64,000 nucleotides of DNA, taken from Saccharopolyspora dendranthemae. Its GTDB lineage: Bacteria; Actinomycetota; Actinomycetes; Mycobacteriales; Pseudonocardiaceae. Positions 1-64,000 of this stretch are shown here, one piece after another; position 1 is the stretch's first letter, and every line of letters starts with the position of its first letter. The notes under the pieces were generated by a model. That model worked only from the letters and a program-made list of their open reading frames with translations. It was not told where the DNA came from and searched no databases. Position numbers and translations under genes: made by a program. Where the stretch lies: the NCBI RefSeq assembly GCF_007829955.1, contig NZ_VIWX01000002.1, positions 1,240,001-1,304,000 on the forward strand. The letters are read 5' to 3'.

Positions 1-641
1 TCCGGCCCGGCATCGACAACCTCAGCACCCAGGTGCTGCGCCTGGCGGGCAGCCGCGCCGAGGGCTGCGGGAACGTGCGGATGCTCCGCGACGCCCGCAC
101 TGCGGAACTGTCGGTGGAGTGGACCTACCGCTACGGATTCCCCGGCGAGCAGGACCGCTCCTACGCGCGGGCGCTGGCGCAGTTCCCCGCGCTGCACCAC
201 CTGCCGCCGATGCAGGGCGCCGTCCGGTGCGGCGACGGCATCTCCGGCACCACCGAAGCGGCGCTCCTGGCCGGTGTCGCGGCATGGCAGCGGGACCACC
301 CGCTCGGCCGGCTGGAGCTCGTCGAGGACGGCAGCACCCTCGTCGTCCTCGACGACCGGCCGGGTTTCGGCCGGCACGAGTACGTCTTCGCCGGGGAAGC
401 GGCGGAGCTCCTGCGGTACCTGGACGCCCCTTGCCCCCTTCCGGTGCTCGCGGCCCGTTTCGGCGGGCAGGTGCACTCTCGCCTGGCGGACCTGCGCGCG
501 TGCGGGCTCGTGTTCACCGACGCGGGCAGCTGGGTGCACGTCCTGCCCCGGCAGGCTCCCGCATATCGCGACTTGAGGGATCCACCCCGTTCGCGACCAT
601 CGGATGGCGGCGGTGCTGCGATGTTTCGCCCATCGCCGTAG
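1..641 (+). CDS. RiPP maturation radical SAM protein, 3' part only
   Basis: The reading frame is open from base 3 and runs off the left edge, so the N-terminus with the B12-binding domain and the radical SAM cysteines is missing. The visible part begins with a segment of the form PGIDxLSxxVLRL and then YGFPGE, which is the late radical SAM barrel signature of the TIGR03975-like RiPP maturase family. It is followed by a conserved stretch around HLPP and a C-terminal region with DDRPG, resembling the tail that ends these enzymes. Such proteins modify ribosomally made peptides, often by C-methylation or epimerisation. The substrate peptide is not in the window. The last 25 residues are Arg/Pro-rich and may be less conserved. 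The family call is a moderately confident inference from motif order. Confidence 0.6.
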   Translation, partial: RPGIDNLSTQVLRLAGSRAEGCGNVRMLRDARTAELSVEWTYRYGFPGEQDRSYARALAQFPALHHLPPMQGAVRCGDGISGTTEAALLAGVAAWQRDHPLGRLELVEDGSTLVVLDDRPGFGRHEYVFAGEAAELLRYLDAPCPLPVLAARFGGQVHSRLADLRACGLVFTDAGSWVHVLPRQAPAYRDLRDPPRSRPSDGGGAAMFRPSP

Positions 642-789
642 ACCGTCGGAAGTCGTTGCGCACCATACGAATGGAGCAACGCACGGTCACGAAGGCGCAA
701 CGAATGGGATCGTCACCGACCACTGACACCCCTGCCGGGGTAGCAATTGTGCCGGGCAGTGATGATCAACATCGTGAGCGGGGGCTGGT

Positions 790-2145
790 ATGGCGGCGTT
801 ACCGACGGAGGCGGGCTCCCAGGAGCGCAGTGACGTCGAGCTGATCGAGGCGGTGCGCGAGGGCGACACCGGAGCCTACGGCGCCCTGTACGAACGGCAC
901 GTCTCGGCCGCCTACAGCATGGCGCGACAGCTCACCAAGTCCCCCGCCGAGGCTGACGACCTCGTCTCCGAGGCCTTCTCGAAGGTCCTCGACCTGCTGC
1001 GGGACCAGCGCGGGCCGACCACGGCGTTCCGCGCCTACCTGCTGACCGCGGTCAGGCACGCCGCCTACGACCGTACCCGCAAGCAGCAACGGGTCCAGTA
1101 CTCCGAAGACCTGGAGACCGTGCCCAACATCGACATCTCGGAGCCGTTCAAGGACACCGCCGTCGAGGACGAGGACCGGTCGCTGGTCGCGGCCGCCTTC
1201 GCGAAGCTGCCCGAGCGCTGGCAGATGGTGCTCTGGCACGTCGAGATCGAAGGCGCTGCGCCGGCGAAGGTCGCTCCGCTGCTGGGCATGACGCCCAACG
1301 GCGTGTCGGCGCTGGCCTACCGCGCGAGGGAAGGGCTCAAGCAGGCGTTCCTGCAGGTGCACCTGGCGAACCTGGACGCCGAGCAGGACCGCTGCCGGGC
1401 CAACGTCGAGCGCCTCGGCGCCTGGACCCGCGGCGGCCTGGCCAAGCGCGAGACCGCCCAGGTCGACTCGCACCTCGACGACTGCGACCGGTGCCGGGCC
1501 CTGGCCGCGGAACTGGCCGAGATCAACGGAGCGCTCCGCCTGTTCATCGCTCCCCTGGTGCTCGGTGCCACCGCCACCGCCGGATACCTCGCCGCGGTGG
1601 GCGGCGGCGCCGTCAGCGGGATCGTGACCGCCGTGGGAGGCCCGCGGCGCGCGGCCGTCTCGGGGGCCGCGGCCGCTGCCGCGCTCGCCGTTCTCGGCCT
1701 GGCCCTGGCTTCCCAGGACGAAGAGCTCCCGCCGGTCGCCGCCGCCAAGCCGCCGCAACCGGCCGCACCGCAGGCGCCGCAGCAGCCGCCCGCACCACCG
1801 GCCGCTCCCGCACCGCCGCCTCCGTCACCGCCGGGGTCGCCGGCACCCGGAGCGCCCGTTCCACCGCCCGGGGCCCAGCAGCCGCTGCCGCCGTCTCCCC
1901 TGCCGCCCCTACCGCTACCGCCGTCACCGTCGCCCGAACCGGTCGCCGACGGCACGCTGCACGCGGGCGTGGAGCTGCTCGGCATCGACCTGGACGCCGA
2001 CCCGCACCTGCTCATCCACCGCGACGGCATCGAAGCGGGTGCGGCCCTGCGCGTGCAGCAGGACGTGCCTCCGGACCGGCTGATCGGAATCGACGAGCCC
2101 ACAGGAGCGCTCGACATCCTCGGTGACCCGGTGCTGGGCCGCTGA
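790..2145 (+). CDS. ECF-type sigma factor with fused zinc-finger, membrane and Pro-rich tail
   Basis: The 451-residue product starts as a sigma-70 family ECF factor. Region 2 lies at about residues 20-95 (EADDLVSEAF) and region 4 at about 135-190 (LPERWQMVLW and LGMTPNGVSA). It then continues into an HLDDCDRC segment of HX3CX2C form, typical of zf-HC2 anti-sigma factors. Two hydrophobic stretches follow at about residues 240-300, then a proline-rich linker near 315-385, then a 60-residue C-terminal domain that should lie outside the membrane. Ordinary ECF factors are about 180-200 residues. The built-in anti-sigma-like part could tether the sigma factor to the membrane and couple its activity to an outside signal. 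ATG 790 is preceded by the G-rich stretch GAGCGGGGG. The gene converges on the lipoprotein gene, with six bases between the stops. Confidence 0.85.
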   Translation: MAALPTEAGSQERSDVELIEAVREGDTGAYGALYERHVSAAYSMARQLTKSPAEADDLVSEAFSKVLDLLRDQRGPTTAFRAYLLTAVRHAAYDRTRKQQRVQYSEDLETVPNIDISEPFKDTAVEDEDRSLVAAAFAKLPERWQMVLWHVEIEGAAPAKVAPLLGMTPNGVSALAYRAREGLKQAFLQVHLANLDAEQDRCRANVERLGAWTRGGLAKRETAQVDSHLDDCDRCRALAAELAEINGALRLFIAPLVLGATATAGYLAAVGGGAVSGIVTAVGGPRRAAVSGAAAAAALAVLGLALASQDEELPPVAAAKPPQPAAPQAPQQPPAPPAAPAPPPPSPPGSPAPGAPVPPPGAQQPLPPSPLPPLPLPPSPSPEPVADGTLHAGVELLGIDLDADPHLLIHRDGIEAGAALRVQQDVPPDRLIGIDEPTGALDILGDPVLGR

Positions 2146-2151
2146 GGCCGA

Positions 2152-2748
2152 TCACGGAACGGACGAGGAGTCCTCAGTGGACCCGGACTGCTCCGAGGGC
2201 ACCGATTCCTCCGACGACGCAGGCGGTTCCTCGGACGACCCGGTCTCGGGCGCGACCGATTCCGGCGCTGGCGACTCGGGCGCGGGCGAGTCGAGTTCGC
2301 TCGACTCAGGCGCCGAGGTCTCCGGGGGCGGCGCCGTGTCCGGGCTCTCGGACGACGGCGGCGGGCTGAACGACGGTGGCGGCGAGCCCGGCACCTCGTA
2401 GGGCACAGGCACCGGCACCGGTGCGGGCACGAGCACGGGCACCCATTCCCGACCTCCGCCGCACAACCGCAGGTAGGTGCGCACGTCGTCGGAGTCGTAG
2501 AAGTTCCACCACCGGGGGTCGTCGCAGTGGCGGGCTGCGGGCTCGCGGCTCACGAGCCCGCAGCGGGCCTTGGTCTTCGCGCTCATCCTCGCCGGGTCGA
2601 TTCCGCAGTCGCCGCGCGGATGTTCGACCTGCGGAGGCGGAGGTGGGGCCGGGACCTCCACGTAGACGGTCCGCGGCGGCTGCGCGCTGGTGCAACCGGT
2701 GACCAGCGCCGCGGCAGCCAGGCCTCCGAACAACGCCGCTGCGTACAT
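2152..2748 (-). CDS. Putative lipoprotein with acidic Ser/Pro/Glu-rich tail
   Basis: This 198-residue protein begins with a hydrophobic signal sequence ending in a VTGC lipobox, so it should be lipid-modified and anchored outside the membrane. The mature part has a Pro/Val linker, a short Cys-containing middle section (about residues 45-105, with CGID, CGL, HCDD and CGGG) that may form disulfides, and a tail of repeated Pro-Glu-Ser units of about 85 residues. I do not recognise a functional domain. The tail looks like a wall-spanning spacer. The gene is divergent from another small lipoprotein gene at 2990, and the two share a control region of about 240 bp. Confidence 0.7.
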   Translation of the reverse strand: MYAAALFGGLAAAALVTGCTSAQPPRTVYVEVPAPPPPPQVEHPRGDCGIDPARMSAKTKARCGLVSREPAARHCDDPRWWNFYDSDDVRTYLRLCGGGREWVPVLVPAPVPVPVPYEVPGSPPPSFSPPPSSESPDTAPPPETSAPESSELDSPAPESPAPESVAPETGSSEEPPASSEESVPSEQSGSTEDSSSVP

Positions 2749-2989
2749 CGCGCACCCCCGGACTCGAACTGGCTGGAGGGCTCACCGCCCGGGATCGACG
2801 TTACGTCGGCGCGCGAGGCGTGCCACGGGACCAAAGCCCCTGGTAGCCCTCCGGGAACTCGGAGCTCAATGACATGGGGAGAGCCCGTCGTCCACCGGCG
2901 GGCCCCGCGCTTCGAGGGGGATGCGGGCGACTTCGCGACCTCACCCCGCATCTCCCTCGTCCACCCGCCTCGCGCGGAAGGACTTCGTC

Positions 2990-3406
2990 ATGCGCCATCA
3001 CCAGATCCGCACCGCCGCCGCAGCTCTCGGGCTGCTGAGCGCCCCGGTCCTGACGGCCTGCGTGACCTACCTGCCCGCCGCTCCCCCGCCGCAGCCGATC
3101 ACGGTCCCGGCACCTGCGGTCCCCTACCAGGTCCCGCCGTCGAACTCGGTCCACACCACCGGTTGCGTTGCCTCCTACGAGACCGCGCAGTCCTCCGTGG
3201 ACATCTGCGGGTCCGCGGGGTCGCTCTACTACTACGGCTCCAGCGACTCCGGTTCGATCACGCTGCGCGCCTACCTCAGCGGGAACGGCTACACGACCGA
3301 GAGCAACGACGGCCACGTCTACCACGTCGATCACACCGCGCTGACCATCACGCGCGACGGCACGACCCTCTCCTCGCAGCCCGTGATCGCCTCGTCCGGG
3401 GGCTGA
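2990..3406 (+). CDS. Small putative lipoprotein
   Basis: The 138-residue product starts at ATG 2990, chosen because AAGGAC lies just upstream and the start gives a clean signal peptide with an LTAC lipobox. A frame-open start further upstream would place 23 polar residues before the signal and is less likely. After a Pro-rich linker the mature domain of about 85 residues is rich in Tyr, Ser and Gly and has two cysteines (GCV and ICG) likely to be paired. No catalytic motif is visible and I do not recognise the family. It is probably a surface-exposed protein of unknown function, divergent from the lipoprotein gene at 2152-2748. Confidence 0.7.
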   Translation: MRHHQIRTAAAALGLLSAPVLTACVTYLPAAPPPQPITVPAPAVPYQVPPSNSVHTTGCVASYETAQSSVDICGSAGSLYYYGSSDSGSITLRAYLSGNGYTTESNDGHVYHVDHTALTITRDGTTLSSQPVIASSGG

Positions 3407-3436
3407 TGCCGCCCTCGATCGCTCGTGCGCAGCGCA

Positions 3437-3465
3437 CCAGCTCCGTCACGGGCTGTGACCGCTGG
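3437..3465 (+). terminator. Probable terminator after small lipoprotein gene
   Basis: An interrupted inverted repeat lies about 30 bp past the stop codon: CCAGC-TCC-GTCAC-GGGCT-GTGAC-C-GCTGG. The two 5-bp stems stack around a 5-nt loop. There is no U-tract, as is usual in actinobacteria. Confidence 0.45.
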
Positions 3466-3691
3466 CGGCCGGACGGGTGCAATCCAGCTGAATCCGGACG
3501 CGCCGGACATCAGCGCTTAACTTCCACCGCGCTCGCTGCCAGATTGGTCCCAGCACCGAGGCGCGCGGGCAGGGCTGCTCGGTCCCGGGAGTCGACCAAC
3601 CGGACCAACGTCGCTGACGCCGTTCGGGGCAGGCGGTGCGATTCCTCTGCCCGCCACGGTTTAGGATGATCGGCCGCGAGGGGGCGCTGGT

Positions 3692-3979
3692 TTGAGCACA
3701 GCACAGGTCCACCGGAAGGCGCGACGCAGGAAGCATGCGCGCGGCAGGCACAACACGCGCCCGACCGCCACCAGGCCCTGGGTCGGACGTCCGCTGCCGG
3801 CCAGGCCCGGTACCTCCCCGATGCGCACTCCGCTGCCGGTCACGCCGGTGGCAGCACCGCCCGAGCCTGAACCCAGTCGAGGAACCACCATGACCGCTCG
3901 CCACGCCGAAATGATCACGGCGTCACTGTCGATCGCCACCTTCATCGCCATCGGGGCGATGTGGATCGGGTACTTCTAG
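3692..3979 (+). CDS. Small basic protein with C-terminal membrane anchor
   Basis: This 95-residue product starts at TTG 3692, preceded at good spacing by GAGGGGG, with a possible -10 element TAGGAT at 3662-3667. The N-terminal 65 residues are rich in Arg, His and Pro with no recognisable fold. The last 20 residues form a single hydrophobic helix (about residues 75-95), giving a tail-anchored arrangement. ATG 3890 would instead give a 29-residue membrane peptide consisting almost only of that helix. The stop TAG shares the palindrome CTAG with the stop of the convergent lacI-type gene. The function is unknown and it may not be expressed. Confidence 0.4.
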   Translation: MSTAQVHRKARRRKHARGRHNTRPTATRPWVGRPLPARPGTSPMRTPLPVTPVAAPPEPEPSRGTTMTARHAEMITASLSIATFIAIGAMWIGYF

Positions 3980-4974
3980 CGGCTGACCCGCGTCGAGTCC
4001 CGGACTACCAGTTCCGGCTGGAACACCAGCCGGCGGTGCCGGACCGCGCGCTCGCCCGAGGTCTCGGCGATGAGCAGTTCCGCCGCCGTGCGGCCGAGTT
4101 TCCGCGCGGGCTGGCGCACCGAGGTCAGCGGTACCGCCGCCGCACCGGCGAACTCGATGTCGTCGTACCCGACGATCGCCATCTCCTCCGGCACCCGGAC
4201 GCCTGCCGCCACCATCGCCTGCAGCAGGCCGAGCGCGAGCAGGTCGTTGGCGCAGAACACCGCGGTCGGCCGCGGGCTCATCCCCAGCAACCGCGCACCG
4301 GCATCGCGGCCGGAAGCGACGTCCAGCGCGGCGGACTCCAGCACCGACAGGCGAACGTCAGCGCCCTCCAGCACCGACCGAGCACCCGACTCCCGATCCC
4401 GGCACTGCGCGAGCACTGCGGGACCGTTGACCATGGCGATCTCCCGGTGCCCGGTCTCGGCCAGGTGGCGAGCCGCCAGCGCTCCGCCGGTCACGTCGTC
4501 GACGGCGACCGAGCTGCCCTGCACCTCCGGCACGGTGCGGTCGACGAACACGCGGGGAATGCCGCTGCGGGCGAAGGCGTGCAGGCGCTCACCGGCGGTG
4601 TCCACCGGTGAGAGCAGCACGCCGCGCACGCGCTGCTCGGCGAGCATCGACAGGTACGAGGACTCCAGTTCGACCCGCTGGCCGCTGTTGCAGGTGATCA
4701 CGTTGAGACCGGCCTCGTGCGCGGCTTCTTCGGCTCCGCGGGCGAGATCGACGAAGAACGGGTTGGCCAGGTCCAGCACGAGCAGCGCCATGATCCGGCT
4801 GCTGCCTGCTCGCAACTGCCGGGCCGACTCGTCGCGGACGTAGCCGAGCTCGTCGATCGCCGACTGCACCCGCCGCCGCGTCTCGTCCGAGACCAGCTGC
4901 GGCCGGTTGACCACATTGGACACCGTGCCGATGGAAACCCCGGCCAACCGCGCGACGTCCTTGATTCCGACCAT
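3976..4974 (-). CDS. LacI-family transcriptional regulator
   Basis: This 332-residue protein has the full family layout. A DNA-binding helix-turn-helix is at residues 3-25 (IKDVARLAGVS, TVSNVVN), the hinge helix follows near 45-60, and a periplasmic-binding-protein-like sensor domain fills residues 60-330. Regulators of this family usually repress sugar uptake or catabolic genes and release DNA on binding a sugar. No sugar genes lie next to it: upstream on the same strand is an acyl-CoA ligase whose terminator separates the two. The target is therefore unknown. The FrcBCA-like importer at 27.8-30.6 kb and the glycosidases at 36-40 kb are candidate distant targets only by class. Confidence 0.9.
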   Translation of the reverse strand: MVGIKDVARLAGVSIGTVSNVVNRPQLVSDETRRRVQSAIDELGYVRDESARQLRAGSSRIMALLVLDLANPFFVDLARGAEEAAHEAGLNVITCNSGQRVELESSYLSMLAEQRVRGVLLSPVDTAGERLHAFARSGIPRVFVDRTVPEVQGSSVAVDDVTGGALAARHLAETGHREIAMVNGPAVLAQCRDRESGARSVLEGADVRLSVLESAALDVASGRDAGARLLGMSPRPTAVFCANDLLALGLLQAMVAAGVRVPEEMAIVGYDDIEFAGAAAVPLTSVRQPARKLGRTAAELLIAETSGERAVRHRRLVFQPELVVRDSTRVSR

Positions 4975-5019
4975 GCTCCGACCTCATTCACCGACTGCCG
5001 CGAGCCTAGTCCGGAAGTG

Positions 5020-5046
5020 CCGGGCCCGGCGCGAGGCCGGGCCCGG
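5020..5046 (-). terminator. Terminator after acyl-CoA ligase gene
   Basis: A perfect 11-bp GC stem (CCGGGCCCGGC paired with GCCGGGCCCGG) around a 5-nt loop GCGAG starts 5 nt past the stop codon. It separates the ligase gene from the LacI gene on the same strand. Confidence 0.75.
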
Positions 5047-5051
5047 TGGGC

Positions 5052-6545
<1,494 letters not shown>

Positions 6546-6769
6546 GTTCCGTTCCCGTCGTCGTTGAGGTGGTTCGGAGCGGGCGAGATCATCGATCCCA
6601 GCCAAATCGTCCACGCTCCGCAGCTCGGAGGCAATCGTTCGGGTGCACATTTCGGTAACACGTAGTTGTCATACCTGCACCGATGCGCGATCACACCGTC
6701 AACACGCACCTCGAACGCCCCGACCTCACCCCCGGTGACCGCGCGGGCCGCGGTCTGCGCGCCGTGCGG

Positions 6770-7483
6770 TCAGAGGAGTTCTGCTGCGAGTTCGGCGATG
6801 GTTCCCGCCTTGAGGTCGAACTCGTCTTCCTCCGCCGAATCGGCTTCCTCGACGCCTTCGCGAGCGATGAGCGCGGTGGACATGCCCTGCTCAGCGGCGG
6901 CGCGCAGATCCCACGGGTGCGACGCGACCATCAGCGCCTGATCGGGTTCGACGCGCATGAGCTCCAGGGCGCGGCGGTAGACCGACGGGTCGGGCTTGTA
7001 GGCCCCGACCAGCTCCGAGGAGAGGGCCAGCGTCCAGCGCAGCCCGCCTCTGCGGGTGATCTCGGCCAGGGCGAGCGCGGTGGTGTTGGAGAGCGCGACG
7101 ACGTTGAACCGGTCGGCGAGCGCGCCCACGCCGGGAGCGGCGTCGGGCCAGGGCTTCGGCCGCATCCCCTCCGCGTTGAGCGCGGTCAGCGCGTCCTCGT
7201 CGAGGGAGACGTCGGTGGCCTTGACCGCGTGCTCCAGCGCCTCGCGGCTGAGCCGGTCCATCGGGCGGTACTCACCCCCGGCCGCCTCGTCCAGCAGCTC
7301 CTCGGTCCTGGCCAGCCAGGCGGTCGCGAGCGCGTCGCACGTCTCGTCCGGCTCACCTGCTTCCTGGAGCGCGGCCCGGGTCGCGGCGCGGAACGAACCT
7401 CGTTCGTCGACGACCGTTCCCAGGACGTCGAAGATCAGCACGGACAAGCGGGAGACATCGAACGACACCGGGTGATCATGCAC
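6770..7483 (-). CDS. Haloacid dehalogenase, type II (HAD superfamily)
   Basis: The product is about 237 residues. The catalytic core shows the nucleophile motif LIFDVLGT (Asp near residue 17), the SN motif in VVALSNTT, the lysine in GAYKPDP and the late motif MVASHPWDL, all in the order of L-2-haloacid dehalogenases. These hydrolyse a C-halogen bond through an aspartyl ester, although many relatives have other small substrates. The start is uncertain: GTG at 7483 or 7468 and ATG at 7504 are possible and none has a well-spaced ribosome-binding site. A second enzyme of the same family is encoded at 42982-43701. The gene is divergent from the methyltransferase gene. Confidence 0.8.
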   Translation of the reverse strand: MHDHPVSFDVSRLSVLIFDVLGTVVDERGSFRAATRAALQEAGEPDETCDALATAWLARTEELLDEAAGGEYRPMDRLSREALEHAVKATDVSLDEDALTALNAEGMRPKPWPDAAPGVGALADRFNVVALSNTTALALAEITRRGGLRWTLALSSELVGAYKPDPSVYRRALELMRVEPDQALMVASHPWDLRAAAEQGMSTALIAREGVEEADSAEEDEFDLKAGTIAELAAELL

Positions 7484-7743
7484 GTTCGGAGAGCAAGATC
7501 GCATCCCTTCGGTGGAACACGGTTCGATCTCGAGTCCGCAGCCGGGCCGGCGAGGGGAGGCAACGACTGGTCCACTCCGCCGAGAGGGCGACTCCCGGCC
7601 TGCTCGCACCGCCCTGCACCGAGGGTGCTGAGCCCGTTCTCCACCTCAGCGGGTGTTGTCGGACGACTCCTGTTCGGACCCCTCGATCGTGGTAGTTTCG
7701 CCTGGCAGCACAGGAATTCACCGATACGTGAGCGGAGACTCCC

Positions 7744-8397
7744 GTGAGCACCGAACTGCCCGATTTCGACGCCGTCTACCGTGGCGAGTTGCCGTTGGGC
7801 GAAGAAGCACCCGTGCCCTGGAACATCGGCGTTCCGCAGCCGGCCCTCTCCGACGTGATCGAACGGGGTGACATCGCAGGCCCGGTCCTCGACGCGGGGT
7901 GCGGCGTCGGCGTGACGACCCGGGACCTGGCGGCACGCGGCTACGAGGTGCTGGGCGTGGACATGTCGGCCACCGCGATCGCGCAGGCCGAAGCCGCGCG
8001 GGACGAGCGGCACGCCTCGGCGACGTTCCAGCTCGGGGACATCACCCAGCTCTCGGGGCACGACGGGCACTTCGGCACGATCATCGACAGCACCCTGTTC
8101 CACTCGATGCCGGTCGAGAGCCGTGCCGCCTACGTCTCCGCCATCGCCCGCGCCGCTCGCGAGGGCGCACGGCTGTACATGCTGGTCTTCGACAAGGGCG
8201 CCTTCCCCGACGGCCTCGGCCCGCACGCCGTGGACGCCGAGGAGCTGCGCGCCGCCGTCGGTGAGCACTGGACGATCGACTCGATCGAGCCGAGCACCAT
8301 CGCCGGCTGGCTCCCTCCCGAGATCAGCGCCCAGCACCCCGTCGACGACGCGGGACGAACCCGCGTTCCGGCGCACTTCCTCACCGCGCACCGCTGA
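7744..8397 (+). CDS. Class I SAM-dependent methyltransferase
   Basis: The 217-residue protein has the SAM-binding motif I VLDAGCGVGV (about residues 40-49), motif II ending in VLGVDMS with the acidic Asp that contacts the ribose, and a motif III-like LGDIT segment. The core is a Methyltransf_25/11-like domain and there is no extra domain that would name the substrate. GTG 7744 follows a GGAG at 7734-7737. The next gene, an amino-acid permease, starts 7 bp after the stop, so the two are probably co-transcribed. The substrate is unknown. Confidence 0.85.
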   Translation: MSTELPDFDAVYRGELPLGEEAPVPWNIGVPQPALSDVIERGDIAGPVLDAGCGVGVTTRDLAARGYEVLGVDMSATAIAQAEAARDERHASATFQLGDITQLSGHDGHFGTIIDSTLFHSMPVESRAAYVSAIARAAREGARLYMLVFDKGAFPDGLGPHAVDAEELRAAVGEHWTIDSIEPSTIAGWLPPEISAQHPVDDAGRTRVPAHFLTAHR

Positions 8398-8404
8398 CGC
8401 TGTC

Positions 8405-9646
8405 GTGACGGCTTCGGGAGCGCCGCTCCCACGCCGGTTGGGCGTCGTCGACGCGACGTCGATCGGACTGGGGTCGATGCTCGGCGCCGGCGTGTTCGCG
8501 GTGTTCGCCCCGGCCGCTGCCGCCGCCGGGAGCGGACTGCTCATCGCCCTGGCGATCGCCGGGTTCATCGCCTTCTGCAACGCGATCAGCTCCGCTCAGC
8601 TGGCGGCCGCCTACCCCGCCTCGGGCGGGACCTACCTCTACGGCCGCGAACAGCTCGGTCATTGGTGGGGTTTCACCGCGGGGTGGGGTTTCGTCGTGGG
8701 CAAGACGGCCAGCTGCGCGGCGATGGCGCTGACCTTCGCCGCCTACGCCGCACCGGGTTTCGAGAAACCGGCGGCTGCGCTGGCGGTCGCCGTCCTGGCC
8801 GCGGTGAACTGCCTCGGCATCACCCGCACCGCCGCGCTGACCCGCGTGCTGGCCGTCGTGGTCCTGCTCGTGCTGGCGGTGTCGACGGCGGTGATCTTCC
8901 CGACCGCGCGACCCGGTGGCGCGCACGACTGGCTGCCGCACGGGCCGTTCGGCCTGGTGCAGGCGGCCGGTCTGCTGTTCTTCGCCTTCGCCGGTTACGC
9001 CCGCATCGCCACGCTCGGCGAGGAGGTCCGCGACCCCGCGCGCACGATCCCGCGCGCGATCCTGCTCGCCCTGCCGATAGCAGCGCTCACCTACGCGGGC
9101 GTGGGCCTGGCGGTGCTCCAGGCGCTGGGACCGCACGCGCTGGCCTCCAGCACCGCGCCGATCACCGATGCGCTCACCGCCGCCGGACGCGCGGAGTTCG
9201 CACCGGCGGTGCGTTTCGGCGCGGCCGCCGCCAGCCTCGGCGCGTTGCTCGCGCTGATCGCGGGAATCGGCCGCACCGGGCTGGCGATGGCGCGCGAGGG
9301 CGACCTGCCGCGACGGCTGGCCGCCGTGCACCCGCGCTTCGGCGTCCCGCAGCGCGCCGAGATCACCGTGGCGGTCGTGGTGATCGCGCTGGTGCTGACC
9401 GCGGACCTGCGCGGGGCGATCGGCTTCTCCAGCTTCGGCGTGCTGGTCTACTACGCCATCGCCAACGCGGCGGCCTTCACCCAGCCGCCCGCCGACCGCC
9501 GTTGGCCGAGGGCGTTCAACGTCACCGGACTGGCCGGATGTCTGCTGCTGGCCGCGACCTTGCCGTGGACCTCGGTGCTGGCGGGACTCGCAGTGTTCGC
9601 CGCAGGCGTCGGCGGCCGCCTGCTCAGCAGGGCACGCTCGGCGTGA
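8405..9646 (+). CDS. APC-family amino-acid permease
   Basis: This 413-residue integral membrane protein starts at GTG 8405, just past the methyltransferase stop. The first helix carries the family glycine signature (IGLGSMLGAGVF), followed by about eleven more hydrophobic segments. A loop with SGGTYLY and later LGEEVRDPARTIPRAI are typical of the amino acid-polyamine-organocation superfamily. It should move an amino acid or related amine across the membrane with a proton or by exchange; the substrate is not predictable. Its 3' end overlaps the 3' end of the convergent AfsR-like gene by 23 bp. Confidence 0.85.
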   Translation: MTASGAPLPRRLGVVDATSIGLGSMLGAGVFAVFAPAAAAAGSGLLIALAIAGFIAFCNAISSAQLAAAYPASGGTYLYGREQLGHWWGFTAGWGFVVGKTASCAAMALTFAAYAAPGFEKPAAALAVAVLAAVNCLGITRTAALTRVLAVVVLLVLAVSTAVIFPTARPGGAHDWLPHGPFGLVQAAGLLFFAFAGYARIATLGEEVRDPARTIPRAILLALPIAALTYAGVGLAVLQALGPHALASSTAPITDALTAAGRAEFAPAVRFGAAAASLGALLALIAGIGRTGLAMAREGDLPRRLAAVHPRFGVPQRAEITVAVVVIALVLTADLRGAIGFSSFGVLVYYAIANAAAFTQPPADRRWPRAFNVTGLAGCLLLAATLPWTSVLAGLAVFAAGVGGRLLSRARSA

Positions 9647-12590
9647 GCGCGGCGTTCAACCTCCTCCGCAGGTCCCCGGCCTCCGGCGCGTCGAGCTCCT
9701 CGTAGATGCCCACCGCCGTTTCCCAGTGCGCGGTCGCCGAATCGCGCCTGCCCGCTGCCTCCTCGATGTCGCCGAGACCGGTGTGCGCCCGCGCCCGCAC
9801 GTAATGGCTCGATCCGCTGCTGGCCACCGCCAGAGCGTGGCGGTGGCAGCGGGTCGCCTCGTCGTCGGCGCCCATCGCCATGTGCGTTTCGGCCAGCGCC
9901 GTGAGCACCATCGCCTCCAGGCTCGCCGACCGCATCCTGCGGGCGAACACCAGCGCCGCCTGGTGGCTCTCCATCGCCCGGAGGTAGTCGCCGAGACCGC
10001 TTCGGATGGTTCCCAGCCGGTGCAGGGTCATCCCCTCCAGGAACCGGATCCTGTTGCGACGGGCGAGGACCAGCGCTCGCTCGGCGTGCTCTTCCGCCTC
10101 CGCGAAGCGACCGAGGTCCCGGTACACACCGGACAGCGCGTAGGACGCGTCGGCTTCCCCCGGCCGGTATCCGTGCGCCGCTGCCACGCGGGACGCTTCC
10201 CGCAGGCATTCCAGCGATTCGGTGTGGCGTCCCCACCTTCGGTGCAGCCGGCCGAGGCAGATCAGCGGCCGCAGGCCCAGCAACCGCAACCCGGCCTGCT
10301 GGTAGAACCTCGACGACCGCCGGAGGTGCTCCAGCGCGAGCTCGGTGCGCCCGGTGAACACGCAGAGCTCCCCCAGGCTCAGCAGCACGGTCGCGGTCGC
10401 CGCCGGATCGCAGGCCCGCTGCAGAGCTCGTTCCAGAAGGTCGCGTGCGGAGTCGAACTCGTTGCGCCGGAAGTGCGCGACGCCGAGACCGCGCAGCGCG
10501 ACCCCTTCACCGACACGATCGCCGCACCGCTCTGCGATCTCCAGAGCCCTGCCGTGGATGCGTTGGGCTTCGTCGACGTGCCAGCCGAAGTCGAGCGCGG
10601 TGTCCAGCGCGGTGCCGAGTTCGACCGCGTAGTGGCCGAACTCGCCGTCCACCGTCTCCGCGATGCGCACCATGGTCTCGAGTTCCGAGTCGAGCCAGCG
10701 GGCCGCGTCCTCGTGATCGCGCATCGGTGGCACGTCGAACGCGGATTCCGCGGCGGAGAGGGCGTCGGGGGCGAGGAACCGGGAGGCCGTCGTCGCGGCC
10801 TGCAGGTAGTAGTCGTAGAGGCGCCGAAGCGATTCCCGCCGTTCGGCGCTGTTCTCGGTGATGCGGGACAACTCGGCCGCGTAGGTGCCCAGCAGATCGT
10901 GCAACCGGACCCGCTTTCCCGCGAGCTCCTCGACGAGGTGGGCGCGCACCAGCCGGGTCAGGCCGCGGCGGATCTCGCGGACGTCCACATCGGCCAGCGC
11001 GGCCAGCGAGTGGGCGTCCATCTTCCTTCCGGGGTGCAACCCGAGCAGCCGGAACAGCTTCGCCTCGGTTGCCGAGAGGTTGCGGTAGGAGGCCGCGAAG
11101 ATGGTCCGCACGCACGCTTGGGGATCACCGCTGTCGAGCAGGTCCAGCCGTGCCTGCGCGCAGCCGAACTCGTCGATGGTGTGCCGCAGCCCCCGGTCGC
11201 GGTGCCTGCGCACCCGCTCGGCGGCGATCCGCAGCGCCAGCGGCAGCCGCGCGCAGCACTCGATGAGCTCGCCGACCGCGTCCTCGTCGGTGGCCAGATC
11301 GCCCAGCAGCTCCTTGAGCAGCAGCCTCGCCTCGTCATCGGTCATGCGGTCGAGCTCCACCAGGCGCGCACCGTGTCCGACGACCAGTCCGTCGAGCTGG
11401 TGGCGACTGGTGATCACGACCGCGCAGTCGGCGTTGCCCGGCAGCAGCGGGCGGACCTGGTCGGCGCTGGCCGCGTTGTCGAGCAGCAGCAGCACGCGCT
11501 TGCCGTCGAGCAGGCTGCGCAGCCGCGCGGCGCGCTCCGCCAGGTCCAGCGGCACGTCCTTGCCGTCCACCCCCAGGGCTCGGAGCCACCCGGCCAGCAC
11601 ATCACCGGGTTCGGCAGGGGTGCCGGTGCCGAAGCCGCGGAGGTCGGCGTGCAGCTGACCGTCCGGGAAGCGGGACTTGACCCGGTGCGCCCAGCGCAGC
11701 ACCATCGCGGTCTTGCCCGCTCCGGCGGTGCCGGCCACGACCGCGATCGGGATCGTGCCGGGGTTTCCTGCGAGCATCGCGTCCAATTCGGACAGAGCGA
11801 CTTCTCGCCCCACGAAATCCGGTGCGCTGTGCGGAAGTTGGGCGGGGACGCGGGTCGCGCCGGCGAGCTCGACCACCTCGCCCGCGCGGATCTGCCCGTG
11901 CAGGGCGCGCAGTTCCGGACCCGGGTCCAGCCCGAGCTCGTCGTTGAGGACCTCGCACGTGTGCTGGTAGGCCGACAACGCCTCCGCCTGCCGCCCCGCG
12001 TGGTAGAGCGCCAGCATCAGCAGTCCGTGCAACCGCTCCCGAAGCGGATTGCGGTGCACGAGGTCGAGCAGCTCGCCGGCGACGGCCTCGTGGCGGCCCG
12101 CGCGCAGCTCGCCCGCGTAGAGCTCCTCGACCGCCAGCAACCGCTGCTCGGTGAGCCGTTCGACCACGGCATCGACGTCCGGCAGGTCCACCTCCTGGTA
12201 CGGCCTGCCCCGCCACATCCCCAGCGCTCGTCGCAGCAACCGGACCGCGCACCTCGGGTCCGGCTCGTCCGCCGCTTCCTCGATCAGCGCCTCGAACTCG
12301 GACGCGTCCAGCTCGTCCTTCCCGACCCGCAGGCGGTAACCGGCGGGGCCGTAGCTCAGGCGGTCGGGATCGTCGAGCTCGCGCCGCAGCCTGTGCACGT
12401 GGACCTGCAGCCGGCTCGCGCCCTGCACGACCGGGTCACCCCACATCGCTTCCAACAGCACGGTGACCGGTACCGGTTCGTTCGCGTGGGCGAGCAGCAC
12501 CGCCAGGAGCGTGCGCCGCAGCGCGCCGGTCACCGGCGACGCTCTGTCCCCGTCGAACATCCGGACCGGTCCAAGAACTTCGAACCGCAT
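9624..12590 (-). CDS. AfsR/SARP-family regulator with NB-ARC and TPR domains
   Basis: The product has 988 residues. An OmpR-like winged helix and bacterial transcriptional activation domain (BTAD) occupy about residues 1-245 (ALRRTLLAVLLAHANEPVP, then RLQVHVHRLRREL). An NB-ARC STAND ATPase follows with Walker A TAGAGKT near residue 290 and Walker B-like VLLLLDN near 375. The C-terminal 400 residues form tetratricopeptide-like repeats. This is the full-length architecture of AfsR, which activates secondary metabolism or stress genes in actinomycetes, often after phosphorylation by Ser/Thr kinases. No biosynthetic cluster is adjacent, so it may be a global regulator. The gene is preceded by the roughly 0.8-kb region up to 13.4 kb. 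Confidence 0.92.
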   Translation of the reverse strand: MRFEVLGPVRMFDGDRASPVTGALRRTLLAVLLAHANEPVPVTVLLEAMWGDPVVQGASRLQVHVHRLRRELDDPDRLSYGPAGYRLRVGKDELDASEFEALIEEAADEPDPRCAVRLLRRALGMWRGRPYQEVDLPDVDAVVERLTEQRLLAVEELYAGELRAGRHEAVAGELLDLVHRNPLRERLHGLLMLALYHAGRQAEALSAYQHTCEVLNDELGLDPGPELRALHGQIRAGEVVELAGATRVPAQLPHSAPDFVGREVALSELDAMLAGNPGTIPIAVVAGTAGAGKTAMVLRWAHRVKSRFPDGQLHADLRGFGTGTPAEPGDVLAGWLRALGVDGKDVPLDLAERAARLRSLLDGKRVLLLLDNAASADQVRPLLPGNADCAVVITSRHQLDGLVVGHGARLVELDRMTDDEARLLLKELLGDLATDEDAVGELIECCARLPLALRIAAERVRRHRDRGLRHTIDEFGCAQARLDLLDSGDPQACVRTIFAASYRNLSATEAKLFRLLGLHPGRKMDAHSLAALADVDVREIRRGLTRLVRAHLVEELAGKRVRLHDLLGTYAAELSRITENSAERRESLRRLYDYYLQAATTASRFLAPDALSAAESAFDVPPMRDHEDAARWLDSELETMVRIAETVDGEFGHYAVELGTALDTALDFGWHVDEAQRIHGRALEIAERCGDRVGEGVALRGLGVAHFRRNEFDSARDLLERALQRACDPAATATVLLSLGELCVFTGRTELALEHLRRSSRFYQQAGLRLLGLRPLICLGRLHRRWGRHTESLECLREASRVAAAHGYRPGEADASYALSGVYRDLGRFAEAEEHAERALVLARRNRIRFLEGMTLHRLGTIRSGLGDYLRAMESHQAALVFARRMRSASLEAMVLTALAETHMAMGADDEATRCHRHALAVASSGSSHYVRARAHTGLGDIEEAAGRRDSATAHWETAVGIYEELDAPEAGDLRRRLNAALTPSVPC

Positions 12591-13003
12591 CTCTCTTCCC
12601 CCAGAGAATCCACAAAGATCACTGATACCGCGATCTCCGAACCGTCGCCACCGCCCCGAAAAGCGACGAGAGAACCACGCGCGCGGCGGCCGCGCTCAGC
12701 GGCCTGCTCGACGAGCGCACTCACACGTGTGACGCCAAGCGTCTGTTCGATGCGCGCGGCTGGTGCCGGAGCACGGCACGAACACAGGGCTCTGCGCTGC
12801 TGCTCGATGACGGCATCCTGCCGACGAGCGGAGCGCCGAATTCCAGAAAGCGCGGATCGCACGAACGCCTCGATGATCGAGGGGTGAGCTGTGCGTTCCG
12901 GCTTCGTCGAAAGGCGTGGGATCGGCTACCGGCACCTGCCCCCAAGCAGGCGGCTCGGGCAGCGCTTCCTACGCGCGCGACCAGAAAGAACGATGATCCA
13001 TCG

Positions 13004-13204
13004 CTACACCCCCCAGGTGTTCGCGTAGCTGTCTTTCCCCCAGTGCCAGGTGGTTGCACCACCGGCATCTGTTCTGATGATGAACGCTCCCCCGAACAGC
13101 GCACAAGCTTCTAGCCCGAGCAAATTTTCGCCATTTGCGGCGACTACCGCCCTGACCTGGCGCAACTCCACGCAGAACAGTTGATTTCGGTACCGGGCGA
13201 ACAC
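13004..13204 (-). CDS. Doubtful 66-residue ORF with Trp-rich end
   Basis: This minus-strand frame begins at GTG 13204 and ends at TAG 13004. The product has a hydrophobic middle and an unusual C-terminus with three tryptophans (TWHWGKDSY, ANTWGV). No ribosome-binding site is visible before the GTG, and the start lies inside a hairpin. I do not recognise it. Its composition looks more protein-like than the competing frames, which is the only argument for it. Confidence 0.2.
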   Translation of the reverse strand: MFARYRNQLFCVELRQVRAVVAANGENLLGLEACALFGGAFIIRTDAGGATTWHWGKDSYANTWGV

Positions 13205-13291
13205 GCCGCGCGCGTGTCGGACTCACCGGTTCGGACCACTTCCGAACGAGAGATCGGTGGTGAGGCGGCCCCCTCGCCCGCCTCACCACCG
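13201..13291. ncRNA. Candidate structured RNA: three tandem stem-loops
   Basis: Three inverted repeats follow one another: ACACGC/GCGTGT with a 5-nt loop (13201-13217), GTTCGGA/TCCGAAC with a 5-nt loop (13229-13247), and a 14-bp stem CGGTGGTGAGGCGG paired with CCGCCTCACCACCG (13255-13291) around the C-rich 9-nt loop CCCCCTCGC. The last resembles a strong terminator, or, read toward the carbonic anhydrase, a leader hairpin 117 nt before its start. The strand cannot be decided. Confidence 0.35.
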
Positions 13292-13408
13292 CGCGTCGAG
13301 CCTACGACGCCGGAGACGTCGTTGCGCGGTCAAAAATCGCCGGTCACCAGCGTGGTTTCCCCCACTTGCGATCTGCTGCGGCCACCCTGCTGGGTTAATG
13401 TCAGCGGC

Positions 13409-14041
13409 ATGAACCGCTCGCCGTCCACGCCTGCAGAAGCTTTCGCAACGCTGATGGAGGGCAACCAGCGCTTCGTCGAGAGCAGCCGCCTCCACCCCAA
13501 CCAGGACGCCGACCACCGCGCTTCCCTGGCACCCGGTCAGACTCCCTTCGCGGTGCTGTTCGGCTGCTCGGACTCCCGCCTCGCCGCCGAGATCATCTTC
13601 GATCGCGGCCTCGGCGACCTGTTCGTGGTGCGCACGGCCGGACAGGTGACCGGTTCCGAGGTCCTGGGCAGCATCGAGTACGGCGTCGCCGTGCTGGGCA
13701 CCCCCCTGGTCGTGGTGCTCGGCCACGACTCCTGCGGCGCTGTCGTCGCCGCGCGGAAGGCCGTCGTCGAGGGCAGCAACCCGCCCGGCTACCTGCGCGA
13801 CATCGTCGAGCGGGTGACTCCGAGCGTGCTGGCCGCCAACGCCGAGGGCGAGAACGACGTCGACGACATCGTCGACGTCCACATCCGGCGCACCAGCGAA
13901 CTGCTCGTCGAGCGCTCCTCGCTGCTGGCCGACGAGATCGCCGCCGGGCGCTGCGCCGTCGCAGGCCTCTCCTACCGGCTGGCGGACGGCACGGTCCGGC
14001 TCGTTTCCAGCCACGGACCGCTGCAGAGCAACGCCGCCTGA
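13409..14041 (+). CDS. Beta-class carbonic anhydrase
   Basis: The 210-residue enzyme interconverts CO2 and bicarbonate in the cytoplasm. The zinc ligands and active-site dyad of the beta class are all present: Cys53, Asp55 and Arg57 in FGCSDSR, and His106 and Cys109 in GHDSCG. ATG 13409 is chosen because the family's N-terminal helix (AFATLMEGNQRFV) begins a few residues later; frame-open starts upstream would add about 76 unrelated residues. No strong ribosome-binding site is visible. The gene stands alone, with a terminator after it. Confidence 0.93.
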   Translation: MNRSPSTPAEAFATLMEGNQRFVESSRLHPNQDADHRASLAPGQTPFAVLFGCSDSRLAAEIIFDRGLGDLFVVRTAGQVTGSEVLGSIEYGVAVLGTPLVVVLGHDSCGAVVAARKAVVEGSNPPGYLRDIVERVTPSVLAANAEGENDVDDIVDVHIRRTSELLVERSSLLADEIAAGRCAVAGLSYRLADGTVRLVSSHGPLQSNAA

Positions 14042-14062
14042 GGGCTCAGGCCACTGTGGATC

Positions 14063-14086
14063 GTCCGGGCGCACGTTCGCCCGGAC
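14063..14086 (+). terminator. Terminator after carbonic anhydrase gene
   Basis: A perfect 9-bp stem (GTCCGGGCG with CGCCCGGAC) around a 6-nt loop CACGTT begins 21 nt past the stop codon. Confidence 0.7.
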
Positions 14087-14166
14087 CCCGCGACCGCTCT
14101 CGGGACGCCGATCTCCGCGCCAGGCGTTAGCCTGCGAAGGCACGCTTGGCGAAAGGAAACGGCCGC

Positions 14167-16539
14167 GTGAGCTTCCAGCCGCGTCGAGTGCTACTGCTCA
14201 GCGCCACCATCGGTGAGGGCCACAACGCGACCGCCCGCGCTGTCGAGGAGGCCGCGCGCGAGGTCTGGCCCGGGTGCGAGGTGGTGTGGCTGGATGCGCT
14301 CAGCATCATGGGCCGCTGGGTTCCCCCGACGTTCAACTGGATCTACGTCACCAACGTCGAGTCGACGCCGTGGCTCTACGACTTCTTCTACGACGCGCTG
14401 TGGCGCTACCGCTGGTTCGCCAACGCCTGCAGGCGTTTCGTCGGAGCCTGGTGCGGCCCGCTGCTCCGCCGCGCGATCCGCCAGGTGGATCCGGACCTCG
14501 TCGTCTCCACCTATCCGCTCGGGACCGCCGGGCTGGACTGGATGCGCAGGCACGGCGACCTGGACGTGCCCGTCGCGGCGATCGTGTCGGACTTCGCGCC
14601 CCACCCGTTCTGGGTGTACCCGGAGGCCGACCTGCACCACGTGATGAGCGAAGCGAGCCTGCGCGCGATGCGGCGATCCGAGCCCTACGCGGTCGGCGCC
14701 GTGTCCGCACCTCCGGTCCGCCGCGATTTCGCACCCCGCGACCGCGCTGCGGCCCGCTCGGAGTTCGGCTTCCCGGAATCCGGTTTCACCGCCTTGATCT
14801 CGTGCGGGGCCCTGAGCTTCGGCTCCGTGGAGCGCGCCGTGGACGCGGCGCTGCGCGTCGAGGGGATCGACAGGGTGCTGGTGGTCTGCGGGCGCAACGG
14901 GGCCCTGCGGGAACGACTGCTCGCCAGGGGCGAGCGGCGGCTGGAGCCGCTGGGCTGGGTGGAGGACATGCCCGGGCTGATGGCCTGTTCGGACGTGGTG
15001 ATCACCAACGCCGGTGGCGCCACCGCGCTGGAGGCGCTGGCGTGCGGCCGGGCGGTCCTGATGTTCGAGCCGATCGCCGGCCACGGCAGGGCCAACGCCG
15101 AGCTGATGGCGGACGCGGGACTGGCCGAGCTCTGCCCGCGCGAGTCGCAGCTGATCTCGACGCTGCGCCGCTGGATCACCGAGCCGCAGGAGCTGCGCGA
15201 CCGCGAGGAGCGGGCGCTCAAGCACAGCCGGTCGGCCGAGTTCACCGACCAGATCGCGGCGCTGGCCGGACTTCGGCGCCACAGCGGTCCGCGTCGGCTC
15301 CGCGCCCAGGACGCCTTCTTCGTCTACGCCACCACACCTGAGGTGCCGCAGCAGACGGGCGCGATCCTCTCGCTCGAACCGTCGCCGGATTCAGCACAGG
15401 CGTGGTGCCAACACCTCTCGCACCGCATCGAGCAGCACGCGGCGACTCTCCCCGTGCTCACGCGGACCCTGGTGAACCGGACCGGTCGACGTCCGATGTG
15501 GACCGATGCGGGCACGATCGACCCGGCCGGGCATCTCGACTGCCGGCAGTTGCGCTCCGATGAGGACGCCGACGCGATCACGAGCGAGTTCTTCTCGACG
15601 CAGGTGCCCACCGACCGGCCGCCGTGGCAGCTGCAGCTGCTGCACGACCCCGCGACCGGACGGGTGACCGTGCTGGCGAAGATGCACCACTCCCTCGGCG
15701 ACGGGCTGGCGGTCACCAGCGCGCTGGTGACCTTGCTCTGCGACGGGCACAACCCGGCGTCCGCCCCCGGCTCGGGCAGGCGGTCCTGGCGGCAGCGCGT
15801 CCCCGAGGTGCTTCGCGGGCTCGTCGGCCTGGCGACCTCCGCGGGTGCCTCCAGCCGCACCTGGACGGGCCGCAGCTCTCCGGCGCGCAGCTTCGGTCAC
15901 CTGGCGCTGCCCGCCGTGCGGGTTCGGGCTCGCGCCCGCGATCACGGCGTGACCAGCAGCGCCCTGCTGATCGGCCTGGCAGCCGAGGCGCTGCACCGAG
16001 CCATGGGCGAGCAGCGCGCTGATGCCCGGTTCCGGGTCATGGTGCCGCGCACCGCCCGCACCGGGCGCAACGGCGCCGGAACCGCCGCACCGGGCAACCA
16101 CACCCACACCCTCTCGGTGGACCTGCCGGTCGGGCCGATGCCGCTGGTGTGGCGGATCCGGGCGGTCGCCGACGCGCTCGCCGAGCCCGACCACAGCGGA
16201 CAGCCCGAGGCCGCCGGGGCCGTGCTGGCCGGTCTGGGTCTGCTCCCGGCCCCGTTGCACGCCTGGGTCGTGCGGCGCATCTACGGCAGCCGGTTCTTCA
16301 ACGCGGTCGTCTCGGTGATGCCCGGACGGCGCCGCCCGGCGCACGTCAACGGAACCCTCCTCAGCCGTGTGCTGCCGGTGCTCTCCCTCGCCGACGGCGT
16401 GGGCGTGGCCATCGGCGCGATCGGCTGGGGCGAGGAGTTCGGCTTCGGCATCACCACCGACCCCGCGCTCGCGCCCGCCGCCGGAGAGCTCGCCGACCAC
16501 CTGCGGGACGCGTTCGACGAGCTCCGGGAGCGAGGATGA
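14167..16539 (+). CDS. Glycosyltransferase (MGDG synthase-like) fused to WS/DGAT acyltransferase
   Basis: The 790-residue product joins two lipid enzymes. Residues 5-165 match the MGDG-synthase-type N-terminal glycosyltransferase domain (IGEGHNAT, His19). Residues 190-350 match the GT28/MurG-like nucleotide-sugar half (ITNAGGATALEAL). From about residue 380 to the end it resembles bacterial wax ester synthase/diacylglycerol acyltransferases. The catalytic HHxxxDG motif is at residues 507-513 (HHSLGDG), and a C-terminal segment near VVSVMPG replaces the family's NVPGP. The likely roles are sugar transfer to diacylglycerol and acyl-CoA-dependent acylation of the same or a related alcohol. GTG 14167 is chosen because AAAGGA lies at proper spacing; TTG 14146 precedes that site. 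It heads an operon with a DMT transporter (ATGA overlap) and an SDR. Confidence 0.82.
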   Translation: MSFQPRRVLLLSATIGEGHNATARAVEEAAREVWPGCEVVWLDALSIMGRWVPPTFNWIYVTNVESTPWLYDFFYDALWRYRWFANACRRFVGAWCGPLLRRAIRQVDPDLVVSTYPLGTAGLDWMRRHGDLDVPVAAIVSDFAPHPFWVYPEADLHHVMSEASLRAMRRSEPYAVGAVSAPPVRRDFAPRDRAAARSEFGFPESGFTALISCGALSFGSVERAVDAALRVEGIDRVLVVCGRNGALRERLLARGERRLEPLGWVEDMPGLMACSDVVITNAGGATALEALACGRAVLMFEPIAGHGRANAELMADAGLAELCPRESQLISTLRRWITEPQELRDREERALKHSRSAEFTDQIAALAGLRRHSGPRRLRAQDAFFVYATTPEVPQQTGAILSLEPSPDSAQAWCQHLSHRIEQHAATLPVLTRTLVNRTGRRPMWTDAGTIDPAGHLDCRQLRSDEDADAITSEFFSTQVPTDRPPWQLQLLHDPATGRVTVLAKMHHSLGDGLAVTSALVTLLCDGHNPASAPGSGRRSWRQRVPEVLRGLVGLATSAGASSRTWTGRSSPARSFGHLALPAVRVRARARDHGVTSSALLIGLAAEALHRAMGEQRADARFRVMVPRTARTGRNGAGTAAPGNHTHTLSVDLPVGPMPLVWRIRAVADALAEPDHSGQPEAAGAVLAGLGLLPAPLHAWVVRRIYGSRFFNAVVSVMPGRRRPAHVNGTLLSRVLPVLSLADGVGVAIGAIGWGEEFGFGITTDPALAPAAGELADHLRDAFDELRERG

Positions 16540-17444
16540 GTTCCGGGACCGTGCTGCCGGTGGCCGTGCCCGCCGCGGTGATCGGCGCCGCGAGCTTCGG
16601 CATGGCCAGCGCGATCCAGCACCGCGTCACCAAGCAGGTCCCGCAGGTCGCCACCTTCAGCCCCAGGATGCTCTGGGACCTGGTGCGCAAACCGATCTGG
16701 GTGCTGAGCATCGGCACCGTCATCATCGGGCTGTCGCTGCAGGTGGTGGCGTTGGCGTTCGGGCCGCTGGTGCTCGTGCAGCCGCTCCTGGTGACCTCGG
16801 TGCTGTTCGGCGCGGGGTTCGCGGCCTGGCTGGCGGGCAGGCGGATGGACCTGGTGCTGGCGCTCGGCGCCCTGTCGTGCGCGGGCGGGCTGGCGGCGTT
16901 CCTGCTGCTGGCCCGTCCTTCCGGCCAGGGCAGCGAGTTCACCGGGGAACCCGTGGTCCCCCTGGCCCTGGGGATGGCGCTGCTGGTGGTCCTCTCGCTG
17001 CTGGCCGCCCGGTGGCTGCCGGGCGAGTTCGGCGTGGTGGGTCTGGCCGTGGCCACCGGTGTGTTCTACGGCGTCACGGCCGGGCTGATGCGGGTGGTGG
17101 CCGGCCAGTTCCGCGCCGGAGGGATCGTGGAGCCCTTCGGTCACTGGACGCTGTACGTGGTGTGCGTGATCGGGCCGATGGGATTCCTGCTGAGCCAGCA
17201 GACCTTCCAGCGCGGCCGGTTGATGTCCCCGTCGCTGGCGGTGATCACCACGGTGGATCCGCTGGTCTCGGCGGCGATCGGGGTGAGCTGGCTGGGCGAG
17301 CGCATCGAGTCCTCCCCCGCGATCCTGGCCGGAGAGGTGGTGGCCGCCGCGCTCATCGTGGGCGGCATCGCCGTGCTGGCCCAGCGCAGCGAGCAGATCG
17401 GCCGTGAACTCACCGAGCGGGAGGGGACCGAGTCGTGGGGGTGA
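16536..17444 (+). CDS. DMT-superfamily (EamA-like) membrane transporter
   Basis: The 302-residue protein is almost entirely hydrophobic, with about nine or ten predicted helices in two similar halves, as in drug/metabolite transporters. Its ATG overlaps the stop of the fusion gene (ATGA), implying translational coupling. Two short polar motifs (QHRVTKQ near residue 25 and SQQTFQRGRL near 225) recur in actinobacterial members of this group. The substrate is unknown. Its place between a glycolipid/acyltransferase gene and an SDR makes export or flipping of a lipid-linked or small metabolite possible, but that is inference only. Confidence 0.75.
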   Translation: MSSGTVLPVAVPAAVIGAASFGMASAIQHRVTKQVPQVATFSPRMLWDLVRKPIWVLSIGTVIIGLSLQVVALAFGPLVLVQPLLVTSVLFGAGFAAWLAGRRMDLVLALGALSCAGGLAAFLLLARPSGQGSEFTGEPVVPLALGMALLVVLSLLAARWLPGEFGVVGLAVATGVFYGVTAGLMRVVAGQFRAGGIVEPFGHWTLYVVCVIGPMGFLLSQQTFQRGRLMSPSLAVITTVDPLVSAAIGVSWLGERIESSPAILAGEVVAAALIVGGIAVLAQRSEQIGRELTEREGTESWG

Positions 17445-18127
17445 GCTCCGCCCTCGTCACGGGTGCGTCTTCGGGGATCGGCGCTGCCATCGCGATCCGG
17501 CTCGCCGCCGACGGCTGGCGGGTGGTCCTGGCGGGCCGCGACCGCGCACGCCTGGACGCGCTGGCCGAGCGCACCGGCGGCTGCGCCATCTCCGCTGACC
17601 TGACCACCGCCGAAGGCCTGCAGCGGGTGGCCGACGCCGGGCGCGGGGTCGACCTGCTGGTGCACAGCGCGGGTGCCGGCTGGGCCGGGAAGTTCCGCGA
17701 GATGCGGCCGGAGCACGTCGACCAGCTGGTCGAGCTGAACCTCACCGCCCCGATCCGCCTGACCCGCGCGGTGCTGCCGCCCCGGGTCGCGTTCGTCGCC
17801 TCGGTCGCCGTGGTGGGCGTGCGCGATGAAGAGGTCTACTCAGCCACCAAAGCAGGGCTGCGCGCGTTCGCGGCGAGCCTGCGGCACAGCGGCGTCCGCA
17901 CCACCGCGGTGTTCCCCGGTGCGGTGCGCACACCGTTCTTCCGCGACCGCGACTACCACCGCCGCTTCCCGCGCATGGTCGAACCGGAGCAGGTGGCCGA
18001 CGCCCTCATCGACGCCGTGCTGCGCAGCCGCGCCGAGGTCTTCGTCCCGCGCTGGCTGACCATCGCCGACCGCGTGCACGGCATCTCGCCCGCGCTGTTC
18101 CACCGGCTGGCGGACAGGTTCGGCTGA
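17435..18127 (+). CDS. Short-chain dehydrogenase/reductase
   Basis: The 230-residue enzyme has the classical SDR Rossmann motif TGASSGIG at about residues 8-15, an HSAGAG version of the NNAG motif and the catalytic YSATK (YxxxK). The serine partner lies in FVASVAVVG. The glycine pattern with Arg residues after the second strand favours NADP(H). GTG 17435 has GGAGGGG 8 nt upstream. GTG 17441 would give a 4-bp GTGA overlap with the transporter stop and is a close alternative. It is the last gene of the fusion-transporter-SDR operon and converges on hpnH. It is not an HpnA-type extended SDR. Confidence 0.88.
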   Translation: MGVSSALVTGASSGIGAAIAIRLAADGWRVVLAGRDRARLDALAERTGGCAISADLTTAEGLQRVADAGRGVDLLVHSAGAGWAGKFREMRPEHVDQLVELNLTAPIRLTRAVLPPRVAFVASVAVVGVRDEEVYSATKAGLRAFAASLRHSGVRTTAVFPGAVRTPFFRDRDYHRRFPRMVEPEQVADALIDAVLRSRAEVFVPRWLTIADRVHGISPALFHRLADRFG

Positions 18128-18136
18128 TCGCCCTGG

Positions 18137-19138
18137 TCAGCTGCGCACCGCGCGCAGCGATTCGCGCAGCGAGCCCATCGTCGCCAGCACCGAGGTCGGC
18201 TCGTAGCCGCAGTGGGCCATGCAGTTCGCGCAGCGGGGGTCGTTCCCGCGCCCGTAGGCGTCCCAGTCGGTGTCCTCCAGCAGCTCCTCGTAGGAACTCG
18301 CGTACCCGTCGCTCATCAGGTAGCAGGGCCGCTGCCAGCCGTAGAGCGAGTAGGAGGGGATGGCCCACGCGGTGCAGGCGAAGTCGACCTCTCCTTCGAG
18401 GAAGTCCAGGAACAGCGGCGAGTGGTTGAAGCGCCACCTCTTGCGCCGCCCGTCGCCGAAGACCTTCTTGAACAGCTCGCGCGTTTCGGAGACCCCGAGG
18501 AAGTGCTCCTGATCCGGTGCCTTGTCGTAGGCGTAGGCCGGGGACAGCATCATCTGGTCGACCTTCAGGTCGTTGTTGAGGTAGTCGAGCACCTCGATGA
18601 CCGACTGCGGAGTGTCGGTGGTGAAGAACGTCGAGTTCGTGGTGATCCGGAAACCCCGGCGCTGCGCGTCCTTGACGTTGTCGACGGCTTGGGCGAAGAC
18701 GCCCTTCTTGCACACCGAGGCGTCGTGGCGCTCCTCCAGGCCGTCGATGTGCACCGCGAAGGAGAAGTAGGGCGACGGCTCGAACTTCTCGATCTTGCGT
18801 GGCATCAGCAGCGCGTTGGTGCACAGGTAGACGAACTTCTTGCGCTTGACCAGCTCCTTGACCAGCACCTCGATCTCGGGGTGCATCAGCGGCTCGCCTC
18901 CGGCGATGGACACCACCGGGGCGCCGCACTCCTCGACCGCCGCCAGCGCCTGCTCGACCGGCATCCGCTGCTTGAGCACGCTCGCCGGGTGCTGGATCTT
19001 GCCGCACCCGGCGCAGGCGAGGTTGCAGGCGAACAGCGGCTCCAGCTCGAGGGTCAGCGCGAACTTCTCGCGCCGGGCCAGCTTCTGCTTCATCAGGTAC
19101 GCACCGACGCGAACCGCCTGGCGCACTGGAATGCCCAT
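18137..19138 (-). CDS. hpnH: Adenosyl-hopene transferase HpnH (radical SAM)
   Basis: The 333-residue protein is a B12-independent radical SAM enzyme that joins the 5'-deoxyadenosyl group of SAM to hopene, giving adenosylhopane, the first step in making side-chain-extended hopanoids. The cluster-binding cysteines are Cys38, Cys42 and Cys45 in CNLACAGC. A SAM-binding AGGEPLMHP segment follows, and the C-terminus has the Cys-containing GNDPRCANCMAHCGYEP typical of HpnH. It is the last gene of the hopanoid operon, two bases after hpnG. In Streptomyces the cluster continues with other genes such as an aminotransferase (hpnO), which are absent here. Confidence 0.95.
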   Translation of the reverse strand: MGIPVRQAVRVGAYLMKQKLARREKFALTLELEPLFACNLACAGCGKIQHPASVLKQRMPVEQALAAVEECGAPVVSIAGGEPLMHPEIEVLVKELVKRKKFVYLCTNALLMPRKIEKFEPSPYFSFAVHIDGLEERHDASVCKKGVFAQAVDNVKDAQRRGFRITTNSTFFTTDTPQSVIEVLDYLNNDLKVDQMMLSPAYAYDKAPDQEHFLGVSETRELFKKVFGDGRRKRWRFNHSPLFLDFLEGEVDFACTAWAIPSYSLYGWQRPCYLMSDGYASSYEELLEDTDWDAYGRGNDPRCANCMAHCGYEPTSVLATMGSLRESLRAVRS

Positions 19139-19140
19139 CG

Positions 19141-19800
19141 CTACAACGCCTCCTCACAGGTCGTGCGAACTTCCGGCGGGATGTGACGACCCCACCGCCG
19201 CAGGCAGGAGCCCACGGCGTGCAGCCGCGCAAGCCCCGACAGGGCTCGGCGGGCCGTGCCGGGCCGCAGCAGCGGGTGCTGCCGGGTGTCGACCACGACT
19301 CGCACGACCGCCAGCGGTCGGTGCCCGGCGGCCTGGGCGAGCACGGCCGATTCCATGTCCACGGCCAGCGCCCCGGTCGCGGCGAGGTCGGCGCGGCGCT
19401 GACCGCGCACCAGTGCCTCGGTGGTCACGACGGGCCCGCAGCGCACCGGGAACCCGCTGCGCGCGAGCTCGGCGGCCAGAGACCGGGCCGTGTCGCAGCG
19501 CAGCACCTCGTGACGCCCGCGCACCTCGTCGGCGACGATCACGTCCCCGCTTCGCACCTCCGGCGCCAGCCCGCCCGCCAGTCCTGCGACCACGAGCACG
19601 TCGAAGTCGGCGGCCAGCAGCCGGACCGCGCTCTCCGCGCTGCGGCGCGGCCCGTACCCCGTGCGGCGCACGGTCACCGAATCGGCGCCGAGACCGGTGG
19701 TGCGCAGCGGTTCCTGGGCGGAGGCGACTCCCCCGGCAGCGGAACGCAGCGCACTGGCCTCCAGTCGCATCGGCGCGCAGATCAGCATCCTCGTCGACAT
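19141..19800 (-). CDS. hpnG: Hopanoid-associated nucleosidase/phosphorylase HpnG
   Basis: The 219-residue protein has the nucleoside phosphorylase fold of the MTA/SAH nucleosidase type: an early GYG segment, VVAGLAGGL, the conserved GDVIVADEV strand, and AVDMESA with the Met-Glu pair that binds ribose near residue 150. In hopanoid producers this protein acts after HpnH to remove adenine from adenosylhopane. One base separates it from the cyclase stop and two bases from the hpnH start, so it is within the same transcript. The family name is well supported by context; by sequence alone it would be a generic nucleosidase. Confidence 0.9.
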   Translation of the reverse strand: MSTRMLICAPMRLEASALRSAAGGVASAQEPLRTTGLGADSVTVRRTGYGPRRSAESAVRLLAADFDVLVVAGLAGGLAPEVRSGDVIVADEVRGRHEVLRCDTARSLAAELARSGFPVRCGPVVTTEALVRGQRRADLAATGALAVDMESAVLAQAAGHRPLAVVRVVVDTRQHPLLRPGTARRALSGLARLHAVGSCLRRWGRHIPPEVRTTCEEAL

Positions 19801-19801
19801 G

Positions 19802-21742
19802 TCACTCCCCGTCCCGCAGGTAGCGCCCGAGCGCCGTCAGCGGGAAGATCACCCGGTACAGGTGGTAGTTGATGTAGAAGTCCCCCGGGAACCCGGTTCC
19901 GGTGAACTCCGGTTCGTCCCAGCCACCGTCGGCGCGCTGGCTGCGGGCCAGGTAGCCGACTCCGCGGCGCACCGCGTCGGTGTCGTGCTTTCCCATCGCC
20001 AGCAGCGCCATCAGCGCCCACCCGGTCTGAGAAGCCGTCGAGTTCCCGCGGCCGATCCACTGCGGATCGTCGTAGGAGCGCAGGTCCTCGCCCCAACCGC
20101 CGTCGTCGTTCTGGTGGTTCTCCAGCCAGCGCACGGCATCCCGCAGCGCCCGGTGCTGGCGATCCACTCCGGACGCGACCAGCGCGGGCACGACGGCGCC
20201 GGTGCCGTAGACGTGGTTGGCGCCCCACCGCCCGAACCACGACCCATCGCGCTCCTGGTTGGCCAGCAACCACTTCACGCCGCCGCGCAGCACCGCGTCG
20301 TCCTCGCCGAGCACGGCGAGCGCCTCGACGACGTGCGCGGTCACGTCCGCCGACGGCGGGTCGATGACCGCGCCGAAGTCGCAGAACGGCAGCTTGGTCA
20401 CCAGTTGCCGCGTGTTGTCGGCGTCGAACGCGGCCCAGCCGCCGTCGGAGGAGCACATGCCGCGCAGCCACCGCAGACCGCGCTCGATGGCTCGCCGCAC
20501 GGCGGCTGGGTCGGTGTGCTCGACCCGGTTGAGCGCGAGCAGCACCTCGGCGGTGTCGTCGATGTCGGGGTAGCCGTCGTTGTCGAACTCGAACGCCCAG
20601 CCTCCGCCCGCGGGCAGGGACGGGCGCTTGACCGACCAGTCGCCCTTGACCCGGATCTCCTCGGTGAGCAGGAAGTCGGTCGCGCGCCGCAGCGCCGGGT
20701 GGTCGGCGGGCACGCCCGCGTCGCGCAGCGCCTGCATCCCCAGCACCGTGTCCCACACCGGCGACTGGCAGGCCTCCAGCCTGCGGACCGTTCCCCCGTC
20801 GGTCTGCTCGCGGATCAGGAACCGCTCCAGCCCGGCGAGCCCGTGGGCGATCACCGGGTGGTCCAGGGAGTAGCCGAGCAGGTGCAGCGCGAGGATCGAG
20901 TACACCCACGGCGGCTGGATCCCGCCCCACGATCCGTCGGCTTCCTGGCGGGCGACGATCCACTCCGCGGCGCGCAGCATCGCGTGCTTGCGCAGCGATC
21001 TCACCGGACGCCGGTGGTAGCGGTGCAGGACGCGGTCGAGGGTGTGGAAGCCGTAGGCCCAGGACCACTCGCGGATCGGGCGCACCGCGGGGCGCCCGGT
21101 GCGCAGTTCGCGCACGTCGGTGCCCAGGTCGCGTTGCGGACGCAACGTGCAGACCACGGTCAGCGGCACCACGGTCTGGCGGGCCCAGGACGCCCAGTCG
21201 GAGACGTTGAGCGGGCACCACGTCGGCAGCAGCACGACTTCCGGTGGCATCGCGGGCAGGTCGTCCCAGGACCACTCGCCGAACATCGCCAGCCAGATCC
21301 GGGTGAACACCCGGGTCTCCTCGATGCCCCCGTGGGCCAGGATCCACTCGCGCGCCTCGCGCATGTGCGCGGAATCGGCGTCGTCTCCGGCGAGCTTGAG
21401 CGCGGTGTAGGCCTCGACGGTCGTCGACAGGTCCCCGGGTCCGCCGTGGAAGGTCGCCCACGTCCCGTCCTCGCGCTGCTGGGATCGGATCCAGCGCGCC
21501 GCCTGCGCGGTCTCGGAGGCGGTCCGGATGCCGAGGAACTGCCGCAGCAGCAGGTCTTCGACGTCCATGGTCACGTTGGTGGCCAGCTCGCCCTTCCACC
21601 AGCCCTCCGGGCTCTGCAACGACAGCAGGTGGTCGCGGGCGGCCAACGCCGCCGTGCGGGCGTCGGCTCGCGCCGATCCCTGAGTGGGGATCTGCGCGGC
21701 AGTGGCGGCCGGACTGGTGGACTTCTGCAGCTGTTCCGTCAC
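19802..21742 (-). CDS. shc: Squalene-hopene cyclase
   Basis: The 646-residue enzyme cyclises squalene to hopene and diplopterol at the membrane. The protonating DxDD motif is at residues 393-396 (DIDD), preceded by EFDNDGYP. Several QW repeats are present, for instance GSWGGIQPPW, GGWAAFDADN, DGSWFGRWG, DGGWGEDL and DGGWDEPEF. GTG 21742 overlaps the stop of the polyprenyl synthase gene (GTGA), which supports that start over the much longer open frame. The length fits the family (about 630-680). The gene lies in the centre of the hopanoid operon. Confidence 0.97.
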   Translation of the reverse strand: MTEQLQKSTSPAATAAQIPTQGSARADARTAALAARDHLLSLQSPEGWWKGELATNVTMDVEDLLLRQFLGIRTASETAQAARWIRSQQREDGTWATFHGGPGDLSTTVEAYTALKLAGDDADSAHMREAREWILAHGGIEETRVFTRIWLAMFGEWSWDDLPAMPPEVVLLPTWCPLNVSDWASWARQTVVPLTVVCTLRPQRDLGTDVRELRTGRPAVRPIREWSWAYGFHTLDRVLHRYHRRPVRSLRKHAMLRAAEWIVARQEADGSWGGIQPPWVYSILALHLLGYSLDHPVIAHGLAGLERFLIREQTDGGTVRRLEACQSPVWDTVLGMQALRDAGVPADHPALRRATDFLLTEEIRVKGDWSVKRPSLPAGGGWAFEFDNDGYPDIDDTAEVLLALNRVEHTDPAAVRRAIERGLRWLRGMCSSDGGWAAFDADNTRQLVTKLPFCDFGAVIDPPSADVTAHVVEALAVLGEDDAVLRGGVKWLLANQERDGSWFGRWGANHVYGTGAVVPALVASGVDRQHRALRDAVRWLENHQNDDGGWGEDLRSYDDPQWIGRGNSTASQTGWALMALLAMGKHDTDAVRRGVGYLARSQRADGGWDEPEFTGTGFPGDFYINYHLYRVIFPLTALGRYLRDGE

Positions 21743-22746
21743 AGCTTCCTCCGTACGATGAATTCGGCGAGCTCTCCCAGTGCCGCGGTGTCCCCCAGCG
21801 ATCCGGCCTCGAGCTGTGCCTCCGCGAGCTCGAGCCGACGCCGGCACTCCCGGCGCGTCCAGTCCTCGGAACCGGCGCGGCGCACCATTTCCGCGGCTTC
21901 GTGCAACTGCTCCTCGGTGAGCCGGTCGGGCTGCTCGTAGAGCTCCCACAACCGCTCCCCGGCCGCGGTGCCGGAGGTCAGGGCGTGCACCACCGGGACC
22001 GACTTCTTGCGGGTGCGCAGATCCGACAGCACCGGCTTGCCGGTGACGTCCGGGTCTCCCCACAGACCCAGCAGGTCGTCGACCAGCTGGAAGGCCATGC
22101 CCAGTTCGGTGCCGTAGGCGTGCAGGGCGCGGACGTTCTCGCGCGAGGCACCCGCGCTCAGCGGACCGAGGGAGCAGGCGCAGGCCAGCAGCGCGGCCGT
22201 CTTGTCGTGCGCCATGGACAGGCACTCGGTGAGCTCGACGTCGTTGCGGTGCTCGAAGTCGAGGTCGGCGGCCTGCCCGGCGATGAGCACGCGGGTGGTG
22301 GTCAGCAGCGAACGCACGGCCACCGAGGCGTGGGGCGCCGACGACTCCAGCAGCACCTCGGGCGCCACGGCCAGCAGCGCGTCACCGGCCAGGATCGCCG
22401 CCGGGGAGCCGAAGACCGTCCAGGCGGTGGGCCGGTGCCTGCGGGAGGCATCACCGTCCATCACGTCGTCGTGCAGCAGCGAGAAGTTGTGCACCAGTTC
22501 CACGGCCGCAGCGGCGGGAACGCCGTTCTCCGCCGAGCCGCAGGCGATCTCGCTGGCTGCCAGCACCATCGCCGGGCGGACGGCCTTGCCCCCGGCGTCG
22601 GTCGGCGCCCCGGCCGGGTCGACCCAGCCGAAGTGGTACTCGCTGACCCTGCGGGTGTCGGGGTCCAGTCGTGCCACCGCGGAGCGCAACGTGGGTTCCA
22701 CCAGTTCCCGCGCGGTGCGCAGCGCGGGGGGCAGCAGCGTCGTCAT
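21739..22746 (-). CDS. Polyprenyl diphosphate synthase of the hopanoid operon
   Basis: The 335-residue prenyltransferase belongs to the trans-isoprenyl diphosphate synthase family. The first aspartate-rich motif is DDVMD at residues 93-97, after LVHNFSLLH, and the second is DDLLGLWGD with the Lys pair of GKPVLSDLRTRKKS following. It should make farnesyl (or geranylgeranyl) diphosphate from IPP and DMAPP. Its place directly before the cyclase and after hpnE argues that it supplies FPP for squalene. ATG 22746 overlaps the hpnE stop (ATGA), and its own stop overlaps the cyclase GTG, so translation is coupled on both sides. Confidence 0.93.
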   Translation of the reverse strand: MTTLLPPALRTARELVEPTLRSAVARLDPDTRRVSEYHFGWVDPAGAPTDAGGKAVRPAMVLAASEIACGSAENGVPAAAAVELVHNFSLLHDDVMDGDASRRHRPTAWTVFGSPAAILAGDALLAVAPEVLLESSAPHASVAVRSLLTTTRVLIAGQAADLDFEHRNDVELTECLSMAHDKTAALLACACSLGPLSAGASRENVRALHAYGTELGMAFQLVDDLLGLWGDPDVTGKPVLSDLRTRKKSVPVVHALTSGTAAGERLWELYEQPDRLTEEQLHEAAEMVRRAGSEDWTRRECRRRLELAEAQLEAGSLGDTAALGELAEFIVRRKL

Positions 22747-24101
22747 GCCGTCACCTCCACGCTCGCCCGAGATCGTTGCTGGGCGTCGACCACTTCCGCC
22801 GCTCGAATCCCGCTGCGGACCGCGCCTTCGGTGGTGTCCGGCCAGCCGGTGGCGGTCCAAGCGCCGGCGAGCACGAGTCCCGGCACGCTGGTGCTCGCAG
22901 CAGGCCGGTAGGCCGCGGTGCCCGGTGCCTGCCGGAACGTGGCGTGGGGTTCGCGGGTGACGAAGAAGTCCAGCAGCCGGGCGCGGGCGACCGCCGGGAA
23001 CAGCTCGCGCAGCGCCGGCAGGAAGATCTCGCGCAGGTCCTCGGTGCGCATCCCGAGCTCCTGCTGCGCGGCCGACTGCGACAGCGCGAGGTACTGCCCG
23101 CGGCCCGCACCGGAGATTCGGGTGCGGTCGAAGACCCACTGCACGGGCGAGTCGAGCACTGCGGCCATCTCGAGGTCGGTGACCGCGCGATCGAAGTGCG
23201 CGTGCACGTTGACGATCGGCGAGGCCGACAGCCGGGACCACTCCCCCGCACCGCGGATCGGCAGTTCGTCGACGAGCCCCGCTGCCGCCGGGTGCGGTGT
23301 GGCGACCACGACGGAGTCCGCGGTGATCACCCCGTCACCGGTCTGCTCTTCGACGGGGACCTGGAATCCCTCCGGTGCGCGGCGAATCGCCCGCGCCTTG
23401 CACCGGACCCGGACCTCCACGCCCGCAGCCTCCAGCGCGCGCTGCCCGGCAGCCCCGTGCAGTTCGGAGAGCGGTCGCTGCGGGATCCCGATGTCGCAGG
23501 CCTCGGTCTCGTCGAGCACTCCGGTGCGGAACACCTTGGCGGCCAAGGCCATCGAGGCGTTGTCGGGTTCGGCGTTGAGCGCCGCCACCGCCAGCAGGCC
23601 CCACAGCGCGTCGACTGCGCGCGGGCTCTCCCGCCGCGCCCGCAGCCACTGGCCGAGGCTCTGCTGGTCCAGTGCGGGATCTTCCGGGTCCAGCCCGCGC
23701 AGCGCGAGCGCCGTGCGGGTGACCCGGAGCCGCTGCGCCCAGCTCAACCGCCGGTACTTCAGCAGCGCGGGTGCCAGGTGCGCGGGCGCGGGAAGGTTCC
23801 GGCGTGCCAGCGTCGCGGGTACCGCATCGGGGCTGAGCACCGGCACGCGGAAGGGCCGCAGGAGCACGCCGTCGGCCACTCCGAACCTGCGCAGCAGGTC
23901 GAGGTAGGCGGTGTAGCAGCGCAGCAGCACGTGCTGGCCGGTGTCGACCAGCAGGTCGCCGCGCGCGAACGAGTAGGTGGCGCCGCCGAGCCTGGGACGC
24001 GCCTCCAGGAGTTGCACCGCGTACCCGCGTTCGCGGCAGTCCAGCGCTGCGGTCATGCCGGCGAGCCCGCCGCCGACGACCACCACGCGCTCGCGATTCA
24101 C
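22743..24101 (-). CDS. hpnE: Hydroxysqualene dehydroxylase HpnE
   Basis: The 452-residue FAD-dependent amine-oxidase-like enzyme completes squalene synthesis by reducing hydroxysqualene. The N-terminus carries the dinucleotide-binding motif VVVGGGLAGM followed by an acidic residue in LLEARPRLGG. The C-terminus has the FAD-closing pattern GLVLAGAWTATGWP near residue 425. GTG 24101 overlaps the hpnD stop (GTGA), which fixes the start. With HpnC and HpnD it forms the three-enzyme route from FPP to squalene used in place of a single squalene synthase. Confidence 0.95.
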   Translation of the reverse strand: MNRERVVVVGGGLAGMTAALDCRERGYAVQLLEARPRLGGATYSFARGDLLVDTGQHVLLRCYTAYLDLLRRFGVADGVLLRPFRVPVLSPDAVPATLARRNLPAPAHLAPALLKYRRLSWAQRLRVTRTALALRGLDPEDPALDQQSLGQWLRARRESPRAVDALWGLLAVAALNAEPDNASMALAAKVFRTGVLDETEACDIGIPQRPLSELHGAAGQRALEAAGVEVRVRCKARAIRRAPEGFQVPVEEQTGDGVITADSVVVATPHPAAAGLVDELPIRGAGEWSRLSASPIVNVHAHFDRAVTDLEMAAVLDSPVQWVFDRTRISGAGRGQYLALSQSAAQQELGMRTEDLREIFLPALRELFPAVARARLLDFFVTREPHATFRQAPGTAAYRPAASTSVPGLVLAGAWTATGWPDTTEGAVRSGIRAAEVVDAQQRSRASVEVTA

Positions 24102-24961
24102 GGTGTCATCCCGGCCAGCGAACGGGCCGCGACCCCTGCCTTGCGCCATCCCGACAGCGAAGTGCGCTGGTGCATCGCGGCGTTGGGGTTGGTGGCGATG
24201 CGCACCAGCAGCTCGTGGTAGATCCCGGCCATCGACGCGCAGCAGGCGCGCGAGCGCCGATCCAGCATGGGCAGCAGCCGGAACCCCTCGACGTACCAGC
24301 GCTCGGCGCGCGCGGCCTGGAAGCGCACCAGCCGGTTCCAGCGCGCGGTGTCCTCGACGAAGCCGCTGCCCGGTTCCAAGTGAACCCCGAAGTGCGCGAG
24401 GTCGGACGCGGGCAGGTAGACGCGCCCGTCGAGCTGGTCCTCGCGGACGTCGCGCAGGATGTTGGTCAGCTGCAACGCGACGCCGAGCGCATCGGCCCGC
24501 TCCGTGGCGGTGGCCGGGTCGTCGGTGCCGAACACGCCCAGCGACAGCCTTCCGATGGAACCGGCCACGCAGCGGCAGTAGTGCAGCAGCTCCTCGAAGC
24601 TGGTGTAGCTCGTGCCGCGCACATCGGCTTCGCAACCGTCGATGAGCTCGTCGAAAGCCCCCATCGGCAACGGCATCCGGTTCGCGGCGTCGGCCAGCGC
24701 GACCAGGACCGGGTCCGCCGAACCGGTGCTGGCCTGGTGCACGGCTTCGCGGCACTGCTTGAGCTCCCGCAGCTTCTCCTCCCGCGGCAGAGCACCGTCG
24801 CCCACGTCGTCCACTCGGCGAGCGAAGGCGTAGACCGCCGAGAGCGCGCCGCGCTTGGTCCCGGGCAGCAGCCGGATCCCGTAGGAGAAGTTGCGGGCCT
24901 GCTCGCGGGTGATCCGCTCGCACTCCTGGTAGGCATCCCGGATCGCGTTCGGTGAGCTCAC
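24098..24961 (-). CDS. hpnD: Presqualene diphosphate synthase HpnD
   Basis: The 287-residue squalene/phytoene-synthase-family enzyme condenses two FPP molecules to presqualene diphosphate. The first Asp-rich motif is RRVDDVGD near residue 45, the second is NILRDVREDQLDGRVYLP near 165. A conserved YCRCVAGSIGRL segment sits between them. GTG 24961 overlaps the hpnC stop (GTGA), and its stop overlaps the hpnE GTG. The order C-D-E and the overlaps make this identification firm; the enzyme by itself could be mistaken for a phytoene synthase. Confidence 0.94.
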   Translation of the reverse strand: MSSPNAIRDAYQECERITREQARNFSYGIRLLPGTKRGALSAVYAFARRVDDVGDGALPREEKLRELKQCREAVHQASTGSADPVLVALADAANRMPLPMGAFDELIDGCEADVRGTSYTSFEELLHYCRCVAGSIGRLSLGVFGTDDPATATERADALGVALQLTNILRDVREDQLDGRVYLPASDLAHFGVHLEPGSGFVEDTARWNRLVRFQAARAERWYVEGFRLLPMLDRRSRACCASMAGIYHELLVRIATNPNAAMHQRTSLSGWRKAGVAARSLAGMTP

Positions 24962-25866
24962 CGAGTCCCTCCCATCGCCTGCAGCCGCGCCCATTCGCGG
25001 AAGGTGCGCGCCTTGCTCGGACTGACCTGCGCGGTCAGCGGATCGTGTCCGGCCGCCTCGAACGCGGCGACGGTGGCGAGCCCGCCCGCGACGTAGCCGG
25101 CGACGGCCACCCGGGCCGTTCCCGACAGGGCTCCGACCAGCACGCTGCCATCGCGCAGCATCCGGCGCGCGCGGGAGACCTCGAAGCGCACCAGTCCGCG
25201 CAGCGCCGTCGAGGCGCGCGGCGCGACGAGGTCCTGCTCGTCGCAGCCGTAGCGGGCCATGTCGTCGGCGGGAACGTAGATGCGCCCGGCCCGGTGGTCC
25301 TCGGCGAGGTCCTGCATGTGCTCCAGGATCTGCAGGGCGGTGCAGATCTTGTCCGACAGCGCGATCAGCCCCTCCTCCGCGCGGCCGAACACGTGCAGCA
25401 CCGACTCCCCCACCGGGTTCGCCGACAGCGCGCAGTTCTCCAGCAGCTCGCCGAAGTCGGCGCAGCGCTTGACGTGCTGATCCCGGCGGTTGGCCTCGAT
25501 CAGCTTGACCAACGTGGACATCGGGATCGCGCACTCGGTGACGGTGGGGTGCAGCGCCTGCATGGCGGGGATGCGCGCGGTGCCCAGGTAGGCGCGTGCG
25601 AGGTCGTGCTCGAGGAAGTCCAGGAGGGCGTCGCGGTTCCCGGGCGCTTCGTCACCGGCGTAGTCGACGAGCCGGAAGTAGCCGTAGAGCGCGTGCAGGT
25701 GCTCGCGGACACCACCGGGCAGGACGCGTGATGCCACCGGGAAGTTCTCCGAACGCATTCGTGCCAGCAGGGCCGCGGTGCGCGGTAGCTCGCCCGAGCG
25801 CGCCGATCCCTGCGGGTGTTCGGGATCCTCTCCGGACAGCGTCTCGTCCGGCAACGACAAGACCAT
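24958..25866 (-). CDS. hpnC: Hydroxysqualene synthase HpnC
   Basis: This 302-residue member of the squalene/phytoene synthase family is the first gene of the operon. It turns presqualene diphosphate into hydroxysqualene. Family features include FPVASRVLP at the N-terminus, RLVDYAGDEAPG as the first (degenerate) Asp motif, and EHMQDLAEDHRAGRIYVP as the second. ATG 25866 is preceded by a strong ribosome-binding site AGGAGGA at ideal spacing, unlike the coupled genes that follow. The promoter region upstream holds several inverted repeats. Confidence 0.94.
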   Translation of the reverse strand: MVLSLPDETLSGEDPEHPQGSARSGELPRTAALLARMRSENFPVASRVLPGGVREHLHALYGYFRLVDYAGDEAPGNRDALLDFLEHDLARAYLGTARIPAMQALHPTVTECAIPMSTLVKLIEANRRDQHVKRCADFGELLENCALSANPVGESVLHVFGRAEEGLIALSDKICTALQILEHMQDLAEDHRAGRIYVPADDMARYGCDEQDLVAPRASTALRGLVRFEVSRARRMLRDGSVLVGALSGTARVAVAGYVAGGLATVAAFEAAGHDPLTAQVSPSKARTFREWARLQAMGGTR

Positions 25867-26183
25867 CGGTCCTCCTCCTATTCACCGGCCAGGAGGCGCA
25901 ATCGGCATCGTATGAGCGCCCCTGCGGCACCGCAGGACGAACGAGGAACCACATGAATCACGGTGATTCGCGCCGGTGTTCGACCACACGCCTTCTCCCC
26001 GGTTCCATATTGGACACCGGGGCCGCGCGGCCCGCGCAGACCCGCCCGCAGGTGGCCGGATCGAGTGGCCGATCCTGACCACATTGGACTAGTCGACTAC
26101 CGAGTGCGACGGCGGGCAGGGGCCCGGCAGGGTCCGGAGTCACCGGGTCGGCGCAGTGCGAGACGGCGCCGCGAAGGAGTGCG
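25867..26183 (-). promoter_or_regulatory. Hopanoid operon promoter region with inverted repeats
   Basis: The roughly 320 bases before hpnC have no convincing gene. They hold three inverted repeats: CCTGCGG-CA-CCGCAGG at 25921-25936, GAATCAC-G-GTGATTC at 25955-25969, and GGATCG-AGTGGC-CGATCC at 26058-26075. A possible -10 element on the minus strand is TACGAT, just downstream of the first repeat. The 15-bp repeat GAATCACGGTGATTC has the size of a dimeric repressor site. No regulator gene is adjacent, so the binding protein is unknown. Confidence 0.5.
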
Positions 26184-26210
26184 GCCCACGCCCCGAGGAC
26201 GGGCGTGGGC
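26184..26210 (-). terminator. Terminator after dipeptidase gene
   Basis: A perfect 10-bp stem (GCCCACGCCC with GGGCGTGGGC) around a 7-nt loop begins 33 nt past the dipeptidase stop. It insulates the hopanoid promoter from read-through. Confidence 0.75.
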
Positions 26211-26243
26211 AGGAGGCCCGGTGACGACCACCGGGCGCGAGGG

Positions 26244-27437
26244 TCAGCCGTCCAGCTGTTCGATGGTGGCGATCGACGGCGCTTCGCTGCGCTGCAGCTC
26301 CGCCGCGACGCTCTCCGCGTCGCGCAGCACCCTGACGGCGTTGTGCCAGGTCAGCTTGCCGAGGTCGGCTTCCGACCAGCCGCGGCGCAGCAGCTCACCG
26401 ATGAGGTTGGGGTAGCCGGAGACGTCGTTGAGGTCCTCCGGCAGGAAGATCGTGCCGTCGTAGTCGCCGCCGACGCCGATGTGATCGATCCCGGCGACCT
26501 CGCGCATGTGGTCGAGGTGGTCGGCCACCGTCGCCGAGGTGGCCACCGGCTGCGGGTTGGCCTCCTCGAACTCGCGCAGCACGGCCTTGGCCTCGTCCGT
26601 GCCCGACAGGTCGCTGAGCCCGCGGGCCACGAGCTCGCGCTGTGCGGCCGCGGTCCACTCCACCGACTCCTGCAGCACGAACTTGGTCACGAAGGTCGCC
26701 ATCGCCACGCCGCCGTTGCCGGGCAGCTGGGCGAGGACGTCGTCGGGGATGTTGCGCGGGTGGGAGCACACCGCGCGCGAGGAGGAGTGGGAGAACACCA
26801 CCGGGGCCCGGCTGGCGCGCAGGGCGTCCCGCATGGTGTCGGCGGCGACGTGCGAGAGGTCGACGAGCATGCCCATCCGGTTCATCTCGCGGACGACCTC
26901 GACGCCGAAGCGGGTCAGGCCGTGGGCCGCGGGCTCGTCGGTGGCCGCGTCCGCCCACGGGGTGTTGTCGTTGTGGGTCAGCGTCAGGTACCGGACGCCC
27001 AGCTCGTAGAAGGCGCGCAGCGTGGCCAGCGAGCAGTTGATCGAGTGCCCGCCCTCGGCGCCCATCAGCGAGGCGATCTTGCCCGCCGCCCGAGCCGCCT
27101 CGACCTCGTCGGCGGTCCGGACCAGGCGCAACCGCTCCGGGTAGCGGGCCGCGAGGGCGTTGACGCAGTCGATCTGCTCGAGGGTGGCGCTCACGGCGGC
27201 ATCGCCCTGCAGCTCGGTGGGCACGTAGACCGACCAGAACTGCCCGCCGACGCCACCCGCGTCCAGCCGGGCGAGATCGGTGTGCAGGCGACCGGTCTGG
27301 TCGGTGCCGATGTCGCGCTGATCGAGGTCGTAGCGGACCTGCTCCCGCAACGCCCAGGGCAGGTCGTTGTGGCCGTCGAGCACCGGCGTCGCCTCGAGCA
27401 GCTGCCGCGCCCGGGCCACCACGTCCGCCTCGCTCAT
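26244..27437 (-). CDS. Membrane dipeptidase (peptidase family M19)
   Basis: The 397-residue enzyme resembles renal dipeptidase, a di-zinc hydrolase of dipeptides. The N-terminal metal motif DGHNDLPW is present, as are the bridging glutamate segment MGAEGGHSI, the [13 protein letters not shown] region, the second histidine cluster in VDLSHV and VFSHSSSR, and the late [13 protein letters not shown] 27437 is chosen because GGGGAGG stands just before it; a GTG six codons upstream lies before that site. There is no signal peptide, so it is likely cytoplasmic, cutting imported dipeptides or D-containing dipeptides. Confidence 0.92.
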
Positions 27438-27565
27438 CGCGCCTCCCCAATTCACCCGGTCGGTTGCTTTCGGAGAGCATATCCGCTCGAGATCACCCGA
27501 CCAGGGGCGTGTGGCACGCCGTAGATCGAATCGACGAATCGGGCATCCGGCCGCACCATCGGCAT

Positions 27566-27763
27566 ATGGAGCGAATTCCCAGGCAGCAGGACACCAGCAA
27601 CCTCCCCACGGTGCTGGCCGAGTACGGGCACCTCGCAGCGCAACTCCCGGGTGCCTCGACCCAGCAGGCCGAGCGGTTGCGCGCGCGGTTGAGCGAGCTG
27701 GACGAGCAGATCGACGACTACGTGGCGCGCCTGACCGAATATCACTCCATTGTGGATAGTTGA
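27566..27763 (+). CDS. Small predicted coiled-coil protein
   Basis: The 65-residue frame starting at ATG 27566 encodes a mostly helical, charged peptide. A heptad-like run spans about residues 15-60 (Leu/Ala spaced with Glu, Arg and Gln). There is no signal or cysteine. It lies between the divergent dipeptidase gene and the convergent importer ATPase. The inverted repeat GGCGTG-TGG-CACGCC at 27506-27520 upstream could belong to its control region. I do not recognise the family. Confidence 0.5.
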
Positions 27764-27767
27764 CCGG

Positions 27768-28580
27768 TCAGCGGTCCGGGCCGGTGCGCCGAGCACCCGA
27801 GACCGCTCGCAGCGCTCCGTCCTGCCCTGGCTCCAACGCTCCGGTGATCAACCCGACGACCTGGCTCATGTCGTGCGACCGCGGCGAGACGACGGCTGCG
27901 CGCTTGCCGAGCCGGTGCACGTGGATGCGGTCGGCGATGTCGAACACGTGCGGCATGTTGTGGCTGATCAGCACGACCGGCAGCCCCCTCGCGCGGATCC
28001 GGTCGATGAGTTCCAGGACCTTGCCCGCCTCGGCCACGCCCAGCGCCGCGGTGGGCTCGTCCATGATGACGGCCTTGCTGCCGAACGCGGCCGCACGCGC
28101 CACCGCGACGCCCTGGCGCTGACCGCCCGAGAGCGTTTCCACGGGCTGCGCGATCGACTTGACCTGGACGCCCAGCTCATCGAGCACCCGCTGCGCCTCG
28201 GCCCGCATCGCAGCCCGATCGACCGCGCGCAGCACGCTCCCCAGCGCCCCCGCACGACGGCGCTCGCGGCCGAGGAACATGTTGGCGGCGATGTCCTGCG
28301 CCGGGGCGAGCGCGAGATCCTGGTGGACGGTCTCGATGCCGCAGCGACGCGCGTCCAGCGGACTCCGGAACCGCACCGGCTCACCGTCCACGCGGATCTC
28401 ACCGGCATCGGGGATGAGCGCTCCCGAGAGCGCCTTGATCAGGCTGGTCTTGCCCGCCCCGTTGTCGCCGACCACCGCCAGCACCTCCCCGGGGAAGACC
28501 TCGAAGTCCGCGCCGTCGATGGCGGTGACCCGCCCGTAGCGCTTGAGGAGTCCTGCGGCCGACAGCGTGGGCGTGGTCAT
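27768..28580 (-). CDS. Sugar ABC transporter ATP-binding protein (FrcA-like)
   Basis: The 270-residue protein has one nucleotide-binding domain: Walker A GDNGAGKT near residue 38, signature LSGGQ near 143, Walker B VIMDEPT and the switch histidine in LISHN. A single domain rather than the doubled RbsA/XylG form is what the fructose importer FrcA shows. ATG 28580 has GGAGG before it and overlaps the permease stop (ATGA). It energises sugar uptake together with the next two genes. The exact sugar is unknown. Confidence 0.88.
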   Translation of the reverse strand: MTTPTLSAAGLLKRYGRVTAIDGADFEVFPGEVLAVVGDNGAGKTSLIKALSGALIPDAGEIRVDGEPVRFRSPLDARRCGIETVHQDLALAPAQDIAANMFLGRERRRAGALGSVLRAVDRAAMRAEAQRVLDELGVQVKSIAQPVETLSGGQRQGVAVARAAAFGSKAVIMDEPTAALGVAEAGKVLELIDRIRARGLPVVLISHNMPHVFDIADRIHVHRLGKRAAVVSPRSHDMSQVVGLITGALEPGQDGALRAVSGARRTGPDR

Positions 28581-29554
28581 CGTTGCCTCCTGGCCAGCCG
28601 GTCGAGCACGACCGCGGCGATCACCAGCGCGCCGGTCGCCACGTCCTGGTAGAGCGCGTCGACGCCGAGCTGGGTGAGCCCGGAGCGCAGCACCGCCACG
28701 ATCAGCGCGCCCATCAGGGTTCCCAGCACCGATCCCCGGCCGCCGAACAGGCTCGTGCCGCCGAGCACCACGGCGGTGATGGAATCGAGGTTGCCCAGCT
28801 GGTAGGCGTTCGGATCGGCGTTGGGCACCCGCCCGAGCGCCTGCCAGGCGGCGATCCCGAAGATCACGCCGGCCACGAGGTACACCGACAGCAGCGTGCG
28901 GTTGACCTTGACGCCCGACAACCGCGCCGCCTCCGGGGCGTTGCCGACCGCGTAGACGTGCCTGCCCCACGCGGTTCGGGTCAGCGCGTACCAGACCACC
29001 AGGTACAGCAGGAGGGCGAGCGTCATCCCGTAGGTGATCTCGATGCCCCCGAACAGGTAACGGCGAGTGCCCAGGAAGGTCAGCAGCCCGTCGCCGGTGG
29101 GCACGGCTTCGCCGTCGGCGAGCAGTTTCGCGATGGCGGTGAGCATGGTCAGCGCGCCCAGCGTCACGATGAACGGCGGCAGCCTGACCTGGGTGACCAG
29201 CGCGCCGATCATCAGCCCGATCAGCGCGGTGGTGGCGATGCCGGCGGGCAGAGCGAGGATCCCGGGAACCCCGGCGAGCACCAGCAGCGCCATCACCAGG
29301 GTCGCCACCACCGCGGCCGAGGCGTTGGCGAGGTCGATGCCGCCGGTGAGGATGATCAGGGTCTGGCCCAGCGCCAGCGTGCCGATGACCAGCGATTGCT
29401 GGACCACCAGCGACAGGTTGTCGGCGTCGAGGAACGTGTCGGTGGACAGCGAGAACACCGCGATCGCCAGCAGCAGCGCCAGCGCGGGCCCGACCGCCGG
29501 TGCGCGCAGCAGGAATTCGCGTGCGCTGACGCGCTCGTCGGCCGCAGCCGTCAC
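28577..29554 (-). CDS. Sugar ABC transporter permease (FrcC/RbsC-like)
   Basis: The 325-residue membrane protein has about nine or ten hydrophobic segments and the family signatures LILTGGIDLA near residue 75 and AARLSGVKV near 210, followed by GRGSVLGTLMGAL. These mark the ribose/fructose-type branched permeases that probably work as homodimers. GTG 29554 overlaps the stop of the binding-protein gene (GTGA), and its stop overlaps the ATPase ATG, so the three genes are translationally linked. Confidence 0.9.
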   Translation of the reverse strand: MTAAADERVSAREFLLRAPAVGPALALLLAIAVFSLSTDTFLDADNLSLVVQQSLVIGTLALGQTLIILTGGIDLANASAAVVATLVMALLVLAGVPGILALPAGIATTALIGLMIGALVTQVRLPPFIVTLGALTMLTAIAKLLADGEAVPTGDGLLTFLGTRRYLFGGIEITYGMTLALLLYLVVWYALTRTAWGRHVYAVGNAPEAARLSGVKVNRTLLSVYLVAGVIFGIAAWQALGRVPNADPNAYQLGNLDSITAVVLGGTSLFGGRGSVLGTLMGALIVAVLRSGLTQLGVDALYQDVATGALVIAAVVLDRLARRQR

Positions 29555-30558
29555 CGGTCGCCCCAGCAGTGCTGCTCGCCCCACGCGACGGACTGGCTGG
29601 GGATGCCGGGCATCGGCTGGTCGGTGATGACCACGGACCCGGTGTCCTGGAAGCCGCCGGGCTTGGTTCCGGTGCGGGCGTGCTCCACCGCGGCGTCCAC
29701 GCCCAGCTGCGCCATCTTGGCCGGGAACTGCATGATCGTCGCGCGGATCTGCCCGGACCTGACCGCCGCGACGCCTTCGCAGCCGCCGTCGATGGAGGCC
29801 ATCACGACCTGGTCCGCGAGACCGCGCGGTTGCAGCGCCGCGTGCACGCCGCGCGCGGTGGGTTCGTTCATCGTGTAGACGGTGTTGATGTCGTTGCTGC
29901 GCGCCAGGAGGTTCTCGGCTCCCTGCTGCGCGAGGTTCTGGTCGCCGTTGGCGTTGGTGGTGCCGCGGATCTCCGGCGCGCCGTCGGCCAGGCCCATCCC
30001 GGCGAGGAACCCCGCGTGCCGCAGGGTGCTCACCGAGACCCCTGCTGTGCCGTCGACCATCAGAACCTTCGGGGCCTGCCCGCCGAGCGCGGCCTTGGCG
30101 TAGGCGCCCTGCAGGCGACCTGCCTCGAAGTTGTCGGTGGCGAAGGTGGCTTCGGCGGCCTCGGCCGGTTCGGTGGGCGTGTCCAGCGCGATCACCAGGA
30201 TGCCCGCTTGTTCGGCGCGGGCGAGCGCGTCGGTGACGCCGCTGGAGGAGTTGGGCGTGATGAGGATGGTGCTCACGCCCTGCTGGATGAAGTTCTCGAT
30301 GGCCCGCACTTGGCCGTCGTTGTCGCCGTCGAACTGCCCGGCCAGGCTGAGGATTTCGGCGTTCTTGGCGGACGCGGCGGCTTCGGCCTCGGTCCGCAGT
30401 CCCACGAAGTAGGGGTTCGTGTCGGTCTTGGTGATCAACCCGATCTTGGCGGCACCGCCGGCCGGCGCGGCTCCCCCACCCCACTCGCGCTCCGCCGAAC
30501 ATCCGGTGGCGACCAGCGCCAATCCTGCCAGCACGACGCCCAAAGCCCTTGCGAACAT
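29551..30558 (-). CDS. Sugar-binding lipoprotein of ABC importer (FrcB-like)
   Basis: The 335-residue protein begins with a signal peptide ending in a VATGC lipobox, so it is anchored outside the membrane. It then shows the type I periplasmic-binding fold of ribose/fructose binding proteins: IGLITKTDTNPYF at the start of the mature part, VIALDTP in the hinge and ASIDGG near residue 255. ATG 30558 has GGAGG upstream. It is the first gene of the binding protein-permease-ATPase operon, the same order as frcBCA in rhizobia. No sugar kinase or isomerase is next to it. Confidence 0.88.
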   Translation of the reverse strand: MFARALGVVLAGLALVATGCSAEREWGGGAAPAGGAAKIGLITKTDTNPYFVGLRTEAEAAASAKNAEILSLAGQFDGDNDGQVRAIENFIQQGVSTILITPNSSSGVTDALARAEQAGILVIALDTPTEPAEAAEATFATDNFEAGRLQGAYAKAALGGQAPKVLMVDGTAGVSVSTLRHAGFLAGMGLADGAPEIRGTTNANGDQNLAQQGAENLLARSNDINTVYTMNEPTARGVHAALQPRGLADQVVMASIDGGCEGVAAVRSGQIRATIMQFPAKMAQLGVDAAVEHARTGTKPGGFQDTGSVVITDQPMPGIPSQSVAWGEQHCWGDR

Positions 30559-30799
30559 GAGTCCTCCACACTGAGGCCGTTCGAAGACGCTCAGAGAGCA
30601 TGCCCAGCCGAACGACTCCGCAACTCCCCCGTTCGGCTGCCGTCACCTCCTCCTCGCCGGGACCGGCACGTTCGGCCTCGAATTGATTTCACTCCGCACT
30701 GAACTTACCGATGTGCTTGAACGTACGCTTCGGTGCGTAGTCGCGATGTCCGCGCTGGGAGGACGCCCAAAAACGGCGCGGTCGGTGAGACTGGTGGGC

Positions 30800-31891
30800 A
30801 TGGGTTGGTTGCGTCCTCGGGTCGGTGATGTGGGGCTGGCGCTGCTGGTGACGGCGATCGGGGTTGTCGGGACCGTCGCCGTCCACCGCTGGGCCGGGCA
30901 CGGCGAGCACCGGCTGGACGGCCTCGGGATCGCCTTCGTCGTGGTCGCCGGGTTCGCGCTGGTGTGGCGGCGCAGGGTGCCGCTGGTGAGCCTCGGCGTC
31001 GTCGCCGTGGCGGTGTCCGGGTACCTGGTGGCCGGGTACCGGTACGGGCCGATACTGCTGATGCTGCTGGTCGCCGTGTACACCGCAGCCCGGCACCGAC
31101 CCCCCAGGACGGCGGGCATCGCCGCCGGAGCCGCCCTGCTCCTGCTGTGGGCGCACGCGCTGGTCACCGGCAGCTGGGCCGGGTTGCTGCCCTCCTCGGC
31201 GTGGGTGCTGGTGCCGTTCGCGGCCGGGCTGGTGGCCCGGACGCAGGCGGAGGGCGTGGCGCGTCAGCGGTCGGAGGCGCTGCGGCGCAGCGTCGACGAC
31301 GAACGGCTCCGCATCGCCCAGGAGGTCCACGACGTGGTGGGCCACGGGCTGGCGGCGATCAAGATGCAGGCCGACGTGGCGCTGCACGTGCTGCCGAAGA
31401 AGCCGGAGCAGGCCGAGATCGCGCTGAACGCGATCAGCCGCACCAGCAGTGATGCCCTCGACGAGCTCCGCTCCACCCTCGCGATGGTCCGCACCGGCAC
31501 CGGCCGAGGACCCGAGCCCGGCCTGAGCCGGGCGCACGACCTCGTCAACCGGACCCGCGACGCCGGGGTGGACGTCTCACTGCGCGTGCGGGGCGAACGA
31601 CCCGAGCTGCCGAAGTCCGTCGACCTCACCGGGTACCGGATACTGCAGGAGTCCCTGACCAACGTGCTCCGCCACAGCCACGAGCAGCGCGCCGAGGTCA
31701 CGATCGACTACTCCCCGCAGGAGGTCGGCATCGAGATCACCAACCCCTCCCCCGCGTCCGCAGGTGGGGACGGCCTGGGCATTCCCGGGATGCGGCGCCG
31801 CGTCGAGGCGCTCGGCGGCGAGTTCGGCGCCGGTTCCTCCGGCGGCCGCTTCCGGGTGCGCGCCCGGCTGCCGATCGGAGAGCAGCCGTGA
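30800..31891 (+). CDS. NarL-type sensor histidine kinase
   Basis: The 363-residue membrane kinase has about five hydrophobic N-terminal helices (residues 10-150) with almost no extracellular domain. A HisKA_3 dimerisation domain follows with the phosphorylated His in RIAQEVHDVVGHGL near residue 175. The HATPase domain shows LQESLTNVLRHSH as the N-box and GDGLGIPGM as the G-box. Start ATG 30800 leaves the membrane part at the very N-terminus; an open frame extends 39 codons upstream. Its stop overlaps the GTG of the response regulator. Short loops suggest it senses membrane state, but that is inference. Confidence 0.9.
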   Translation: MGWLRPRVGDVGLALLVTAIGVVGTVAVHRWAGHGEHRLDGLGIAFVVVAGFALVWRRRVPLVSLGVVAVAVSGYLVAGYRYGPILLMLLVAVYTAARHRPPRTAGIAAGAALLLLWAHALVTGSWAGLLPSSAWVLVPFAAGLVARTQAEGVARQRSEALRRSVDDERLRIAQEVHDVVGHGLAAIKMQADVALHVLPKKPEQAEIALNAISRTSSDALDELRSTLAMVRTGTGRGPEPGLSRAHDLVNRTRDAGVDVSLRVRGERPELPKSVDLTGYRILQESLTNVLRHSHEQRAEVTIDYSPQEVGIEITNPSPASAGGDGLGIPGMRRRVEALGGEFGAGSSGGRFRVRARLPIGEQP

Positions 31892-32541
31892 CCACCGTGC
31901 TCATCGTCGACGACCAGGACCTCGTGCGCATCGGCCTGCGCACGCTCATCGAATCCGAGGACGACCTGGACTGCGCGGGTGAGGCCGCCGACGGCCTCGC
32001 CGCCGTCCGCGCCGCGCGCGAGCACCACCCCGACGTGGTGCTGATGGACGTCCGGATGTCCGGTGTGGACGGTCTGGAGGCGACTCGGCGCATCACCGCC
32101 GACCCGGACCTCGCCGGCACCAAGGTGCTCGTCCTGACCACCTTCGAGATCGACGAGTACGTCTTCAGCGCGCTGCGCGCCGGAGCCAGCGGATTCCTGC
32201 TCAAGGACACCAGCCCGGTGGAACTGCTGCGCGCGGTCCGCCTGGTCGCAGGCGGGGAGGCGCTGCTGGCCCCGTCGGCGACGCGGAAGCTGGTGCGCGA
32301 GTTCGTGCAGCTGGCTCCGCGCTCCCGCGAACCCCACCCGCAGCTGCACTCGCTCACCGACCGCGAGCGCGAAGTCCTGGCCCTCGTGGCGGAAGGCTTG
32401 AGCAACGAAGAGATCGCCGAACGCCTGGTGGTGAGCCCGGCGACGGCCCGAACCCACGTCAGCCGCGCGATGGTCAAGCTCGGCGCCCGCGACCGGGCCC
32501 AGCTGGTGGTGTTCGCCTACCAGTCCGGAGTGGTCGACTGA
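31888..32541 (+). CDS. NarL/LuxR-family response regulator
   Basis: The 217-residue protein pairs with the upstream kinase. The receiver domain has the acidic pair in VDDQD, the phosphorylated Asp in VLMDVRM near residue 53, the conserved Thr in VLVLTTF and the Lys in FLLKD. The C-terminal LuxR-type helix-turn-helix covers LTDREREVLALVAEGLSNEE and onward to about residue 205. GTG 31888 overlaps the kinase stop (GTGA). One base separates its stop from that of the convergent Ser/Thr kinase gene. The regulated genes are unknown. Confidence 0.93.
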   Translation: MTTVLIVDDQDLVRIGLRTLIESEDDLDCAGEAADGLAAVRAAREHHPDVVLMDVRMSGVDGLEATRRITADPDLAGTKVLVLTTFEIDEYVFSALRAGASGFLLKDTSPVELLRAVRLVAGGEALLAPSATRKLVREFVQLAPRSREPHPQLHSLTDREREVLALVAEGLSNEEIAERLVVSPATARTHVSRAMVKLGARDRAQLVVFAYQSGVVD

Positions 32542-32542
32542 C

Positions 32543-33991
32543 TCACTTGCCGATCGGCGTGTACTCCGACCACGGGGTGTTCGCGAGCTTCTTGTTCTCG
32601 TCCCACAGCTCCACCGCGATCCGGATCATGCCGTCCGGCTTGAGCTGGAGCTTGCACTCGACGTAGCCGCCCTCGCTGCTGCCGTCCCGGCACTCGGAGG
32701 TGTGGTGGTAGTCGGTCTGCGAGCGGATCTTGAGCCAGTACCCGTCCTTGTTGGTGTCCTTGACCGCGAGGTTGTCGCCGTCGGCGTTGAAGCACCCGTT
32801 GCCCCGTTCCTTGCCCTCGTAGCTCACCGTCTTGCACGTCCGCACCGCGTACGGCGGGCGTGAGGTGGTGGGCGCGGCCGACGTGGTCGGCTTGGGCGAG
32901 GTGGTCGGTTGACCGGAGGTGGCCGGGGTCGTGGGAGTCGACGGGGGCGCGCTCGTCGCGGGACTGCTCACCGGCGTCGAAGCGGGGATCGGGATCGGCG
33001 TCGCCTGTCCGCCAGTGGCCCCGGGCATCAGCGTCACCACGGCGGCGGTCACGCCGGCCACCGCTGCGACCGCGCCCACCGCCGCCAACGCCCACGGCCA
33101 CCGCGACGTGCGCTTCTCGGGTTCAGACCCGGCACCCAGCGGCGCCGTGCCGCGGAGCGCCCGGCGAGCGGCTGCCGCGAGCTCCCCGGCGGAGGCGTAG
33201 CGATCGGCCGCGTTCTTGGCCATTCCGGTGGCCACCACCCGGTCGAACTCCGGCGGAACACCGGCCATCGCAGCCGACGGTTTCGGGGGTTCGCGGTTGA
33301 GGTGCGCGTAGATCAGCGCCTCGGTGCTGGTCACGCCGTAGGGCTTGGCACCGGTGAGGCACTGGTAGAGCACGCAGGCCAGCGAGTACACGTCGACCCG
33401 GTGATCGGACGGCGCGTCACCGAAGCGCTCGGGCGCCATGTAGGCGAGCGTGCCCATGGTGACGCTGCCCGAGGTCCGGCTGGTCGCGTCCTGGATGGAC
33501 GCGGCGATGCCGAAGTCCACGAGGTAGGCGAAGCCACCGCCGCCGAGCAGCACGTTGGAGGGCTTCACGTCGCGGTGCACCACGCGCGCGGCGTGCGCGG
33601 CGTCGAGCGCCTGCGCGACCTGCTCGATCACGTGCACGACGTCGTGGGGGTGCATCGGGCCGTGGGCGTTGAGCCGCGCTCCGAGGTCCTCGCCCTCGAC
33701 CAGCCGCATGTCCAGGTAGAGCCGGCCGTCGATCTCGCCGTAACCGTGGATGGGGATGACGTGCGGTTCGCTGAGGCGGCCCGCGGCGTGCGCCTCGCGC
33801 TTGAAGCGCTCGCGGAACTCCTGGTCAGCGGCCAGGTGCGGGGCCAGCAGCTTCAGCGCGACGACGCGGTCGTGGCGGGTGTCGTAGGCGCGCAGGATCT
33901 CGCCCATTCCTCCGCGGGCGATCACGCCCTCCACCCGGTACGGGCCGAACTGCGACTGCACGGTTGCTCCTCGTCCGACGTTGGCGGCCAT
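32543..33991 (-). CDS. Membrane Ser/Thr protein kinase with extracellular domain
   Basis: The 482-residue PknB-like kinase has an intact catalytic domain: ARGGMGEILRAYD glycine loop, ALKLL with the ATP-binding Lys, HRDVKPSN catalytic loop, VDFG and MAPE. A single membrane helix lies near residues 300-325. It is followed by a Ser/Thr/Pro-rich linker and a 115-residue outer domain with three cysteines (TCK, GCF, ECR), plus VECKL, giving two likely disulfides. That domain has no PASTA repeats and I do not recognise it; it should be the sensor. The gene is divergent from the P450 gene. Confidence 0.9.
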   Translation of the reverse strand: MAANVGRGATVQSQFGPYRVEGVIARGGMGEILRAYDTRHDRVVALKLLAPHLAADQEFRERFKREAHAAGRLSEPHVIPIHGYGEIDGRLYLDMRLVEGEDLGARLNAHGPMHPHDVVHVIEQVAQALDAAHAARVVHRDVKPSNVLLGGGGFAYLVDFGIAASIQDATSRTSGSVTMGTLAYMAPERFGDAPSDHRVDVYSLACVLYQCLTGAKPYGVTSTEALIYAHLNREPPKPSAAMAGVPPEFDRVVATGMAKNAADRYASAGELAAAARRALRGTAPLGAGSEPEKRTSRWPWALAAVGAVAAVAGVTAAVVTLMPGATGGQATPIPIPASTPVSSPATSAPPSTPTTPATSGQPTTSPKPTTSAAPTTSRPPYAVRTCKTVSYEGKERGNGCFNADGDNLAVKDTNKDGYWLKIRSQTDYHHTSECRDGSSEGGYVECKLQLKPDGMIRIAVELWDENKKLANTPWSEYTPIGK

Positions 33992-34172
33992 CCTATTGGG
34001 TTACGCAGAGCGCACGGCACGCCCCACTCGCGATCTCCCGGACAGGGCTGCTCGCGGTGAAGTTTCCGCTACGAACCGACACCACCTGCTGCGCCGGGGG
34101 ACGCGGTCCTGCTACCAAGATGAGGCAAGATCATGTTCTTCCACCGGCTCGGGGAAAGGACCGGTCCAGGAG

Positions 34173-35366
34173 ATGTCGACGACCGACGACAGCGCGGACG
34201 CACGCAAGATCAAGCGCGGGGAGGACACCGGCGGATGCCCGGTGAGCCGCGATTCCGACGTGTGGCGGGTTCGCGGTCACGCCGCCGCCCGGGCGGCCCT
34301 GCGCAGCAACGACACGGTCCAGGCCGGGCTCGGCGTGGAGACCGTCGAGAAGATGCCCGGCAAGATCCGCCGGCCGGTCCTCTACCGCGACGGCCCGGAG
34401 CACCGCGAGCACCGCCGCCAGACCGCGAGGTACTTCACGCCCCGCAAGGTCGACGAGTCCTACCGCGCGATCATGGAGCGCGTCAGCGACGAGCAGCTCG
34501 CCAAGCTCACGGGCAACGGCACCGCCGTGCTCTCGGAGCTGAGCTTCGAGCTGGCGATCGGGGTGGCCTGCGCGGTCATCGGCCTGACGGAGAGCCGGCC
34601 CGGGCTGGCGGGACGGCTGGAGCGCTTCTTCCCCGAGGAGTTCGGCGAACCGGGCTTCACCAGCCTGCACGGCTGGTACTGGATCTACCGGCAGGCGGTG
34701 AACTGGGGCGGCATCTACTTCGCCGACGTGGTCCCCGCGGTGCGCGCCCGGCGCAAGAACCCGCAGGACGACCTCATCTCGCACCTGCTGGCCGACGGCT
34801 GCTCCTCGGCGGAGATCCTCGGCGAGTGCATCACGGTCGCGGCGGCGGGCATGGTCACCACCCGCGAGTTCGTGAACCTCGCCGCGTGGCACCTGTTCAC
34901 CGACGACGCCCTGCGCGAGCGCTACCTCGAGGCCGAGGAGTCCGAGCGGCTGGCGCTCCTGCACGAGTTCCTGCGGCTGGAGCCGGTCGTCGCGAACTTG
35001 AAGCGCCGCACCACGGCTGACGTGGAGCTGCCCGGCGGAGACGGCGAGACGCACACCGTCCCGGCGGGCGAGGTCATCGACATCGACGTCACCAGCACGA
35101 ACGCCGATGAGGCCGCGTTCGGCGGGAAGCCGTTGCAGGTGTGCCCGCACCGCGAGCTCACCGATGCCACGGCACCGGGGCTGTCGTTCAGCGACGGCCC
35201 GCACCGCTGCCCCGGCAACACCATCGCCATCCAGGAGACCGACGTGTTCCTGACCAGGCTGTTCGCCCTGCCCGGTGTCCGCTTGCAGACCCCGCCGAGG
35301 GTGTCGTTCAACGACGCCATCGGCGGCTACGAGCTCCGCGGCATGGTCGTCGCCGTCGGCGAATGA
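34173..35366 (+). CDS. Cytochrome P450
   Basis: The 397-residue haem enzyme has the oxygen-binding I-helix AAAGMVTT, the ExxR pair in HEFLRLEP and the haem-ligand loop FSDGPHRCPG with Cys346. The length is normal for a bacterial class I P450. ATG 34173 is followed by a Gly-Cys-Pro segment common in this group; a GGAAAGGA lies about 13 nt upstream. No ferredoxin or reductase gene is next to it, so it must borrow redox partners. The substrate is unknown. It is monocistronic, with a stem-loop downstream. Confidence 0.92.
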   Translation: MSTTDDSADARKIKRGEDTGGCPVSRDSDVWRVRGHAAARAALRSNDTVQAGLGVETVEKMPGKIRRPVLYRDGPEHREHRRQTARYFTPRKVDESYRAIMERVSDEQLAKLTGNGTAVLSELSFELAIGVACAVIGLTESRPGLAGRLERFFPEEFGEPGFTSLHGWYWIYRQAVNWGGIYFADVVPAVRARRKNPQDDLISHLLADGCSSAEILGECITVAAAGMVTTREFVNLAAWHLFTDDALRERYLEAEESERLALLHEFLRLEPVVANLKRRTTADVELPGGDGETHTVPAGEVIDIDVTSTNADEAAFGGKPLQVCPHRELTDATAPGLSFSDGPHRCPGNTIAIQETDVFLTRLFALPGVRLQTPPRVSFNDAIGGYELRGMVVAVGE

Positions 35367-35428
35367 CGCTGCGCGGGGGACGTTCCGGGACCAGCGGTTC
35401 TACCGGCAAGGACGAATCGCGGCCTGAT

Positions 35429-35461
35429 GGGGCCTTCTGCGTCTCACAGGCCGAAGGCCCC
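35429..35461. terminator. Probable bidirectional terminator
   Basis: Nine perfect base pairs (GGGGCCTTC with GAAGGCCCC) enclose a 15-nt loop between the convergent P450 and CadD-like genes. The right arm overlaps the last codons of the CadD-like gene. Confidence 0.5.
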
Positions 35462-36043
35462 GCCTTCGATCAGGATCACCAGGCCGATGCCGATCAGGAC
35501 CACGGGCAGCACGATGTGCCCCCAGCGCGACAGGGAGCGGGCGATCACGGGCCGGGTGGCGAAGTACCGTCCCGCGGCACACCACACCGCCACCAGCAGC
35601 AAGAACACGACCGCGAACACGGCCAGGCCGCCTGAGCCGGCGGTGGCGAACACCGGCACGTAGACCCCGATGTTGTCCCCGCCGTTGGCGGCGGTCACCG
35701 CGGCGACCGCCCACGACGACGGGCCACCGCCCACGCTCGGAACCTCTTCGCCGTCCCCGTCATGGCGTTCGCGCCACGCCGACCAACCGGCGCGGATACC
35801 CAGCAGCAGCGGAAGCAACCCGAGGTACGGGACAGCCGCCTCGGGCAACAGACCAGCGCCAAGCGCACCGATGATCGCCGCAGCCAGGATCGCGCCGAAG
35901 CCCAGGTACTGCCCGGCCACAACCCGAACGGCACCCCCGGGATGACCAGCGGCCTGACCGAAGAACAGCGCCAGGATCACGATGTCATCGATGTTGGTCA
36001 CCGCGAACATGCCCACGGCCTGCCCGACCAGCGTCAGCTCCAC
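35444..36043 (-). CDS. CadD-family cadmium/cation transporter-like protein
   Basis: The 199-residue membrane protein has five or six hydrophobic helices and two repeated polar motifs, TNIDDIVIL near residue 16 and TAANGGDNIGVY near 117. These are the inverted-repeat signature of the LysE-superfamily CadD group. Members give low-level cadmium resistance or export other cations or small metabolites. The protein is placed 122 bp after the GH30 gene on the same strand, and co-transcription is possible but not suggested by function. Confidence 0.85.
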   Translation of the reverse strand: MELTLVGQAVGMFAVTNIDDIVILALFFGQAAGHPGGAVRVVAGQYLGFGAILAAAIIGALGAGLLPEAAVPYLGLLPLLLGIRAGWSAWRERHDGDGEEVPSVGGGPSSWAVAAVTAANGGDNIGVYVPVFATAGSGGLAVFAVVFLLLVAVWCAAGRYFATRPVIARSLSRWGHIVLPVVLIGIGLVILIEGGAFGL

Positions 36044-36165
36044 CGCACCCTTCCCGTCGCATTCGTCCGACGCGACGACCCTACGTGGTGGACGACGGCC
36101 GTGATCCGGTGCGAGCGCGAACTACCGCATCGAGCAGACGGAGATCGGGATTCCCCCGCCCGGCG

Positions 36166-37611
36166 TCAGGATCCCTGCCAGGTGAAGGTCGTGACGGCCC
36201 CGGCGGGCAGCGCGTGCTCGAAGCTCTGCCCTCCGCTGCGGACCTGGAAGGTCTGCTCGGAATCGGACGCGTTCAGCGCCAGCAGGGCGAGGGAGCCGTC
36301 GGCGTTGCGGAAGGCGACGGACTCGATGCCGTTCGGGTTGCTGGTCGATTCGATCCGCTGCGCACCAGGTTTCACGAACTTCGCGACGTGGCCGAGGACG
36401 TAGTACTCCTCGTTGCGGGTGACCTGCCCGTCGTCGGTGTTGACGGTGACCACGCCCCGGCAGTCGGAGCAGCCGCCGTTGGTCGGCCCGTGGTTCTGGT
36501 CCAGCGCCACGTTCCACAGCGCGACGCCCTTCGCCCAGTTCCGGGTTCCGCCGATGACGAGGTTCTGCGTCTGCCACTTGAGGTTCTGGGCGAAGTCCGG
36601 TGACCAGTCACCACCGGAGCACTCGGTGAGCCAGATGCCCTTGTCCGGGTGGGCCTGCTGGAACTCGCTCTGCCCGGACACGTCGCCCTCGTAGCAGTGG
36701 AAGGCCGCACCTGGCACGTACTGGCCCGCTTCCGGGTCGTCGACCACGACGCCCGGGTACTCGGGGTGCGACCAGTTGTGGTCCCACGCGAGCAGCTGGG
36801 TCTTCAGGCCGGATTCGGCGAACTTCGGGCCGATCTCGTCGCCGATCGCCGCGGCCTGCTGCTCCGGGGACATGTGCATCGACGGGTATCCGGCGGAACC
36901 GTCGCCCGATTCGGGGTGGTAGGGCTCGTTCTGGATGCTCAGGAAGTCCAGCGGCACACCGGCGTCGGAGTAGGCCTGGGCGGTCTTGACGAGGTAGTCG
37001 GCGAACACGCCGTGGTTCTCGCTCCTGAGCTCACCGCCGTCGACGTCGTCGTTGGTCTTCATCCACGGCGGCGCGCTCCAGGGCGTGCCCATCACCTTCA
37101 GATCGGGGTTGATCTGCTTGGCCTGCCGCAGGATCGGCAGGATGTAGGCCTCGTCGTGCCCGGTGGTGAAGTCGGAGAGGTCGCAGCAGGTGTCGTCGAA
37201 GGTGTAGTCGCCGGACTCGGCGGTGGCGAAGTCGCTGGCGCCCAACGGCTGCCGCACCATGCTCAGCCCGATGCCGTCGGCACCGAAGAGGTCGTTCATC
37301 AGTTCGTCGCGGGCGCCCTGGTCCAGGGCGTGGGCGACGAGGGAGGCGGAGGAGTCGGTGAAGGCGGCGCCGAACCCGTCGATGGTCTGGTAGGTCGTGG
37401 CCGGGTCCACGTCGATGATGGTCTCCGCGCTGCCACCGGACCCGAACTCCTCGTCCTCCTGGCGTTCGAGGAGCTTGCTCTTGTCGCCGGTGGTCTCCCA
37501 CACCTGCACGACCGGCGCGGCACCGCCGGGCGCGGTGCCCGCCGCCGTTCCCAGCAGCAGGGTGCCGGCGAGCAGCGCGGCGCGCCTGCGCCAGGGCAGG
37601 GTTCGCTTCAT
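36166..37611 (-). CDS. Secreted glycoside hydrolase family 30 enzyme
   Basis: The 481-residue protein has a twin-positive signal peptide (MKRTLPWRRR, cleavage near residue 32). It shows the GH30 glucosylceramidase-like barrel: IDGFGAAFTDSSA, the GTPWSAPPWMK segment, acid/base Glu in LSIQNEPYHPES and nucleophile Glu in IWLTECSGG. A small beta domain at the C-terminus ends in FTWQGS. Possible substrates are beta-1,6-glucan or glucosylceramide. ATG 37611 is preceded by GGAGAGGA. It is divergent from a secreted GH3 glucosidase gene, which suggests joint induction and stepwise degradation of the same glucan. Confidence 0.9.
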   Translation of the reverse strand: MKRTLPWRRRAALLAGTLLLGTAAGTAPGGAAPVVQVWETTGDKSKLLERQEDEEFGSGGSAETIIDVDPATTYQTIDGFGAAFTDSSASLVAHALDQGARDELMNDLFGADGIGLSMVRQPLGASDFATAESGDYTFDDTCCDLSDFTTGHDEAYILPILRQAKQINPDLKVMGTPWSAPPWMKTNDDVDGGELRSENHGVFADYLVKTAQAYSDAGVPLDFLSIQNEPYHPESGDGSAGYPSMHMSPEQQAAAIGDEIGPKFAESGLKTQLLAWDHNWSHPEYPGVVVDDPEAGQYVPGAAFHCYEGDVSGQSEFQQAHPDKGIWLTECSGGDWSPDFAQNLKWQTQNLVIGGTRNWAKGVALWNVALDQNHGPTNGGCSDCRGVVTVNTDDGQVTRNEEYYVLGHVAKFVKPGAQRIESTSNPNGIESVAFRNADGSLALLALNASDSEQTFQVRSGGQSFEHALPAGAVTTFTWQGS

Positions 37612-37678
37612 CGCGAGGTCCTCTCCACGAAGGGGCGTGAACGACGGGGATTGTTCGCCGAATTCCTCGTGAGCGCAC

Positions 37679-37692
37679 ATGGGAATTCCCAT
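37679..37692. promoter_or_regulatory. Perfect 14-bp palindrome, candidate operator
   Basis: ATGGGAATTCCCAT is fully self-complementary and lies 68 bp upstream of the GH30 start. The size and symmetry suit a dimeric regulator. It is not the CebR consensus TGGGAGCGCTCCCA, though the outer TGGGA/TCCCA halves agree with it. Confidence 0.45.
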
Positions 37693-37875
37693 TTGATCCT
37701 GCGTTCCGGCGAACGCGGCGCGGCCTTTCGGGGTAGCGTGTCGCACTTTCGCCAACATTCCCGAGATTCGCATTCCTGGTGCTATCTTCGGCAATCGCGA
37801 CAAACCCGACCACACCGCGACGTCCCAGGACTGTATCGGTTCGGAGGCATTCGAGTCGCGCGGGGATTCGAAATC

Positions 37876-37895
37876 GTTCGGCATTCGAGCCGAAC
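37876..37895. promoter_or_regulatory. Inverted repeat upstream of GH3 gene
   Basis: GTTCGGC-ATTCGA-GCCGAAC forms a 7-bp repeat with a 6-nt centre, 53 bp before the GH3 start. It could be an operator or a leader-RNA hairpin. Confidence 0.4.
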
Positions 37896-37948
37896 TCGCG
37901 CGAATGCCGTTCAGCACTGTGCTTTCTCAACGCGGAGGAGATGCGTTC

Positions 37949-39772
<1,824 letters not shown>

Positions 39773-39781
39773 CCGCAGCGG

Positions 39782-39815
39782 GCTCCCCTGGTCGCCACCC
39801 GACGACCAGGGGAGC
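39782..39815. terminator. Strong bidirectional terminator
   Basis: A perfect 13-bp stem (GCTCCCCTGGTCG with CGACCAGGGGAGC) and an 8-nt loop lie between the stops of the GH3 gene and the convergent small-protein operon. Confidence 0.8.
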
Positions 39816-39823
39816 TCCCGCCG

Positions 39824-40012
39824 TCAGCTGCGCGAGCGCTGCACCGAGGCCGCGTAGTCGTCGAGCACCACCGCGAGCTCGCGCAGCCCGCAGCTCAACT
39901 CACGGCAGTCCTCGCAGCTCAACCGGCCTCCCACGACGTCGAACGCCGCCTCGTCGGCCTTCCACTGCACCTGGCGCAGCAGCACGGCCAGCGCGACCTC
40001 TCGCCGGGTCAC
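39824..40012 (-). CDS. Small Cys-containing protein, coupled to XRE operon
   Basis: Reading from GTG 40012 gives 62 residues. This GTG overlaps the stop of the preceding small gene (GTGA), which is the reason for choosing it over ATG-like starts 27 codons upstream. The product is helical and holds CEDC followed by a third Cys (RELSCGL), possibly a metal site. I do not recognise it by name. Such small proteins downstream of XRE-type regulators are common in actinomycetes, and it is probably part of the same regulatory unit. Confidence 0.5.
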   Translation of the reverse strand: MTRREVALAVLLRQVQWKADEAAFDVVGGRLSCEDCRELSCGLRELAVVLDDYAASVQRSRS

Positions 40013-40197
40013 CTGCCGCGCTCGCAGTCCGAGCAGCGCGGCCGCCGCGTCGTCGGATGCCCCGGTCGAGCCCACATCACGCCCTGGCCGCACGCAGCGG
40101 CGCGCTCACCCTCCACCGCGAGATGCGTCTCCAGATCCCGCAACGACGTCGACGGCAACCACCGCCGCACGACCGCCCCCAGCACTGTTCCAGTCAT
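40009..40197 (-). CDS. Small basic protein with CxxC end, coupled to XRE operon
   Basis: The 62-residue product from ATG 40197 has an N-terminal helical half (RRWLPSTSLRDLETHL) and an Arg-rich tail ending in CSDCERGR. It lies 65 bp after the XRE regulator stop on the same strand and overlaps the next small gene by four bases. No strong ribosome-binding site is visible. The exact GTGA coupling with its neighbour is the best evidence that both frames are translated. Confidence 0.45.
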   Translation of the reverse strand: MTGTVLGAVVRRWLPSTSLRDLETHLAVEGERAAACGQGVMWARPGHPTTRRPRCSDCERGR

Positions 40198-40262
40198 GCC
40201 GGACAAGATCGCGGAACACGAGGCCGATCCGGTATGACGCCATGTACGACTGCTCGATCGGT

Positions 40263-41423
40263 CTACCGCACACCGATGCGGGCGGCCATGCTGCGCAGCC
40301 GGGGAGCGCGGGACGCGCGGCTGTGCAGCAGGTCCCGAGTGACGGACTTCAGCAGCGATTGGTGCCTGGCCCACGAGGGAGCCCACTGCTCCGCGGTGAG
40401 CACCAGGTTCGCGGCCTCGCCGTACTGGCCCAATCTGGTGTGAGCCTTCGCCCGGTCCGTCAAGTGCCGAGCTCGGGCGGCCAACGGCAGCGCCGAACCC
40501 ATCCTGGGCATCTTCCGCGCAGCGACGAGCGCGTCTGCGAACTCTTCCGACTGAAGACCGACGTCCACGGTCTGCATCACCACCTGGGACGGGCCGAACG
40601 CGGTTCGGTAATCCTGCCTGTCCTCGCCCAGCCGGTCGGCGATCTCCGCGCTTTCGGCCACCAAGTCGCGCGCCCGGCTTGGCTTCCGCCCCCGCGACGC
40701 CGCAGTCGCCGCTGTGAGCACGAGCGAGCCGTAAGTCGACAGAGCAGGCGGAGTCGCACGTCCACGCGGCTCAACGCCTCCGGCCGCTCGCAAGGCCAGC
40801 GATTCGGCTTCCGCATGACGTCCGGACACCATCAACTGCCAAGCCAGAGTGCCGTGCAAGGTTGCCACGAGCAGCGGGTCTCCCGCCCGTTCCGCAGACT
40901 CCACCGCCTGCCGGATCGCCAAGAAGGCCGCATCGGGCTGTCGCAGCTGAACCAGGACGTACCCGGCCAGCCAATAGCCATGAACGACAGCAGCCGGACT
41001 GCTGTCGAGAGCACGCAAGGACTCCAGAACAGGCGGAAGAAGAGAAACGAGCTGTTCGTACTCGCCGTCCCAATACGCACCCCACAGATGGGAGAGCGTT
41101 CGCTCTGCTTCCCGCGCATCCAGCGGCTCGGGCTCGGAGCCGTCGAGCAGATCACCGACCCCGGCCACTGCGAATCGAAGCGCCGTCACTCCTTCGTTCG
41201 TCTCGCTCTTCGGGAAGGAGCCACGACCGAGGAGGTCAGCCAAGGAGACGTCCAACGCACGTGCCAACCGGTGCAAGCTGGCCACACTCGCAGAATTGCG
41301 ACTGCCCTGCTCCAACTTGCGGACGAGATCGACGGAGACCTCGGCCCGCTCGGCGAGTTGCCGCTGGGTGTAGAGCCGACCGCGCAACTCTCGAATGCAC
41401 TGGCCGATCGACCTGTCCTGCAC
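40263..41423 (-). CDS. XRE-family regulator with TPR-like C-terminal domain
   Basis: The 386-residue protein has a helix-turn-helix of the Xre type at residues 1-65 (CIRELRGRLYTQRQLAERAEV begins it, with VDLVRKLEQG as the recognition part). About 300 helical residues follow, with tetratricopeptide-like repeats. This is a frequent actinobacterial class, often linked to differentiation or antibiotic control, in which the repeat domain may bind a peptide or small molecule. GTG 41423 is preceded by AGAGGTGAT. Two small Cys proteins follow in the same direction and are probably co-expressed. Confidence 0.85.
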   Translation of the reverse strand: MQDRSIGQCIRELRGRLYTQRQLAERAEVSVDLVRKLEQGSRNSASVASLHRLARALDVSLADLLGRGSFPKSETNEGVTALRFAVAGVGDLLDGSEPEPLDAREAERTLSHLWGAYWDGEYEQLVSLLPPVLESLRALDSSPAAVVHGYWLAGYVLVQLRQPDAAFLAIRQAVESAERAGDPLLVATLHGTLAWQLMVSGRHAEAESLALRAAGGVEPRGRATPPALSTYGSLVLTAATAASRGRKPSRARDLVAESAEIADRLGEDRQDYRTAFGPSQVVMQTVDVGLQSEEFADALVAARKMPRMGSALPLAARARHLTDRAKAHTRLGQYGEAANLVLTAEQWAPSWARHQSLLKSVTRDLLHSRASRAPRLRSMAARIGVR

Positions 41424-41903
41424 GAGGGATCACCTCTTCGCGTAGGGAGGGATCCCCGAGCTTAGCCAGTACACGATCAGCCCACGCCGGGCGAACGGGT
41501 GGCTTCAGCGTACGAGCGTGGTGAAGAGTTGCAGCCATGCGGCCCGCAGCATCAGGCGGGTTGCTCCGTCCCGGTCGTCAGCGGTTCGCTGCCGGCGGAT
41601 GTTGGGCACCAGGAAATCCTCTTCAACTCCGTCGGACCGGCCCGTGAACGGCCGACCCGGACTTTCAACGCCTGGCAAGACTCCGTTGTCCCGCCAGGCC
41701 ACACCCGGCCGTAGCGCACGTGCGACCGATACCTTGGCGGTTACCTCGCGTTTACGCAAGGGACTTCTGCGGTCGAACCCCCTCGGCTGATCGAAAACGA
41801 GCGTCTGACCTGCGATGATCGAAGGCAGATGAACCGATCGAGTGGAGCAGCGGACTATGCTGCGATCGGTGGCTTGCGCACCGAGGCAACCAGGAGGGCA
41901 CGA
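41424..41903. other. Gene-free stretch between XRE gene and aldo/keto reductase
   Basis: About 480 bases separate two divergent genes. Frames on both strands are open but lack plausible starts or protein-like composition. The stretch is somewhat lower in GC than the flanking genes. It must contain both promoters. I see no strong inverted repeat. Confidence 0.5.
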
Positions 41904-42905
41904 ATGCACTACCGGCATCTGGGCAGCAGCGGCATGGTGATCAGCGAACTGGTGTACGGCAACTGGATCACGCACGGCTCCCAGGTCGAGGAGAACGCCG
42001 CCGTGGCCTGCGTGCGGGCCGCGCTCAACAACGGCATCACCACCTTCGACACCGCGGACGTGTACGCGGGAGGCCGTGCCGAGGAGGTGCTGGGACGCGC
42101 CCTGAGGTCCGAGCGCCGGGAGGGGCTGGAGATCTTCACGAAGGTCTTCCACCCGACCGGGGAGGGCAAGAACGACCGCGGCCTCTCGCGCAAGCACATC
42201 ATGGAGTCGATCAATAGCTCGCTGCGCAGGCTGCAGACCGACTACGTCGACCTCTACCAGGCCCACCGCTACGACCCGGACACTCCGCTGGAAGAGACGA
42301 TGGAGGCCTTCGCCGACGTCGTCCGCAGCGGGAAAGCGCACTACATCGGTGTTTCCGAGTGGACGGGCGAGCAGATCCGCGCTGGTCACGCGCTGGCGCG
42401 CGAGCTGCGGATCCCGCTGGTGTCCAACCAGCCGCAGTACTCGGCGCTGTGGCGGGTCATCGAGGGCGAGGTGGTCCCGGCGTCCCGCGAGCTGGGAATC
42501 GGGCAGATCGTGTTCTCCCCCATCGCCCAGGGCGTGCTCACCGGCAAGTACCTGCCGGGCGCCGAGCCGCCCGCCGGGTCCCGCGCCACCGACGAGCGCG
42601 GGTCGACGTTCGTGGCCCGCTACCTGCGCGACGAGGTGCTGGAGCGCGTCCAGCAGCTCGCACCGCTCGCCGACGAGGCGGGCCTGAGCCTCGCCCAGCT
42701 GGCGGTGGCGTGGGTGCTGCAGAACGACAACGTCTCCGGCGCGATCATCGGGGCCTCCCGGCCGGAGCAGGTCTCGGAGAACGCGGTCGCCGCAGGCGTG
42801 ACGCTCGACCCCGAGCTGGTCGCGAAGATGAACGACGTCCTCGCCCCGGTCGCGATCACCGATCCGGGCAAGACCGCCGAGAACGCCCCGAAGTCCCGCC
42901 GCTGA
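41904..42905 (+). CDS. Aldo/keto reductase (Kv-beta-like)
   Basis: The 333-residue NADPH-dependent oxidoreductase has the family tetrad: Asp49 and Tyr54 in FDTADVY, Lys in FTKVFH and His in LYQAHRYD. The segments YIGVSEWTGEQI, VSNQPQYSALWR and AIIGASRPEQV are typical of the AKR6/potassium-channel-beta group. ATG 41904 is preceded by CAGGAGGG; 25 codons of open frame upstream are discarded. The substrate aldehyde is unknown. The next gene, a dehalogenase, starts 76 bp later. Confidence 0.92.
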   Translation: MHYRHLGSSGMVISELVYGNWITHGSQVEENAAVACVRAALNNGITTFDTADVYAGGRAEEVLGRALRSERREGLEIFTKVFHPTGEGKNDRGLSRKHIMESINSSLRRLQTDYVDLYQAHRYDPDTPLEETMEAFADVVRSGKAHYIGVSEWTGEQIRAGHALARELRIPLVSNQPQYSALWRVIEGEVVPASRELGIGQIVFSPIAQGVLTGKYLPGAEPPAGSRATDERGSTFVARYLRDEVLERVQQLAPLADEAGLSLAQLAVAWVLQNDNVSGAIIGASRPEQVSENAVAAGVTLDPELVAKMNDVLAPVAITDPGKTAENAPKSRR

Positions 42906-42981
42906 GACCTCCCGCCGCCCTTCCGGGCACGTCGCCGAGCCCGTAATCTCCCAGGCGTTGGCCACGACCGGGAGGGCGGCG

Positions 42982-43701
42982 ATGGGACCGAAGCGCCTGG
43001 TGGACGCGGTGCTGTTCGACACCTTCGGCACCGTCGTCGACTGGCGCAGCGGCATCTCCCGCGCGGTGGCCGAGTTCGCGGGCGATGCGGTCGACACCGA
43101 CGAGTTCGCACTGGCGTGGCGATCCCGCTACCAACCGTCGATGAAACCGATCCGCGACGGGGACCGGGATTTCGTCGACCTCGACGTCCTCCACCGGGAG
43201 AACCTCGACACCACCGCCGCCGAGTTCGGCCTGCCTCTGGCCGGCGACCCCTCCGCCGCGGACCACCTCAACCGCGCCTGGCACCGGCTGCCGGCCTGGC
43301 CGGACAGCGTCGCGGGACTGACCGAGGTCAAGCGGGACTTCATCGTCGGCCCGCTGTCCAACGGGCACACCGCCCTGCTGACGAACATGGCCAAGCACGC
43401 GGGCCTTCCGTGGGACGTCATCATCGGATCCGACCTCACCCGGACCTACAAACCGGATCCGAACGCCTACCTCCGCACCGCGGAGATCCTCCGTCTCCCG
43501 CCCGAGCGCGTGATGTTGTGCGCGGCCCACAACCTCGACCTCGACGCCGCCCGGGACGCCGGGCTGCGGACCGCGTTCATCCCCCGGCCGACGGAGTACG
43601 GGCCGTCCCAACGCCACGACCTGCACGCCACGAGCGCGTGGGACGTCATCGCGCGGGACATCACCGATCTGGCCTCCCAGCTGCGCGAACACGCGTCCTG
43701 A
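42982..43701 (+). CDS. Haloacid dehalogenase, type II (second copy in window)
   Basis: The 239-residue HAD enzyme has the nucleophile motif LFDTFGT near residue 12, the Arg of WRSRY, the SNGHT motif near 120, RTYKPDP with the catalytic Lys, and CAAHNLDLDAARDAG near 180. These match L-2-haloacid dehalogenases more closely than the protein at 6770-7483, which has the same order of motifs. ATG 42982 follows GGGAGGG. It may be transcribed with the aldo/keto reductase. Confidence 0.87.
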   Translation: MGPKRLVDAVLFDTFGTVVDWRSGISRAVAEFAGDAVDTDEFALAWRSRYQPSMKPIRDGDRDFVDLDVLHRENLDTTAAEFGLPLAGDPSAADHLNRAWHRLPAWPDSVAGLTEVKRDFIVGPLSNGHTALLTNMAKHAGLPWDVIIGSDLTRTYKPDPNAYLRTAEILRLPPERVMLCAAHNLDLDAARDAGLRTAFIPRPTEYGPSQRHDLHATSAWDVIARDITDLASQLREHAS

Positions 43702-44064
43702 AACCACCTGCGCTGCGGACTGTTTCGCGCGGAGGAATGGATCACCCGATCCAGCGACCTGACTTCGCTCGCTTTTCCGGCGGCGCATCGCCACAATGGG
43801 AACATGCGTTCGATGCGAACGCCTCGTTGATCTCACTTCCCCTGCACGACCCCGACGACGCCTGCCGGGCCGTTCACCGACGGTCGGCGGGTCACCACCG
43901 GAGTGACCCGCCACCCATCGACGGAGAGGAGAAACCCATTCGGTCACCACCGCAGCAGATTTCGCCACACCAACAACCTCCCCAGCCCCGCCCCTCGCGC
44001 CGCACTCGTGGCGGCACCTGTTGTTTGACAACTTCACAGTGGGAACTTCGCACGGGCCACCGGA
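43702..44064. other. Gene-free stretch with terminator and possible short ORF
   Basis: No secure gene is present. An ATG at 43737 touches a GGAGGA and opens 126 codons on the plus strand, but the product turns Arg/Pro-rich, crosses the hairpin at 43886 and enters the enolase remnant antisense, so I do not call it. The stretch otherwise carries only the hairpin. Confidence 0.45.
43886..43912 (+). terminator. Probable terminator after dehalogenase
   Basis: A perfect 10-bp stem (GGCGGGTCAC with GTGACCCGCC) with a 7-nt loop lies 184 bp past the dehalogenase stop. Confidence 0.6.
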
Positions 44065-44220
44065 TCAGGAGCGGAACGACTCCCGAGCGACGGTCCAGGC
44101 CCGAGCCTGGTCGCTGATCGTCACGCCGAGCCCGGGACGATCCGACAGGTGCATTCGGCCGTCGGCGATCTCGAGGTGCTCGTCGAACAGCGGGTCCAGC
44201 CACTCGAAGTGCGCGCCCGA
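44065..44220 (-). pseudogene. C-terminal remnant of an enolase-superfamily dehydratase
   Basis: Reading the minus strand to TGA at 44065 gives about 50 codons that match the extreme C-terminus of mandelate racemase/galactarate-dehydratase-type enzymes. The segment HFEWLDPLFDE is followed by IADGRMHLSDRPGLGV and ends in ARAWTVARESF. The pattern FE, LF, DG, DRPGLG is a recognisable family tail. Upstream, the frame continues only into the 3' end of the LysR gene, so the barrel domain and catalytic residues are gone. This is a gene relic. Its neighbour, a LysR regulator, may once have controlled it. Confidence 0.7.
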
Positions 44221-44275
44221 CGTGCGGCACGGGAGGACCTTCGCGAGAAGACGGGAGCCTGACCGGGGCTCGCGC

Positions 44276-45151
44276 TCAGAGCAGGTCGAGCAGTGTTCGC
44301 AGGGCCGGGTTGTCGTTGGCGTGCCGCCACACCAGGTGCAGCTCGACCGGCTCCGGTTCGGGCAGGTGGACCTGGCGGAAGACCACTCCCTCGAAGTGCA
44401 GCCGCGCGGCGGTGGCCGGCACCAGCGCCGCGCCGAGTCCCACCTGCACCAGCGCCAGGGCGGTGTGGATCTGGCTGACGTGCTGCACGTAACTGGGCTG
44501 CACGTCGGCGTTGCTGAACGTGGTGACCAGCAGCTCGTGGAAGTACCGGGCCTCCGTCGGCGAGTACATCACCATGTCGGCGCCGTGGAACCGGTTCAAC
44601 TCCAGGGGTTTCGAGCCACCCGCCAGCGGATGCCCTTCCGGAAGCGCCGCGAGCAGCGGTTCCGCGCGAAGCCGGCGCGAGGCCAGTTCGGGACGCGCGG
44701 CGGGCGGCCTCGCGAGCCCGAGGTCCAGGGAGCCGCCGGAGAGCCGTTCGATCTGGTCGCGGGTGACGAGCTCGTGCAGCACGACGTCCACGTGCGGCAG
44801 GTGTTCGCGCACGGTCGCCAGCACGCCGCCGAGCTCCCCGTACGCCGAGGTCGCGGTGAAGCCGACCCGGATCATGCCCGCCTGGCCGGCGGTGACCCGC
44901 CGCACCGACAGCGCCGCGTTCTCCGCCTCGCTGAGCAGACGCCGGGCATCGTCCAGGAAGGCGCGTCCGGCCGGGGTCAACCGCACCGTGCGGCTCGTCC
45001 GGTCGAACAGCTGGACCTTCAACTCCTTCTCCAGCTGCTGGATCTGCCGCGTCAGCGGCGGCTGGGTCATCCGGAGGCGCTGGGCTGCGCGGCCGAAGTG
45101 CTGCTCCTCGGCGACCGCGACGAAGCCGGTCAGATGGTTCAGGGTGAACAT
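44276..45151 (-). CDS. LysR-family transcriptional regulator
   Basis: The 291-residue protein has the winged helix-turn-helix at residues 1-60 (LNHLTGFVAVAEEQHFGRAA, MTQPPLTRQIQQLEKEL) and an inducer-binding domain beginning with IRVGFTATSAYG. ATG 45151 is preferred because the family starts a few residues before this helix; GAGGCAG precedes it, and upstream in-frame codons add 15 residues. The adjacent relic of an enolase-superfamily dehydratase suggests an original role in acid-sugar or aromatic catabolism. Today its target is unknown. Confidence 0.9.
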   Translation of the reverse strand: MFTLNHLTGFVAVAEEQHFGRAAQRLRMTQPPLTRQIQQLEKELKVQLFDRTSRTVRLTPAGRAFLDDARRLLSEAENAALSVRRVTAGQAGMIRVGFTATSAYGELGGVLATVREHLPHVDVVLHELVTRDQIERLSGGSLDLGLARPPAARPELASRRLRAEPLLAALPEGHPLAGGSKPLELNRFHGADMVMYSPTEARYFHELLVTTFSNADVQPSYVQHVSQIHTALALVQVGLGAALVPATAARLHFEGVVFRQVHLPEPEPVELHLVWRHANDNPALRTLLDLL

Positions 45152-45264
45152 CGACGCTGCCTCAGTATCGGTGGACGCCACGATCAGCTCTGGCACGCAT
45201 GGACGCTCACCCTATCGAGGATCCTCGCTCCCGGGGAGTGCGTGGATTCCCGCCTCCTCCACAA

Positions 45265-46782
45265 CTAGCGCGGCGGCCACGGCCCTTGGTGTCCCGGTGG
45301 CGGCCCCTGTTGCCCCGGCCCCTGTTGCCCCGGCCACTGCGGACCGAGCCCGCGCGGCCCCGGCCCCTGCGGTCCCGGTGGGCGCGGTCCCGGAGGCGGT
45401 GATCCCGGTGGCGGCGGTCCAGGTGCCTGCGGACCCGGGCGCTGCGGTCCCGGAGGCGGAGGACCCGGCGCCGGCGGACCGGGAGGTTGCTGACCTGGCG
45501 GCGGGGGCCCCGGACGCTGCGGTCCCGGCGCGTGCAGTCCTTGCGCGGGGACCCGCAGCTTGTGCGTCGGCATGTCGTTGAGCTGTTGCGGCAGGACGAA
45601 GAAGCCGGACCGCTCGTGCTGCGCCCACGGAGCGGGCTGGGGTTTCGGCGTCCGGCGGAAGAACGCGTCCCGTGCGACCCGCATCAGGGCCACGATCTGA
45701 TCCCTGCGGACGAAGAAGGTCTGCGGTTCGATCGTGCGCCGCTCGGCGCGGGCGTGCAGCAGCGCGAGCTCGGTGGCGGCGAGCTGGTAATCGCCCATCG
45801 CCTGAGCACCGACGTTGCCCGCCTGCGAGCGCGCCCAGTGCCGGGCCTGGCGGCGACCCGCCATCGCGCCGAGCATGTGGATGTCGTTCGGGGCCACCAA
45901 CCCGCTGGGGATGTAGGCGGGCAGGTAGCGGCCGATGGAGCGCACCAAGCGCCTGCGGTCCCGGATCAGGATGATCACCAGCACCAGCAGGACACCGGCC
46001 TCGACGAGGTAGGCCAGCACCAGCCCGCCGAAGCCGAACAGCACCGAACCGCCGTTCCAGAGCGCGTGCAGGAACACCGCTGCGCACCAGCCGAAGAACA
46101 CCGCGAAGACCCGGCCCGCGCCGCGATGGGTGGCGGCGTAGGCGACGCCCAGCCCCGTCATCGCCGTGTACATCGGGTGGCCCAGTGGAGCCACCACGCC
46201 GCGGATCAGGACCGTCCCCCAGATCTCGCCCGGCACCGACGCCAGGCCCTGCATGTAGTAGAGGACGTTCTCGACCAGGGCGAACCCCAGTCCGCACATG
46301 CCCGCGTACACGATGCCGTCGGTGGGTCCGTCGATTTCGTTGGGCCTGACCAGCAGCAGGAACAGCAGCAGGGCGCCCTTGAAGCTCTCCTCCACGAAGG
46401 GGGCGATCACCGAAACGGTCACCACCGATGCCGGTTCCGGACCCATCACGGCGGCCAGCACCGACTCGCCGAGGGTGTTGACGATCAGCGCACCCAGCAG
46501 CGCGACCCCGGCACCCCAGCCGAAGGCGAGCAGCAGGTTCAGCCGAGGCTCCGGTTCCAGCCGGTCCACCAGCAGGATCAGCGCCACGAGCACGATCGCG
46601 GTGGGCAGCGCCAGCAGCATGCCGATGACCACGTTGCCCGGCGCGTCCGGGGACAGCAGGAAGTAGGACGCCAGCGCCAGCAGCATGCAGACGCCGGAGA
46701 CCACCAGGCCGATGATCAGCGACACCGGTGCTCGGTTGGAGTTGCGTCCTTCCAGGACCGACTGCGGGCTGAGTGCGGGCAT
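45265..46782 (-). CDS. PrsW-family intramembrane metalloprotease with Pro/Gly-rich tail
   Basis: The 505-residue membrane protein has about eight helices carrying the PrsW motifs: FVEESFKG near residue 130 (EExxK), ALVENVLY near 170, HPMYTA and FLHALWN. These form a predicted intramembrane zinc site used for site-1 cleavage of anti-sigma factors in Bacillus. The membrane part ends near residue 275 and is followed by a soluble region. The last 90 residues are almost only Pro, Gly and Gln in PGP/PGQ repeats, which should be disordered. An anti-sigma partner is not adjacent. Confidence 0.87.
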   Translation of the reverse strand: MPALSPQSVLEGRNSNRAPVSLIIGLVVSGVCMLLALASYFLLSPDAPGNVVIGMLLALPTAIVLVALILLVDRLEPEPRLNLLLAFGWGAGVALLGALIVNTLGESVLAAVMGPEPASVVTVSVIAPFVEESFKGALLLFLLLVRPNEIDGPTDGIVYAGMCGLGFALVENVLYYMQGLASVPGEIWGTVLIRGVVAPLGHPMYTAMTGLGVAYAATHRGAGRVFAVFFGWCAAVFLHALWNGGSVLFGFGGLVLAYLVEAGVLLVLVIILIRDRRRLVRSIGRYLPAYIPSGLVAPNDIHMLGAMAGRRQARHWARSQAGNVGAQAMGDYQLAATELALLHARAERRTIEPQTFFVRRDQIVALMRVARDAFFRRTPKPQPAPWAQHERSGFFVLPQQLNDMPTHKLRVPAQGLHAPGPQRPGPPPPGQQPPGPPAPGPPPPGPQRPGPQAPGPPPPGSPPPGPRPPGPQGPGPRGLGPQWPGQQGPGQQGPPPGHQGPWPPR

Positions 46783-46815
46783 GCCCGGCAGCGTAGGAGA
46801 CGAACGGCCGTCACG

Positions 46816-46850
46816 TCCGGTCAGCCCCGAATTTGCCGGGACTGACCGGA
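46816..46850 (-). terminator. Terminator after mmsA
   Basis: A 9-bp stem (TCCGGTCAG with CTGACCGGA) continues after one mismatch into a 4-bp inner stem, with a 7-nt AT-rich loop. It begins 5 nt past the dehydrogenase stop. Confidence 0.75.
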
Positions 46851-46855
46851 GCCGT

Positions 46856-48349
46856 TCAGCTGCTCTGCGGGAATCCCAGGTTCACGCCGCCGTGCGACGG
46901 GTCCGGCCAGCGCGTCGTGACCACCTTGGTGCGGGTAAAGAAGCGGATGCCGTCCGGGCCGTAGGCGTGGGAATCGCCGAACAGTGAATCCTTCCAGCCG
47001 CCGAAGGAGAACTGTGCGACCGGAACCGGGATCGGCACGTTCACGCCCACCATGCCGACCTCGACCTCCTCGCTGAACCGCCGCGCCGCCCCGCCGCTCT
47101 CGGTGAAGATCGCGGTGCCGTTGCCGTAGGGGTTGCCGTTGATGACGTCCAGCGCGGCGTCGTAGTCCGGGACGCGCAGGACCGAGAGCACCGGGCCGAA
47201 GATCTCGTCGGTGTAGATCGACATCCCGGTCTCGACGCGGTCGAAGAGCGTGGGGCCGAGCCAGAAACCCTCGGCAGCACCGTCGGCCTCGACTTCGCGG
47301 CCGTCGACGACCAGCTCCGCACCGGCCTCCAGACCCGCGTCCACGTAGGACGAGACCCGGACGCGGTGGGAGGCGGTCACCAGGGGTCCCATGTCGCAGG
47401 CGCGACGACCGTCGCCGACGTTGAGCTCGCGCACCCGCTCCGCGATCTTGGCCACCAGCTCGTCACCGACCGGGTCGACCGCCACGACCGCGGAGATCGC
47501 CATGCAGCGCTCACCGGCGGACCCGAACCCGGCCGAGACGGCGGCGTCCGCGGCCAGGTCGAGGTCCGCGTCGGGAAGCACCACCATGTGGTTCTTCGCC
47601 CCGCCCAGCGCCTGGACCCGCTTGCCGTGCACGGTGCCGGTCTCGTAGACGTAGCGGGCGATCGGTGTGGAGCCGACGAACGAGATCGCCTTGACGTCGC
47701 GGTGCTCCAGCAGCGCGTCGACCGCAACCTTGTCGCCCTGGACGACGTTGAACACGCCGTCCGGCAGCCCTGCTTCCTTCCACAGCTCGGCGAGGAACAG
47801 CGCCGCCGACGGGTCCTTCTCGCTGGGCTTGAGGATCACCGCGTTGCCGCAGGCGATCGCGTTGGGCACGAACCACAGCGGCACCATGGCGGGGAAGTTG
47901 AACGGCGAGATCACCCCGACCACGCCGACCGGCTGACGCGTCGAGTGCACGTCGACGCTGGTGGAGGCGTTCTCCGAGAATCCGCCCTGCAGCAGGTTCG
48001 GGATGCCGCAGGCGTACTCGACGTTCTCCAGCCCGCGCTGCACCTCCCCCGCCGCGTCGGAGAGCACCTTGCCGTGCTCGGCGGTGATGATCTCCGCGAG
48101 CTCGTCCTTGCGCTCGTTCAACAGCTCGCGGAACGCGAACAGCACCGAGGACCGCTTGGCCAGCGAGGTGCGGCGCCACTCCCGCAACGCCTCGGCGGCC
48201 ACCGCCACCGCGGTGTCCACATCGGACCCGTCGGCGTAGGCGACCGTGCCCGTCACCTCCCCGGTGGCAGGGTTGAACACCGTCCCGGTGCGCTCGGGCG
48301 GGGTGTCGGCGGGCTTGCCCGCGATCCAGTGGTGGATGAGCTCGGTCAT
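46856..48349 (-). CDS. mmsA: CoA-acylating methylmalonate-semialdehyde dehydrogenase
   Basis: The 497-residue aldehyde dehydrogenase converts methylmalonate semialdehyde to propionyl-CoA, or malonate semialdehyde to acetyl-CoA, at the end of valine, beta-alanine or pyrimidine catabolism. The catalytic Cys282 is in GSAGERCMAIS. Features that set this subfamily apart are PFNFPAMVPLWFVP near residue 150, VGSTPIARYVYE, ALGGAKNHMVV and the C-terminal RTKVVTTRWP. ATG 48349 overlaps the stop of the aminotransferase gene (ATGA), so the two act in sequence. Confidence 0.95.
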   Translation of the reverse strand: MTELIHHWIAGKPADTPPERTGTVFNPATGEVTGTVAYADGSDVDTAVAVAAEALREWRRTSLAKRSSVLFAFRELLNERKDELAEIITAEHGKVLSDAAGEVQRGLENVEYACGIPNLLQGGFSENASTSVDVHSTRQPVGVVGVISPFNFPAMVPLWFVPNAIACGNAVILKPSEKDPSAALFLAELWKEAGLPDGVFNVVQGDKVAVDALLEHRDVKAISFVGSTPIARYVYETGTVHGKRVQALGGAKNHMVVLPDADLDLAADAAVSAGFGSAGERCMAISAVVAVDPVGDELVAKIAERVRELNVGDGRRACDMGPLVTASHRVRVSSYVDAGLEAGAELVVDGREVEADGAAEGFWLGPTLFDRVETGMSIYTDEIFGPVLSVLRVPDYDAALDVINGNPYGNGTAIFTESGGAARRFSEEVEVGMVGVNVPIPVPVAQFSFGGWKDSLFGDSHAYGPDGIRFFTRTKVVTTRWPDPSHGGVNLGFPQSS

Positions 48350-49644
48350 GACGAGAACAGCTCCTGCTCGGCCAGCGAGACGGTGTCGGTCAGGATCTCC
48401 AGCGCCTGCGCGGCTTCGGACTCGGTGAGCGTCATCGGAGGCGCCAGGCGGAGGACGTTGCCGTGCAGGCCGCCCTTGCCTATCAGCAGACCTCGCTGCT
48501 TGGCCAGTTCCATGACCCGCGCGGCGGCCTGGGGCGCCGGTTGCTTCCCGCCCGGCTCGACCAGTTCGACCCCGATCATCAGGCCCTTGCCGCGCACGTC
48601 GCCGATCAGCGCGCTGCGGCAGGAGCGCAGTCCGCGCAGCAGCTGAGCTCCCAACTTCGCCGCGTTGCCCTGCAAATCGTGTTCGATCAGGTACTCCAGC
48701 GCGGCGTGCGCCCCACCAGTGGACACCGGGTTGCCGCCGAAGGTGGAGATCGAGTTCGCGCCGATGTCGTCGATCAGCTCCTTCTCCGCGACCACGCCGC
48801 CGATCGCCAGCCCGTTGCCCAAGCCCTTGGCGAACGTCATCGCGTCGGGCGTGACGCCGTGCGCCTCGATGCCCCAGAAGTGCTCACCCGTGCGACCCCA
48901 CCCGGTCTGCACCTCGTCGGAGATCAGCAGGATGCCGTACTCCTGAAGCACCTCGGCGAACGCGCCCAGCAGCCCGTCGGGCGGGGTGGCGAATCCGCCG
49001 ACTCCCTGGATCGGCTCGGCGATCATGCAGGCGACGTCGCCGGCCGTGGTGGTCTCGATGACCTCGCGCAGGTCGTCGACGCACGCGGCGATGTAGTCGG
49101 CGTCGGACAAACCTCCGAACGGGCTGCGGTAGGGGTAACCGCCGTGCACGTAGCTGACCTTGATCGGCGACAACGAGGTCGCCGACCAGCCGCGGTTGCC
49201 GGTCACGGCCAGCGTCGCGAAGGCCCGCCCGTGGTAGGAGTTGCGCAGCGCCAGAACCTGGTTGCTGCGCCGCTTCTGCGTCGCGAGCATCAGCGCCGTC
49301 TCGTTGGCCTCAGTGCCCGAGTTGGTGAAGAACACCTTCGGGTTCGCCAGCCCCGACAGCTCGGCGATGCGCTCGGCCAGCTCCACCTGCTGCCGGATCA
49401 GGTACAGCGTCGAGGTGTGCAGGACACCGGTGTCGACCTGCCTGCGCACGGCGTCGCTGATCTCATCGATGTCGTAGCCGATGGCGTTGGTGAGGATGCC
49501 TGCGAAGAAGTCCAGGTATGTGGTGCCGTCAGCGTCTCTGACGTGTCGCCCGGAGCCGCTGACGATCTCGATCGGCTCCTCGTAGTACAGCGACAACCAA
49601 TCCGGCAGCACTGCCTTGTGGCGGGCCAGCAACGAATCCGACAT
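48346..49644 (-). CDS. Class III omega-aminotransferase (beta-alanine/3-aminoisobutyrate type)
   Basis: The 432-residue PLP enzyme has NSGTEANETAL near residue 105, the Asp in LISDEVQTGWGR and the PLP lysine Lys273 in MTFAKGLGNG. It looks like the AGXT2-like group that transaminates beta-alanine or 3-aminoisobutyrate with pyruvate. Coupling with mmsA, which uses the resulting semialdehyde, supports that role; 4-aminobutyrate is an alternative. ATG 49644 has GGAGGA upstream, and a longer open frame before it is ignored. Confidence 0.9.
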   Translation of the reverse strand: MSDSLLARHKAVLPDWLSLYYEEPIEIVSGSGRHVRDADGTTYLDFFAGILTNAIGYDIDEISDAVRRQVDTGVLHTSTLYLIRQQVELAERIAELSGLANPKVFFTNSGTEANETALMLATQKRRSNQVLALRNSYHGRAFATLAVTGNRGWSATSLSPIKVSYVHGGYPYRSPFGGLSDADYIAACVDDLREVIETTTAGDVACMIAEPIQGVGGFATPPDGLLGAFAEVLQEYGILLISDEVQTGWGRTGEHFWGIEAHGVTPDAMTFAKGLGNGLAIGGVVAEKELIDDIGANSISTFGGNPVSTGGAHAALEYLIEHDLQGNAAKLGAQLLRGLRSCRSALIGDVRGKGLMIGVELVEPGGKQPAPQAAARVMELAKQRGLLIGKGGLHGNVLRLAPPMTLTESEAAQALEILTDTVSLAEQELFSS

Positions 49645-49758
49645 GCTTCCTCCTGCTCTTGCGGCCTCGTGCGATCGGCCCAGTCTCCCGCGCCGGATGC
49701 ATCTCGGCCACGACCAGGCCGCTTCGATCGGGGTGATCCAGGCCCCGACCCGCTTAGG

Positions 49759-49786
49759 GTGACGGCGCGCGCACCGGGTGTAGCCT
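49759..49786 (+). promoter_or_regulatory. Candidate sigma-A-like promoter
   Basis: GTGACG (49759-49764) and TAGCCT (49781-49786) are separated by 16 bp. Initiation would fall near 49793, exactly at the base of the hairpin described next. Confidence 0.4.
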
Positions 49787-49793
49787 GTGCCCC

Positions 49794-49847
49794 GCCGGTC
49801 ACGCCGCGCCAGCACCTCCCCCCTGTAGCTGGCGTCGCGTGACCGGC
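49794..49847 (+). ncRNA. Candidate small RNA: long hairpin with six-C loop
   Basis: An 11-bp outer stem (GCCGGTCACGC with GCGTGACCGGC) continues through a 3-nt weakly paired joint into a 6-bp inner stem (GCCAGC with GCTGGC). The 14-nt loop ACCTCCCCCCTGTA carries six consecutive cytosines, complementary to ribosome-binding sites. C-rich hairpin loops are the mark of the actinobacterial 6C small RNA, though that motif has two such hairpins and only one is visible here. The candidate promoter ends just upstream. The sequence also lies in the 5' region of the divergent aminotransferase gene. Confidence 0.45.
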
Positions 49848-50055
49848 CCTTTCACGTTTCGGTTCCCTGTCGACCGGCGCAGGCCGGATTCGCCGCCACG
49901 ACGCCGCTCACCCACGGTGCGCCTGGCGTTGCGGGCAACCCCTTCGGGTGATCAATTGCGACGATCAGCGCATGCCTGCTGGGCCGAACGGGTCAAGCCG
50001 CTTAGCCTCGCGTCACGCGTCTTCGCCGGACGAGTCCCGTCCGCGGAGGTGGAAA

Positions 50056-50163
50056 ATGATCGACCGAATCCACAACGCCCTGCCCGCCCGCGGACTGCCG
50101 GGGGACCCGGTGGACACGAGCCTGCGGCCGGGTGAGGCACGATCCACGGGGGCGGCACTATGA
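50056..50163 (+). CDS. Very small hypothetical protein
   Basis: The 35-residue frame starts at ATG 50056, with GGAGGTGG just upstream, a good ribosome-binding site. Its stop overlaps the ATG of the following small gene (ATGA). The sequence has no motif I recognise. The ribosome-binding site and the coupling are the evidence that it is translated; it could serve mainly as a leader for the next frame. Confidence 0.45.
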   Translation: MIDRIHNALPARGLPGDPVDTSLRPGEARSTGAAL

Positions 50164-50390
50164 GCGCAGTGGTCGCAGTGCGTTTCGCCGCGGGTGTGGT
50201 CGCCGAGTCCCGTCGCCAGGCGCACCTGGCGACGCAGCCGGAAGGACCGTTCCCAGCGGCCTGGCGCACGTTGTGCGGCATCCAGATCCCCTCGTACGTG
50301 GCCGAGGTGTCCGAGCAGCCGAACGGGATGCCGTGCGTGCGCTGCATGTCGCGACTGTCCGGACAGTCCGATCCGGAGCTGCAGCAGTGA
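50160..50390 (+). CDS. Small hypothetical protein with Cys pair
   Basis: The 76-residue product begins at ATG 50160, overlapping the upstream frame. It has an amphipathic N-terminal half, one mid-chain Cys (LCGIQIP) and a C-terminal GMPCVRCMS pair that could bind metal together with it. The stop lies one base from the convergent egtD stop. Small CxxC proteins like this are widespread in actinomycetes without known role. Confidence 0.6.
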   Translation: MSAVVAVRFAAGVVAESRRQAHLATQPEGPFPAAWRTLCGIQIPSYVAEVSEQPNGMPCVRCMSRLSGQSDPELQQ

Positions 50391-50391
50391 C

Positions 50392-51357
50392 TCAGCGCGC
50401 GATCGACAGCGACAGCGCGTACTCCGACGCGTCGTCCAGCCACCAGCTCCCCAGGTCGAAACCCGCCACGGCCAGCTCGTCGGCGATGCGATTACGCCGG
50501 AACTTCGCCGAGATCTCGGTGCGGAGCTCCTCGCCCTCCGCGAAGTCGACGTCCAGCGCCAGCTCGCGCACCCTCACGTGCATCGGCCGCCGGGCGCGCA
50601 ACCGCATCTCGATCCACTCCTGATCGGTGTTCCAGCGCGCCACGTGCTCGAAGGAGTCCACGTCGAAGTCCGCGCCGAGGCGCTTGTTGAGCACCGCCAG
50701 CACGTTCCGGTTGAAGTCCGCGGTCACGCCCGCCGCGTCGTCGTAGGCGCGGATCAGCCGTGACGGCTCCTTGACCAGGTCCGTTCCCAGCAGCAGCCAC
50801 TCCCCCGGCCGCATCGCGGCGTGCAACGCGGCGAAGAACCCGGCGCGTTCCTCAGGGAGGAGGTTGCCGATCGTGCCACCGAGGAACGCCACCAGCCGGT
50901 CCTCGCCTCCGTCGAGCCTGCCGGTGGTGAAGTCGTCGACGACCCCGGACACGATCAGCTCCGGGTAGTCGGATTCGATCGCCGCGACAGCGCCGCGCAG
51001 GGCCGACTCGGAGACGTCCAGCGGCACGAACCGGCGCAGCGTGCCGTGCTTGCGCAGGGAGTCCAGCAGCAGCCGGGTCTTCTCCGACGAACCCGAACCC
51101 AGCTCCACCAGGGTGGCGGCGTTGGTGAGCTCCGCGATGGTCAACGCGGTGCGCCGGAGGATCTGGTGCTCGGCGCGGGTCTGGTAGTACTCGTCGAGCT
51201 CGGTGATGCGCTCGAACAGCTCGCTGCCCACCGCATCGTAGAACCACTTGGGCGAGAGCCACTTCGGGCTATCGGTCAGTCCTTCTCGGACCTCGGCGCG
51301 CAGTTCGCGGTCGGCGTCTGCCTCGGTGAAGCGCACGGTCAGGTCGGGTTGTCGCAC
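50392..51357 (-). CDS. egtD: Histidine N-alpha-methyltransferase EgtD
   Basis: The 321-residue enzyme trimethylates histidine to hercynine, the first committed step of ergothioneine synthesis. Family hallmarks are SPKWLSPKWFYDAVGSELFE at the start, ELGSGSSEKT as SAM motif I near residue 80, FLGGTIGNLLPEE near 155 and the substrate-binding Asn/Tyr region VTADFNRNVL. GTG 51357 overlaps the egtC 3' end by 19 bp. It is the last gene of egtABCD, so one transcript probably carries all four. Confidence 0.96.
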   Translation of the reverse strand: MRQPDLTVRFTEADADRELRAEVREGLTDSPKWLSPKWFYDAVGSELFERITELDEYYQTRAEHQILRRTALTIAELTNAATLVELGSGSSEKTRLLLDSLRKHGTLRRFVPLDVSESALRGAVAAIESDYPELIVSGVVDDFTTGRLDGGEDRLVAFLGGTIGNLLPEERAGFFAALHAAMRPGEWLLLGTDLVKEPSRLIRAYDDAAGVTADFNRNVLAVLNKRLGADFDVDSFEHVARWNTDQEWIEMRLRARRPMHVRVRELALDVDFAEGEELRTEISAKFRRNRIADELAVAGFDLGSWWLDDASEYALSLSIAR

Positions 51358-52103
51358 GGCTCCTCCAGGGAAACGACCTCGGTGTGTTCGGTGTCGGCCA
51401 CCACCAGGCAGCGATCGGGGATCTCCACCCACGGGGTCCGGTCGGACCGGCCGAACGGTTCGGAGGCGATGGTCACGGAATCGGGTTCCCGGCACACCCA
51501 CAGCGAGTGGGTCCAGGTGGTGGCCAGGAGCCGGTCGCCGTCGCCGAGCAGCAGGTTCAGCCGCGAACCCGGGGCTGCGGCGTGCACGTCGCGCACCAGC
51601 TCCGCCATCGCGGTCGCGGGCTCATCGCCGTCGGCGAGCCGGCGCCGCAACAACGCCCACAGCACCGCCGAATCGGTGGGCTGAGCCGTGAGCAGCTCGG
51701 CGGGATCCAGCCGGCCGGCGAGCTTCGCGAGCGAATCCGGCCAGCCGCCGACCTTGCCGTTGTGGCTGAACAGCCACCGCCCGTCGGTCATCGGGGCGCA
51801 CAGCTCGGGACCCACCGGCATGCCCGTGGTGGCCGACCGGACCGCCGCCACCACCGCCGACGCCCGCACCTCTTTCGCCAGCGGTGGGAACGAGCTGTCG
51901 GTCCACATCGCCGCACCGTTGCGGTAGACACCGGTGGTCCCGTCGGCGCGGACCCACCCGGCTCCGAACCCGTCGGCGTTGACCGTCCCGCCACCGCGCA
52001 TGTCGTTCGGCGCCCAGGACTGCTCCAGCAGCGAGTGCGCCGGATCGAGCAGCAGCTTCGCCAGCGGCACCGGTGTCCCGAGGTAGCCCAGATGTCGGCA
52101 CAT
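51339..52103 (-). CDS. egtC: Gamma-glutamyl hercynylcysteine sulfoxide amidohydrolase EgtC
   Basis: The 254-residue class II glutamine-amidotransferase-like hydrolase has its catalytic nucleophile at Cys2 (MCRHLGYLG). It removes the glutamyl group from the hercynyl-gamma-glutamylcysteine sulfoxide intermediate. The Ntn pattern continues with NADGFGAGWVR near residue 43 and FSHNGKVGGW near 112. ATG 52103 is fixed by the need for Cys at position 2 and by egtB ending two bases earlier. The stop overlaps egtD. Confidence 0.95.
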   Translation of the reverse strand: MCRHLGYLGTPVPLAKLLLDPAHSLLEQSWAPNDMRGGGTVNADGFGAGWVRADGTTGVYRNGAAMWTDSSFPPLAKEVRASAVVAAVRSATTGMPVGPELCAPMTDGRWLFSHNGKVGGWPDSLAKLAGRLDPAELLTAQPTDSAVLWALLRRRLADGDEPATAMAELVRDVHAAAPGSRLNLLLGDGDRLLATTWTHSLWVCREPDSVTIASEPFGRSDRTPWVEIPDRCLVVADTEHTEVVSLEEPCDNPT

Positions 52104-52105
52104 GC

Positions 52106-53431
52106 TCAGCGCTCGTCCGGGATCGGTGTGCGGGCGCAGCGGAAACCGGCGAAGATCTGCCGCCGGATCGGGAAGTCCCAGTTGCGGAACGTGCCCCGGC
52201 ACGCTGCCCGGTCGGTGCCGAACGACCCGCCGCGCAGCACCTTGTGGTCGGCGCCGAAGAAGACCTCCGAGTACTCGCGGTACGGGAACGCCGCGAACCC
52301 GGGGTACGGCAGGAAGTCGCTCGAGGTCCACTCCCACACGTCGCCGATGAGCTGCCGGGCACCGCACGGCGCCTCGCCCAGCGGGTAGGCCCCGGCCGGA
52401 GCGGGCTGCAGATGGCTTTGCCCCAGGTTCGCGTGGTCGGGGGTCGGGTCCTCGTCACCCCACGGGTAACGGCGAGATCGGCCGGTGGCGGGGTCGAACC
52501 GGGCCGCCTTCTCCCACTCCTGCTCAGTGGGCAGTCGCTTTCCGGCCCACGCGGCGTAGGCCTCGGCCTCGTAGAAGCTGACGTGCACCACGGGTTCGTC
52601 GCAGGGCACCTCCTCGACGTGCCCGAAGCGGCTGCGCATCCAGCGGCCGCCGTCGCGGATCCAGAAACGGGGGGCTTCCAGGGATGCCTTGTGCCGGTAG
52701 CGCTGTCCGGCTTCGCTCCACCAGCGCGGATCGTGGTATCCGCCGGCGTCGATGAACCGGGCGAACTCGGCGTTGGTGACGGGGGTCGTGTCGAGGTGGA
52801 ACGCCTCGACGTGGACCTCGTGCGCGGGGCGCTCGTTGTCCAGCGCCCAGGCCTCGGTGGAGGTGCCCATCGTGAAGTGCCCGGCGGGCACGTACACCTC
52901 GGACGGCAGCGCGGTCTCGCCCGGAGGCGGGGGTTCGGCGTCGAGCGCGGGCGGGCCGTCGCGCAGCTGGTGGGTGGCCAGCATCGTCTCGTCGTGCTGC
53001 TGCTCGTGCTGCACGATCATGCCGAACGCGAAGGCCCTGTCGACGAGCCTGCGCCCTTCCATCGGCGTCTCGTCGAGCAGGTCGAAAACCTTGTCGCGCA
53101 CCGTGGAGAGGTACTGGCGAGCTTCCGTCGGACCCAGCAGCGGGAGCTCGGGACGGTCGGCCCGGCGGTGCTGGAAGGCGTCGTAGAGGTCGTCGATGTC
53201 GGGGCGGACCGGCTCGCGCCCGCCCACGTCGCGCACCAGCCACAGCTCCTCCTGGCTGCCGACGTGCGCGAGGTCCCAGACCAGCGGCGACATCAGCGGG
53301 GAGTGCTGCTTGACGAGGTCCTCGTCGTCGACGGCGTCGGTGAGCTGCGCGCTGCGCCGCCGCGTGCGCGCCAGCTCGGCGGCGACGTGCTCGCGCAGGT
53401 CCTCGGTTCCCAGTTCCTGAAGGTCTTTCAC
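52106..53431 (-). CDS. egtB: Hercynine oxygenase EgtB
   Basis: The 441-residue non-haem iron enzyme joins hercynine to gamma-glutamylcysteine with O2. The N-terminal DinB-like part carries the iron histidines: DLAHVGSQEELWL near residue 50 and the HEQQHDET (HxxxH) motif near 140. The C-terminal FGE-sulfatase domain has VHVSFYEAEAYAAWAGKRLP and VLRGGSFGTD. GTG 53431 follows a strong GGAGGGG at suitable spacing; the longer open frame upstream is not needed. It follows egtA by 26 bp. Confidence 0.96.
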   Translation of the reverse strand: MKDLQELGTEDLREHVAAELARTRRRSAQLTDAVDDEDLVKQHSPLMSPLVWDLAHVGSQEELWLVRDVGGREPVRPDIDDLYDAFQHRRADRPELPLLGPTEARQYLSTVRDKVFDLLDETPMEGRRLVDRAFAFGMIVQHEQQHDETMLATHQLRDGPPALDAEPPPPGETALPSEVYVPAGHFTMGTSTEAWALDNERPAHEVHVEAFHLDTTPVTNAEFARFIDAGGYHDPRWWSEAGQRYRHKASLEAPRFWIRDGGRWMRSRFGHVEEVPCDEPVVHVSFYEAEAYAAWAGKRLPTEQEWEKAARFDPATGRSRRYPWGDEDPTPDHANLGQSHLQPAPAGAYPLGEAPCGARQLIGDVWEWTSSDFLPYPGFAAFPYREYSEVFFGADHKVLRGGSFGTDRAACRGTFRNWDFPIRRQIFAGFRCARTPIPDER

Positions 53432-53457
53432 CGTGCACCCCTCCGGTCGTGACGAGT

Positions 53458-54672
53458 TCAGCTCAGCCGCCGTGCGACGTGCTCGGCGAGACGCTCGGCG
53501 AGGCCCCCGCCCACACCGTCGAGCAACCGGCACGCCAGGTCGAAGATCTCCCGGGCGGATTGGGCCAGCACCGGGTCGGCGAGCCCGGAGCGGGCCGCGT
53601 GCACCCACCGCCCGGCCGCGGGCGCGGCCATCACCGCCACCTTGTCCACGGCGGACTCGTCGGCGAACAGGGCCGCGAGCGCCGCGGTGGGCAGCATCCA
53701 GTCCGAACCGGACTGGGCGTCCAGGTAGCGCACCTCCAAGTAGCCGCGCGCCCGGACGGGCGGGAAGACGGTGGTCAGGTGGTAGTCGAGGTCGTCGCGC
53801 GTGGGCGCTTCCGGGAGCCCGCCGTGGATCCACTCGGCGAAGCTGAGGCCGCTGGGCGCCGACCAGTCATCGCCGTCGCGGCGGCGGCACACGACCGACA
53901 TGTCCAGCATCCGCCGCGCCCAGCCGCGGACCGGGTCGCCCCGGGTCGGGCCCGGTCGGGTGCGCGGTGGGTCGGTGTCGAGCAGCACCCGGGTCCGGGT
54001 GGAGGCCCATCCGGTCTCCACGCCGAACAACCGGGGCGAGTTGGCGAACGCCGCGATCATCACGGGCCCCAGGGCGTGCAGCGCGTTCCACCGGGCCGCG
54101 ATGCGGTCCGGTTCCCCCGCGTCGAGGCACACCTGCACCCCGGCGGTGCTGCACATCATCAACCGGCCGTCCAGGCCGATGCGGTCGAAGGCGTTCTCCA
54201 TCGCCTGGTATCGCGGTACTCGCAGGATCCGGTTCGGGTGGCGGTACGGGTCGAGCCCGCTCTCGCCGAGCACCAGTCCGGCCTTCTCGAGCCTGCGGCG
54301 GAGGTAGTCGGAGTCGGCTGCCACGACGCTCAGCAACGAGCGCAGCGAACTGGTGGGAAGACTGGAGATCTCGACCTGGCCACCAGGCTCAACGCTGAGC
54401 ACGGAGCCGTTCGGCAGCGATTGGTGCGGGCTGTCGGGAACCAGGGAGCGGGGTGCGTGCGGGCCGAGAGCAGCGATGAGCGTCGCGGCGTCGAGGGCAC
54501 GTCCCGGATCGGATCGGTGGTGCAAGGTCCATTCGAGTTCGACACCCAGCAGTCGAGGAGGGCCGTGCTTGAAGCACACCGAAGCCACGTAGGCCTCGGC
54601 CTCCGCCCTGGTGCGGACTCGTGAGGTCGGAAATTCGCCTGCTGCAGGATCGGTCGATATCGGCAAGATCAT
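53458..54672 (-). CDS. egtA: Glutamate-cysteine ligase EgtA
   Basis: The 404-residue enzyme resembles GCS2-family ligases that make gamma-glutamylcysteine, the sulfur donor for EgtB. Recognisable parts are LLGVELEWTLHH at about residue 40, SVEPGGQVEISS near 100, MMCSTAGVQVCLDAG near 170 and RGYLEVRYLDAQ near 325. ATG 54672 is chosen; a longer frame begins 34 codons upstream without conserved features. It is the first gene of the ergothioneine operon and is divergent from a TetR gene. The lyase EgtE is not in the window. Confidence 0.92.
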   Translation of the reverse strand: MILPISTDPAAGEFPTSRVRTRAEAEAYVASVCFKHGPPRLLGVELEWTLHHRSDPGRALDAATLIAALGPHAPRSLVPDSPHQSLPNGSVLSVEPGGQVEISSLPTSSLRSLLSVVAADSDYLRRRLEKAGLVLGESGLDPYRHPNRILRVPRYQAMENAFDRIGLDGRLMMCSTAGVQVCLDAGEPDRIAARWNALHALGPVMIAAFANSPRLFGVETGWASTRTRVLLDTDPPRTRPGPTRGDPVRGWARRMLDMSVVCRRRDGDDWSAPSGLSFAEWIHGGLPEAPTRDDLDYHLTTVFPPVRARGYLEVRYLDAQSGSDWMLPTAALAALFADESAVDKVAVMAAPAAGRWVHAARSGLADPVLAQSAREIFDLACRLLDGVGGGLAERLAEHVARRLS

Positions 54673-54821
54673 CACCGCCCGTGTTTGGCCGGTTACCGAC
54701 GCTACCGCCCACCTCCGACAGTCGCGACCCTTGTTCTGCGCCCGGGCAGCTGTTAACGAGCAGTTGGGAGGCATGCTGATTCGCGTTCACCACCACCCGA
54801 ACCGGCTCGAATTGCCAACAA

Positions 54822-54835
54822 AACGTACGTACGGA
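54822..54835. promoter_or_regulatory. Palindrome between egtA and TetR gene
   Basis: CGTACGTACG at 54824-54833 is a perfect palindrome, with one extra A on the left, 40 bp before the TetR start. It is a candidate operator for that regulator. Confidence 0.35.
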
Positions 54836-54872
54836 TTGCGACAGCCACGACTGTACTGCGAGGATTCACGGC

Positions 54873-55466
54873 ATGCCCCGGGTCAGCCAGGACCACTTGG
54901 ACGCGCGACGCCGACAGATCCTCGACGGTTCGCGCACCTGCTTCGCGCGCTTCGGTTACGAGGGTGCCACCGTGCGGCGCCTCGAAGAAGCCACCGGCCT
55001 CTCCCGCGGAGCGATCTTCCACCACTTCAAGGACAAGGAATCACTGTTCCTGGCCCTGGCCGAGGACGACGCGGCACGGATGGCCGACGTGGTCGCGGAG
55101 CAAGGCCTGGTGCAGGTGATGCGCAACCTGCTCGACGCGCCGGCAGGGGTCGAGGCCCGCGCGCTGGGCGCCGACTGGCTGGGAACCCGGCTGGAGGTTT
55201 CCCGGAGGTTGCGCACCGACCACGAGTTCCGAGACCGCTGGGCCCAACGCTCCGAACTGCTCACCGCCGCCACCCGGGCGCGTCTGCAGTGGCAGCACCA
55301 GTCCGGAAACCTGCGCGACGACGTCGACGTCGACGTGCTGACCGCCTACCTCGAACTGGTCCTGGAAGGACTCGTCTCGCACCTGGCCATGGGCCTGCCC
55401 GCCAAGCACCTGGGTTCCGTCCTCGACGTCGTCGAGGAGAGCGTGCGCCGCCACCGGGGCCGCTGA
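54873..55466 (+). CDS. TetR-family regulator resembling AcnR
   Basis: The 197-residue repressor has the TetR DNA-binding domain at residues 12-58 (QILDGSRTCFARFGYEGATV, then LSRGAIFHHFKDKESLF). The long conserved sequence, including DWLGTRLEVSRRLRT and YLELVLEGLVSHLAMGLP, looks like AcnR, the aconitase repressor of actinobacteria. In known genomes acnR sits beside the aconitase gene, but here it lies beside egtA and a FUSC gene. Either the gene moved, or the regulator has another role. The ATG at 54873 has only a weak ribosome-binding site (GCGAGGA). Confidence 0.82.
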   Translation: MPRVSQDHLDARRRQILDGSRTCFARFGYEGATVRRLEEATGLSRGAIFHHFKDKESLFLALAEDDAARMADVVAEQGLVQVMRNLLDAPAGVEARALGADWLGTRLEVSRRLRTDHEFRDRWAQRSELLTAATRARLQWQHQSGNLRDDVDVDVLTAYLELVLEGLVSHLAMGLPAKHLGSVLDVVEESVRRHRGR

Positions 55467-55535
55467 TCCCGCAGGACCGGCACCGCGAGGCGTAATGTCT
55501 CGCCCACGACGGCAGAGCTGGAGGAGTCGCGAGGC

Positions 55536-57617
55536 ATGGGCAGCGAGTGGTGGAACCGCTTCCTCGCTTCCGATCCGTCGCTGCGGAGGCTGCGCACCGC
55601 CGTGCGGGTCACCCTCTCCGTCGTGCTGACGCTCGTCCTGGCCATCCCGCTGCTGGCGTGGTGGGGTCAGCCGCTGCCGAGCGCCATGATCGGTGCCGTC
55701 GTGGCCATCAACGGCTCGCTCGGCGTCAACGACCCGGACCGGCGCGGCCAGGCCATCACCTACGCGCTGCTGCCGCTGCCGGTGCTCGCCGCGTTGGGGC
55801 TGTCCATCGCGACCGCGTTCGCACCGCCGCTGCAGAGCGCGGTGTTCCTGCTGGTCATCTTCGTCGCCGTGTACGTGCGCAGGTTCGGTCCGCGGTACTT
55901 CCCGCTGGGCATGGTCGCGTTCATGGGCTACTTCTTCTCGATGTTCCTGCGCCCGCAGCCCGCGCAGTTCCCGGCTCTGGTGGCCGCGGTCCTCATCGGG
56001 ACCATCGCCGCCGCCGGTCTTCGATTCCTCGTGCTGCGCGACGACCCCGAAGGCGTGCTGGCACGGGGCCGCCGCACGCTGCGCGCTCAGGTCCACGGTC
56101 TGCTGCACGCGGTGCGCGACGTCGCCGCGCAGCCCGAGTCGGCGTCGAAGCGGCGTCAGCTGCACAACCGCTCGGCGCGGTTGAACGAGACCTCGCTGAT
56201 GCTGGAGAGCACCGTCGGCCGGATGGACGAGATCTCCGAGGACAGCCGCAACGTCCTCCGGCAGCGCATCCTGGACGTCGAGCTGGCCGCCGAGAACCTG
56301 GTGAACCGGCTGCTCCAGCTGGTCGACCACCCCAGCGGTGGTGGCGTGGTCCCGCACGCCGTCGGCGCGCTGCTCTCGGTGCTGGAGAACCGCCCGCACC
56401 ACGTCCGGGACGCGACCCGGCGGGTGTCCGAGCAGATCGAGGACCGCGGCTCGGTCGATGTGGCGATGGCGATCCGCAGGCTCGGCACCGAGCTGGCGGA
56501 GCTCGCCGAAGCGGCTGGTGAACTGGGCGAGGAGCGCGACGACGCCGAGACCCGGTCCGACGACGAGACCGACGAGTCCGCCGACGAGCAGACCGGCCTG
56601 GACCGGCCGGAGCTGCGCGCCGCCATCCAGGTCACCGTGGCGACCGGGCTCGCGATCGTGTTCGGCCAGTTGGTCGCGCCGAACCGCTGGTACTGGGCGG
56701 TGATCACCGCGTTCGTGGTGTTCATCAGCGCCAACAGCCGCGGCGAGCTCCTCGTGCGCGCGTGGCAGCGCACGGCGGGCACCATCCTCGGGGTGCTGGC
56801 GGGCATCTTCGTCGCCGCGCAGGTCGGCGGGGACCTCACCGCGGAGTTGTCGGTGATCCTGGCCTGCGTGTTCCTGGCGTTCTACTTCGTCGGCTACTCC
56901 TACGCCGCGATGACCTTCTTCATCACCACGCTGCTCGGCGCGCTCTACGGAATGCTCGGCACCTTCGACGTGTCCGTGCTCGAGACGCGGCTCGCGGAGA
57001 CCGCGGTCGGCGCGGCGTCCGGCGCGCTGGCGGCGGTGTTCGTCCTGCCCACCCGCACCCGCGAGGTGATCCGCAACAACACCGCCGAATTCCTGGAGGC
57101 GTTGCGGGACTTCCTGCGCAAGACCGGCACCGAGCTCAGCGAGCAGGGCACCGCATCGGGCCTGCAGGAACCCACCCGCGCCGTGGACGACGCCCTCCAG
57201 AAGGTGCTCGCCAGCGCGAACCCGCTGACGGTGTACCGCTTCCGGTCGCGGCGCAGCCAGGTGCAGCGGCTGGCCGCCAACCTCAGCGGCTGCGCCTACT
57301 ACGTCCGCAACCTCTCGGTGGCCCTGAGCGACACCGCCGAGATGATCGACGCCGACACCCGCGAGCGCATCGCCGAGCAGCTGTGGGCGCTGGCCGATGC
57401 CGCCGAATCCTTCACCGACGAGGGACAGGTCCCCTTCGAGGAGGCGATCGGGGCGGCGCACCGCAGCTCCGACGAGCTGCACGACCTGGCCGAATCGCTT
57501 ACCGACGGGCCGACCTCGCTGCACCGCAGCATCCGGTGGCTGGACCGCACGATGCTCGTCCTCGACGAGATCGCGCGCGAGATCGGCACCGACGCTCACC
57601 TGGCCGGGCGAAGCTGA
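55536..57617 (+). CDS. FUSC-family (aromatic acid exporter-like) membrane protein
   Basis: The 693-residue protein has two membrane blocks of about five helices each (residues 20-165 and 365-505). A charged soluble segment of about 200 residues lies between them, and a helical soluble C-terminus follows. This is the layout of the FUSC/YccS/AaeB group, which exports aromatic acids or siderophore-like molecules. ATG 55536 has GGAGGAG ten bases upstream. It follows the TetR gene by 69 bp on the same strand, so joint control is possible. Confidence 0.82.
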   Translation: MGSEWWNRFLASDPSLRRLRTAVRVTLSVVLTLVLAIPLLAWWGQPLPSAMIGAVVAINGSLGVNDPDRRGQAITYALLPLPVLAALGLSIATAFAPPLQSAVFLLVIFVAVYVRRFGPRYFPLGMVAFMGYFFSMFLRPQPAQFPALVAAVLIGTIAAAGLRFLVLRDDPEGVLARGRRTLRAQVHGLLHAVRDVAAQPESASKRRQLHNRSARLNETSLMLESTVGRMDEISEDSRNVLRQRILDVELAAENLVNRLLQLVDHPSGGGVVPHAVGALLSVLENRPHHVRDATRRVSEQIEDRGSVDVAMAIRRLGTELAELAEAAGELGEERDDAETRSDDETDESADEQTGLDRPELRAAIQVTVATGLAIVFGQLVAPNRWYWAVITAFVVFISANSRGELLVRAWQRTAGTILGVLAGIFVAAQVGGDLTAELSVILACVFLAFYFVGYSYAAMTFFITTLLGALYGMLGTFDVSVLETRLAETAVGAASGALAAVFVLPTRTREVIRNNTAEFLEALRDFLRKTGTELSEQGTASGLQEPTRAVDDALQKVLASANPLTVYRFRSRRSQVQRLAANLSGCAYYVRNLSVALSDTAEMIDADTRERIAEQLWALADAAESFTDEGQVPFEEAIGAAHRSSDELHDLAESLTDGPTSLHRSIRWLDRTMLVLDEIAREIGTDAHLAGRS

Positions 57618-57718
57618 CACCCCCTTCCGGCGACACGGCACCGAGCGCCCGGCCGCCGAACGCGACCCCCCATACGCTGCGAGATCAACAGCCTCCACGC
57701 GTTTGAGGAGCCCTCCAC

Positions 57719-59236
57719 GTGAAGCGTTCGATCGCGCTCGGCCTGGCCGCGGCGGCCGCGCTGGCCGTCGCACCTGCTGCGGCCAGCACCGCGACGGCGA
57801 GCCCGGCACCGCAGTTCGGCCCGTGCCCCGAGGACATCGCCACGCCGTACCCGCAGCTGCGCTGCGCGACCGTCGAAGTTCCGCTCGACCACGCCGATCC
57901 CGGCGGTGAGCAGGTGCAGCTGCTGGTCTCCAAGCTGCCCGCGCGCGACCCGCAGGCGCGGCGCGGTTCGCTGCTGCTCAACCCGGGCGGTCCCGGCGGG
58001 CCGGGCGCGGACTTCGCGGGAGCGATGGGCGAGATGGCCCCACCGCAGGTGCGCGACTCCTACGACCTGATCGGCTTCGACACCCGCAACACCGCGCACA
58101 GCACGCCGATCAGCTGCGTGGACCCGGCGACGCACTGGGCCAACCCGCTGCCCGACCCCGACTCCCCCGCCACCCGCGAGATCAACTGGCGCCGGTCGGA
58201 GGCCTACGCGGACGGCTGCGCGCAGCGCGCGGGCAAGTACCTGCCGCACCTGAACACGCCCACCAACGCCCGCGACATGGACCTCATCCGGTCCGCGCTC
58301 GGCGAGCAGAAGATCAGCTTCCTGGGCTACTCCTACGGCACCTACCTCGGCGCGGTCTACGGGCAGCTGTTCCCCGAGCGGGTGGACCGGATGATCCTGG
58401 ACAGCTCGGTGAACCCGGACGTCTCGGAGATCTGGTACGGCAACAACCTCGCCCAGGACGTGGCCGCGCAGCAGCGCCTCGACCACTTCTTCGGCTGGGT
58501 CGCCCGGCACGACCGCGTCTTCCACCTCGGCACCGAAGCGGGCGCGGTGAAGACCGCGTGGGAGCGCACCCAGGCCGAGCTGCGCCGGGCACCGCGGGGG
58601 CCGCTGGGACCGTCGGAGCTGATCGAGATCAGCTTCAACGCGCTCTACGGCGAGTCCGACTGGCAGCCGCTGGCCCAGGGCCTAGCGGACTTCCAGCTGC
58701 GCGGCGACGACCGCGCGCTGGCCGCGATGGTGACGCCGAAGGACGCGCTCGCGGAGAACGGCAACGCCATCTACAACGCCGTGGAGTGCGCCGACGCGCC
58801 CTGGCCGGCCCGCCGTGCGGAGTGGGAGCGCGACTCCCGGCGGATGGCGGCCGAGCACCCGTTCGCGGCGTGGTTCAACAGCTGGACGGTCGCCCCCTGC
58901 CGCACCTGGCAGGCGCCCCGGCAGCAGCCCACGAAGATCACCGGCGAGGGCCTGCCCCCGGTGCTGATGTTCAACTCCGAGCACGACGTGGCCACGCCCT
59001 ACGCCGGTGCCGTCGAGATGCACCACTCGCTGCCGTCCTCGGTGCTGGTGACCGAGCGCGACGCGGGCAAGCACGGGGTCTGGGCGCTGGCGGGCAATCC
59101 CGAGGCGAACCGCATCGGCACCGACTACCTGGTGCGCGGCGCCCTGCCGTCGGAGGACCTCGACATCCCGGGGCATCCCGAGCCCGACCCGTCGGCCCCC
59201 GCGAAGCGCAGCTCCCGCACCTACGACCTGCGCTGA
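57719..59236 (+). CDS. Secreted tripeptidyl aminopeptidase (alpha/beta hydrolase)
   Basis: The 505-residue protein has a signal peptide cut near residue 25. The alpha/beta hydrolase fold shows the oxyanion-type segment NPGGPGGPG near residue 88, the serine nucleophile elbow GYSYGTYLG near 200, a catalytic Asp in FNSEHDVATPY and His in AGKHGVWA. The late TAP-like domain matches the Streptomyces SlpD/E tripeptidyl aminopeptidases. It should release tripeptides from extracellular proteins. GTG 57719 is preceded by GAGGAG. The peptide transporter convergent to it would take up the products. Confidence 0.9.
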   Translation: MKRSIALGLAAAAALAVAPAAASTATASPAPQFGPCPEDIATPYPQLRCATVEVPLDHADPGGEQVQLLVSKLPARDPQARRGSLLLNPGGPGGPGADFAGAMGEMAPPQVRDSYDLIGFDTRNTAHSTPISCVDPATHWANPLPDPDSPATREINWRRSEAYADGCAQRAGKYLPHLNTPTNARDMDLIRSALGEQKISFLGYSYGTYLGAVYGQLFPERVDRMILDSSVNPDVSEIWYGNNLAQDVAAQQRLDHFFGWVARHDRVFHLGTEAGAVKTAWERTQAELRRAPRGPLGPSELIEISFNALYGESDWQPLAQGLADFQLRGDDRALAAMVTPKDALAENGNAIYNAVECADAPWPARRAEWERDSRRMAAEHPFAAWFNSWTVAPCRTWQAPRQQPTKITGEGLPPVLMFNSEHDVATPYAGAVEMHHSLPSSVLVTERDAGKHGVWALAGNPEANRIGTDYLVRGALPSEDLDIPGHPEPDPSAPAKRSSRTYDLR

Positions 59237-59248
59237 TCCCCGAACGCA

Positions 59249-59283
59249 GAGGAGGCCGGCCCCGTGACGGGACCGGCCTCCTC
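59249..59283. terminator. Bidirectional terminator
   Basis: An 11-bp stem (GAGGAGGCCGG with CCGGCCTCCTC) plus an inner 3-bp stem lies between the convergent tripeptidase and peptide-transporter stops. Confidence 0.8.
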
Positions 59284-59297
59284 CGTTCTCAGCGGCG

Positions 59298-60776
59298 TCA
59301 GAGCACGCCGTGCATGTAGCGCTTGATGATGCGCGCCGACAGGAGCAGCAGCACAGAGCACGCGATCGTGGCGATGCCGACGATCGAGAAGTACAGCTGC
59401 TGGTTCTCCACCGAGTACAGCTTCACGACCTGCGCGCCCAGACCCTGCCCCATCGCAGGAGCCAGGAAGTAGAGCCCCATGGTCTGCGAGGCGAACACCT
59501 TCGGCGCGAGCTTCGTGGTCGCCGAGAGTCCGACCGGCGAGAGCATCAGCTCACCCACGGTCATGATCACGAACACCATCGCGAGCATGATCGGCAGGTG
59601 CTTGCCGTCGTCGCCGGCCACCGACTTCGACAGCACGACCCACAGGAAGGACAGTCCGACGAACAACAGCCCGCCGACGAACTTCTGCGGTGTCGACGGC
59701 TGCTTGGGCCCGAGCTTCATCCACAGCGCGGCCATCACCGGAGCGAGGATGATGATGGTCAGCGAGTTCACCGACTGGAACCACGAAGCGGGAACGGCGA
59801 AGCCCAGGACGTTGAGGTCGGTGTCGGCCTCGGCCAGGTTCGCCAGGGTGTTCGGCTGCTGCTCGAACAGCAGGAAGAACAGCGCGGTGGCCAGGAACAG
59901 CGGGATGTAGGCGATCAGCCGGTCGCGCTCGATCTTGGTGATCTGCTTGCTGGAGAGCATCACCGCGAAGTAGATGATCGGCAACACCGCCGAGATCACG
60001 CTGATCAGGTTGACCAGGCCCTCCAGGCCCATCACACCGCTGACCGACAGCAGGACCAGCACGAGCACGAAACCCACGGCGATTCCGCCCGCGCGGCCCA
60101 GCACGCGGCCCTTGTGCTCGGCGGGAAGCGGGTTCACCGGGTGCAGGCCGGCGTTCCCGAGATTCTTGCGCCCCATCGTGTACTGGATCAGGCCGAACGC
60201 CATGCCGACCGCAGCGGCGCCGAACCCGAGGTGCCAGTTGACCTTCTCCCCCAGGGTTCCGGCCACGAACGGCGCGATGAAACCACCGAGGTTGATGCCC
60301 ATGTAGTAGATCGAGAAACCGGCGTCGCGCCGGTTGTCGTCCTCGCTGTAGAGGCTCCCGACCAGACCCGAGACGTTCGGCTTGAGCAGACCGGTACCGA
60401 TCACCAGCAGGACCAGGCCGACCAGCACGCTGGTCATGCCGCCGGGGATGGCCAGTCCGATGTGGCCCAACATGATGATCACGCCGCCGTAGAGGACCGC
60501 GCGCTGAGCGCCGACGACGCGGTCGGCGAGCCAACCGCCGAGCACACCGGTCATGTAGACCGAGGCACCGTAGACGCCGACCACCGACAGCGCGGTCGAC
60601 TCGGGGATCCCCAGGCCGCCTTCGGAGACGGCGTAGTAGAGGTAGTACGCCAGAATGGCGCGCATACCGTAGTAGGAGAACCGCTCCCACATCTCGGTGA
60701 AGAACAGCGTCAACAAACCGCGTGGGTGTCCGAAGAAACCCTTCTGCGGCACGTCCGCAACCGTGGGTGTGCTCAC
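59298..60776 (-). CDS. POT-family proton-coupled peptide transporter
   Basis: The 492-residue carrier has about fourteen hydrophobic segments and the family ExxER motif in FFTEMWERFSYYG near residue 27, needed for proton coupling. Further family segments are GTGLLKPNVSGLVG and FSIYYMGINLGGF, and FLLLFEQQ near residue 315. It imports di- and tripeptides. GTG 60776 has AGAGGA seven bases upstream; a GTG two codons earlier is too close to it. It shares a terminator with the secreted tripeptidase gene. Confidence 0.92.
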   Translation of the reverse strand: MSTPTVADVPQKGFFGHPRGLLTLFFTEMWERFSYYGMRAILAYYLYYAVSEGGLGIPESTALSVVGVYGASVYMTGVLGGWLADRVVGAQRAVLYGGVIIMLGHIGLAIPGGMTSVLVGLVLLVIGTGLLKPNVSGLVGSLYSEDDNRRDAGFSIYYMGINLGGFIAPFVAGTLGEKVNWHLGFGAAAVGMAFGLIQYTMGRKNLGNAGLHPVNPLPAEHKGRVLGRAGGIAVGFVLVLVLLSVSGVMGLEGLVNLISVISAVLPIIYFAVMLSSKQITKIERDRLIAYIPLFLATALFFLLFEQQPNTLANLAEADTDLNVLGFAVPASWFQSVNSLTIIILAPVMAALWMKLGPKQPSTPQKFVGGLLFVGLSFLWVVLSKSVAGDDGKHLPIMLAMVFVIMTVGELMLSPVGLSATTKLAPKVFASQTMGLYFLAPAMGQGLGAQVVKLYSVENQQLYFSIVGIATIACSVLLLLSARIIKRYMHGVL

Positions 60777-61191
60777 GATCACGTCCTCTCGTGATTGTTC
60801 GGCGGGATGGTGACCGCGACTACTTTGTCGCAGGTTACGTCCAGGTGGACTGGATCAAACCGGCGGGGCGAGAAGCAGCCATCGACCGGCCACAACGGAC
60901 CTCCGGGAGGGGCAACGCCCCAGGTGGCGCGGGCGCCGCCCGCGCCGCGCGCGGACGCGCCCGCGACCGCTCAACTCCGGGAAAGCCGGGAATCGTGATC
61001 GCGCCGCTACCGATTGCATCGCTGCAGCGCCGGTATACTCGGTATGACCTTTTCTCCACCGGTCCATTTCTATTCACGGGAGTGAGCACTTCAGTGCCAG
61101 CGGCACAATCCCCAGAGGGAAGCAGTACCGAGCCGGGCAGTAGACCCGGCTATCACCGACCCACGGGCGCTATCACGAGGCGGGCCGAGGG
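60777..61191. other. Divergent control region with possible leader peptide
   Basis: The region before the CorC pair contains TATACT at 61034-61039 as a possible -10. A GTG-started 37-codon frame at 61082-61195 ends with TGA overlapping the TTG of the CorC gene. No longer gene is visible. Confidence 0.4.
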
Positions 61192-61195
61192 TTGA
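61082..61195 (+). CDS. Possible 37-residue leader peptide before CorC gene
   Basis: This short frame has a GTG start with GGGA directly before it. The product is polar (Ser, Pro, Gly, Arg) with no hydrophobic segment. Its stop overlaps the downstream TTG by four bases (TTGA). The coupling would explain how a poorly spaced TTG is used. Evidence is thin. Confidence 0.25.
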   Translation: MSTSVPAAQSPEGSSTEPGSRPGYHRPTGAITRRAEG

Positions 61196-62550
61196 TCGAA
61201 ATCGTGCTGGCCGTTGTCGGCCTCCTGTTCATCGCGATCCTCACGCTGGGCACCGCTCTCGCGGTGGCAGCCGAGTTCTCCCTGACCTCGCTGGAACGCT
61301 CCACCGTCGACGCCCACGTCAACCAGGTCGGAGACAAGCGCGCACGCGCCGTCCAGCGCGCGCACCGCACGTTGTCGTTCCAGCTCTCGGGCGCGCAGGT
61401 CGCGATCACCCTGACCACCCTGATCACCGGTTACGTGGCCGAGCCGCTCATCGGTGACCTGATCCAGCCGGTGATGACGGCCGTGGGCATGCCGCTCGGC
61501 GTGGCCGAGGGCGTGTCGCTGGCGCTGGCGATCCTGCTGGCGACCGCGCTGTCGATGGTGTTCGGCGAGATGGTGCCGAAGAACCTCGCCATCGCCCGCC
61601 CGCTGCCGACCGCCCGCGCCGTCTCCGGCTACCACGCCCGGTTCTCGCAGATCTTCAAGTGGCTCATCGACGCCATGAACAACAGCGCGAACTGGGTCGT
61701 GCGCAGGTTCGGCATCGAACCGCAGGAGGAACTGCGCTCCGCGCGCTCCCCCGACGAGCTCGGGTCGATCGTGCGTTCCAGCGCCGAGCACGGCACGCTC
61801 GACGAGACCACGGCGCGGCTGATGGACCGCTCGCTGCGCTTCGGCGACCGCACCGCCGAGGAGCTGATGACCCCGCGCGTGAAGGTCGCCTCGCTGCAGG
61901 TCGGCGAGACGGTCGTGGACCTGCTCGACCTGGCCCGGCGGACCGGCGTGTCCCGGTTCCCGGTGCACGGCGGCGATCTCGACGACATCCAGGGCGTCGT
62001 GCACGTCAAGCACGCGTTCGGCATCCCGGCCTCCCGCCGGGAGACCACCCGGATCGAGACCCTGACCCGCCCGGTGCCGACGGTTCCCGAGACGCTGGAC
62101 GGCGACGCGCTGCTCAACCGGTTGCGCGGCTCCGGCCTCCAGCTGGCGGTCGTCGTCGACGAGTACGGCGGAACGGCCGGCATCGTGAGCCTCGAAGACG
62201 TGGTCGAGGAGATCATCGGCGACGTCCGCGACGAGCACGACCGGCAGGAGATCTCCGCCGTGCGCCGGCTCAGCGAGGACTCGTGGCTGATCTCGGGCCT
62301 GCTGCGCCCGGACGAGCTCTCCGAGGCGACCGGATTCACCATGCCCGAAGGCGACTACGAGACGGTCGCCGGTCTGATGCTGTGGCGGCTGGGCCGCATC
62401 CCGTCGGTGGACGACCGGCTCGACGTGGACGGGTGGCGGCTGACCGTCATGCGCATGGACAAGCACCGCATCGCGGAGCTGCGCCTCAACAAGCAGCCCG
62501 CGCTCGCGGACGCGGACGCGGATGCCGACGCGGTGGAGGCGACCCGATGA
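61192..62550 (+). CDS. CorC/HlyC-family (CNNM-CBS) membrane protein, copy 1
   Basis: The 452-residue protein has an N-terminal CNNM transmembrane domain (residues 1-190, with FGEMVPKNLAIARP), a pair of CBS domains (about 215-335, with RVKVASLQVGETV and VVVDEYGGTAGIVSLEDVVEEI) and a CorC_HlyC C-terminal domain. Related proteins export magnesium or cobalt, or are called hemolysins by tradition. TTG 61192 is the only start that keeps the whole first helix. GAGGG touches it and GTG 61204 is an alternative. Its stop overlaps the next gene. Confidence 0.88.
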   Translation: MIEIVLAVVGLLFIAILTLGTALAVAAEFSLTSLERSTVDAHVNQVGDKRARAVQRAHRTLSFQLSGAQVAITLTTLITGYVAEPLIGDLIQPVMTAVGMPLGVAEGVSLALAILLATALSMVFGEMVPKNLAIARPLPTARAVSGYHARFSQIFKWLIDAMNNSANWVVRRFGIEPQEELRSARSPDELGSIVRSSAEHGTLDETTARLMDRSLRFGDRTAEELMTPRVKVASLQVGETVVDLLDLARRTGVSRFPVHGGDLDDIQGVVHVKHAFGIPASRRETTRIETLTRPVPTVPETLDGDALLNRLRGSGLQLAVVVDEYGGTAGIVSLEDVVEEIIGDVRDEHDRQEISAVRRLSEDSWLISGLLRPDELSEATGFTMPEGDYETVAGLMLWRLGRIPSVDDRLDVDGWRLTVMRMDKHRIAELRLNKQPALADADADADAVEATR

Positions 62551-63587
62551 ACGACTCCTTCGCACTGCTGCTCGGTGTTCTCCTGCTGATGCTCAACGCC
62601 CTGTTCGTGGGCGCGGAGTTCTCCCTGCTGTCCTCCCGCCGCGACCGGCTCGAAGCGCTGCTGGCCCAGGGTGTGGGCCGGGCGCGGACGGTCATCAAGG
62701 CGAGCCAGGAAGGGTCGCTGATGCTCACCAGCGCGCAGCTGGGCATCACGCTGTGCTCGCTGGGGCTGGGCCGCCTGGGCGAGCCCGCTGTCGCGCACAC
62801 CCTGGAGGGGCCGTTCAGCGCGCTGGGCATCCCGGCGGCCGCGACGCACGCGGTGGCGTTCACGATCGCGCTGGCGATCGTGGTGGTGCTGCACGTGCTG
62901 GTCGGCGAGATGGTGCCGAAGAACCTCGCTCTCGCCGAGCCGGAGCGCATGGCGCTGTGGCTGGTACCGCCGCTGGTCGGGTTCGTGCAGTTGGCGCGCC
63001 CGTTCATCGCGCTGTTCAACATGATGGCCAACGCGGTGCTCAAGCTGCTGCGGGTCGAGCCGAAGGAGGAGCTGGAGACCGCCTACACCTCGGCCGAACT
63101 GGCGGAGCTGCTGGTGGAATCGCGGCGCGAGGGGCTGCTGGAGCACTCCGAGCACCGCAGGCTCGCCCAGACCCTGTCGTCGGTGGAGCACACGGTGGCC
63201 GACGTCCTGGTGCCGTTGCCCGAGGTCACGACCCTGCCGGGCAATCCCACGCTGGGCGATGTGGAGCGGCTGGTGGCCAACACCGGGTTCTCCCGCTTCC
63301 CGGTTCGCGGCGATGACGGCAGACTGCTCGGATACCTGCACGTCAAGGACGTGCTCGACCAGGCGGGCGAGGCTCCGGAGACGCCCATCGCCGATGCGCG
63401 CCGACGTGAGCTGCCGACCGTCCCGGTCACGGCTCGCCTCCACGAGGCGATGGCGTCGCTGCGCCGGGCGGGCGGGCACCTCGCTGCGGCGGTCGACTCC
63501 AGCGGAGCGGCCGTCGGGGTCGTCGCGCTGGAGGATCTCGTCGAGGAGTACGTGGGCACGGTCCGCGACGCCACGCACGTCCGCTGA
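62547..63587 (+). CDS. CorC/HlyC-family (CNNM-CBS) membrane protein, copy 2
   Basis: The 346-residue protein is a shorter relative of the preceding one. It has the CNNM domain with VGEMVPKNLALAEP and a CBS pair (ending in AVGVVALEDLVEEYVG) but lacks the C-terminal CorC_HlyC domain. ATG 62547 overlaps the upstream stop (ATGA). Tandem long and short CNNM genes occur in many actinomycetes and may form a heteromeric complex. A very strong terminator follows. Confidence 0.88.
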   Translation: MNDSFALLLGVLLLMLNALFVGAEFSLLSSRRDRLEALLAQGVGRARTVIKASQEGSLMLTSAQLGITLCSLGLGRLGEPAVAHTLEGPFSALGIPAAATHAVAFTIALAIVVVLHVLVGEMVPKNLALAEPERMALWLVPPLVGFVQLARPFIALFNMMANAVLKLLRVEPKEELETAYTSAELAELLVESRREGLLEHSEHRRLAQTLSSVEHTVADVLVPLPEVTTLPGNPTLGDVERLVANTGFSRFPVRGDDGRLLGYLHVKDVLDQAGEAPETPIADARRRELPTVPVTARLHEAMASLRRAGGHLAAAVDSSGAAVGVVALEDLVEEYVGTVRDATHVR

Positions 63588-63605
63588 CGTTTCCGACGCA
63601 CCGAG

Positions 63606-63641
63606 CCAACTGGGCGAGCGCCGCGGTGCTCGCCCAGTTGG
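63606..63641 (+). terminator. Strong terminator after CorC pair
   Basis: A perfect 14-bp stem (CCAACTGGGCGAGC with GCTCGCCCAGTTGG) around an 8-nt loop begins 18 nt past the stop codon. Confidence 0.85.
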
Positions 63642-63765
63642 ACCAACTTCACGAGAAACCCCAGCCGCAGCGATTCGGACGAACAGCCTCAGGATCCCGT
63701 TTTCCCAGTTCGTTCCGGGTGTGCCCCGAATGAGGCCGAGCAACCTCGCTGGGTAGTGTCATCGC

Positions 63766-64000
63766 GTGCGAGATGATCAGCTCTCGCCGTCCCACGCGGA
63801 CAACTCTTCTTCGGGCCGCGTGATCGGCGGCCGCTACCGGCTGGACCGCACCATCGGCAAGGGTGGGATGGGCTACGTCTGGTCCGGGACCGACGAGGTC
63901 CTGGAGCGCCCCGTCGCGGTCAAAGAACTCCACCTGCCGGCCAACGTCCCCGAAGACGAAGCCGCCGATCTGCGGGAGCGGGCCCTGCGCGAAGCGCGGG
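63766..64000 (+). CDS. Ser/Thr protein kinase, N-terminal part only
   Basis: The frame starts at GTG 63766 and runs off the right edge after 78 codons. After a polar leader of about 20 residues it has the kinase start [19 protein letters not shown] with the glycine loop, and AVKEL with the ATP-binding lysine. The catalytic loop and any outer domain are beyond the window. It is a second Ser/Thr kinase in addition to the one at 32543-33991. The exact start is uncertain, since no clear ribosome-binding site is seen. Confidence 0.85.

Follow-up and report, generated by a model that had tools for sequence, protein, structure and literature searches.

The Fusion Gene and Its Surroundings

In the window, by which is meant the whole 64,000-nucleotide stretch of Saccharopolyspora dendranthemae DNA that was analysed, an uninterrupted frame of 790 amino acids occupies positions 14167–16539 of the plus strand. 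In the ORF translation, it runs from a GTG at 14167 to a TGA at 16537–16539. The sequence AAAGGA (14152–14157) is located 9 nt 5′ of this start codon; an alternative start, the TTG at 14146, would give 797 amino acids. The frame encodes a fusion of a GT28 glycosyltransferase (GT, residues 1–372) with a WS/DGAT acyltransferase (WS, residues 373–790), as Pfam and a confidently predicted AlphaFold structure both show, and GC3 is 0.93 and 0.91 in the respective halves. An earlier note on this DNA had read both enzymes in a single 790-residue frame, and the frame is indeed intact with Pfam matches in both halves. The note had also raised the prospect of an assembly error. The full-length fusion is present in all 22 genomes of the genus, the window’s own counted, which rules out a sequencing or assembly artefact as its source. 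It is likewise full length in 63 of 74 fetched loci (L034–L107); the other 11 comprise 10 Amycolatopsis loci with the GT alone and L102, which is truncated by the contig end.

The fusion is the first gene of a GT-WS/DMT/SDR operon that is convergent with hopanoid genes. The second gene (16536–17444, plus strand) encodes a DMT-superfamily transporter (NF038012 DMT_1, 78.4 bits, cut-off 50), the ATG of which (16536–16538) overlaps the fusion stop codon in an ATGA. The third (17435–18127, plus strand) encodes a classical SDR (Pfam adh_short, 110.7 bits) with its GTG at 17435 overlapping the DMT end at 17444. The translational coupling that the earlier note had proposed for these genes is thus upheld, as is the facing hopanoid operon: the SDR gene ends at 18127 and hpnH ends convergently at 18137. 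Of the 63 fused loci, 60 have a DMT gene and 57 an SDR no more than 4 kb away from the fusion, and an SDR relative scoring above 200 bits was found in 14 of 40 HpnH regions. The DMT protein may be a lipid flippase or exporter, while the SDR is a candidate reductase for the ribosylhopane/BHT (bacteriohopanetetrol) step.

The hopanoid operon is carried on the minus strand. It begins on the side of the fusion with HpnH, the adenosyl-hopene transferase (18137–19138; TIGR03470, 523 bits, cut-off 225), followed by an HpnG-like hopanoid-associated phosphorylase (19141–19800), for which TIGR03468 is the best match at 87.8 bits, below its cut-off of 187.1. The squalene-hopene cyclase (SHC) occupies 19802–21742 (TIGR01507, 750.9 bits, cut-off 431); its start at 21742 is the likely one, chosen by eye, and the open frame extends to 22225. 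Next are a polyprenyl diphosphate synthase (21739–22752; NF041169, 432 bits against a cut-off of 450; IdsB, 307 against 475), HpnE, the hydroxysqualene dehydroxylase (22743–24173; TIGR03467, 410.7 bits, cut-off 283), HpnD, the presqualene diphosphate synthase (24098–24973; TIGR03465, 290.3 bits, cut-off 278.6), and HpnC, the squalene synthase (24958–25866; TIGR03464, 255.5 bits, cut-off 250.45).

The Two Halves of the Fusion

The GT half (14167–15282, plus strand) is recognized as an MGDG-synthase-like GT28 enzyme from its domains, fold and motifs. Pfam places MGDG_synth at residues 19–169 (50.9 bits, cut-off 25) and Glyco_tran_28_C at 210–354 (30.0 bits, cut-off 22). The motifs picked out in the earlier note are in place, with GEGH at residues 16–19 and NAGGATALEAL at 281–291, as well as HHSLGDG at 507–513 in the WS half. 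Residues H19, N281, G283, G284 and E289 are each invariant in all 64 aligned fusions; the last four belong to the C-terminal donor-binding motif, and H19 is the GxGH histidine, which we take to be catalytic by the precedent of MGD1. The model of residues 6–371 superimposes on MGD1 (4x1t) with a Z-score of 30.3 and an rmsd of 2.9 over 301 aligned residues. The closest solved relatives are diacylglycerol (DAG) glycosyltransferases, namely the processive DAG glucosyltransferase 9wde and MGD1; against NF010135, the diglucosyl-DAG synthase equivalog, the fusion scores 112 bits, under the cut-off of 500.

The WS half (15283–16539, plus strand) is assigned by Pfam, fold and clade. WS/DGAT similarity after residue ~380 was a further point to be checked from the earlier note, and it is found as WS_DGAT_cat at 378–570 (60.9 bits, cut-off 23.6) and WS_DGAT_C at 643–786 (51.0 bits, cut-off 20.7), so that all four domains of the fusion exceed their curated cut-offs. 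The score against TIGR02946 (acyl_WS_DGAT) is 175.9 bits, below the cut-off of 309.95. The model of residues 376–790 matches 6chj_A (Z-score 36.5, rmsd 3.0, 342 aligned). Across the 64 aligned fusions the HHxxxDG motif is almost invariant, with H507 in 63 and H508, D512 and G513 in all 64.

The NVPGP site is occupied by VVSVMPG at residues 714–720, with SVMPG in place of the motif itself. This alteration had been described in the earlier note as a possible sign of special or weak activity. It does exist, but it does not mark the decay of a single enzyme, since the Asn is gone in 64 of 64 fusions (the position being V in 38, Y in 20, I in 4 and F in 2) and HHxxxDG is retained. The Asn is kept in 24 of 26 other WS/DGATs.

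Association with HpnH and the Hopanoid Loci

The link of the fusion to hopanoids is strong. Among 61 relatives, the fusion is found in 28 genomes, and HpnH exceeds its cut-off in every one of these, while none of the 29 relatives lacking HpnH carries the fusion. The relatives span 38 genera, and the seven fused genera are all among the 11 with HpnH. In the named fusion genomes, HpnH was found in 38 of 38, 37 over the cut-off and one as a partial match at a contig edge. One genome bears two handles, G023 among the 28 and G451 among the 38, as does another (G269/G469). The search for HpnH by locus was run on 50 of 55 loci, leaving out L073, L087, L091, L093 and L110. In a sample of the class (394 genomes, two candidates scored per genome), at least two full fusions were found, both in genomes with HpnH. 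The fusion is thus restricted to HpnH genomes in the sets compared.

The two genes are also physically close. They share a contig in 28 of 28 relatives, 27 of them within 15 kb, and in 27 of 38 named genomes, 26 of them within 15 kb; in the remaining 11 draft genomes, they lie on separate contigs. In 53 of the 55 same-contig cases the distance is 12 kb or less, the exceptions being a relative at 48 kb and a named genome at 22.5 kb. A region test found a GT or WS in 10 of 40 HpnH regions (8 GT, 3 WS, one with both) and in 0 of 20 same-genome controls, and its Fisher p of 0.023 is indicative only, as some regions were chosen for a known GT/WS hit near HpnH. In the hopanoid regions of two families, f33 (5 of 5 regions) and f32 (14 of 14), neither GT nor WS was present; they are therefore not core hopanoid genes.

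HpnH occurs in 92 and SHC in 90 of the 394 genomes of the class sample, with G072 and G094 having HpnH without SHC. As these sets nearly coincide, a side-chain role and a general role in hopanoid membranes are indistinguishable by this comparison. The GT alone was considered as a hopanoid marker and is too broad, as its family also occurs in genomes without HpnH (10 such rows in the GT tree). Eight GTs that stand alone in hopanoid clusters constitute a clade of their own in that tree (SH-aLRT 99), away from the fused one, and the fused and unfused proteins may therefore differ in function. The GT of the hopanoid cluster of G143 (row L118, labelled “elsewhere” in the tree) falls outside both clades.

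The Acyltransferase Clade and Its Partners

In the WS tree, the GT-fused, PAP2-fused and Amycolatopsis hopanoid-locus domains share one side of a branch with support of 100/100, opposite 20 generic WS/DGATs. Of 76 distinct fused rows, 29 entered a first tree. The tree described here was built from that set less five very divergent generic sequences, a PAP2 row that was nearly a duplicate, and six fused rows, with seven Amycolatopsis rows added. Members of this clade are fused either to a GT28 of the present type or to a PAP2_3 domain, and PAP2_3-WS proteins are found in the hopanoid loci of L239, L232, L246 and Amycolatopsis. In the class sample, again with two candidates scored per genome, at least 11 genomes match a PAP2-WS protein at E ≤ 1e-40; all have HpnH, and 10 of these 11 matches belong to the WS clade.

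Eight of the 10 Amycolatopsis loci with the GT alone were followed, leaving out L091 and L093. Seven of the eight genomes searched have a separate clade WS located 8.9–10.5 kb from HpnH, and in the eighth, G485, no clade WS was found. The separate WS is fused to PAP2_3 in 4 of 4 tested by Pfam. All seven have an SDR in the vicinity, and five of the seven have a DMT there.

Proposed Function and Alternatives

On balance, the fusion is probably a two-step tailoring enzyme of actinobacterial hopanoids, adding a sugar and an acyl group to the side chain of a bacteriohopanepolyol, the presumed acceptor. This reading is favoured because of the fusion itself, its intact motifs, both folds, the operon, the co-occurrence and clustering with HpnH, the lack of any HpnI over its cut-off and the clade WS of Amycolatopsis. 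HpnH and HpnG produce ribosylhopane through adenosylhopane, and the operon SDR may reduce ribosylhopane to BHT. The GT28 half would then draw on a nucleotide-sugar to glycosylate the BHT side chain. The WS half, probably acting next, would use acyl-CoA to esterify a hydroxyl of the glycoside or polyol through the HHxxxDG histidine. The predicted product is an acylated glycosyl-BHT, which the DMT protein could move across the membrane.

A broader proposal is put forward tentatively, as a possibility that we rather doubt: a previously unrecognised actinobacterial hopanoid branch leading to acylated glycosyl-bacteriohopanepolyols, in which the GT28-WS/DGAT fusion (or a GT with a PAP2-WS/DGAT) would replace the HpnI route, the SDR would be the reductase so far missing between ribosylhopane and BHT, and the DMT protein would transport the lipid. 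HpnI is the glycosyltransferase of the BHT cyclitol ether route. HpnI (TIGR03472) exceeded its cut-off in 0 of 50 HpnH-positive actinobacterial genomes, a count to be read beside 14 control genomes in which none passed either, with no positive control. PMC5462960 lists HpnI among three genes for BHT cyclitol ether and still terms the enzyme from ribosylhopane to BHT unknown. The SDR was found in 2 of 7 HpnH regions with an HpnO-type aminotransferase motif and in 12 of 33 without it, the motif expression also having hit chance frames in L145 and the control L196. A mutual exclusion of the two is not clear from these counts, which makes the new branch slightly less likely.

The earlier note had envisaged a protein drawing on a single DAG pool, either deciding between glycolipid and triacylglycerol (TAG) or making an acylated glycolipid. 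Of these, an acylated glycolipid remains the preferred product. The switch is disfavoured, as the fusion genomes are all HpnH-positive and the WS clade is linked to hopanoids, and is probably not the main story. A related alternative, which we regard as unlikely but worth serious attention, is a DAG enzyme co-inherited with hopanoids. The GT would make monoglycosyl-DAG, and the WS would acylate it or make TAG, yielding a lipid needed for the packing of hopanoid membranes with no common intermediate. The nearest solved GT relatives do act on DAG; PAP2_3, the alternative partner of the WS, could yield DAG from phosphatidic acid; and a role in DAG metabolism would suit GT28-MGDG, PAP2 and WS/DGAT alike. 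PMC11719660 reports MGDG, DGDG and their esters, with an MGDG-synthase-like gene, in Paenarthrobacter lasiusi, and the MGDG esters of this Arthrobacter relative lend the alternative further weight. By itself, however, it predicts neither the co-occurrence with HpnH in 28 of 28 and 38 of 38 genomes nor the HpnH-positive status of all 10 WS-clade genomes of the class sample.

It is improbable that the WS half esterifies BHT directly, as fatty-acyl or aryl esters, with the GT half acting on another lipid and the fusion co-localising two branch enzymes. BHT esters are present in Frankia, and hopanoid loci with PAP2 in place of the GT beside the WS would fit such a scheme, but the full fusion in 63 of 74 loci suggests related substrates for both halves. 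Loss of the NVPGP Asn throughout the fusions could be taken to mean that the WS half has no catalytic activity and serves as a scaffold or binds lipid. This appears very improbable given the near-invariance of HHxxxDG in the same 64 proteins, the intact WS fold of the model and the clade WS that accompanies the hopanoid genes in 7 of 8 Amycolatopsis with an unfused GT.

Significance and Comparison with Known Systems

Hopanoids are the bacterial counterparts of sterols; the chemistry of their side chains is a biomarker in geochemistry and influences the membranes of bacteria. Here, one operon holds candidates for hopanoid glycosylation, acylation, reduction and transport. As these sit in a single operon that can be knocked out, open questions on hopanoid side chains become testable. 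The acyltransferase family is of biotechnological use and its members are usually read as wax or TAG synthases; one clade is now tied to triterpenoid lipids. Neither a GT28-WS/DGAT fusion nor a WS/DGAT-hopanoid link was found described in the literature searched, the coverage of which excludes most subscription journals.

The fusion resembles MGDG synthase and DAG glucosyltransferase (MGD1, 4wyi/4x1t; 9wde) in its MGDG_synth and GT28_C domains, GxGH histidine and fold, but differs in the fused WS/DGAT, the hopanoid locus and the sub-cut-off NF010135 score. With the WS/DGATs of Marinobacter (6chj) and AbWSD1 (7nxg) it shares WS_DGAT_cat and WS_DGAT_C, the HHxxxDG and GN motifs and the fold, whereas its NVPGP is replaced, its TIGR02946 score is below cut-off, its clade lies outside the 20 generic WS/DGATs and a GT precedes it. 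HpnI would have a role in common with the fusion, the addition of a sugar to BHT, yet TIGR03472 is not among the six NCBIfam matches of the fusion (E up to 1). The PAP2_3-WS/DGAT fusions have a sister WS domain and are likewise found in hopanoid loci, but they carry PAP2_3 rather than GT28 at the N-terminus and keep the NVPGP Asn in 7 of 8.

Fusion Protein and Gene Order

The fusion gene (window 14167-16539) is a single open frame of 790 codons, preceded at proper spacing by AAAGGA. Its first 354 residues match MGDG_synth and Glyco_tran_28_C over curated Pfam cut-offs and residues 378-786 match WS_DGAT_cat and WS_DGAT_C likewise, which bears out the earlier note's claim of a WS/DGAT domain following a glycosyltransferase (GT) in one frame. 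The AlphaFold model (38 homologues as input) has a mean pLDDT of 89.4 and a pTM of 0.78; its N half aligns with MGD1 (4x1t; Z 30.3, 301 residues, 2.9 Å) and its C half with a WS/DGAT (6chj; Z 36.5, 342 residues, 3.0 Å). Across the window's protein and 63 fusions taken from loci (64 in all), H19, N281, G283, G284 and E289 of the GT half are invariant, and HHxxxDG is kept at H507 in 63 and at H508, D512 and G513 in all. The altered NVPGP motif that had been noticed in the window extends to the whole set, with the Asn missing in 64/64. The protein scores under the curated thresholds of NF010135 and TIGR02946.

In the window, the fusion, DMT transporter (16536-17444) and SDR (17435-18127) genes overlap head to tail. 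The operon does face the hopanoid genes, as had been claimed, with 9 bp between the end of the SDR gene and that of the convergent gene for HpnH (adenosyl-hopene transferase). The opposing genes encode HpnH, an HpnG-like protein (below cut-off), squalene-hopene cyclase, polyprenyl synthase, HpnE, HpnD and HpnC. The polyprenyl synthase (21739-22752) scores 432 bits (cut-off 450) against the family 2 encapsulin cargo polyprenyl transferase model. Upstream of the fusion are an AfsR/SARP-like regulator (9624-12590) and a carbonic anhydrase (13181-14041), placed beside it by tblastn in 5 and 11 of 16 Saccharopolyspora loci, respectively.

Association with Hopanoid Genes

The generality of this hopanoid neighbourhood is what is new relative to the first observation. 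The full-length fusion gene occurs in all 22 Saccharopolyspora genomes searched, including the window's own. A GTDB contig scan gave 79 loci, in Saccharopolyspora, Pseudonocardia, Amycolatopsis, Kutzneria, Sciscionella, Gandjariella, Micromonospora, Actinocatenispora, Actinopolymorpha, Arthrobacter, Sinomonas, Amnibacterium and several uncultured lineages; five Streptomycetaceae loci hold GT alone. The full fusion is present in 63 of 74 loci (L034-L107), with a DMT gene no more than 4 kb away in 60 of them and an SDR gene in 57. HpnH lies within the fetched flank in 36 of these 63, and in 12 of the 20 genera or MAG labels that hold fusions; four further labels (Amycolatopsis, Gandjariella, Pseudonocardiales MAGs and Pseudonocardia acaciae) have it within 15 kb. 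At locus L243 (genome G025), the fusion has beside it, in the opposite direction, another GT of this family that stands alone (10775-11803).

In a set of 61 genomes of relatives, 28 carry the full fusion and each of these has HpnH over cut-off; the fusion is found in 0 of the 29 that are HpnH-less. Four HpnH-positive relatives have no full fusion: G047 and G060 carry GT alone, ~8.7 and ~2.8 kb from HpnH, respectively, G057 carries PAP2-WS ~8.5 kb from it, and neither GT nor WS was found in G041, a MAG that is 86% complete. All 50 genomes from which the named loci come have HpnH, which passes the cut-off in 49; 38 of the 50 hold the fusion, and eight Amycolatopsis and four Streptomycetaceae hold GT alone. 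In the class-wide sample, by comparison, HpnH is present in 92/394; at least two full fusions occur there and both found are HpnH-positive. G451 among the 38 and G023 among the 28 are one and the same genome, which brings the number of distinct fusion genomes tested to 65. In all 28 relatives the fusion lies on the HpnH contig, at 48 kb in one and within 15 kb in 27, of which 24 are within 5 kb. The same holds for 27/38 named genomes, one of them at 22.5 kb and 26 within 15 kb (13 within 5 kb); the other 11 drafts have the two genes on separate contigs. The seven fused genera all fall among the 11 HpnH genera of 38 in the relatives (hypergeometric 2.6e-5), a co-occurrence p-value that, like others of its kind, is rough because of shared descent.

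A Hopanoid-Linked WS/DGAT Clade

Proteins whose WS domain is related, near hopanoid genes of fusion-less genomes (L239, L232, L246), carry an N-terminal PAP2_3 in place of GT. In the tree, such PAP2_3-WS/DGAT fusions of hopanoid loci (L239:14348-16345, L246:6877-9042, L232:8822-10939, L295:5123-7153) come out as sister to the window fusion's WS half. In the careful tree, 23 GT-fused, seven PAP2-fused, seven Amycolatopsis hopanoid-locus and one L251 WS split from 20 generic WS/DGATs with 100/100 support, the GT-fused rows forming one clade (100/99); a quick tree that included five further, more divergent generic rows split the same way (SH-aLRT 96). A PAP2-WS query matched at least 11/394 class genomes at E<=1e-40, all 11 HpnH-positive (hypergeometric 7e-8, likewise rough): two GT-fusions, seven PAP2-WS, G357, a clade member with no PAP2 by Pfam, and G144. 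The G144 match groups with generic WS/DGATs, leaving 10/11 genomes in the hopanoid-linked ACYLTRANSFERASE clade.

In the GT tree, the fused GTs form a group (SH-aLRT 85) with the second GT of L243 and four GT-alone proteins of Amycolatopsis. Since the Amycolatopsis proteins are nested among fused GTs, they are best read as having lost the WS half. A separate clade WS lies 8.9-10.5 kb from HpnH in 7/8 searched Amycolatopsis genomes with GT alone; the fragmented G485 gave generic WS matches only. Within ~4.5 kb of this WS are an SDR (7/7 fetched regions) and a DMT (5/7). They occupy the flank of HpnH toward the squalene-hopene cyclase, which is also the place of the SDR-DMT-fusion block in fused Amycolatopsis. 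These DMTs are more distant relatives (120-132 bits, versus ~375-394 in fused Amycolatopsis). The separate WS is a PAP2_3-WS by Pfam in 4/4 tested, and a PSLH motif lies in frame upstream in 5/7. In Amycolatopsis, the hopanoid locus thus retains a WS acyltransferase while the partner fused to it varies. Conversely, GT lies in or near the hopanoid cluster of six HpnH-positive genomes (G047, G143, G145, G218, G356, G380) in which no WS was matched at E<=1e-12; therefore, GT activity can be useful without the clade acyltransferase.

GT and WS are found in 0/5 hopanoid regions of family f33 and 0/14 of f32 (perhaps Streptomyces-like and Frankia-like, respectively), so not every hopanoid cluster has them; PAP2-WS occurs elsewhere in the genome in at least three f32 genomes of the class sample. 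Many f32 genomes have two HpnH copies at different sites (e.g., L152, L153, L157, L158, L163, L164), and in three looked at, one copy is without SHC or HpnG in the fetched 20 kb.

Proposed Function and Precedent

The SDR relative is spread more widely in HpnH regions than GT or WS, exceeding 200 bits in 14/40 (best in 20 control regions, 100 bits). The window's protein is a classical SDR adjoining HpnH, with relatives also in HpnH clusters that have neither GT nor WS. It is a candidate for the missing reductase of ribosylhopane; the ribosylhopane-to-BHT enzyme is called still unknown in the excerpted text of PMC5462960. Clear exclusion between the SDR and an HpnO-type aminotransferase would have favoured this role, but no clear exclusion emerged: the SDR occurs in 2/7 regions with the aminotransferase motif versus 12/33 without. 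HpnI (TIGR03472) is over cut-off in 0/50 HpnH-positive genomes, 32 of them with fusion, and also in none of the control genomes, which thus give no positive control; 24 of the 50 have weak matches such as other glycosyltransferases usually give.

It is proposed that the SDR, then the GT28 domain and then WS/DGAT would act on the hopanoid side chain, and that the DMT would move the product; the acceptor, the sugar and the order of steps are those we infer. The main rival, that the acceptor is diacylglycerol and that linkage to hopanoid genes reflects membrane co-adaptation, appears less likely. In its favour, each partner domain has relatives that use or make diacylglycerol, and the lipidome of the actinomycete Paenarthrobacter lasiusi, an Arthrobacter relative, reports MGDG esters (PMC11719660). 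The same lipidome also lists acylhexosyl sterols; such annotations might hide acyl-hexosyl triterpenoids.

The literature searches turned up no account of this GT-WS/DGAT fusion, and none that ties a WS/DGAT to hopanoid biosynthesis. For hopanoid tailoring, other bacteria are known on chemical grounds to have N-acylated BHPs and a glycosyl-BHT whose glucosamine carries an N-acyl group (PMC8537080, whose excerpted text names no acylation gene), and these therefore provide precedent for the proposed kind of product. Compared with known families, the fusion departs from NF010135, TIGR02946 and NVPGP, but it has the Pfam families and both folds; both of its domains belong to known families.
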